From: a virus
Reading direction: 5' to 3' (one strand)
Virus record (IMG/VR): IMGVR_UViG_3300006162_000041
Location: 1-28,868 of that record
DNA: 28,868 nt
Shown here: positions 1 to 28,868 of the stretch, in pieces
How the letters are laid out: each line of letters begins with the position of its first letter
Numbering within the stretch: position 1 is the stretch's first letter
Program-made: the position numbers and the translations under genes
The notes under the pieces: generated by a model
Database searches by the model: none
What the model saw: the letters and a program-made list of their open reading frames with translations, nothing else
Told to the model about the DNA's origin: nothing

Positions 1-418
1 ACAATGTGATAGAAATTTCGCCAGATGCAGGCGTCGTGCCCTGTTTGTAGACTCCGATGGTCACCCCAGCCGAGATGGCCAACTTGGCCGGCGAAAGGTC
101 GATGACTTCGGAAGCTTTGGCGCAGCGAACAAAATCCTGGCCATTCACCGTGATTACCACTGCTTGGTCTAGGCTATTGTGAATCAGGATAATCTTGGCC
201 GGGAATACCGACACGCCCATATAAATAGCCGTGGCGTTAGTCGTTGCCGTAATCGTCGATGCTGCAGCCGTGACGACTTGGAATGCCGCCATGGTCGGTT
301 GTGGGTTCAAAGCCTGGTTAACGAGATCGGCAAGATACACTTTGCCGTTTTCGTCCATTATCGTCATGCGCGGATGCTTTTGCGTATCCGGCGTGTCAAA
401 GACTTTAGAGTAAGGCAT
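1..418 (-). CDS. Structural protein of unknown function (C-terminus cut by window edge)
   Basis: An open reading frame runs from an ATG at 418 off the left edge without a stop, giving about 139 visible residues beginning MPYSKVFDTPDTQKHPRMTI. Its ATG shares one base with the TAA stop of the upstream gene (TAATG), the same coupling seen elsewhere in this operon, which supports both the frame and the start. The visible part has a short N-terminal stretch (MDENGKVYLADLVNQ) followed by Thr/Ala/Val-rich alternating sequence (TITATTNATAIY, AVVITVNGQDF, SAGVTIGVYK) that reads as beta-sandwich sequence. I recognise no family. Position at the end of the virion operon suggests a head-decoration, tail or fibre-associated protein; this is inference. 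Confidence 0.75.
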   Translation of the reverse strand, partial: MPYSKVFDTPDTQKHPRMTIMDENGKVYLADLVNQALNPQPTMAAFQVVTAAASTITATTNATAIYMGVSVFPAKIILIHNSLDQAVVITVNGQDFVRCAKASEVIDLSPAKLAISAGVTIGVYKQGTTPASGEISITL

Positions 419-1074
419 TACAGTGCCACTTCTTCCCAAACCCAAGAAGCATTAACGATTGGACTCGTACCGGCGCCGGAGGCCCAAAGCCCGAGCAGGT
501 TGCCGGGATACACACACACGGCGCCGATGGTGGCCAATTGAAAGTAGCACTGTTGGTTCGCAGACAAAGCGCCAGTAGTCGGGCCACCAGCATAGCGAAC
601 CAAGGTGGCCGCGGTTAGTTGGCCAGCCAGCGCGGTAGCGCCGGCATAGGTCTTAGCCACCGACCCGCCGACGTTACCGGTATAGGTATTGACTGCAGTA
701 TTGGTCGATGCCGCAGTGATTGCCGTAACGTTGGCGCCAGTCAATACGCCAAGCGCTAACCCGCCAGCCGCCGCCGTGCCGGAACTCCACATATGCTCGA
801 TAAAGCTAACAACGAGAGCTTTGCCTGAACCGGCTGGATTAGAAATGGCCAGAACCGGCTGGCTGCCGGTAATTTGAGCAATAGTGTTCAGGCCGGTAAC
901 GGTAACGCCTGCCGTGGCGTTGGCCAACGACCAAAGGTTACCGCGAAGCGCCGCTTCTTGGTACTGGGCGTGAGCGTCTTGCGATGTAAGGGCACCGTCG
1001 CGGCTGATGCGCACGGTCTGTAGCGCACCGTCGGCAGTGTATGTTGGGGCAACTTGTCCTTGAATTGAGGCCAT
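418..1074 (-). CDS. Small-residue-rich beta structural protein, unknown function
   Basis: Encodes 218 residues starting MASIQGQVAPTYTADG. The ATG has a good ribosome site (AGGAGC, 8 bases upstream) and ends in TAATG shared with the next gene. The sequence is rich in Ala, Gly, Thr and Val, with regularly alternating hydrophobic residues and no charged helices, catalytic motif, signal peptide or membrane segment. The last 60 residues (NQQCYFQLATIGAVCVYPG, then ASWVWEEVAL) look like a beta-sandwich. This composition is typical of phage decoration or fibre proteins, but I do not recognise the family. It is the first gene after the repeated motif at 1117-1144, so it and the gene after it may form a separately transcribed unit. 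Confidence 0.75.
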   Translation of the reverse strand: MASIQGQVAPTYTADGALQTVRISRDGALTSQDAHAQYQEAALRGNLWSLANATAGVTVTGLNTIAQITGSQPVLAISNPAGSGKALVVSFIEHMWSSGTAAAGGLALGVLTGANVTAITAASTNTAVNTYTGNVGGSVAKTYAGATALAGQLTAATLVRYAGGPTTGALSANQQCYFQLATIGAVCVYPGNLLGLWASGAGTSPIVNASWVWEEVAL

Positions 1075-1116
1075 GGTTTTTAGCTCCTATGTGCCCATCG
1101 GTAAGATCCGGGGCAT

Positions 1117-1144
1117 GTACATAAAAAGCCAAAGTGTCGGTCTA
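1117..1144 (-). promoter_or_regulatory. Copy A of a three-copy motif; candidate phage late promoter
   Basis: Read on the minus strand, this site is TAGACCGACACT, four variable bases (TTGG), then CTTTTTATGT. The same blocks with the same spacing recur at 15080-15107 and 17036-17063. The first three bases are the TAG stop of the 921-residue gene, and the site lies 43 bases before the ATG of the next gene, which has its own AGGAGC ribosome site. A promoter in the longest gap of the left-end late genes is the simplest reading. No host-type -35/-10 pair is evident, so a phage-encoded polymerase or sigma-like factor would be needed. An RNA processing or translation signal is the alternative. Confidence 0.45.
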
Positions 1145-3907
1145 TTTCGCTTCAACCAACTTGTCGGTCTTGCTCTGATATTCGCTGGCCATCTTAGTCA
1201 TGCCTTTTTGGGCAGACTGTTGGGCGGCCTTCTTCTTTTGCGATTGAGCGGCCCAGTTTTGCTGCACAAGCTGCTTAAGTCCAGGGTCTTGATAATCCGC
1301 GATGGGCTGTCCAAGCAATATTGAAAGCTGGTTTTTTTGCTTAATGGTCAGCGGTTCTTTTTGGTCTGTAGCGGCCTTTATGGCCTCATCGCAAGTTTGC
1401 TTGTAAATAGTCGGCCACAGGGTCTTTAAAGTATCCACGTCCGCCGAGGTCAATTGTCCCAACGACAACAACTTCATGGCCAACAAAGGCTTGTCAGCGA
1501 TAGCGATTTGCCTTTGGTAGGCCATTAAATCCGTCTTGCTTGGCGCGTAAAGCGTCTTCCCTGGAGCATTGAACCCTGGGTACTGAGTCTGCACCTTGGG
1601 AAACAGGTTGGCCACATGCTGAGACACTGCAGCCTGCTTGTCGGCCACGGCTTTTGAAAAGTTAGGGGCGAAGAGCGCCACATCCGACGGCGTATCTTCA
1701 TGACGCATCATGGCGGCATGGTACTTCGCCTTTGACGCCACCGGGTCGCCGTGTTCGTTCGTTATTTCTTTAAGCTGCTCGGCGTATTTTTTATCCTTGC
1801 CTGCGCTTTTCCCAATTTCCAAAGCGATTGACTTACGCAGTAGGTCTGCTTTTTCTGGCGACATGTTCTCGATGCCCGCAAAAAAGTCTCCTACTCCTCG
1901 GCTAATGGCGTCGACTGTTTTGTTGGCGTAATGGTCAATCTTGGCCAACGTTTGAAACGACGTTACCGGGTCATAAAGCGACCTGCCGACAGCACGACTA
2001 GGAGCCGTTACAAGTCCCGGCATGCCAGTCGTTAACACCCCCGTGACGGTCGGTGGCTTGGGCCCCATACTCGACACCCATGGGAAGCTGGCCAATCCAC
2101 GATACTTAGACATTTCGCCAAACGCTTTTTCGCCAGCTTCTAGGTGCTGGTTAATGGCTTCGGATGTCTGCTGAGCATTGAACAGCTTTTGCATAGTTTC
2201 AGAGCTATCAGCATTGTCTATAAGCTTTTGCGCATCTTCGATGCTCACGCCACGAGAAATTGCCCCCTCTTTGGTGATCATCTTGTAGGCATCAATCATC
2301 CCTTGCGAATGCTTTTGCGCGTACTGGATGGCATCCAAAAAGTCTTGCGAACGGTTCGTCTCAAGCTTGTTCGACAAATTGGTTATTGCGGTGCCTTTGA
2401 CTTCTTGGGTCGCTCTGCCGTCTTCGTATTTCACAAATTCAGTGAGGCGTTTAGTCAATGCTCCGTCTTTGCCGGTAATGGCGATCCAATCAGCGATAGG
2501 TCCGTTAATGGCCTGTTGCATGACGCCCCATTTGCCCCACTTGGCAGGGTCTTCCAGGCTGCTTTTGACTGTAAAAGCGGCGTTGGCCAACTTACTAGCA
2601 ACAAGCTTATCGTTCGGTGCCACGTCCTCGCCAACCTTGGCGAAAAACTGCAGCATGTTTTTCAACTTGTCGGTGGTGTCGTAAATCTTTTGCGACGTGA
2701 CGCCTTCTTCCTGCAGCGCATTCAGGTCCGCCACGTATTGGTTGCTGATTGCTTTTAGATTTTTGTGGTATGAAGTGTTGGCCGTCAATTCGTTCTCTGA
2801 CAATTCAACGTCAAGCTTGTGCAGCATGTCGCTTACTTCCACGGCATTGTGCGAAGCCTTAAGCTCATCAACACGAGACAACAAAGACGCCTTGTCTTGG
2901 TGGTATGTGTCGAGCAGCTTTTGAGCTAACTCATCGTTTTGCTCGATAAACTTTTGGGTCTGAGGTTGCATCACTCGTTCCCATTGGTCCTTGTCCTTGG
3001 CTAACTGCTCGACCGTCTTTCTGGGTGCCGCGGTGCGAAGCTCTTCTCTGCCAATAGCGCCCTGTGGGCCAGTGTACTTGGCGTAAGTTGCCGCCTCTTC
3101 GCCAGTGGCAATCTGTGAAGCTTTGGCATACACATCCGCCGCCGTATTTGTTGCACGTGGAACCAACCACTTAACAACATCTCCGACAGCATCAGTAGCT
3201 TTTTGGGCCGCAATTGATATTGCTTTACCGGCGACATGGCCTACCCCAAACAGGGCAGCTGACATAGCAAGCGCCGGCCCCGCTGATGCCATCGCGTTTT
3301 CGACGCCTTGTTGCAGATTGCCGCCAGAAAGATGGGACTCATCAACCTTGCTTATGAGGTTGAAAATCTCAGCTTGCCCGGCAAGATTGGCAGCGCCAGC
3401 ACCATATCTGGCGATCGTTTCGCCAGCAGCGCCAGGGATGCCGCTTAATAGCTTTCGCGTTACTCCGCCAAGCACCTTGCCTGCAGTGCCAACCGTTTCG
3501 AGCGGGGCCGCGGCGACCCTGGCTGCCAACGACTCGCCGCCGCTAGCAAAAGCGCCAGCAGCTATTCCGCCTAGCTCGGCAATCGTCGAAGTCGTTGGCC
3601 AATGCTCTTGTCGCTTTAAGATGTCTTCCTTTGGTACTCCCAAGGCTTGTTCGAGATAGTGTGAACCAGACAGCGTAATACCAGACGCTGCAGCTTCGGC
3701 GGCGGCTGCAAGCTGCTGTCCCGGTGTCTCAAATTTTTTATTCTCTTCGGCCTTGGCCGCCATTTCAGGCGTTTGTTCGACATAGCCGCCTTGCTTTAAA
3801 AGGCCGGCCTCTACTGGGTCGACAGAGACAATCTTTCCGGTCCTTGGGTTTACAAGCGGAACCGTTAGCGGTGGTGCTTCGATTGTTTTGTCGCTGTCAT
3901 TGGCCAT
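1142..3907 (-). CDS. Large helical protein, probable internal (ejected) virion protein
   Basis: Encodes 921 residues starting MANDSDKTIEAPPLT, one base after the stop of the preceding gene and without a clear ribosome site, so translation is probably coupled. Residues about 90-260 are Ala/Gly-rich and hydrophobic (ELGGIAAGAFASGGESLAA, GPALAMSAALFGVGHVAGK), resembling membrane-interacting helices. Residues about 290-600 are long charged helices likely to form coiled coils. The C-terminal 100 residues are Lys/Gln-rich (QKKKAAQQSAQKGMTKM). No lysozyme or transglycosylase motif is apparent. Short-tailed phages carry large helical proteins ejected ahead of the DNA (T7 gp15/gp16, P22 gp7/gp16/gp20) in this genomic position, and the assignment rests on length, composition and context rather than recognised homology. 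Confidence 0.8.
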   Translation of the reverse strand: MANDSDKTIEAPPLTVPLVNPRTGKIVSVDPVEAGLLKQGGYVEQTPEMAAKAEENKKFETPGQQLAAAAEAAASGITLSGSHYLEQALGVPKEDILKRQEHWPTTSTIAELGGIAAGAFASGGESLAARVAAAPLETVGTAGKVLGGVTRKLLSGIPGAAGETIARYGAGAANLAGQAEIFNLISKVDESHLSGGNLQQGVENAMASAGPALAMSAALFGVGHVAGKAISIAAQKATDAVGDVVKWLVPRATNTAADVYAKASQIATGEEAATYAKYTGPQGAIGREELRTAAPRKTVEQLAKDKDQWERVMQPQTQKFIEQNDELAQKLLDTYHQDKASLLSRVDELKASHNAVEVSDMLHKLDVELSENELTANTSYHKNLKAISNQYVADLNALQEEGVTSQKIYDTTDKLKNMLQFFAKVGEDVAPNDKLVASKLANAAFTVKSSLEDPAKWGKWGVMQQAINGPIADWIAITGKDGALTKRLTEFVKYEDGRATQEVKGTAITNLSNKLETNRSQDFLDAIQYAQKHSQGMIDAYKMITKEGAISRGVSIEDAQKLIDNADSSETMQKLFNAQQTSEAINQHLEAGEKAFGEMSKYRGLASFPWVSSMGPKPPTVTGVLTTGMPGLVTAPSRAVGRSLYDPVTSFQTLAKIDHYANKTVDAISRGVGDFFAGIENMSPEKADLLRKSIALEIGKSAGKDKKYAEQLKEITNEHGDPVASKAKYHAAMMRHEDTPSDVALFAPNFSKAVADKQAAVSQHVANLFPKVQTQYPGFNAPGKTLYAPSKTDLMAYQRQIAIADKPLLAMKLLSLGQLTSADVDTLKTLWPTIYKQTCDEAIKAATDQKEPLTIKQKNQLSILLGQPIADYQDPGLKQLVQQNWAAQSQKKKAAQQSAQKGMTKMASEYQSKTDKLVEAK

Positions 3908-3908
3908 G

Positions 3909-5528
3909 TTATTTTTGCAACCGTTTAATGTCTTCGGCCAATTCTCTCATCATGTTCTGATATTCGTTTTCGGCTGCTACGTTGATGGCCGACTGCGGCT
4001 TGTCTGTTTTGCCAGTCAACGGAGGTATGGCTTCGTCGATGATTTGAGCTTCTCGATTAGTCAACCCTCCGGGCTTGGCCGACCTGAACTTATGCAGCTG
4101 TTGTGTCAAAGCGGAATGAAGCTGGTTGGCCGCGACAATGTTCTCGGGATTGTAGAACGAGGTATTATTCCAAGTGTAAATCGGTTTTCCGTTTTCGTCG
4201 TATGCCGTGTTTAATGCCCTTCTGAACTGAGCAGCAGCGTCGACCTTGTTCTGGATGTTGGTTGCTTCTTCTTTGTCCTTGGCTTTGCCTATTGGTTTAC
4301 CTTGCTGATCGAAAACCATAAGCGGCTCATCTTTTTTGAGCGCTTCGACTTTTTCGTGTGATTGCTTCCACAAAAACTCATCTTGAGCCAACCTAAGATG
4401 CCCACGGCTTGTTTGAGCATTGAACTGCTCGGTTTCTAGTTTGTGTGCATTGATATAAGCTTCGCGCTGTTTGGCTTGGTCCTCTTGCATGTTCTTGATG
4501 GCCGACATCATCGCTGTGGATCTTTCTTTGTCGATTGATGCTTGTAGGCCATACAACCGGGCTTTGATGTTCGGATCGTTGTATTGAGGGATCAAACTGT
4601 CCAAGACCTTTTTGTATTTCAAACTTTGCGTGGCCATGTCGATGGCCATTGCCTCTTCGTTGGTTTTGCCAAGCGCTTTGGCGGCCTCGAAGGCGTTGTT
4701 CTCGTTCGACATGCGTTTCATATCTGCTGCTACTTCGGACTGGATCTTGGCGTGAATGTAGGACTCGCTTCCGCCTAGCGTTACAATCCCCAAAAGCACG
4801 CGGGCAATCTTTCCGCCGGTACCAAGATCATCCCAAAACTCTTTGCCGCTCGCATGCTTGTCCATTTCTTTGGCGATGCGGTTCATCTCCATGTAATGGT
4901 CTTGGGCATAAAGAGCGTTTTGAGCAATCAGCGCACGCTGTTGCTGGCTAAATCCGATCATCGCCTGGTCGTTTTCAAGGATAGCTTTGTCGATTGGCTG
5001 CTCTGAAGTTATGGCATCATAAACCTTTTGAGAAATTGCAGCCAGCGCCGGCGTCTGAGCTGGCGTTAGCGCTTGCGCCCTAATCATCGGTTGCTTGAGG
5101 TTTTTAGGGTCTGGGTGCCCATAAGGATTTGTGGGCTGAGCCATTTCAGGCATTGGCTTTAATGACAATTCTCCCGGCCCGTATGGCGCAGTCTTTGGCA
5201 TCTGTGCCATGCTCATCTGTGAAGCGTCAGATTCAAAGCTTGACGGTTTACCCATCTGCATTTGCGAGGCATCATTGTCAAAAATAGATGGCTTTCCCAT
5301 TTGCATTTGCGAGGCGTCAGATTCAAAGCTTGACGGTTTACCCATCTGCATTTGCGAGGCATCATTGTCAAAAATAGATGGCTTTCCCATTTGCATTTGC
5401 GAGGCGTCAGACTCAAACTTGGGAGAATACCCATATTGCTCGGCTAAGTCTTTGGGTATCGTAAACGAACGGCCGCCAGGCATATCCAGCGTCACGGTCC
5501 TGTCGTCACTTTGTACTGGCGATGCCAT
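3909..5528 (-). CDS. Repeat-containing helical virion protein, probable internal virion protein
   Basis: Encodes 539 residues; ATG preceded by AAGGGGAG and sharing a TAATG junction with the upstream gene. Residues 1-36 form a short domain (DRTVTLDMPGGRSFTIPKDL). Residues about 38-110 are nearly five copies of a 15-residue repeat with core DASQMQMGKP, alternating FES and FDN variants. A Pro-rich linker follows, and the rest is charged and helical, with a hydrophobic patch near residues 230-250 (GGKIARVLLGIVTLGG). No catalytic motif is recognised. It lies between other presumed internal virion proteins, and its mixture of low-complexity and helical sequence fits that group. The repeat is very well conserved at DNA level (see the separate repeat entry), pointing to recent duplication. 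Confidence 0.8.
   Translation of the reverse strand: MASPVQSDDRTVTLDMPGGRSFTIPKDLAEQYGYSPKFESDASQMQMGKPSIFDNDASQMQMGKPSSFESDASQMQMGKPSIFDNDASQMQMGKPSSFESDASQMSMAQMPKTAPYGPGELSLKPMPEMAQPTNPYGHPDPKNLKQPMIRAQALTPAQTPALAAISQKVYDAITSEQPIDKAILENDQAMIGFSQQQRALIAQNALYAQDHYMEMNRIAKEMDKHASGKEFWDDLGTGGKIARVLLGIVTLGGSESYIHAKIQSEVAADMKRMSNENNAFEAAKALGKTNEEAMAIDMATQSLKYKKVLDSLIPQYNDPNIKARLYGLQASIDKERSTAMMSAIKNMQEDQAKQREAYINAHKLETEQFNAQTSRGHLRLAQDEFLWKQSHEKVEALKKDEPLMVFDQQGKPIGKAKDKEEATNIQNKVDAAAQFRRALNTAYDENGKPIYTWNNTSFYNPENIVAANQLHSALTQQLHKFRSAKPGGLTNREAQIIDEAIPPLTGKTDKPQSAINVAAENEYQNMMRELAEDIKRLQK
5224..5411. repeat. 90-bp in-frame tandem repeat (about 2.1 copies)
   Basis: Positions 5224-5321 are identical to 5314-5411, an offset of 90 bp, so slightly more than two copies are present with no mismatch in the 98 compared bases. 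Each 90-bp unit encodes 30 residues made of two related 15-residue halves (an FDN and an FES version of ...DASQMQMGKP...), so there is an older 45-bp duplication inside a younger 90-bp one. The period is a multiple of three, so gain or loss of units would keep the 539-residue protein in frame. An assembly from short reads could easily miscount the units. Confidence 0.95.
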
Positions 5529-6160
5529 TAGTTTCTCCCCTTGTGTGGGTACAAACCTTTTTCCGAAACCAAGCGCAAAAACCGCTCCACCGGGTCGTTA
5601 CCGGAAGACACGTTGGTCTTAACCCTGGCATCGCTGGCTGACGTCATGTTCTCAGTTCCATTGACCATAAAGTCAGGCGCATTTTGTGGCACAGGAGTTT
5701 GTTCCGGTGGTGCGGTCGGTGGATTGTCTGGTTTTGCTTTTAATCCGCTCGTTGCAGGGCCAAGATTGGCGCCTTGTACCTGGACGGGTGCCGGCGAAGA
5801 TAATTGCGATGGCTGTGCCGGAGTAGAGTTTTGCGCCGCTATCTGTTGTTTAGTGGCGTTATTTTCTTTGGCCTGTAAATCCCTTTGCTGAGCCAAAGAA
5901 TCCTGCCGATCTTGATAAACATCTTTGCCGATAGTCGTACCAATTGCAGCAGCATCTAAAGCAATCAAAGCAGGCGTAGCCGTACCCCAAGTCAATATAG
6001 AGCCAACAATGGTCCCGGCCGTGGCAAGTCCAAGAGCCGTTGCGTCTCCGACATCACGACCCGTGTTATTGGCCGGCTGATAATTGGTAAGCGGCGGAGC
6101 AACCGTACCGGGAGATTGGCCAGCACCTACTGTGCCTGGATTGTTTCCTGGATTGATCAC
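5528..6160 (-). CDS. Ala/Gln/Pro-rich virion protein ending in a truncated S74 motif
   Basis: Encodes 210 residues from a GTG that overlaps the upstream stop (GTGA) with GGGAG seven bases before it. Residues 1-35 are Asn/Gly/Pro-rich. Residues 41-80 are a hydrophobic small-residue segment (ATALGLATAGTIVGSIL) that could cross or insert into a membrane, followed by a Gln-rich helix (85-112) and a Pro-rich linker. The C-terminus carries SDARVKTNV at 176-184, the hallmark beginning of a Peptidase_S74 chaperone domain, but the protein stops about 26 residues later, so nearly all of the domain is missing. The complete domain is in the preceding gene (SDKRIKTNV). I infer a minor internal or tail virion protein. 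Confidence 0.8.
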   Translation of the reverse strand: MINPGNNPGTVGAGQSPGTVAPPLTNYQPANNTGRDVGDATALGLATAGTIVGSILTWGTATPALIALDAAAIGTTIGKDVYQDRQDSLAQQRDLQAKENNATKQQIAAQNSTPAQPSQLSSPAPVQVQGANLGPATSGLKAKPDNPPTAPPEQTPVPQNAPDFMVNGTENMTSASDARVKTNVSSGNDPVERFLRLVSEKGLYPHKGRN

Positions 6161-7407
6161 TTTTTACTCCCACGTTTGGATTCTAGTGCGTGAATCTTTT
6201 CGTTCAGGTGGGCCAATGAAGCTACGATTGCGGCCATGCCCTTGCCATAGTCGACCATCTTAGTGCCATCATGGTCATGAAACACCATGCGCTTGCCGAT
6301 TGTAGACTTCTCCAAGTCTTGAGCCATAACGCCGAGCTTCCGTCCATGTCCAAATCTGTCCGGGTCTTTGTAATCCCAAGACTTTGCCTTGAGATGATCC
6401 AGAAAGTCCGAAACATCTTGCTGCCCCGGCTTAACGTTGGTCTTGATGCGTTTGTCTGAGCCAATGATCGATCCGGCGCCTTGAAGTATCCCACCAGCTG
6501 CTGTGCCAATGTTGGCGCCAGCATTAACGCTCGAAACGTCAATTCCTTCCTGAGCGATGGCGTGTCCCTGATTAGCGGCATATTGCCCAGAAGCGCTTTG
6601 AACACCAAACTCACCCATGGCTATATTTGCCTGGTACTGAGCCTGCTGCAGACTCATTCCTTGGGTCATGAGTTGGTTGATTAATTGGTCTTTGTTGGTT
6701 TGAAACTGGTTGGCCATGGACGCATTGTTCAGCGATGCCGTGTTGGCTGCGCCAGCGTTGAATTGCGAATTGTTTTGAGCCAAACCAGCAGCCCCCAAAG
6801 ATTCTCCCTGCATTGCCCCGGCGACCTGGCCTGCGTTTGTAATTCCCTGCTGCTCACTGGCCAACGTGTTCATTGCGGCTTGGTTAGCTGCCTGCCCGGT
6901 AACATTTGCCTGACCAACCGAAGCCTGTCGCAATGCTTCTCCAGCATTTCCGCCACGCTGGCTGCCAGCCATCGCCATCTGCGCATTGATTCCTTGGTTC
7001 ATCGCATTTTGTGCTTGCATCTGAACGGCTTGCGCTGCCGGCCCTTGGCCTACTGATTGCTGCTGCAATTGTGCTAAGTTTTGCGCTTGAGCGTTAAAAC
7101 CTTGCTGGTTAACATTGGCAGCTTGCGCTTGCGTGGTGCCTGCCTGAAAAGCAGTTTGGTTAGCAATATCATTTTGCCTGCCCTGTAGAGTGCCAAGTTG
7201 TTGCTGTAGGTATGGGCTGTTTGCAAGGCTTGGGTCTATTTGCCAGATTGCCTTGTTGGGGTCTGAAGGATCATGGCCGATTGTTGGGCTTAACAATGAT
7301 CCGCTAGGAGTTGTCGCACCGCCGGCCATAGTCACCGGTTGGCCTTTAGAATCCACACTCGTCGCGATACCAGTGTTGCCAGTGTATCCGCCTTGTTGTT
7401 GAGCCAT
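6157..7407 (-). CDS. Gln/Ala-rich virion protein with C-terminal Peptidase S74 (intramolecular chaperone) domain
   Basis: Encodes 416 residues; ATG with AAGGGG seven bases upstream. Residues 1-70 are a short variable domain; 70-290 are strongly enriched in Gln, Ala, Asn and Gly and read as long amphipathic helices; 295-316 is a Gly/Ala hydrophobic stretch (GANIGTAAGGILQGAGSIIG). Residues 317-416 match the S74 domain: S317-D318 at the expected self-cleavage point, RIKTNV, WDYKD, KLGVMAQDLE, then a terminal helix (VASLAHLNEKIHALESK). In endosialidases and tail spikes this domain helps trimerise the protein and then cuts itself off before the conserved Ser. Here it sits on a helical low-complexity protein rather than a beta-helical fibre. 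The domain call is firm; the role of the main body is inferred. Confidence 0.88.
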   Translation of the reverse strand: MAQQQGGYTGNTGIATSVDSKGQPVTMAGGATTPSGSLLSPTIGHDPSDPNKAIWQIDPSLANSPYLQQQLGTLQGRQNDIANQTAFQAGTTQAQAANVNQQGFNAQAQNLAQLQQQSVGQGPAAQAVQMQAQNAMNQGINAQMAMAGSQRGGNAGEALRQASVGQANVTGQAANQAAMNTLASEQQGITNAGQVAGAMQGESLGAAGLAQNNSQFNAGAANTASLNNASMANQFQTNKDQLINQLMTQGMSLQQAQYQANIAMGEFGVQSASGQYAANQGHAIAQEGIDVSSVNAGANIGTAAGGILQGAGSIIGSDKRIKTNVKPGQQDVSDFLDHLKAKSWDYKDPDRFGHGRKLGVMAQDLEKSTIGKRMVFHDHDGTKMVDYGKGMAAIVASLAHLNEKIHALESKRGSKK

Positions 7408-7408
7408 A

Positions 7409-10400
7409 TTAAAACCCCTTTGCAGCGGCGAGCGGGAACCTGCGACCCGCGATGACGCCTATTTCAAACTCCATATCGGTCAAATCGAAACTTTCGCCTG
7501 TTGGCGTCACATCGCTAATTCGTACACACACGGACTGACATTTTTGCCGCAATGGGAACACTTCACATTGCCATGCACTACTGCCGGTTGTGATATTCGA
7601 TGACGAGTTAGTATGTGTTTCTGCGAAAGTCGGGCTGTCTCCGCCCTCATAATCATAGGCCAATTCAACTTTCAACGTGTGACTGCTTTTACTATCGCCA
7701 AGCAGTCGTATACGAAATACGCGCTGCACGCCCTGAAGTGAATTAAGCGCCACCCAACCAGTAGTGATCAAAAATGGTATGCCAGTTGATGCCGTCATGA
7801 CATCGGTAAATGTGCCGACCGTTTCCTTGCCAGCAAGTCCGCCGTTTGCCGGGGTCGCCGCTGAGACATAAAAATCAGTCAGCGTTTGCACCATGTCTGT
7901 AGCGCTGGTTAAAATCTGCGACCATTTTTTAAAGAAATAATCGTACGCAAGAATCGTGGCGTTGTCTGACAATAGGAACCTTACCTGGTTCAGCGGCGCC
8001 CGAAGCACCGCCCGCAGACACGAGTATGAATTGAATCCTTCGACCGCTTCTCCGATGTAATTCTGAGAAGCATCGAAAGATAAATCCCTACCAAGCCTGA
8101 AATATCCCTTGATTGATTTGAACAAAATGCCGTCAGGATACACCGCTGCGCAATGCACGTTGTCGCATCCGACATCGGCCGTGATCAACTGCGGCTGAGT
8201 TAGGCTGTTAGACCCGCCATTATCCGTCGGCCCTTGACCTTGGACAGCATAAATGGCCGACGCTGTGAACACAATTAAACTTGTGTCCATATAAAGCATG
8301 TTTGTGATCGGACCCGTGGCCGACGGTATATTGATGTTGACGCCACTAAAAAATGACATTCCGACGGTTGGAGTGACTCCTTTGCCTACATGGATCAACC
8401 CGACAGTGGTCGGGTCAGCGGCAAAGAGTCTGTCAGGACCAGCGCATATAACACTGGTCCCGTCGATGGTGAAATTGTCGGCCACGCCCCCCTGTGTATA
8501 CAAAATTTCATTGCTGGTAATGAGTGAATCGTTGTTACCGTCCTGAGGCAAGGCAACGTTGTAGCTTGAGTTGTTTATGGCATAGACCGGATTAACAATG
8601 TACGAGCCAGTTCTGTAATAAATTGGTGGGCTGGCGTTCACAGTTGTTCGCCACAAAGCAACCAAAGGCGACCTTTTACGGATAGAGGTGGCCAACATCA
8701 CACCGATGGTCGGTGTGACATAGTTGTATGATGTCAAATTGACGGGGACTGTGACAGTGGCGGGAACACTGGTTTCACTGCGATGAATGTTGCCGTTGTT
8801 GTCCGTCCACTCCCATGTCGCGATATACTGGTACACCCCGGCCGCAAGTCCTGGCACCCACGTGGCCGTGGTAGTGCTGGCCACCAAAGACAAATTCTCC
8901 GGATAGTTTACAAAACCAACATCGTAAAGGTCAGCTCCGTCATATCCAGCATTGAACCCGCCTCCGATTATTTGCTGGTTGTTAATCGTGGCCGTTCTGT
9001 AGGCGTTGGTATAGGTGAAGTCATAGGTTATGTCAGCAGCCGCAGGAATTTGCCATATACCGCCAGCATCACCAACCTGCCGGATGATGTAATTCAGGCA
9101 GTTTGAGAATTTGTTTCCGCCAAGATAATTGGCGTTGGACGCCACCTTGGGGACATATGAGCCAGTGGCATACAGCGCAGAATCACCCATGGCTTGCCCG
9201 GCAAGGAACCTCGCTGCCATGTATGGGCCAGGGCTCGCTGTGGTCTCATTGCCTGTGTAGTTGTAAAGGATGTATTGACCCTGCAGGTGTGACGGAAGGA
9301 ATGCCGGCACATAGATGTTGCTATCGTTTACATAGATTGGCTTGCCGACGGCCGCCGCGTACAGTTGGGTGTTGTTCCCGGGGGTCATGCCGGCTAATAT
9401 CGTATTACTTGAATTGACCATGAACGATTCTAGCGTCACCTGTGGCGTGCCGTTTTGAATCGTTGTTGATGAGTTGGTGTAAACGATATATGAAAGAAGG
9501 TCTGACTTTTCCTGGCCGGTGATAAGATATGGAGTCGGCCGGCCAGTAAGTGTGTAAGAAGCAATCGGATTAAACGCCAAAGAGCTTGGGTCTGTACCGA
9601 CGATCGTAAGAACATTGGAAGTATCAACGAATGCGAATCTTACCTTGGTTGTTGTTGTTCCAGGGCATGGCTGAATCATTCCGACCGATGCAATTGGATT
9701 GGCCGAAGTGTATTGAGTTGTCGATACCGTGGAACCGTTCGGATTGTGTTTCGTTATCTGAATTCTGTTGAGCGTGGTAATGTATGCCGAAAACACATAT
9801 GGGCTTGGCAATAGATAGCTGGCCCAGTCCCACGGGTTGTTAAAAGTCACAGCGCCAGCGACTCCCGATGAGACAGTGGCGCTAGTAAGCGTATATGAAG
9901 ACACCGCAAAAGCGCTGGTGGTATCAAACGTGGAAAAAAGTAATTGGCAATTCGTATAGGACGAAATGAAGTTTGAATAACCGCCAGCCCACAAAAAGTT
10001 CCCGCATGCAGTCGCCCGGATGAATCCAGCATTTGCCCCGACTGTAAGGTTGGTAAGTCCCAACAATTCAGCCCCAGTTGCAGCGTCTACGATGCGCCTT
10101 TGACCATAAAAAGAATTGGCAAACAGACTGTTGTTTCTGATCGCGTAAATCTTACACCCATTGGTTATGGCGCTATCGGTCTGAACCTGGGCATAAGTAG
10201 ATAATCCATCACCTCCGGGTCCAACCTTGGTTATTAAAATTTGGCAATCATTAAAGCTGCTGGAATGAAGAGAAAAGCCAGCAGTTGTCAGGCTGCGATT
10301 GTAAGTGTAAAATCCACGTGGTCCAGAGCTGGCCGTGTCGCCCCATCCAACTACTTGGTTAACGAAATAGCCCATGCGCTGGATTTTGTTCACACTAGAG

Positions 10401-10585
10401 TCAGTCGCACCGACAGAAGCAAAACCGTCACGCTTTGAGAGCCGATTGTTTTGGATGAACTTGGCGTTTTGAAGCACAAGCATGCGGCCATCAGATAGCA
10501 TCTTGGCATCGCTTTTTTGCTCCAATCCTTGCCCGAAATTCATCCTAAAAAATTGCTTTTGAAGTGTACCCATCGGAGGTGGCAC
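7409..10585 (-). CDS. Large beta-rich tail protein, candidate nozzle/stabilisation protein
   Basis: Encodes 1058 residues from a GTG with GGGGGA close upstream; an in-frame ATG four codons later has no ribosome site. The N-terminus has the order seen in tail nozzle proteins of short-tailed phages (T7 gp12, P22 gp10 type): an opening segment, LSDGRMLVLQNAKFI at 31-45, then NRLSKRDGFASVG, matching the usual 'neighbouring gene list then lone KR-x-G' start. The rest is almost all beta sequence rich in Thr, Ser, Asn, Gly and aromatic residues, consistent with a propeller or repeated beta domains. It follows the adaptor candidate and C1q-like gene and precedes the internal virion proteins, which is where a nozzle gene is expected. 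A receptor-binding tail protein is the main alternative. Confidence 0.82.
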   Translation of the reverse strand: MPPPMGTLQKQFFRMNFGQGLEQKSDAKMLSDGRMLVLQNAKFIQNNRLSKRDGFASVGATDSSVNKIQRMGYFVNQVVGWGDTASSGPRGFYTYNRSLTTAGFSLHSSSFNDCQILITKVGPGGDGLSTYAQVQTDSAITNGCKIYAIRNNSLFANSFYGQRRIVDAATGAELLGLTNLTVGANAGFIRATACGNFLWAGGYSNFISSYTNCQLLFSTFDTTSAFAVSSYTLTSATVSSGVAGAVTFNNPWDWASYLLPSPYVFSAYITTLNRIQITKHNPNGSTVSTTQYTSANPIASVGMIQPCPGTTTTKVRFAFVDTSNVLTIVGTDPSSLAFNPIASYTLTGRPTPYLITGQEKSDLLSYIVYTNSSTTIQNGTPQVTLESFMVNSSNTILAGMTPGNNTQLYAAAVGKPIYVNDSNIYVPAFLPSHLQGQYILYNYTGNETTASPGPYMAARFLAGQAMGDSALYATGSYVPKVASNANYLGGNKFSNCLNYIIRQVGDAGGIWQIPAAADITYDFTYTNAYRTATINNQQIIGGGFNAGYDGADLYDVGFVNYPENLSLVASTTTATWVPGLAAGVYQYIATWEWTDNNGNIHRSETSVPATVTVPVNLTSYNYVTPTIGVMLATSIRKRSPLVALWRTTVNASPPIYYRTGSYIVNPVYAINNSSYNVALPQDGNNDSLITSNEILYTQGGVADNFTIDGTSVICAGPDRLFAADPTTVGLIHVGKGVTPTVGMSFFSGVNINIPSATGPITNMLYMDTSLIVFTASAIYAVQGQGPTDNGGSNSLTQPQLITADVGCDNVHCAAVYPDGILFKSIKGYFRLGRDLSFDASQNYIGEAVEGFNSYSCLRAVLRAPLNQVRFLLSDNATILAYDYFFKKWSQILTSATDMVQTLTDFYVSAATPANGGLAGKETVGTFTDVMTASTGIPFLITTGWVALNSLQGVQRVFRIRLLGDSKSSHTLKVELAYDYEGGDSPTFAETHTNSSSNITTGSSAWQCEVFPLRQKCQSVCVRISDVTPTGESFDLTDMEFEIGVIAGRRFPLAAAKGF

Positions 10586-10586
10586 G

Positions 10587-11393
10587 CTATCCCCCTATGA
10601 CCAACACCGACGGCGTGTCGTTAATGCCGAGCGGCGACAATTGTCTGACCGAGAACCGAAGCGGAAAAGACGCAGCCGCAGTGTTTAACGCCCCGCCGCT
10701 TGCTTGATAGACCTGTACCTGTAGGTAGTCGCCTTTGGCCAGAGATGTCACCGCCATGCCTTCATTGGCCGCATTCTCCGACACCGTAGGAGCCTGAAAC
10801 GATGTCCACGCAATGCCGTTGTCGGTGCCGTTCTTGGCCACGGCGGCTTCACGACCACCCGTAGCGTTAACTGCCCAGTTGGTCTGATAGTAGACTTCAT
10901 ACAGTCCGGCTTGGTTGATGATCATTTTGCTTGACCCGTCCCACGTCACCGAATTTCCGTAGCTAAGGCTAAGGGATGCATTGAACGTTAACGATGTTGC
11001 CGTCGTGTTCGGTATCGACTGGTTGCTTGTGGTCGTGGCTTCAAAGTACTGCTCACCGACATCATAGTAAACCGTCAAGCTTATCGGTTGAGCGTTAGAC
11101 GAAGTGTAAGACCAAACAAAACTACGAATAGGAGTAATGTTTGGCAACACCTGAATTTGCTTCGGGCGTACATTGCCATGAAGGGGGTTGGCCAACGATA
11201 CCGTCATTGCATGAGTGCAGCTCTGAGCAATCCATGACGCCTGCATGTTGTCGGCGAACGTCATTCCGTTGTTCATGTTGTTATAACTTTGCTTGATGAA
11301 ATCGGCATAGTTAGACATGAATCGAGATGAAAAAGGCACGCCCGGCTTGGGCCAGTCGTCTGCCCGCACTACATTGTTAAACGTTGGCTTCAC
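10587..11393 (-). CDS. Virion protein with C-terminal C1q/TNF-like jelly-roll domain
   Basis: Encodes 268 residues from a GTG overlapping the upstream stop (GTGA). Residues 1-60 (KPGVPFSSRFMSNYADFIKQ) look like an attachment region, and 80-150 is beta-rich. Residues about 155-253 have the C1q-like pattern: MIINQAGLYEVYYQTNW, GGREAAVAKNG, LAKGDYLQVQVYQASGG and SFPLRFSVRQLSP, that is, an opening 'aG.Y.v' strand, an exposed 'r...i..Ng' turn and a 'l..GD.i.v.v.q' strand. C1q-like domains are trimeric jelly rolls found in phage fibres and appendages. Located between the adaptor candidate and the large tail protein, this is probably a tail appendage or head-tail decoration. Fold assignment is from pattern only. 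Confidence 0.82.
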   Translation of the reverse strand: MKPTFNNVVRADDWPKPGVPFSSRFMSNYADFIKQSYNNMNNGMTFADNMQASWIAQSCTHAMTVSLANPLHGNVRPKQIQVLPNITPIRSFVWSYTSSNAQPISLTVYYDVGEQYFEATTTSNQSIPNTTATSLTFNASLSLSYGNSVTWDGSSKMIINQAGLYEVYYQTNWAVNATGGREAAVAKNGTDNGIAWTSFQAPTVSENAANEGMAVTSLAKGDYLQVQVYQASGGALNTAAASFPLRFSVRQLSPLGINDTPSVLVIGG

Positions 11394-12088
11394 CAGCCAC
11401 CAAAGCCAAACGGTCCCCAGTCGTTATCAGTCTCGCTGGCGGCCGCCACGCGCGTTACTTCACCTGTATCTCTGTCCATGGCCATCTTGGTAATTCGAGC
11501 TTCGATCTCGGCTTGCTGCTTCATAATCTGCGAAGCGTCAGTCTCTTCGTTGATGAGACATTGAATCGCCGCAAAGTTTACGATGTACTGCTCCCACCCA
11601 TCAACCCCATCGATTGTGTCTGTACCTGCCACCATGAGAACAGGCGCAGGTGTATAGGACATTCGAATTTGGTTGGCTGTATTAGGTACTGGCGCGAAGA
11701 CGATCGTTGCACCCTGTATACGGTAGCGCAAGTACGTACCAGGAAACTGTCCAAAAGCAGCATAGGCATTGGTGTAGGCATTTCGATCCTTCCAAACGTA
11801 TGGCTTTAACGGCAAGTACTGCGTGCCCTGATACTGCACGTCCAGCCCGCGCAGCTTATAAAAGTCAGGCGCCACCGTAGACAATGCGTAGCTGTTTTGG
11901 CCCACAACCGTGTTAAAAGTTGTTACCGAAAGGTTATAGTCAGCTCCGTAAGCTTCGGTGAGCTTGTCGTAAAGCATCGTATAGCCTTGGTTCACAAAGC
12001 CGGTAATTTGCGCCGTTGTCAGTCGGTGATTGTCGGCTAATATCTGAACCTGGTTGACCAGGCTAGTGAGAGAAACGGTGAGCGCCAC
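11390..12088 (-). CDS. Head-tail adaptor (connector) protein candidate
   Basis: Encodes 232 residues from a GTG with GGAG seven bases upstream. The N-terminus is helical (LTSLVNQVQILADNHRLTTAQITGFVNQGYTMLYDKL), a pattern seen in the adaptor proteins of short-tailed phages: two helices with an 'I..fvNqgy..LyD.L' signature. It is followed by beta strands (YALSTVAPDFYKLRGLDVQY, IRMSYTPAPVLM) and a C-terminal helical region (EQYIVNFAAIQCLINEETD, then KQQAEIEARITKMAMDRD). Length and position downstream of the capsid gene agree with an adaptor that docks on the portal ring. The family match is by recognition of the pattern, not by search. Confidence 0.8.
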   Translation of the reverse strand: MALTVSLTSLVNQVQILADNHRLTTAQITGFVNQGYTMLYDKLTEAYGADYNLSVTTFNTVVGQNSYALSTVAPDFYKLRGLDVQYQGTQYLPLKPYVWKDRNAYTNAYAAFGQFPGTYLRYRIQGATIVFAPVPNTANQIRMSYTPAPVLMVAGTDTIDGVDGWEQYIVNFAAIQCLINEETDASQIMKQQAEIEARITKMAMDRDTGEVTRVAAASETDNDWGPFGFGGW

Positions 12089-12091
12089 AAA

Positions 12092-12382
12092 CTACTCCTC
12101 GGCGTGGTCTGCTTCCTCGCCGTCATGTTCAGGTTGGCCATCGTCGTAGTCGCACAATTGCATCGCGTGCTTGAAGCTTTCCGCCATCGCTGCAGTGTCT
12201 TTCTCTTCTACTGCCTTAAGAAAGTCTTCCATGGCAGAGTGCAGGCCAGCTTCGTCAAAACCTGGCTCTTGCTCGCCGTCTTCCGGTGGCTCTTCTTTGT
12301 CCATGCCCATCGGCGAGCCAGGCTTCTTCTTGCCGAGAAGCATGATCATGAGCTTAGCTTTATGGTCGTTCATGTGCGCCAT
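12092..12382 (-). CDS. Small acidic protein of the head operon, unknown function
   Basis: Encodes 96 residues; its ATG shares TAATG with the upstream stop. A basic N-terminus (HKAKLMIMLLGKKKPG) is followed by a very acidic, Glu/Asp/Pro-rich stretch, then a helical segment (LHSAMEDFLKAVEEKDTAAMAESFKHAMQLCD, about residues 47-78) and an acidic tail. The helical part resembles small proteins of unknown function that often sit between capsid and connector genes in short-tailed phages. The charge pattern would allow binding to the capsid or portal, but no function can be read from the sequence. Confidence 0.75.
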   Translation of the reverse strand: MAHMNDHKAKLMIMLLGKKKPGSPMGMDKEEPPEDGEQEPGFDEAGLHSAMEDFLKAVEEKDTAAMAESFKHAMQLCDYDDGQPEHDGEEADHAEE

Positions 12383-12762
12383 TACCGGGTCAAGCTCGAA
12401 ATGGCTGCAGTAACCTGAAACTGCAAACCTTGGCCAGCAGGAAGATCAAGGTTGGTGCCCGTCACGGTGGAATTGAAGATCTGAAAACCACCAGCAGTAA
12501 CAGCGACAGGTGTCGGTTGCGTGAACGTCGTTTGCGTGGCTGTTGCGGAAATAACGCCGCAATCAACGCTGTAGACGAATGCAAACGACTGAGCGAACGT
12601 AATGCTGAACACGCCCGTAGTAGTTCTCGCCCCGTTCCATCCCTGGTTAGTACCGGACAAGCTGGAAATGGCCGAAGTACCATTACAGTTGAAGTTGCCA
12701 GTCACAATGTGTTGAGTGTGACCATAAGTTGTTACATAATCCCGACGTCTGTTAAATGCCAT
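12382..12762 (-). CDS. Small beta-rich protein after the capsid gene, possible decoration protein
   Basis: Encodes 126 residues; ATG preceded by AAGGA nine bases upstream and stop shared with the next start (TAATG). The first 15 residues are basic and polar (MAFNRRRDYVTTYGH). The rest alternates Thr/Ser/Val with hydrophobic residues (GVFSITFAQSFAFVYSV, GLQFQVTAAIS), suggesting a single beta-sandwich. It comes directly after the major capsid gene, where decoration or head-completion proteins are often found. I do not recognise the family. Confidence 0.75.
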   Translation of the reverse strand: MAFNRRRDYVTTYGHTQHIVTGNFNCNGTSAISSLSGTNQGWNGARTTTGVFSITFAQSFAFVYSVDCGVISATATQTTFTQPTPVAVTAGGFQIFNSTVTGTNLDLPAGQGLQFQVTAAISSLTR

Positions 12763-12824
12763 TTTGGTCTATCCTTTATTGGTCTAAGTAGGGTTCGGAC
12801 CTACCAATTCCAAAACGTTGTTAG

Positions 12825-14120
12825 TTAGAACTTAACGATGCAATTCCACCCGGGGGCCGAGCACCCAAGCGCAATGTTTACCGCCGCAAGGCGAGCTTCG
12901 TAGGCGTCATCCGTAGACACGCGAAGTGCCATGATGCCGTCAACTTCCTGAACGCCTGGCTTTCCAGAAGTGATAAGGTGCCAAGTGCTCGTGGAAATAA
13001 GCGACGCAAAGCCAGGAACTTGGAAGATAGACTGAGCGAGCGGAACCGCGCCCCAGTCAGTCATCAAGCTGAAATTCGACAGGCCAATTTTCGCCTTGTC
13101 GAGCTTAACGTCAGCCGATCCAACAACCACTTTGGTAGAGGTGTCATTGACGAGCTTTTTCATTTCCTGAGGATGCAAGACAACCAAGTCAAGCTTTTTG
13201 GCCGCTCCAGCAGATTGCACGAGCGAGCAAGCATTGACGAGCGCTTCGGCAACCGAATCCTGATTAGTTGTGTTGTCATAGAACAAGCCAGCAAGCTTAG
13301 CTTTGTAGCTCGAACGGTTTACGCCGAAGAACGAGTCACTAGAAGTGATGGTCGTGTTGTTCGGCGGGCACCAGGATTGGAAGCCCTGCATAACTACTGC
13401 GGTAGAACCTGCCGAAGCGTCTGCAGCGGTGCGGTAGATATAGTCAGTGTTGGCCAACGACGTGATCGAGCTCGACCATGTGGCAGTTGAAAGCAACGTG
13501 CCTTGGTTAAGGTCAATTCCGGTAATAAGAGCCGTACCAGTACGAAGTGAACCACCGTCGGTCTGGCTGAACACCACAACGTCGCCAACCTCGAACATGA
13601 GTACGTCTTGCGTGTTTAGCAGGCCAAGCGGATACTGAGTTCCACCTGACGACGTAACGCTTGCGCTTACGTTGTAACCAACCGCCACCTGAGTGATAGA
13701 GCCAGTACCGGTGCGGTAAGCTTGCGTTGCAATCTTGTTATTCAAGGCAGCAATCGCAAGCTCCATTTCCTGGGTGACGACGCTTTCAAAAGCGTTCTTG
13801 TCGCCCATGGACGCTTGAAGAACCGGGCCCGACCACGAAGCAACCGCATAAATCTGGTTGTAGGTGATCAAAAATGCCTGATTCTTCTGATTGCTTCCTA
13901 ACGACTGAGCGGTCGCAAACGAAGCGCCAACGCGAACGTTGGTGCTAGTCGCAACCGGCAAGCGCCATTGGTAACCGCCGCCATCTTCAATGCGGTGCCA
14001 AGACTTAACGAACGGGTCGTCTGCCCCGTCCAAAATTTCCTGCTCGATGCGGTCGACAGGATAAATTTCCTTCAGTGCAGCGTTAAAGCTCGTACTGTTT
14101 ACTGGAGTTCCGATAGCCAT
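12825..14120 (-). CDS. Major capsid protein (HK97-type fold)
   Basis: Encodes 431 residues; ATG with AAGGGA upstream. It directly follows the scaffold gene, as expected. Features consistent with the HK97-like capsid family: an N-terminal region (NSTSFNAALKEIYPVDRIEQEIL), a strand set with WRLPVATSTNVRVGASF, a long spine helix region (DKNAFESVVTQEMELAIAALNNKIATQAYR, about 105-135), a central domain with LDLVVLHPQEMKKLVND near 310 and a C-terminal part with LITSGKPGVQEVDGIMALR. An 'LvvlHP' block followed by a description of the alternative conformation strand is common in these proteins. Length is in the normal range, with no separate protease domain and no obvious N-terminal delta domain, which agrees with the separate scaffold gene. 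Confidence 0.9.
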   Translation of the reverse strand: MAIGTPVNSTSFNAALKEIYPVDRIEQEILDGADDPFVKSWHRIEDGGGYQWRLPVATSTNVRVGASFATAQSLGSNQKNQAFLITYNQIYAVASWSGPVLQASMGDKNAFESVVTQEMELAIAALNNKIATQAYRTGTGSITQVAVGYNVSASVTSSGGTQYPLGLLNTQDVLMFEVGDVVVFSQTDGGSLRTGTALITGIDLNQGTLLSTATWSSSITSLANTDYIYRTAADASAGSTAVVMQGFQSWCPPNNTTITSSDSFFGVNRSSYKAKLAGLFYDNTTNQDSVAEALVNACSLVQSAGAAKKLDLVVLHPQEMKKLVNDTSTKVVVGSADVKLDKAKIGLSNFSLMTDWGAVPLAQSIFQVPGFASLISTSTWHLITSGKPGVQEVDGIMALRVSTDDAYEARLAAVNIALGCSAPGWNCIVKF

Positions 14121-14132
14121 GTGTTAATTCCC

Positions 14133-15083
14133 TTACATTAGTTTCCCGTGAAGAGCGGCAAACGCTCTTTCGCGCCGCTCTTCCCGGGTTAATGGACGGG
14201 GTTTTTCACCACCGGCCATCGAGTTGGTTAAAGTTGCAGACTTTGCTTTAGACTCGACCTTTGTGGGGGCTTCTTTTGTGGGTGCGGCAGATTTGCCAAA
14301 CTCTTTGGCAAATTTAGCTTGCAGCTTTTTGATTTGCGCCATCTGAGTAGCGCTTTCTTCGTACTCAGACTCCAACATGTCGCACGCTTCTTCGACCGTT
14401 AGTTCTTTGAACGAAGTGATACGGCCTTGGTCGTCTTTTTTGACCGAAGCGTCGAAAACCTCTTTAATCTTGTCGAACACCTCTTGTTCTGCCTTGTAGG
14501 TGCTCAAAAACTCGTATTTTTCTGGATTGGACGCGATGTGCGTTCGGATTTTACCAACATGCTCGGCCACAAGCTGCCGCTGGTGAGACTCGGCAAGCTT
14601 TACGGCCTGCTCGGCCTCGATCTTCTCTTTTTCCGAAAGCTTATGCTCAAGTTCTCTAACCTTTTTAATTACCGGGTTGGCGTCTTCTTCACGCTTGTTC
14701 AATACGGCTTTGACCAAGCCATCGAAATCCATGCCAAGGTCTGACAAGGCAGAGAATGGATCTTCCTTGATCTTGTTGTGCAGTGCTTTTAGGCGTTGAT
14801 ATTCCGCCTGTTGTTCTTTCTGAGCTTCACGCTCGGACCGAAGCGCTTCTTTTTCTGCCGCGATGCGTTTGGCTTCTCTTGCAATCAGAGCCATCTGTTT
14901 TGCGGCCGAATCGGGAGCTTTTTCGGGCGAAGGGTGCGGGGTGTCGGCTTGAGCCGTTTGCCCCACATCGGTTTTGGGTGCTGCAGCCTTGGCTTTTTTG
15001 TCGAACAACTCGCCGACAGCCACAGATTTTGCAGATTCTTTGACTTCTAACTGGGGGTTCAGTGTATTTGTAGTTTGTTCCAC
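14133..15083 (-). CDS. Capsid scaffold protein
   Basis: Encodes 316 residues, highly charged and almost wholly helical. Residues about 60-110 (MALIAREAKRIAAEKEALRSE...) and 130-180 (VIKKVRELEHKLSEKEKIEAEQ) are predicted coiled coils. The C-terminus has a TLTNS motif followed by a Pro turn and a basic helix (REERRERAFAALHGKLM), the arrangement by which scaffolds of this type grip the capsid shell. Location directly before the capsid gene supports the role. The start is a GTG at 15083 with no ribosome site: the bases before it are the T-rich end of the conserved motif at 15080-15107. The next in-frame start candidates also lack a ribosome site and would remove a clearly coding N-terminus. Confidence 0.88.
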   Translation of the reverse strand: MEQTTNTLNPQLEVKESAKSVAVGELFDKKAKAAAPKTDVGQTAQADTPHPSPEKAPDSAAKQMALIAREAKRIAAEKEALRSEREAQKEQQAEYQRLKALHNKIKEDPFSALSDLGMDFDGLVKAVLNKREEDANPVIKKVRELEHKLSEKEKIEAEQAVKLAESHQRQLVAEHVGKIRTHIASNPEKYEFLSTYKAEQEVFDKIKEVFDASVKKDDQGRITSFKELTVEEACDMLESEYEESATQMAQIKKLQAKFAKEFGKSAAPTKEAPTKVESKAKSATLTNSMAGGEKPRPLTREERRERAFAALHGKLM

Positions 15084-15107
15084 ATAAAAAGACGGAGTGT
15101 CGGTCTA
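15080..15107 (-). promoter_or_regulatory. Copy B of the three-copy motif, overlapping the scaffold start codon
   Basis: On the minus strand: TAGACCGACACT, four variable bases (CCGT), then CTTTTTATGTGG. It matches copy A at 22 of the first 26 positions, differing only within the variable four. The GTG start of the scaffold gene occupies motif positions 25-27. No Shine-Dalgarno sequence precedes that GTG. The motif lies 18 bases beyond the stop of the portal gene. If it is a promoter with initiation near its 3' end, the scaffold-capsid transcript would be leaderless or nearly so. Confidence 0.5.
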
Positions 15108-15125
15108 TGAAAGCCGCAAAAACAC

Positions 15126-17039
15126 TTACCCAAGCTGCAAAGTCGCTGGATTTGGAGCTATTGGTGCTTGAGGAGGCCCTGTCGGTCCTGCGCCGGGAGG
15201 CGGAGGTTGTCCGCCAGGCGGAGGCATCGCTTGTGGCGGCAGAGGGCCGGCTTGCATTGGCGGTTGAGGCGCAGGCGCAGGCGATAAGATTTGCTTTAGC
15301 TGCACGATATACTGTGACAAAAGCGCTAGACGGTCGTCTGGCGCCCCATCATACTGAGCCTTTGCGTAAGCTTGCAAAACTAACGTAAGCTGCTGCTGTG
15401 GGTCGATAAGCGCATCGGGCCCTTCAAAGCCCTCTTCGCCATAGTCCAAGATGTTGTCGATGATCTGATAGATGCGATCCTGCACGGCCATCATGGGATC
15501 AATGACCGAATCAACATCAGGATTGGCAATCAAGCGCGGAATTTGAAATGGAGCTAACACACCCATGGCCTGCAGGTCCGTCAGATATTGGAGCTTGCCG
15601 GGTACCTGCTTGGGCAAGGACGAAACCGAATTAGCCTGAAGCACGTAGGCGTCGTCGTCCAAGTCTTCCGAAACTTCTTTCCAATGCGCTACTTCGAGTC
15701 CTGACCGACCAGGAAGACTAACCTCGTAGTCGCCATCTTCGTCCGAAATCTCTTTCATCAAAGCAATGGCCAACTTGGCATCGTCGACGAATAGCTCTTC
15801 GTATGCTAGGGACGGGTCCGAAAGGCGGTCATCTTGAATATTATCGACGGCTTCTACAGCGACAGCGGCAGTGATGCCGGGCTGCTTCACACCGGATGCC
15901 GCCTGTTGGCCAATACCTATGATCTCATAAGACTTTTGAAGGATGTAGTCGAGATGAGTATAGACTTCCGGCGGGATGATTTGCTGCGTCAAAATTTCTG
16001 GTTTAACGGTGCTCATGATGACGCCGCCGATATCCCTGGTGAACTTGTCGGGGTTGAACTGGCTTCCTGGAGTCGCCCATATCTTGGGGTTGGCCAGGCT
16101 TACGAGCGACTTGTCGATGATCTTTAAGAGGCGATTGATCATCACCTGGTTGCGCACAAGCTGGCTTGCAACCGACTCTCCCCACGCCCCCATGGGCTTT
16201 TTCTTGTAAATGTACTGGGTGAACGGGAAGTAGTCGCGCGAGTATTCTTCTTTCAGCAGCGTTGCATTCTCGATGATGATGGCATGCACGCCGTCGGTCT
16301 TTTCGCCATCTTCGACTTCATAAGACGGCAGACGCCACGCTTCATGCACCTCGATGATGTCATGCACGTACTTACTGCCGACCTGCTGATTTCCGGTCCG
16401 CATCGCTTTGACGTCTTCTATGAGCTTTAGGTTCTTGAACCCTAGCCGCTTGGCTAGGTGCATGAGCTTGTCGCGGTTTAAGTACTTGGTGCGATAAATT
16501 GCCCGCGGGTTACCAAGCATGGCCTCGGACGGGTCGACGGACATTTCAACCGGGAATACCCGCTCACATTTGACCTTGCCGTTTTCTTTATACCAGTGCT
16601 TCCAAGCATTTCCGTAAATGGCCGCATCCAGCACCTGCTGGCGGTTCATTTCGTAAATCTTGTTCTGGTAAAAAATGCCATCGATGAATTTGTTAAGCTC
16701 TTTGGCCTTGCGACGTTGCAGCCAGTCTCCCGATTTGGTGACGAACTCTACCGCCGGCCGGGTAGTACCTGAAATGCGACTTTGCAGCGTATCGCAACAC
16801 GAAGCAATGACGTTGAGCGTCGAAGCATCGAACGACTGCATGACGTTGGCAATCGTACGGTAAAACGCATATGGGCCAAACGCCGTTACGGGCTGATTGG
16901 CATATAGGCGGTGATTGCGAAGTAGTTCGTTAACGTGCCCCTGATTCTCGACCTTTAAGTAGGCCAGATATGGGTACAGCGCCGAATGCAGGTCTTTTTC
17001 GTCTTGCTCGTACCAGTAGGACGTATGAAAGGAGGCCAC
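15126..17039 (-). CDS. Portal protein
   Basis: Encodes 637 residues, normal for the large portals of short-tailed phages. The N-terminal half contains a portal core with an early helical block (SFDASTLNVIASCCDTLQSRI), then KSGDWLQRRKAKELNKFIDGIFYQ and AIYGNAWKHWYKENGKVKCER, in which an 'A.iyG.aw..wy...G.v..erv.P.e...DP.ea' run at about 150-195 is typical of portals. Later come NRLLKIIDKSLVSLANPK and the stem/wing helices. Residues about 588-637 are a Pro/Gly/Gln-rich tail, probably disordered. It forms the dodecameric vertex ring through which DNA is packaged by the terminase. The GTG start has no ribosome site and lies at positions 25-27 of the motif at 17036-17063, as for the scaffold. Confidence 0.9.
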   Translation of the reverse strand: MASFHTSYWYEQDEKDLHSALYPYLAYLKVENQGHVNELLRNHRLYANQPVTAFGPYAFYRTIANVMQSFDASTLNVIASCCDTLQSRISGTTRPAVEFVTKSGDWLQRRKAKELNKFIDGIFYQNKIYEMNRQQVLDAAIYGNAWKHWYKENGKVKCERVFPVEMSVDPSEAMLGNPRAIYRTKYLNRDKLMHLAKRLGFKNLKLIEDVKAMRTGNQQVGSKYVHDIIEVHEAWRLPSYEVEDGEKTDGVHAIIIENATLLKEEYSRDYFPFTQYIYKKKPMGAWGESVASQLVRNQVMINRLLKIIDKSLVSLANPKIWATPGSQFNPDKFTRDIGGVIMSTVKPEILTQQIIPPEVYTHLDYILQKSYEIIGIGQQAASGVKQPGITAAVAVEAVDNIQDDRLSDPSLAYEELFVDDAKLAIALMKEISDEDGDYEVSLPGRSGLEVAHWKEVSEDLDDDAYVLQANSVSSLPKQVPGKLQYLTDLQAMGVLAPFQIPRLIANPDVDSVIDPMMAVQDRIYQIIDNILDYGEEGFEGPDALIDPQQQLTLVLQAYAKAQYDGAPDDRLALLSQYIVQLKQILSPAPAPQPPMQAGPLPPQAMPPPGGQPPPPGAGPTGPPQAPIAPNPATLQLG

Positions 17040-17063
17040 ACTGAAAGCTTAAGTGTCGGTCAA
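17036..17063 (-). promoter_or_regulatory. Copy C of the three-copy motif, overlapping the portal start codon
   Basis: On the minus strand: TTGACCGACACT, four variable bases (TAAG), then CTTTCAGTGTGG. The first block matches copies A and B at 11 of 12 positions; the second block is more diverged (CTTTCAGTGT against CTTTTTATGT) but keeps exact spacing. Motif positions 2-4 are the TGA stop of the GT-B gene and positions 25-27 are the GTG start of the portal, so the signal is squeezed between and into two coding sequences. It would drive portal and downstream head genes if it is a promoter. Confidence 0.45.
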
Positions 17064-18010
17064 GCGAACAGCTTTTGCCACTGCGGGACGATGTCCGACT
17101 CCAAAAACATCTTGTGCGGGACTGGCTTAAACCTTGACGGATCCAGTCCGAAAGCGTTCATGCTGTTTTGGAACCTTTTTGGGTCGTCTGTTATGAGTGG
17201 AGAGTTGCAAAGCTCCGAGAGTGCATCCTTCCCCAGTGCTTGAAATACAAAAACGTTCAGGCCCAGAGCTTCCGCGAAGACTTGTGCCAACCCAAAGGTC
17301 TCCCTGAATGGCATCACCATTAGCATGCTTCGGCATGTTTGATATTCATCCATTACTTCCCTAAAAGGTAAAGCACCCAAAAACTCCACGCCTTCGTACT
17401 TCACTTCCTTGGGTAGGTCGTACCCGGGATTGAGTACCTTTAATGTGGCGTTTTTGTACTCTTTAGTCTGCTTCATGCTTGAGAAAAATTCTAGCGTCTG
17501 ACGCAATCCCTTCATCGCAGCCGAAGCATAAATGAATGAATGCTCTTTGGTGTTTCTATTGCGCTTGCGATCGTACAAAGCGTTTGGAACGATAAAGTTG
17601 ATCACGCTGCGTTCGTGGTCCTCAGACAATAAGCCTGCCTGAAATTCACTCAAGCAAACAATATGCTCGGATGTTGGGTAGTCGCCATGAGCATCGGTGA
17701 TCCATCGCAACACTTTTTTGTATTCAATGTGCTTAGTGTGCGGCACGGGCGTCGAGCGCTCGACGATGAGCGTACCGCACGAAAACTTCTCGAAAGCCAT
17801 CATATCGATGGGCAGATAATCTACGCCTCGCACCTTGCACCAGCTTGGCATCCTATTCATGCAAGCCACTTTCATCCCGGCCTTAGTCAATGCTTCAGCC
17901 AAAACTATCTGCTGCATCTCTGAGCCACCAAGACCGCCCCACCGCAACGTGTCGCCGGCGAACGTTACCCCAACGTTGTCGAAAATTATTATGTCAAATG
18001 TCATTGTCAT
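17060..18010 (-). CDS. GT-B fold glycosyltransferase (GT4-like)
   Basis: Encodes 316 residues; its ATG overlaps the stop of the methyltransferase gene (ATGA), so the two are co-translated. An N-terminal Gly-rich loop (GGLGGSEMQQIVLAEALTKAG, about 26-46) matches the donor-loop region of GT4 enzymes ('GG.e.q...lA..L...GhkV'). A middle linker region (VCLSEFQ, VPNALYD) and the C-terminal nucleotide-sugar site (ETFGLAQVFAEALG, 237-250, the EX7E-like motif) complete the fold. At 316 residues it is slightly shorter than typical bacterial GT4 proteins. It would transfer a sugar from an activated donor; the acceptor (capsid, tail, DNA or host surface glycan) is not evident. Being between terminase and portal suggests a virion-related substrate, which is inference. 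Confidence 0.85.
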   Translation of the reverse strand: MTMTFDIIIFDNVGVTFAGDTLRWGGLGGSEMQQIVLAEALTKAGMKVACMNRMPSWCKVRGVDYLPIDMMAFEKFSCGTLIVERSTPVPHTKHIEYKKVLRWITDAHGDYPTSEHIVCLSEFQAGLLSEDHERSVINFIVPNALYDRKRNRNTKEHSFIYASAAMKGLRQTLEFFSSMKQTKEYKNATLKVLNPGYDLPKEVKYEGVEFLGALPFREVMDEYQTCRSMLMVMPFRETFGLAQVFAEALGLNVFVFQALGKDALSELCNSPLITDDPKRFQNSMNAFGLDPSRFKPVPHKMFLESDIVPQWQKLFA

Positions 18011-18771
18011 ATCTGCGTCAGGTTCGTTTTGATGTTTCGTTCAGTCGGAATGCAGACGATATTGGTTTCGATATAACCTTCGCTGATGTCTTCCTTGTTG
18101 TTCTTGAAGTTGTTTTCGTTGAACATCTTGGTGGCGTGCAAAAACACGTCATATCTAAACTCTTTGACCTTCTTGCAAAGTTTTTCGATGTTTTGCTTGT
18201 GCGCTTCGAGGTACATGATTGGACGCAACTCCGAAATGGTCCGCTCCGCCCCGCATATCATGTCGTATTCCATCCCTTCTATGTCCGCCTTGAGCAAGTC
18301 ACAGCGCTTGAGTTGTAATGAGTCAACCGAAACCATGTTGACGATATACCCCCCTTTGTCGTCAATCTCACTACCAGGAACAATGACAGCCGCTCCGAAA
18401 TTGTTTTCTTTCGCTGTAAAATCCGTATTCCTAGCAATAGCTGGCCCACAACACGCGCCAACCGCCGCCTGAAGCGTGACAACATTCGGTAAGTCGTTAA
18501 CCACCACATTCGCACAGAGCAGTTGAAACACGCGCATCTGTGGTTCGAATGCGAATACAACGCCGTCTTTGGCCTTCTTTGCAAAATACACCGAGTGCGT
18601 ACCAATGTTGGCTCCTACGTCCACAATCCAGTCGTCGTCGCGAATCATCTTACCAAGAGAAGAAAGCTCGGCGTCTGCCCATTCGCCATACTTGTCTAAG
18701 TTGCGGCCAATGACCGAATCATTGTCCATGATGAACATGTTTCCGTGTTTAGTGTTTACGAGTGTATTCAT
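18007..18771 (-). CDS. FkbM-family SAM-dependent methyltransferase
   Basis: Encodes 254 residues from an ATG at 18771 that overlaps the upstream stop (ATGA); a TTG two codons earlier is also possible. The SAM-binding motif I is VDVGANIGTHSVYF (about 50-63), followed by the acidic end of strand 2 (VFAFEPQ), NDLPNVVTLQAAVG, the family block VDSLQL...LLKADIEGMEYDMICGA (motif with DIEG near 165-170) and a final IMYLEAHK strand. These are the FkbM hallmarks; members O-methylate sugars or small molecules. The adjacent GT-B gene suggests that it methylates a sugar which that enzyme transfers or has transferred. N-terminal and C-terminal ends are complete. Confidence 0.88.
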   Translation of the reverse strand: MNTLVNTKHGNMFIMDNDSVIGRNLDKYGEWADAELSSLGKMIRDDDWIVDVGANIGTHSVYFAKKAKDGVVFAFEPQMRVFQLLCANVVVNDLPNVVTLQAAVGACCGPAIARNTDFTAKENNFGAAVIVPGSEIDDKGGYIVNMVSVDSLQLKRCDLLKADIEGMEYDMICGAERTISELRPIMYLEAHKQNIEKLCKKVKEFRYDVFLHATKMFNENNFKNNKEDISEGYIETNIVCIPTERNIKTNLTQI

Positions 18772-18983
18772 GGCCAATCCGTAAATGGGTTAATAAAATC
18801 TCCGAAACGGTAAACGTAACCGCATATCTTTAATCTAATACGATCAAACCATCCCCACGGTCGCGGTTCGGTCCGTGCTATTGGCACATCACGACTGAGT
18901 CCAAAAAACTCATTATCGGCAATGTCTCCGGATTTAACCGGAGGCAACCACGCGGATATACCTCTTAACTCGTCGTCGCTCAT
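18768..18983 (-). CDS. Hypothetical small protein
   Basis: Encodes 71 residues; ATG with GAGGA six bases upstream, inside an ATGA overlap with the gene before it, and the stop overlaps the methyltransferase start. These ties on both sides are the best evidence that it is real. The sequence is polar at the start (MSDDELRGISAWLPPVKSGD), then basic and aromatic (RPWGWFDRIRLKICGYVYRFGD). I recognise no domain. Confidence 0.65.
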   Translation of the reverse strand: MSDDELRGISAWLPPVKSGDIADNEFFGLSRDVPIARTEPRPWGWFDRIRLKICGYVYRFGDFINPFTDWP

Positions 18984-19201
18984 TGGTGGTCCTCATCGTC
19001 GGGGTCTTTTAAATCTTCAGGGATGTCGTACCCATACAAGTCTTCGGTGGTGGGTGGAGCGTCGAGCTTGGACAAGTCAATCGCAATCCGCTCTTGCGGT
19101 TCGGGTGCCCAAAACACAACCTGTAGACCATTGTAGCTAAACGACTGAATGCCGGCCTCTTTGGCCCACCGTGTAAACGTTTTAGCTTCCTCAGTCGTCA
19201 T
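18980..19201 (-). CDS. Hypothetical small acidic protein
   Basis: Encodes 73 residues; ATG with GGAG six bases upstream, overlapping the last 11 bases of the large terminase gene and ending in an ATGA junction. The N-terminal half is a helix and strand (TEEAKTFTRWAKEAGIQSFSYNGLQVVFWAP); the C-terminal half is acidic and Pro-rich (PPTTEDLYGYDIPEDLKDPDDEDHQ). Small genes with this look often accompany terminase in phages, but I cannot assign a function. Confidence 0.7.
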   Translation of the reverse strand: MTTEEAKTFTRWAKEAGIQSFSYNGLQVVFWAPEPQERIAIDLSKLDAPPTTEDLYGYDIPEDLKDPDDEDHQ

Positions 19202-20645
19202 TCATGCTCCAGTCGAAATTGTCATCGTCAAAGCCGAGCGGGTCTCGGTTCTTCGCGTTCACTTTGTTTACGGCGGCCTCGATCATCTTTCGCTCCTCCT
19301 CTCGCGCTATTTCAAGCGCTGTCATAGGCCTTGGCATTTCGGACTTATTGTGCCAATTGTATACGTGTGTATACGCGTAAAGACAAGCGTCCGAAAGGTC
19401 GGCAGGGAAACTCTCCGACTCCCGAGTTCGGTCTTTGTTCCATTCAAGAACCGACATCTGTTCGAAGGTTTTGGATCCTATGGGGAACAGAAATGTTCCT
19501 TGATGGATTGCTGAATTCAGCACGTCAATGTGAGCCCTCTTGCCCGGCTTGTCGGCTGACTCAAGAGGCAAGGAGTGCATTTGTTTCATTGATTCTACCA
19601 ACTGCTTATTCGCCGGATCAATTACCATCGAGGCTTGCGGATATGCTTGGTGAGTGCGCTTCAGCTCTCCAGCTAACGCATCAAAAAGCACACCAGATTT
19701 TGACCATTCGTGAGCAATGTATACCTTGTTCGTCACGCGCGAAGCTGCCAAAACGACAATCGCGGAAGCGTCATTAAATCCCGTATCCGCCCCGATAGTG
19801 TAATCGAACGGCTCGTCAGGCAACTTCACGTAGCGATTGCGTTCGCTGTCCAGCTGGTAAAGCAGTGAATCAACGTCACGTATCCACGACCCAAGATACT
19901 CGCGCTTGAATTTGACCGACGGCGTACGTTCTTCGACGCTGTCTAAGTACGCCTTAGCGATTATTTTCCAGTCGGGGCGGTTGGCCCACTGCGGAATCCT
20001 AGGATTGTCTAGGACCGTCCAGTGCCAGTTTTTCCATTGCCCGGTTTTGTCGTGGGCGGCCTCGTAGAACGCTCCCGCTGCAGTTGGCGACGGAGTGCCC
20101 GCAAGCACAAGTGTGCCATCGTAATCCAAAAGCGCGGCTTGCAATACGTCTTCAAGTAGGTAGCCAAGGTAAGCTCCGAATGAGCCGACTTCGTCCGCGA
20201 TGACGATGTGATACGGAAAGCCACGCAATTTCTCCCGTTCGTCTGTGCTTGATACGCCGCCAAAGATTATCCGCGAATCGACGTCCGTAAACGTTACTTC
20301 GTGGCGCAGGTTGTCGACCTTTACACGTAACGCCAGTCGCTCACAATAACGGACCAGTTCTTTCCATAGCAGAGCAACGGCGTATGGCTTGGTAAGTGCC
20401 ACATATAGACAATTGGCACGCTCGTGCTCAAGCGCCGTTTTAACAAGATAGCGCGAAAGGGCATGCGTCTTCCCTGCTCGTCGACCACATACCAAAGTCT
20501 TGCGCTTATGCGGATCTTCGATGAACGCAATCTGTAGGCTAAACAGGTCAGCACGCAACGACGATGCTGCCCGGTCGCGCGAGTCCTGAACGAATAATCG
20601 GTGCGCAAGAAGCGCCTTATCGAGCGCCTCATCGACCGCAGACAT
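19191..20645 (-). CDS. terL: Terminase large subunit (packaging ATPase-nuclease)
   Basis: Encodes 484 residues, normal length for TerL. The ATPase domain has Walker A CGRRAGKT (53-60), Walker B IVIADE (146-151) and the coupling motif AGTP (181-184). The RNase H-like nuclease domain has its acidic residues in GADTG (D286), VIDPA (D342) and PADLSDACLYAY (D415/D418). It docks on the portal, pumps DNA into the prohead and cuts concatemers. The ATG shares TAATG with the stop of the upstream gene and has no strong ribosome site. All catalytic residues appear intact. Confidence 0.95.
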   Translation of the reverse strand: MSAVDEALDKALLAHRLFVQDSRDRAASSLRADLFSLQIAFIEDPHKRKTLVCGRRAGKTHALSRYLVKTALEHERANCLYVALTKPYAVALLWKELVRYCERLALRVKVDNLRHEVTFTDVDSRIIFGGVSSTDEREKLRGFPYHIVIADEVGSFGAYLGYLLEDVLQAALLDYDGTLVLAGTPSPTAAGAFYEAAHDKTGQWKNWHWTVLDNPRIPQWANRPDWKIIAKAYLDSVEERTPSVKFKREYLGSWIRDVDSLLYQLDSERNRYVKLPDEPFDYTIGADTGFNDASAIVVLAASRVTNKVYIAHEWSKSGVLFDALAGELKRTHQAYPQASMVIDPANKQLVESMKQMHSLPLESADKPGKRAHIDVLNSAIHQGTFLFPIGSKTFEQMSVLEWNKDRTRESESFPADLSDACLYAYTHVYNWHNKSEMPRPMTALEIAREEERKMIEAAVNKVNAKNRDPLGFDDDNFDWSMNDD

Positions 20646-20896
20646 TAAGAGTGCTTGGAGGGTTCTTTGACACTTTGAAACTTGCTCTGGTCAAGGTCGG
20701 AAGCAAAATCAAAGTTGGAGCAGTGCATCCAAAACTTTTTCATCTTCTTTCCGCCTTCAAACGGCGTAAAGTGCACAAGCCCAGTGTCTTCGTTGAGCAC
20801 CATAACGCACTCTTGGTACGTAAGCGTCGGACCGATGCTGCCCGGAGTCTGCACGCCGTTTTTAACCCGGACCTTCTCTAGAGGTATCTTAGCCAT
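20645..20896 (-). CDS. Hypothetical protein upstream of terminase
   Basis: Encodes 83 residues; ATG with GGGAG eight bases upstream, overlapping the previous gene by eight bases and sharing TAATG with the terminase start. The sequence is small and mixed (GSIGPTLTYQECVMVLNEDTG, FTPFEGGKKMKKFWMHC), compatible with a small beta domain. No family is recognised. Confidence 0.7.
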   Translation of the reverse strand: MAKIPLEKVRVKNGVQTPGSIGPTLTYQECVMVLNEDTGLVHFTPFEGGKKMKKFWMHCSNFDFASDLDQSKFQSVKEPSKHS

Positions 20897-21323
20897 TGAA
20901 CGTACTCCCTTTGTGGTTCACGTATGGGTTGAACAAAAAGTTGTAACCTTTGTCTTTGATGAGCTTCTCGACAACGACCGTCAGGCTGGAAATGAAGATG
21001 TTGCTGTTTACAGGGTCGATGCCGACCGACTCCCAAAGCCGTTTTTGTAAGCCAAGATTGCGTTCTTCTCGCCGAGTCCAACACCAGTGAACGATAAATG
21101 CGCTCTCGGTGCTTTCATAAACGAGAACGGCTTGAAGCTCGCCGTCCTTATCGCAATCAACGGCAATATTTGAATGCTCCAGCACGTACCGAAAGCACTC
21201 CGGCGCAAACAGCGCAAACGCGGCCTCTTCCATGCCACGGTTGGCAAATATCTTCGTGCGGGCGAAGGCCAGCCACACACGCAATATCTCTTCCTTTTCG
21301 TGCTCCGAGACTTCAGTCTTCAT
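20889..21323 (-). CDS. Possible GNAT-like acyltransferase
   Basis: Encodes 144 residues. The pattern of helix, central strand (LQAVLVYESTESAFIVHWCW), a helix beginning RREERNLGLQKRLWESV and a later strand-helix (NIFISSLTVVVEKLIKDKGYNFLFNP) resembles the GNAT acetyltransferase core, with 'R...nlGlq..L' near the acetyl-CoA loop. A canonical Q/RxxGxG/A loop is not clear, so activity is uncertain. GNAT-like proteins of this size are found near the terminase in several short-tailed phages. The start overlaps the previous gene by 11 bases. Confidence 0.6.
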   Translation of the reverse strand: MKTEVSEHEKEEILRVWLAFARTKIFANRGMEEAAFALFAPECFRYVLEHSNIAVDCDKDGELQAVLVYESTESAFIVHWCWTRREERNLGLQKRLWESVGIDPVNSNIFISSLTVVVEKLIKDKGYNFLFNPYVNHKGSTFNG

Positions 21324-21495
21324 TTTTCAGAATCTCTTTGGCCACACCCTGCAGGTACTCGTTCACGTGACGGTCGAACGGCCATTCGAGATTGAGCTTG
21401 CGCGTGTATCCGAGTATCTTGCGCGACATCTTGATGCGCTCATCCATGCGCACCTCGGCCACCGTCATGCGCTTAGGTTTTATTTTCTTCATCAT
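21313..21495 (-). CDS. Small basic protein, unknown function
   Basis: The chosen start is the first of two consecutive ATGs (21495, 21492) located inside the end of the upstream gene, giving 60 residues (MMKKIKPKRMTVAEVRMDER...). The frame is open further upstream, but that part reads like an antisense or shadow sequence of the neighbouring gene. The protein is basic at the N-terminus and helical afterwards (KMSRKILGYTRKLNLEWPFDRHVNEYLQGVAKEIL). A small DNA- or protein-binding role is possible, but nothing is recognised. Confidence 0.6.
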   Translation of the reverse strand: MMKKIKPKRMTVAEVRMDERIKMSRKILGYTRKLNLEWPFDRHVNEYLQGVAKEILKNED

Positions 21496-21838
21496 TGGGC
21501 GGCGCCTCGGGGTCGATGGCCCTCGACTTGATGCGGGCAATCAACTCATCGGTTGATAAGTTCCGGATCTCCGGAGGAATGAAGCTTTCTGCCGTCTCGA
21601 TTTGCGTGGCCGTGGCGCTCTTGCCATATCCGCCTTCAACTAGAAACTTGGCAGCATTGACGCGATGCACCCACGGAACCTTTGGGTCTGTGGCTGCCTC
21701 ATAGAGCACCTTAAAAGCATCTTCGGATGCGGCCTTGCACTTCTCCCGAAACATGCGCACCGACAGCGGCGGCTTTTTGTAAGGAGTGTTCTCGCCTGGC
21801 TTTTTGGGTATCAGCTTGCCACCGATGTGTCCTGGCAT
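21473..21838 (-). CDS. Terminase small-subunit candidate
   Basis: Encodes 121 residues; the ATG overlaps the upstream stop (TGATG). Residues about 25-75 have the helical block MFREKCKAASEDAFKVLYEAATDP, then HRVNAAKFLVEGGYGKS, which resembles a segment seen in phage proteins annotated as small terminases or terminase-associated DNA-binding proteins ('A...L.e...d....R..AA..lL..gyGK'). A basic N-terminus (GKLIPKKPGENTPYKKPP) could contact DNA. It lies five genes upstream of TerL rather than directly next to it. The other candidate for this role is the HTH protein at 22265-22702. Confidence 0.65.
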   Translation of the reverse strand: MPGHIGGKLIPKKPGENTPYKKPPLSVRMFREKCKAASEDAFKVLYEAATDPKVPWVHRVNAAKFLVEGGYGKSATATQIETAESFIPPEIRNLSTDELIARIKSRAIDPEAPPNDEENKT

Positions 21839-22272
21839 CAGACAGCCTCACTGAGGAATACAAAAAAACCGTCTTCAGTCTGCTCCACGTGGAAGCCAAC
21901 TTTAACGAAATGGTCGATGCACGCCTTTTGGTAACGGTCGACGCGGTCGCCTTTGGCTTTGGTTTTCAGCTCGACAAAATCGGCTCCGTATGCGGCATGC
22001 TGGCGAATTTCGAGCTCGGTGTTTTTGATGAAGTCTGGCAACCGCTCGTTGAAGCGCCTGGTCGAAAACTCGATTAACGCTTGCGGTGTAAACGGCAGCT
22101 CGTGGGCTTCTTTCATCGCCGCCGACATCACCTCTTTGTCTAATTGCTCGGGAGTCCTTGCAGGCGCAGGCGGAGGTGGTGCGTCACCCGGCGCCGGGCC
22201 ATCCGCCTGTGCCTGTAAGGACTCCTCCGTGTTGTCAACGATTAGGGCATCTACTTCGTCTTCGTTAAGCAT
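21838..22272 (-). CDS. Hypothetical protein
   Basis: Encodes 144 residues; ATG with a strong GGAGG six bases before the start. N-terminal acidic segment (MLNEDEVDALIVDNTEE), Ala/Pro-rich linker (PAPGDAPPPPAPARTP), then a helical and mixed domain (STRRFNERLPDFIKNTELEIR, ADFVELKTKAKGDRVDRYQKACIDHFVKVGFHVEQTEDGFFVFLSEAV). I recognise no family. It overlaps its upstream neighbour by eight bases, in keeping with operon expression. Confidence 0.7.
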   Translation of the reverse strand: MLNEDEVDALIVDNTEESLQAQADGPAPGDAPPPPAPARTPEQLDKEVMSAAMKEAHELPFTPQALIEFSTRRFNERLPDFIKNTELEIRQHAAYGADFVELKTKAKGDRVDRYQKACIDHFVKVGFHVEQTEDGFFVFLSEAV

Positions 22273-22702
22273 TGTTCCTCCATTTTTTTTGTTCGTTCAC
22301 GACGTGCTCTAGCACCTCGGTGCTGCTTACATACTCGTCCGGAATGTCCGAGCGATTGCGCGGACGTATATTTTTAAGCCAGCGCATCATCTCTGCACGC
22401 ATCAGTTCGATTCTGTCGGCAACGGTGTGCCAGTTGATGCCGAGTTGTCGTCCGATCCTGCGTATAGACACGCCCTCGCAGTGTAGGGCCCAAACGTCAG
22501 GGTAAGCGGGTATTCTCTCCAACGAGTAGGCCACGCACACAGAGACGTAGTCGTAGTTGTCGACATGTCTGGGTCGTACATTGTCCGGTCGCGTGTAAGC
22601 GATAGTTCTACCGCGTACCGTGTAATAGCCATCAATCGACGCAAGACCGTCTTCACGTAATCTGTCCTCCCACTCCGCCAAGAGTTCCAACGGAGGAATC
22701 AC
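22265..22702 (-). CDS. Helix-turn-helix protein (regulator or small-terminase candidate)
   Basis: Encodes 145 residues from a GTG in a GTGA overlap with the glycosyltransferase stop, preceded by AAGG. A helix-turn-helix is visible at about 70-102: VWALHCEGVSIRRIGRQLGI, then WHTVADRIELMRAEM, similar to sigma-factor region 4 and transposase-type HTHs. The N-terminal half has no recognisable domain. Placed between a glycosyltransferase and the terminase group, it may be the DNA-recognition subunit of the terminase or a late-gene regulator. If the repeated motif is a promoter, this is one of few DNA-binding candidates in the window to act on it. Confidence 0.72.
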   Translation of the reverse strand: MIPPLELLAEWEDRLREDGLASIDGYYTVRGRTIAYTRPDNVRPRHVDNYDYVSVCVAYSLERIPAYPDVWALHCEGVSIRRIGRQLGINWHTVADRIELMRAEMMRWLKNIRPRNRSDIPDEYVSSTEVLEHVVNEQKKWRNNA

Positions 22703-23751
22703 GCTGCCTTGGGTCTGCCGCGTCCGAAAATGTCCGAGTTGTCGTACTGCTCGTAAAGTTTTTTTGGGTCGACCGTGAAGTGCGTGTAGTGCTGCACGTG
22801 CTCAGGTCTAATCGTGCGCGTAACAGGGTCACACAGCCATTCAGGGCCGTAGTAGCCACCGGTCTTGAAGTCGCAATGGATGGCCACCATGCCAGGGATG
22901 ATGTGAGTTTTGATGCCTGATAGCAGCATTTGCCGACAGAAGTGGCTGTCCTCGCCAAGCATCAAGCGCCCCTGACTGCCGTCGGGATTGGTCTCGTGCG
23001 TGAACTTAAACCAGGGTTTAGGTGTTTTGCGCAGGGTCTCGACGTCGACAAGCAATGCGCCTAGGCCAAGGCAATTGACATGCTGCGGCGTGAGATTGGT
23101 CGGATCGTCTGCGCTGACGGACTGGTTACGCCACACGTCGCGGTTGCTCGGTTCAAGACGAGTGGCGATTGATTCTAGGATGGGAGTTTTCTTTACGTAG
23201 TTCAGGCCTACTGCTTCGAGTTCAAGGCTAAGGAGGTAGTCTATCGCCCGTAGCGGGATGAGCGTGTCCTCGTCCAAGAAAAACACATGCGAGTAGACGT
23301 TAGAAGCCAGAGCTTTCTCGGCAAAGTAATTTCGTGCCTCGATGTGGTCGAGGCCGAAACATTGGTCGGACTCTGCACGAATGGTCTGTGCGGCGATGAT
23401 CCCGCCCAGGTTTGGCGGCTGCGAGCCGTCAGGCAGGTGCTGTACACGCTGTGGGCAAGCCACCACCACGCGTAACTGGCGGTAGAAGTAGTTCTTGCAT
23501 AGCGTCAGGACCGCTTGTATGTGCCACTGCGCTTGATAATCGTCATAGGCGTCAACGAACGCGTTGGCACGCTTCTTGCGGTTGTACTCAAAGCAGGCCT
23601 CAATGACCGGTTTTAGTTGCTGCAGCCCATCCTGTTTGGGCTCTCGACGCTGCAGAATGGTCGAACACCAGCGAATGTCGTCAGGCGATACCGCACCCGT
23701 GGCGTTAATCTCCCGCAGAACCTGCCGGCATAGCTCGACTCTATCGTACAT
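22699..23751 (-). CDS. GT-A fold glycosyltransferase (GT2-like)
   Basis: Encodes 350 residues. After an N-terminal extension of about 90 residues comes a nucleotide-sugar domain: strand RVVVACP (94-100), a helical region with SDQCFGLDHIEARNYFAEKALAS, the DxD-type metal and nucleotide site VFFLDEDTLIP (156-166), acceptor side GLGALLVDVETL (229-240) and the catalytic block LGEDSHFCRQMLLSGIK (265-281), typical of GT-A enzymes in phages. It ends with a His-containing segment (VAIHCDFKTGGYY). It is likely to be metal-dependent and inverting, but donor and acceptor are unknown. Its stop overlaps the next gene by GTGA. It is the first of three modification enzymes in this operon. Confidence 0.85.
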   Translation of the reverse strand: MYDRVELCRQVLREINATGAVSPDDIRWCSTILQRREPKQDGLQQLKPVIEACFEYNRKKRANAFVDAYDDYQAQWHIQAVLTLCKNYFYRQLRVVVACPQRVQHLPDGSQPPNLGGIIAAQTIRAESDQCFGLDHIEARNYFAEKALASNVYSHVFFLDEDTLIPLRAIDYLLSLELEAVGLNYVKKTPILESIATRLEPSNRDVWRNQSVSADDPTNLTPQHVNCLGLGALLVDVETLRKTPKPWFKFTHETNPDGSQGRLMLGEDSHFCRQMLLSGIKTHIIPGMVAIHCDFKTGGYYGPEWLCDPVTRTIRPEHVQHYTHFTVDPKKLYEQYDNSDIFGRGRPKAA

Positions 23752-23770
23752 AGGTCACCGTTGTAGTTTG

Positions 23771-23789
23771 TGGTGACAATATGTGACCA
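23771..23789. promoter_or_regulatory. Imperfect palindrome upstream of the glycosyltransferase gene, possible operator
   Basis: The 19 bp read TGGTGACA, three bases (ATA), TGTGACCA; the arms match at seven of eight positions. A related half-site (TGGTGTCA) follows at 23801-23808 and GGTCACC lies at 23753-23759, close to the gene start at 23751. No convincing -10/-35 pair overlaps it. It may be a repressor site, or the 43-bp gap may just have an uneven base composition. Confidence 0.3.
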
Positions 23790-23794
23790 TAGGT

Positions 23795-24097
23795 TTAGTT
23801 TGGTGTCAAATGTTCGGTTCTCCAATTAATTTTAATTTTCGAAATTCCACCATTTTCTCCTGCGCTTACTATGAAAACGCTTAGTCTAGCTTGTTTCTCC
23901 AATTTGTCGCGAATTGCACAAACCATCTGCACTCCCATCGGATAAACGTCTGGGTCAAAAACATACTCACAGTCATAATGCCCCCAGCTGGCAGCGGATG
24001 CCACATGATCTAAGATGGCTCCATATGCGTCATCGAGCTGGTGGCTACGTCTAACCGTCGATTTTATAGCAGCATCCATGAACGCTTCTCGGTTCAT
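23795..24097 (-). CDS. Hypothetical protein
   Basis: Encodes 100 residues; ATG in an ATGA overlap with the upstream stop. Helical N-terminus (FMDAAIKSTVRRSHQLDDAYGAILDHVASAA), then a beta-like half (CEYVFDPDVYPMGVQMVCAIRDKLEKQARLSVFIVSAG, KIKINWR). No motif is recognised. The ATGA coupling and good amino-acid composition argue that it is real. Confidence 0.65.
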   Translation of the reverse strand: MNREAFMDAAIKSTVRRSHQLDDAYGAILDHVASAASWGHYDCEYVFDPDVYPMGVQMVCAIRDKLEKQARLSVFIVSAGENGGISKIKINWRTEHLTPN

Positions 24098-24465
24098 ATG
24101 TCCATCACGACGCGCTGGGCGGGCTTGTGGGGGGTCTGGGGAGTCGCCCCCTCTAGGAGGGCTACCCGGCGCTCAAGTGCCGCCAGGCGGTCCCCTAGCG
24201 AGCCTGAGGACCTTTCGGGTGTGTATGCACCGCCGTTTTTGCGTTCTGGCAATCCCTGTTCATATCCAGGCCATTTTTTCAGCAGGGCATACCATTCCCA
24301 TACCATGAGTAGGCCAGTGCCACCCTCGGTCCTCACCGAATCGTCAGCCAGTGCCTTGATGGGTATCCACTCGTCATCATGCCCCTGCCTCTCGACTAAA
24401 ACGGCTTTGGCGGTGGTACGAGCTACCGTGCAATCTCCGACGACAACAACTTTTTGCTCACGCAT
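24094..24465 (-). CDS. Hypothetical protein with C-terminal coiled coil
   Basis: Encodes 123 residues; ATG with AAGGA about nine bases upstream. N-terminal part (KVVVVGDCTVARTTAKAVLVERQGHDDEWIPIKALADDSV) looks like a small beta barrel, with an 'EWIP' turn seen in other phage proteins of unknown function; it continues with TGLLMVWEWYALLKKWPGY, and the C-terminus (LGDRLAALERRVALLEG) has leucine heptads. It is the first gene after the origin-like region. Function is unknown. Confidence 0.68.
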   Translation of the reverse strand: MREQKVVVVGDCTVARTTAKAVLVERQGHDDEWIPIKALADDSVRTEGGTGLLMVWEWYALLKKWPGYEQGLPERKNGGAYTPERSSGSLGDRLAALERRVALLEGATPQTPHKPAQRVVMDI

Positions 24466-24540
24466 TTAATCAATCCTTTGTGTTGGCCAGTCATTGGCCG
24501 ACATGGTTCTACCACTGTTGGTTTTGAAAAGCAAACTGGC

Positions 24541-24713
24541 CTACTTCCCTACCTTCTACCTTACCTCCATTTTTTCCTACGCGGGCCTGTATAATACTAC
24601 TACTACTACTACTATACCTATATATATATAGGTAGCTAAGGTAGAGAGGTAGTGTAGTGCTTTGAATTTAGGAGCTTTTTTTCTCACTACCTTTACCCCA
24701 ACATCCCTACCTC
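24541..24713. other. Candidate replication origin: AT-rich core with short iterons
   Basis: The stretch 24466-24706 has no gene. Within it, CTACCTT repeats occur in tandem at 24549-24555 and 24556-24562, again at 24687-24693, and CTACCTC at 24707-24713. Inverted copies (AAGGTAG or close forms) are at 24630-24635, 24638-24644 and 24646-24652. Between the two arms lie six TAC trinucleotides (24595-24612) and a TA-rich palindrome (24615-24634). Iterons flanking an easily melted core next to helicase and primase genes are the classical origin layout. No DnaA box is obvious, and a transcriptional regulatory region is the alternative. Confidence 0.5.
24615..24634. repeat. 20-bp perfect palindrome with TA-repeat core
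   Basis: The arms are TACC and GGTA around a run of alternating T and A; the whole 20 bp is self-complementary. It can form a cruciform or serve as a melting site. It abuts six tandem TAC units on its left, and on its right its GGTA arm is the beginning of an iteron-like GGTAG at 24631. Confidence 0.85.
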
Positions 24714-26428
24714 GCCATCCAAAGCCACCTGTTGCGCTTAGCAATTTTGTCGAAATGTTGCCTTTTTACCCATCCAATCTCTTTCAGGCAACTCGCAATC
24801 CTCATTTGTAGACCCCTATCGACCTTGGAGGTCGGGATATCAAAAAGGTCGCTAAGTACCTCGACGGTGCTTACACAAGTCTTATTCGGGTTCTCTTCGA
24901 GCCACTCTTTTATCTTGGTCACCCATTCGTCCTCAAACCTTCTGGCCGACTGCTCCGCCTCCGCCATGGCCACAACGCGTTGCTGGTCTATGTAGGTAAT
25001 CTCCCCACCTTTGTACCTACTGACCGCCTCAGCCCACAATTGGTCTCGGGTCTGTTCGTCGAGCGGTTGAGCCGCATTGGCACACACGACCGGCCAGAAT
25101 CGACGCGCTCCCGTCTCGTCCTTAAGATATCCGTTAGCGCCCGGGTTGACTGTGCCAGCGAACACGCATGCCCTCGGGCGAGTCACCGAGCGCCGGCCAT
25201 AGGCCGGGCGGTAGGTCTCTATGTCGCGCGTGGCGAATGATTTTACAGCCGTGACCTCGGCGCGGTTCATGGCGTCGAGTTCGGCCAATTCGACAATCCA
25301 TTTCCCTTCTATATTCTCCGCTTGCGACTTGCTGCCGACCTCGCCAATGTTGTCGCAAAACCAGTCCTTGATTGGGCATAGTTTGGTCAAAAATTTGCTC
25401 TTACCAAACCCCTGGCCGCCCTCTAAGATCAGGATATAGTCGCATTGACAGCCTGGGTTGTAAGCCCGACCAATGGCCGACAAAAACCACTTCGAGGTCA
25501 CCGCCCGCACATATTCGTTGTCAGGCGAGCCAAACCGGTCAATGAGCACAGTGTCGACCCGTGTCACTCCATCCCATTTGAGGCTGTCTAGGTATGCTGT
25601 GACGCAGTTAACGCGGTTTTGGCTGGCGACGGCCTCGACGGCCCTGCGGACGTTTTCTATGCCTGGGCGCAGCGTTGTGTGGCGCTCAAACCACGTCTGC
25701 ACTCGCGTGTCATCTATGTCGCTCCATTGCGTGTCGTGGCGCTCGAACGGCACCGACCCCTGCACCACAATGCGGGTTAGGAATGTGTCGTAGGCCAGCG
25801 AGCCAGCCCACGCGGGGTGAGAAGACAGATAGACGACTAGGTTTTCCACGCATTCCTCTATGACAATTTTGTCGCGGATTGTTTTGCGCAACAGCTGCGA
25901 CTCCCATCCCGGCTCATCTCCTGCAACTGCAACGCGTAAATTCTGCAGGGGCGGCACGGCCGGCGCAACCGTTGCGCTGGTTTTGCTGGTTTTGCTGGCG
26001 CTATCGCGCTCGACAATGAAGCCACTTCTCAGCTGACCATTAACGGCATCTGCGGCCTTGTGCTCTAGCTCGAGCTCGCTCCATGGTGGCTGACAACGGG
26101 TATTGTAGTGCCGCAGAACCTGCATGATGCCGGCCTTGTCTAGGTCAAAACCTTTGGCAGCCACCGCCACGGCCCAAGTGGCTTGATGGCCACCATTGCC
26201 ACTAATGGCGGCCGGCATTTTATCCACATAGGCTATCGCCCTCGATAGATTATCACTGCCTGACGTCAGATCCGGACGCGAGAGTTCTGTGTCCGAAATT
26301 ACCGGGGAAATTTCCCCCGCCATTGACTCCGCCTCCGGGACCGGTTGCGGCTCCTCATCCGCCCAGCGGGCTAGGCCTTGATTGTAAAGCTCCTGCAAAA
26401 ACGGGTCGAGCTTCGGGCGGTCTACCAT
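24707..26428 (-). CDS. VapE/VirE-family P-loop ATPase, probable replicative helicase
   Basis: Encodes 573 residues; ATG with AGGAGG eight bases upstream. Residues about 60-130 (LSRAIAYVDKMPAAISGNGGH, RCQPPWSELELEHKAADA) match the PriCT-like linker domain that joins primase to helicase. The VapE domain (about 250-480) contains CVTAYLDSLKWDG, Walker A EGGQGFGKS (336-344), Walker B VELAELD (379-385), a sensor region (SFATRDIETYRPAYGR) and an arginine-finger candidate in GARRFWP (440-446). Such proteins act as helicases in phage replication. The next gene upstream encodes the primase domain, so the usual primase-helicase fusion is split here. A C-terminal winged-helix-like segment (CVSTVEVLSDLFDIP) may bind DNA. 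Confidence 0.9.
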   Translation of the reverse strand: MVDRPKLDPFLQELYNQGLARWADEEPQPVPEAESMAGEISPVISDTELSRPDLTSGSDNLSRAIAYVDKMPAAISGNGGHQATWAVAVAAKGFDLDKAGIMQVLRHYNTRCQPPWSELELEHKAADAVNGQLRSGFIVERDSASKTSKTSATVAPAVPPLQNLRVAVAGDEPGWESQLLRKTIRDKIVIEECVENLVVYLSSHPAWAGSLAYDTFLTRIVVQGSVPFERHDTQWSDIDDTRVQTWFERHTTLRPGIENVRRAVEAVASQNRVNCVTAYLDSLKWDGVTRVDTVLIDRFGSPDNEYVRAVTSKWFLSAIGRAYNPGCQCDYILILEGGQGFGKSKFLTKLCPIKDWFCDNIGEVGSKSQAENIEGKWIVELAELDAMNRAEVTAVKSFATRDIETYRPAYGRRSVTRPRACVFAGTVNPGANGYLKDETGARRFWPVVCANAAQPLDEQTRDQLWAEAVSRYKGGEITYIDQQRVVAMAEAEQSARRFEDEWVTKIKEWLEENPNKTCVSTVEVLSDLFDIPTSKVDRGLQMRIASCLKEIGWVKRQHFDKIAKRNRWLWMAR

Positions 26429-26955
26429 GATGCGGCCTCCTGCACTGTGACGCCATTACCCCACATGTCTGGCACGGCCCATGCGTCTTTAAAATCATAG
26501 CGCTCGCCGCTAGGGTGAATTGAGGGGGGCGCAATGACGTAGCCGCCCTCCGCTTTCATGTCGATTCCCGGCAGCCAATTGCTCTTGCTGCGAATGAGCA
26601 TGTTTTTAGGCAATGGGCAGTACAGGTGCCACCCGCCCCCGCCAGTGATAATTGGCCAACTACCCGGAACGTCGCGCACGTCCGAAATTTTGCCCCCATT
26701 GCGCGGGTCGACGTCGATTACATACAGGCCGCTAACGACACCCGTCGCGATGCCTATGTTGTACTCCGGGCACTGCGACCACCATTTGACTATCTGGGAG
26801 CGGGACTTGGTAGCGTCCTTGAAGCCGTGTTTTGTCGCTGGCAATTTGCTGCGTGGCTTGCACGGGAACACCGCAAACCCGTAAAAATATGCGTACTCTA
26901 CTGCATAGTCCGCTAGCTCCCATTTACTACCCCTCGTACCGGTAAACTTTGACAC
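26422..26955 (-). CDS. Stand-alone bifunctional primase-polymerase (Prim-Pol) domain protein
   Basis: Encodes 177 residues from a GTG at 26955 that has GGAGGG seven bases upstream. The reading frame is open 36 codons further, but that part has no start signal and an unlikely composition. The Prim-Pol catalytic signatures are intact: YVIDVDP (metal-binding D81, D83), GGGGWHLYCP (H110) and GIDMKAEGGYVIAPPSIHPSG (D132 and GGYVIAPPS). It should synthesise primers and possibly DNA at the replication fork. It ends just inside the start of the VapE gene, so the pair is translated together and together corresponds to the primase-helicase of many mobile elements. Confidence 0.9.
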   Translation of the reverse strand: MSKFTGTRGSKWELADYAVEYAYFYGFAVFPCKPRSKLPATKHGFKDATKSRSQIVKWWSQCPEYNIGIATGVVSGLYVIDVDPRNGGKISDVRDVPGSWPIITGGGGWHLYCPLPKNMLIRSKSNWLPGIDMKAEGGYVIAPPSIHPSGERYDFKDAWAVPDMWGNGVTVQEAASW

Positions 26956-27105
26956 GCTGCATCCCTCCAGACGCCCAAAATGAGTGCGGGCACCACCCCG
27001 GAGGCCCGCAAAGGTCCGAAGTGATGCCCGCGTTTCTCGCCGACATCCGTGAGGCGCCGGCAAGGCTTTAATTTTTAATGTGGGTTGCGGGCCGACATTG
27101 GCAGC
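26956..27105 (-). other. Untranslated leader of the Prim-Pol gene
   Basis: No credible gene lies in this 150-bp stretch between the -10 candidate at 27106-27111 and the Prim-Pol start. It holds a GC-rich hairpin (TGCGGGC at 26985-26991 pairing with GCCCGCA at 27004-27010, 12-base loop) just upstream of the ribosome site, and a TAA-rich segment at 27067-27079. The hairpin is not followed by a T-run, so it is not a standard terminator; it could influence translation of the primase. It may be incidental in a GC-rich stretch. Confidence 0.35.
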
Positions 27106-27133
27106 ACAATACCGATAACCAAAATCGAGTCAA
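27106..27133 (-). promoter_or_regulatory. Candidate sigma70-type promoter for the Prim-Pol/VapE genes
   Basis: On the minus strand, TTGACT (27133-27128), a 16-base spacer, then TATTGT (27111-27106). The -35 element matches the consensus at five of six positions and the -10 at four of six. The -35 overlaps the stop codon of the nuclease gene. The 150-bp leader that follows is long for a phage. This is a plausible but unproven promoter. Confidence 0.4.
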
Positions 27134-27507
27134 TAGCCTAGCGCGATCAATTGTGCAATCGCGTCGTCAGCTCCCTTGGCGACCACTACAATCCAGCCCG
27201 ATTCGGCCAGCTCGGCGTGCATGGCTAACTGCTCGGGTTTCAATTTACCGCCATGCGTTCGTTTCATTTCTATCGCTACGGGCACAGATACGCACTGGAT
27301 TGCGTGCCAGGCCATCGTGATGAGCACGAGGTCCGGAGCGCCCGCCCGCAGCCCCTCCGATTTGAAATAGTTCGCCGTCTTATAGTTTCTCCGGCCAGAA
27401 TTCGGCACGGAGAAATATTTTATTTTGCGACCATCTAGCCATTGGCAAAGGGTTTTTTGCTCCTCGTGTTCCGTCGGCACAATTATTTGTAGTTTTTTTG
27501 TTGACAA
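27130..27507 (-). CDS. VRR-NUC family nuclease (PD-(D/E)XK fold)
   Basis: Encodes 125 residues from a TTG start at 27507, chosen because AGGAGG lies six bases upstream; a longer frame begins at 27561 but its first 18 codons have no ribosome site and look non-coding. Motifs in order: an N-terminal HEEQ helix (14-17), VPNSGRR (34-40), GLRAGAPDLVL (catalytic D59), VAIEMKR (E80, K82) and Q93 in KLKPEQLAM, which together form the VRR-NUC active site. Proteins with this domain act as structure-specific nucleases in repair and phage recombination or replication. It is the first gene of the minus-strand operon, just upstream of Prim-Pol. Confidence 0.88.
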   Translation of the reverse strand: MSTKKLQIIVPTEHEEQKTLCQWLDGRKIKYFSVPNSGRRNYKTANYFKSEGLRAGAPDLVLITMAWHAIQCVSVPVAIEMKRTHGGKLKPEQLAMHAELAESGWIVVVAKGADDAIAQLIALGY

Positions 27508-27529
27508 AATACTCCTCCTGACCGATAAC
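27501..27529 (+). promoter_or_regulatory. Candidate sigma70-type promoter for the plus-strand early operon
   Basis: TTGACA (27501-27506), a 17-base spacer and GATAAC (27524-27529) fit a bacterial housekeeping promoter, with a perfect -35 and a -10 matching at four of six. It faces the plus-strand operon that begins at 27572. The -35 overlaps the TTG start codon of the divergent nuclease gene (27507-27505) and the spacer contains the complement of its ribosome site, so the two directions share the same few bases. Confidence 0.5.
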
Positions 27530-27550
27530 AGAATCATGAACAGCAACGAA

Positions 27551-27574
27551 ACACAAACCACGGAGCAGAAAATG
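27551..27574 (+). repeat. Leader repeat copy 1, with ribosome site and start codon
   Basis: The 24 bases ending in the ATG at 27572-27574 are 22/24 identical to 27844-27867. The shared part is ACACAAACCAMGGAGCAR then A-run and ATG, containing the GGAG ribosome site. This repeated leader fixes the start of the first plus-strand gene at 27572 rather than the ATG at 27536, which has no ribosome site. Confidence 0.85.
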
Positions 27575-27844
27575 ACAACGCAACTAATCGGCAGTCAAAA
27601 ACAAATAGACTGGGCAATCCAGATACGTACCACACAGCTAAGCGCGTTAAAAAACGAACTAGAGACCATATCGCGACGGTTGGCGAGCGGAGATTTTGCT
27701 CAAGATAGCACCTATGCCACCAAGTACCGTGACACGTTGTCCAAAATGCATGACACATTCGCAAACGTTACCGACGCCAAGAAAATTATCGACGCGCGCA
27801 ATACTGACGTTGTCAATGTTGCTCGTAAGGTCGCAGGAATTTAA
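27572..27844 (+). CDS. Hypothetical small helical protein
   Basis: Encodes 90 residues (MTTQLIGSQKQIDWAIQIRTTQLSA...). The start has GGAG seven bases upstream within the leader repeat. The sequence is charged and helical throughout, with 'gS.kQi.WA..Ir' at the start, a phrase found in small phage and plasmid proteins of unknown function, and a second helical part (YRDTLSKMHDTFANVTDAKKIIDARNTDVVNVARKVAG). It is the first gene after the divergent promoter, so probably an early gene. Confidence 0.78.
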   Translation: MTTQLIGSQKQIDWAIQIRTTQLSALKNELETISRRLASGDFAQDSTYATKYRDTLSKMHDTFANVTDAKKIIDARNTDVVNVARKVAGI

Positions 27845-27867
27845 CACAAACCAAGGAGCAAAAAATG
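27844..27867 (+). repeat. Leader repeat copy 2, with ribosome site and start codon
   Basis: The 24 bases end in the ATG at 27865-27867 and differ from copy 1 (27551-27574) at two positions only. The copy begins at the last base of the previous gene's TAA. A more distant version (CCACAAACAACGAAGGAC) precedes the ERF gene. Duplication of the leader, or strong constraint on it, is suggested. Confidence 0.85.
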
Positions 27868-28077
27868 GAAGCAAGAGAATTATTTTGGGTGGCCAGTCCA
27901 AACGCTTATGCCGGGCATCTGGTCGGATTCGAGACAAAAGAGCAACGTACGGAGTTTATTTTGAAAAATGCTAATGCCGTCATGGTCGATGGGTCCGTGT
28001 TTGCGGCCAGCCCTGGATTCTATGCGTGCAAGCAGAAAAACGGCCATTATTATTTAATGGCGTTGGTGGAAAATTGA
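27865..28077 (+). CDS. Hypothetical small protein
   Basis: Encodes 70 residues (MEARELFWVASPNAYAGHLVGF...) with AAGGAG six bases upstream. The sequence alternates strand and helix (FVASPN..., EQRTEFILKNANAVMVDGSVFAASPGFYACKQKNGHYYLMALV), reading as a small alpha-beta fold. No family is recognised. Its TGA overlaps the TTG start of the next gene. Confidence 0.72.
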   Translation: MEARELFWVASPNAYAGHLVGFETKEQRTEFILKNANAVMVDGSVFAASPGFYACKQKNGHYYLMALVEN

Positions 28078-28274
28078 TCGCAACCAATTACCAATTAAAC
28101 TTTGCGCAACACCAAGCCGATGAAATGTACAAAGTCACAAGCGAGTTGCGAGAATGTTCGGAAAAACGGTTCAACGAAACCGTCGATGAAATTGCAGAGA
28201 CATATAGGCAATGGCTATGGAACAGAATAAAAGATGATCGCGAATGGAGAAAGGAAAACAGTGAAAACACCTAG
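28074..28274 (+). CDS. Hypothetical small helical protein
   Basis: The chosen start is TTG at 28074, overlapping the TGA of the preceding gene (TTGA) with GGTGG nearby; this gives 66 residues (LIATNYQLNFAQHQADEMYKVTSEL...). An upstream ATG in the same frame lies inside the previous gene and has no ribosome site. The protein is highly charged and helical (EKRFNETVDEIAETYRQWLWNRIKDDREWRKEN). Function is unknown. The rare start is supported only by the overlap and weak ribosome site. Confidence 0.6.
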   Translation: MIATNYQLNFAQHQADEMYKVTSELRECSEKRFNETVDEIAETYRQWLWNRIKDDREWRKENSENT

Positions 28275-28437
28275 ACAATGGGTAGATTTTTTCTACGAGG
28301 TGGAAGACATGTCCTTAGAGACTTTTGTGAAATTAGTACAACTTGAGGCGAGAGCGGACAGCTATGACAGACTAGCAGAAAAACTAACGCAACCACAAAC
28401 AACGAAGGACACGACCAATGTACCCGACGCAAAGTGA
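28261..28437 (+). CDS. Hypothetical small protein
   Basis: Encodes 58 residues from a GTG at 28261 with AAGGA six bases upstream; the start lies inside the end of the previous gene. Sequence VKTPRQWVDFFYEVEDMSLETFVKLVQLEARADSYDRLAEKL is helical and may form a short coiled coil; the end is polar (TQPQTTKDTTNVPDAK). Its last 20 bases overlap the ERF gene. The compact overlaps suggest a true early operon member. Confidence 0.6.
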   Translation: MKTPRQWVDFFYEVEDMSLETFVKLVQLEARADSYDRLAEKLTQPQTTKDTTNVPDAK

Positions 28438-28868
28438 CTCAATCGCAGAATTAGCCGCCGCCCTCGCCAAAGCGCAGGGGCAAATCGTAAACGCCACCAA
28501 GGGGGCGGATAATCCATATTTCAAAAGCCGCTACGCCGACCTTGCCGCGGTGTGGGAGGCATGCCGTAAACCGCTTAGCGACAATGGGCTCGCTATAGTG
28601 CAATCTACCAAAGTGGCAGACAATGGTGCAATGACCCTAATCACAACCCTGGCCCACGCTAGCGGGCAGTGGATGTCTAGCACCTATCCTGTTATGCCGA
28701 CGAAAAACGACAGCCAGGGACTAGGCTCGGCGCTCACGTATGCGCGCCGGTATTCACTGGCAAGCCTAGTAGGCGTGGCGCCCGCTGCCGACGACGACGA
28801 CGGCGAAGCGGCTGTAGGTCGAGGCCGCAACGGCATGGAGCAACTGGCGGCTGATAAAGTCGTGCCGA
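28418..28868 (+). CDS. erf: ERF-family single-strand annealing recombinase (C-terminus beyond the window)
   Basis: The frame from ATG 28418 stays open to the window end, giving 150 residues. The ERF signatures are clear: IAELAAALAKAQGQI near 9-23, NPYFKSRYADLAAVWEACR (32-50), PLSDNGLAIVQ (52-62), the loop with LITTLAHASGQWMSS, and GLGSALTYARRYSLASLVGV (101-120) followed by an Asp run. ERF proteins of P22-type phages anneal complementary strands for recombination and circularisation. AAGGA nine bases upstream supports the start. With the VRR-NUC gene and Prim-Pol/VapE it belongs to the DNA-metabolism set, but is expressed divergently. Confidence 0.92.
   Translation, partial: MYPTQSDSIAELAAALAKAQGQIVNATKGADNPYFKSRYADLAAVWEACRKPLSDNGLAIVQSTKVADNGAMTLITTLAHASGQWMSSTYPVMPTKNDSQGLGSALTYARRYSLASLVGVAPAADDDDGEAAVGRGRNGMEQLAADKVVP

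Follow-up and report, generated by a model that had tools for sequence, protein, structure and literature searches.

What do two predicted glycosyltransferases (GTs) and a predicted methyltransferase (MTase) modify when their genes lie among those with which an uncultured tailed phage packages its DNA and builds its head? The question is raised by a stretch of viral DNA of 28,868 nucleotides (hereafter: the window), in which a GT of the GT-A type, a GT of the GT-B type and an MTase of the FkbM family had been noticed, and had been proposed to decorate the virion or, less probably, a host glycan. To our knowledge, there are few phage systems for which glycosylated virions have been demonstrated, and these are chiefly mycobacteriophages, where the glycosylation affects immune recognition.

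Three enzymes in a packaging and head operon

The genes of GT-A, FkbM and GT-B are long open reading frames (ORFs) of the minus strand, found where the first-pass annotation had placed them, and its claim that they lie among terminase and portal genes agrees with the profile matches of the large terminase subunit (TerL) and the portal protein (Table 1). The GT-A gene is located upstream of the putative small terminase subunit (TerS) and the FkbM-GT-B pair between TerL and portal, hence the trio does not form one contiguous block. The coupling of the MTase and GT-B genes by an ATGA overlap directly before portal, also claimed earlier, was borne out, the portal gene following GT-B downstream after 20 bases. 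The FkbM gene likely starts at the ATG at position 18771 rather than at the TTG at 18777. The putative major capsid protein (MCP) had no match in the family scan, and the presence of GACCGACACT upstream of both portal and scaffold was dismissed as chance (17 of 100 shuffles).

Table 1. Positions in the window of the three enzyme genes, their neighbours and their overlaps
Feature	Position	Strand	Basis
Putative MCP	12825..14120	-	size, position after portal and scaffold
Putative scaffold protein	14133..15083	-	position, charged coiled-coil-like sequence
Portal protein	15126..17039	-	PF23899 1.6e-8; phrog_332 8e-12; phrog_156 2e-6
GT-B, probably GT4-like glycosyltransferase	17060..18010	-	WbaZ-1, VpsD, alphaproteobacterial relative; EX7E altered
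ATGA overlap, FkbM stop / GT-B start	18007..18010	-	
FkbM-family SAM methyltransferase (phrog_8156)	18007..18771	-	TIGR01444, PF05050, phrog_8156
ATGA overlap, 71-aa gene stop / FkbM start	18768..18771	-	
TerL	19191..20645	-	phrog_2 1e-39
HTH protein, putative TerS	22265..22702	-	weak HTH Pfam matches below cut-off; precedes TerL
GTGA overlap, GT-A stop / HTH (putative TerS) start	22699..22702	-	
GT-A glycosyltransferase, PHROG 1574 family	22699..23751	-	phrog_1574 2.2e-9, catalytic motifs, predicted fold

GT-A is a glycosyltransferase of the GT-A fold with all catalytic motifs kept. Residues 152-294 match the PHROG 1574 profile, and the DxD motif, the catalytic ED and the C-terminal His (D160, D162, E267, D268, H321) are invariant in 48 sequences, although only their joint conservation is informative, because the relatives were retrieved with patterns holding one or the other motif. 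The GT core, which begins around residue 93 and is confidently modelled by AF2, is preceded by a 92-residue helical extension that is missing from most relatives. In a Foldseek search the model had 57 PDB matches at E<=0.001, the best 50 of which are nearly all glycosyltransferase entries; they include LH3 (2.9e-8), A197 of the virus STIV (2c0n; 4.7e-8, TMt 0.66) and COLGALT1. A structural match of GT-A in a viral library is a phage protein named FkbM methyltransferase.

The product of the second gene is firmly predicted to be an FkbM-family MTase: it exceeds the curated cut-offs of TIGR01444 (2.3e-27; 96.2 bits vs 37.7) and PF05050 (5e-17; 63 bits vs 22.7), matches phrog_8156 (3.3e-21) and carries the SAM motif VDVGANIG (alignment A5). 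GT-B is probably a GT4-like enzyme, to judge from its similarity to WbaZ-1 (E 0.005), to VpsD (E 0.0026, below the cut-off) and, over 68 N-terminal residues (38% identity), to an alphaproteobacterial bridge protein (L190) that at its C-terminus resembles GT4 enzymes of the PimA type. In the EX7E motif of GT-B, altered to EX9E (RETFGLAQVFAEALG), the first Glu is retained and the second lies at +10 instead of +8. Neither the PHROG profile scan nor a comparison with the Pfam GT4 families (PF00534/PF13692), made with the record alone and at E as permissive as <=1, gave a match for GT-B, and an AF2 model built from the single sequence, with no homologues, reached a pLDDT of 36, too poor for further use. 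A match to an Azospirillum plasmid was set aside, as it covers only 82 residues and no gene is annotated there. Of the families named in the first-pass annotation, FkbM (TIGR01444, PF05050) and the GT-A enzyme (PHROG 1574, fold) thus stand, and GT4-like remains a weak assignment for GT-B, which has no match to Pfam GT4.

Relatives in other phages

No close relative of the phage emerged, tblastn against phage records having given no match for portal, MCP, GT-B or a 1058-aa protein. When IMG/VR was scanned with the single sequences of TerL, GT-B and GT-A, and genome contigs with that of GT-B, no relatives turned up either; they had to be sought with alignment queries. A GT-A gene was called in 82 loci, many of which represent one phage lineage; 57 of them have the GT-A relative between MCP and the tail-connector genes, and 4 more have it between TerL and portal; clustered at 50% identity, the loci fall into 13 lineages, with recognised structural neighbours in 7.

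Each of the five closest relatives of the FkbM gene (L094-L098) overlaps the transferase gene that lies downstream of it, and in four of them portal or terminase genes are adjacent. The order is GT-FkbM-portal in three further loci (L163/L164/L172), and in another (L114) portal is followed, at some distance, by FkbM, coupled by ATGA to a TPR/GT9 gene, then scaffold and MCP. Many other FkbM relatives are located outside head modules, and the count of 14 in the FkbM survey includes two loci (L152 and L169) with loosely labelled MCP/TerL, on which we do not rely. The label 'OGT-like' of bacterial loci in that survey, which probably reflects TPR similarity only, was not used.

The expectation that the trio would be kept together in related phages failed: of 49 records that carry GT-A, no more than 4 have FkbM as well. 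Conservation extends to GT-A, which many phages have in their head module, and separately to the GT-FkbM pair. According to another reading of the locus the genes are unlinked morons: the FkbM-GT-B pair would have been gained independently of GT-A, the two having different targets and only a late promoter in common. That low co-occurrence, the lack of contiguity and the unequal GC content (GT-A 56%, FkbM 47%, GT-B 49%; portal, capsid and TerL 52-53%) speak for it. Yet four other phages (W03, G014, G017 and G022) combine an overlapping GT32-type-FkbM pair upstream of TerL with a GT-A after MCP, and in one locus (L104) FkbM adjoins a GT-A homologue; we hold the reading as unlinked morons to be rather improbable.

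Virion, host surface or DNA as the target

We consider it moderately probable that the trio is a late-expressed virion-glycosylation cassette that adds a methylated sugar. Using a nucleotide-sugar of the host, GT-A would place the first sugar on a protein of the head or tail, in the cytoplasm during assembly; GT-B would attach a second sugar, and the FkbM enzyme would O-methylate the terminal one, leaving the glycan capped. Such a coat might mask or tune the particle surface in adsorption, stability or recognition. In this scheme we infer the virion-protein acceptor, the sugar, the order of the sugars and the placement of the methyl group on a sugar; FkbM enzymes with substrates other than sugar hydroxyls exist.

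As expected of a virion-glycosylation cassette, GT and MTase genes are embedded in the structural operon, and the link to the virion is strengthened by related phages, in which GT-A relatives occupy the capsid-tail position and FkbM pairs lie beside portal or terminase. The resemblance of the GT-A model to the protein-glycosylating LH3 and COLGALT1 and to STIV A197 also counts for it. Operon position, however, is evidence of timing, not of target, and we count against a virion target the rarity of FkbM in GT-A-carrying records, the origin of much of the GT-A synteny in one phage lineage, the many FkbM genes outside head modules and the weak case for GT-B.

In the main rival reading the enzymes would act late in infection on a glycan of the host surface (LPS core, O-antigen or capsule) and so block superinfection or the binding of progeny to debris. 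Several FkbM-adjacent transferases of related phages match GT9 heptosyltransferases, a family of the LPS core. In the sugar cluster of DSL-LC06, a phage with a distantly related TerL, an FkbM gene that belongs to the same PHROG as that of the window adjoins a heptosyltransferase-like gene, but the cluster is much larger and includes KpsC- and sialyltransferase-like genes. Modification of the O-chain is also the authors' preferred reading of pelagimyophage glycosyltransferases (PMC7029224). Nevertheless, all three enzymes of the window are soluble (no transmembrane segment), no flippase, membrane GT or polyprenol transferase was seen near them, and both the TerL-portal site of FkbM and GT-B and the capsid-tail site of the GT-A relatives would be unusual for a seroconversion module. 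We regard a host target as unlikely.

Glycosylation of hypermodified bases in the phage DNA, as an anti-restriction coat, appears highly improbable. T4-type DNA glucosyltransferases have the GT-B fold, and the GT-A fold of the window matches protein-modifying enzymes, not these. The neighbouring terminase and portal do act on DNA, and phage glycosyltransferases with such a role are well known (cited in PMC12619734), but no thymidylate-synthase-like, hydroxymethylase or other base-modifying gene was recognised among the scanned ORFs, which is not decisive in a record that may be incomplete. The earlier argument that the late block favours a virion target gains from the embedding, the head and packaging position of the relatives and the lack of flippase and base-modifying genes, while the target itself is still deduced indirectly.

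Known systems and the PHROG 1574 family

Virion glycosylation is of a known kind (Corndog, STIV, PBCV-1); this set of enzymes is new. GTs in structural operons have already been tied to it in mycobacteriophages (PMC4351075, PMC12363180), of which Che8, Corndog and Myrna are reported to be glycosylated (PMC12363180). The Corndog-type (cluster O) gene cluster, proposed to modify the capsid (PMC4351075), likewise has overlapping genes for an O-methyltransferase and several (three) GTs in the head operon beside portal (portal-MT-GT-GT-GT-protease-MCP). Homology was ruled out with its cluster O relative Firecracker: PHROGs and Pfam families differ, a TylF-type MTase (phrog_6608) and GTs of phrog_4447, 1721 and 854 standing against FkbM (phrog_8156), phrog_1574 and an orphan GT-B in the window.

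In PBCV-1, A064R unites the same trio of activities, a GT-A rhamnosyltransferase, a second GT and a methyltransferase that make the methylated end of the capsid-protein N-glycan (PMC9614988), but as a single three-domain protein of an algal virus, whereas the window has separate genes in a tailed phage. STIV A197 is a small GT-A enzyme like ours, with 18% identity; it belongs to an archaeal virus with another kind of capsid and a glycosylated capsid protein, is essential to that virus and has an acceptor that is likewise unproven (PMC10551542).

The homologous PHROG 1574 proteins of uncultured phages (such as MW202711, MW202496, MW202462 and vir323) share the invariant residues and the structural module, but are mostly encoded by a stand-alone gene after MCP, unlike the window GT-A with its N-terminal extension and its place before the putative TerS. 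It is conceivable, and we suggest it only tentatively, that PHROG 1574 comprises widespread head-module glycosyltransferases of capsid or tail proteins, whose glycan is extended and methyl-capped by interchangeable GT-FkbM pairs. If so, virion glycosylation would be common outside mycobacteriophages, and PHROG 1574, annotated in the database as of unknown function, would gain one; its recognisable catalytic residues and its recurrent place between the capsid and the tail genes could then serve to predict glycosylated phages and to probe the purpose of the coat. The phages so covered would be uncultured ones, together with at least one methanogen virus.

Gene order and identity of the three enzymes

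The main genes of the window are all carried by the minus strand (see table), and the record of 28,868 bases lacks terminal repeats, hence it is possibly a fragment.

Features of the window by descending coordinate, the repeat last
Feature	Position	Strand	Remarks
VRR-NUC-like protein	27130-27561	-	
Prim-Pol	26422-27063	-	first in transcription order of the region of interest
VapE-type helicase	24707-26428	-	two small ORFs between it and GT-A
GT-A	22699-23751	-	upstream of HTH gene
HTH protein, taken as small terminase	22265-22702	-	VRR-NUC-like gene and small ORFs follow
VRR-NUC-like protein	21838-22272	-	inside packaging block
Large terminase (TerL)	19191-20645	-	phrog_2, 1e-39; two small ORFs before FkbM
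FkbM methyltransferase	18007-18771	-	between TerL and GT-B
GT-B	17060-18010	-	between FkbM and portal
Portal	15126-17039	-	family matches
Scaffold, then capsid		-	downstream of portal; assigned by position
Peptidase_S74 protein	6157-7407	-	C-terminal chaperone domain
Next gene	5528-6160	-	
Repeat-bearing gene	3909-5528	-	
GACCGACACT, exact	17052-17061, 15096-15105, 1133-1142	-	two just upstream of scaffold/portal genes

A GTGA overlap joining GT-A to the HTH gene and an ATGA overlap leading into the FkbM start are explicit in the sequence. A further ATGA overlap leads from FkbM into GT-B, with portal next after GT-B; translational coupling of the two, proposed in the first-pass annotation, fits the lack of an evident Shine-Dalgarno sequence of GT-B's own on inspection. 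The threefold GACCGACACT repeat was rejected as a meaningful signal, being not significant against shuffles. Two VRR-NUC nuclease-like proteins are encoded in this one small genome, of which the one inside the packaging block matched only weakly.

Profile matches make the assignment of the methyltransferase to the FkbM family secure (TIGR01444, 2.3e-27; PF05050, 5e-17; phrog_8156, 3.3e-21). GT-A itself matches no Pfam model and belongs to PHROG 1574, labelled as of unknown function; its relatives match the Pfam Anp1, GT21 and GT2 models, and D160, D162, E267, D268 and H321 are invariant across 48 aligned members. AlphaFold2 run on that alignment gave a confident GT-A core (mean pLDDT 71; 81 residues at 90 or above), for which Foldseek placed glycosyltransferases at the top of the list: LH3, STIV A197, COLGALT1, mimivirus R699 and Mnn9. 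The assignment of GT-B as GT4-like is less certain. Its C-terminal domain resembles WbaZ-1 (E 0.005) and the protein resembles VpsD (0.0026); among 385 genomes from a class of MAGs titled Alphaproteobacteria, the single match (2.1e-7 per genome) shares 38% identity over 68 N-terminal residues of GT-B, and the C-terminal part of this relative matches PimA-type GT4 structures. The Pfam GT4 models did not match GT-B, ungapped alignment shows EX9E in place of its EX7E motif, and no structure backs the identity.

Neighbourhoods of GT-A and FkbM relatives

The GT-A homologue lies directly 3' of the capsid gene in the metagenome-assembled phages MW202711, MW202496 and MW202462, and just before tail genes in a methanogen virus. 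When 80 fetched IMG/VR loci were sorted together with annotated records, GT-A had capsid/scaffold-side genes on one flank and the tail connector on the other in 57 loci and lay between TerL and portal in four; structural genes were recognised on only one side in 10 and within four genes on neither side in another 10, counts to be read with caution as the search alignment was seeded from the capsid-adjacent phage type. These classes total 81 loci with a called GT-A (a separate count gave 82 genes), the gene being uncalled in three. A second caution is that collapse at 50% identity left 13 lineages, seven with recognised structural neighbours. The useful new point is the link of PHROG 1574 to the head module. 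Among bacterial and archaeal genome contigs, L175, L176, L177, L178 and L186 resemble phage head or packaging regions. This is not the case for several alphaproteobacterial loci, and the family may therefore extend beyond phages. Three contigs of alphaproteobacterial MAGs (L174, L183, L184) carry tandem duplicated homologues, and no phage genes were recognised in their surroundings; these may be a cellular branch or donor of the family.

The check suggested in the first-pass annotation, whether related phages keep the trio together, does not show it to be a fixed unit. PF05050 is present in four of 49 GT-A-carrying records (W03, i.e. MW202462, and G014, G017 and G022), most GT-A phages having no FkbM in the available sequence. 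In these four, FkbM overlaps and follows a DXD glycosyltransferase (PF04488 in W03, homologues in the others), the pair lies upstream of the terminase genes and GT-A follows the capsid gene. A GT-FkbM pair alongside GT-A is thus seen again in another lineage of phages, whose second transferase is a different one, and it looks as if GT-A provides a base activity and the pair an optional extension.

Alignment search with FkbM yielded 80 IMG/VR loci. In all five closest relatives (40-32% identity) the next downstream gene overlaps FkbM; its product gives weak GT9 matches in L096, L097 and L098 and is of the same family in L095. In L094 it has a methyltransferase-11 domain and, after this, a stretch that by eye resembles the GT9 proteins. 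In L094 FkbM is flanked by portal and a phrog_334 capsid gene, in L096 it comes directly after a portal fragment, and in L095 and L098 it is found downstream of TerL and portal. In L097 it is close to tail-fibre genes and is immediately preceded by a GT4 gene. Farther relatives show the orders TerL-portal-..-FkbM-ATGA-TPR/GT9-scaffold-MCP (L114), TerL-GT(phrog_1962)-FkbM-portal (L163, L164) and GT-FkbM-portal (L172), the last being the slot used in the window. A head gene was recognised within 8 kb of FkbM in 14/80 loci (two loose labels included) and an adjoining GT in 15/80, figures that rest on a small reference set and miss divergent proteins. The TPR-repeat and GT9 protein overlapped by FkbM (ATGA) between portal and scaffold genes in L114 (7805-10002) has an architecture like that of eukaryotic O-GlcNAc transferase. 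Lake phage DSL-LC06 (L002, OR003941, 30 kb) has numerous sugar genes grouped at 1732-9017: heptosyl-, sialyl- and KpsC-like genes, FkbM and two GTs.

Possible acceptors and precedents

The three enzymes are soluble, none of them having a hydrophobic segment; near the trio there is no flippase gene, and no base-hydroxymethylation gene was recognised. Together with the late-operon position, this favours an acceptor met during assembly, and glycosylation of the phage DNA by the trio has little support. In the proposed scheme GT-A would attach an initial sugar to a virion protein, GT-B would extend it by a second one and FkbM would methylate the latter; the host would supply the sugar donors, since no gene for nucleotide-sugar synthesis was recognised. 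Each of these steps goes beyond gene identity and is inferred. Modification of the host surface, e.g. of the LPS core, keeps its weight as an alternative, because this is what the GT9-like partners of the FkbM relatives could also mean, and the three enzymes could have separate targets.

For virion glycosylation there are precedents. A064R of PBCV-1 is proven to combine these three activities, attaching two sugars and a methyl group to the capsid glycan (PMC9614988). STIV A197 is essential, and STIV has a glycosylated capsid protein (PMC10551542). In cluster O mycobacteriophages the genes from portal to protease enclose one for a methyltransferase along with three for glycosyltransferases (PMC4351075). 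An article citing Freeman et al. 2023 reports glycosylation of Corndog, Che8 and Myrna (PMC12363180). The observation made in the window is real and of a known kind, and the enzyme set shares no homology with the Corndog-type cluster that has been studied.

Towards the low-coordinate end of the window, the protein with the C-terminal Peptidase_S74 intramolecular chaperone domain is followed by one whose end resembles the start of that domain (SDARVKTNVSSG vs SDKRIKTNVKPG), like a truncated copy. In the product of the gene at 3909-5528, a short repeat (DASQMQMGKPSIFDN / SSFES) occurs several times, almost perfectly conserved, at the N-terminus.
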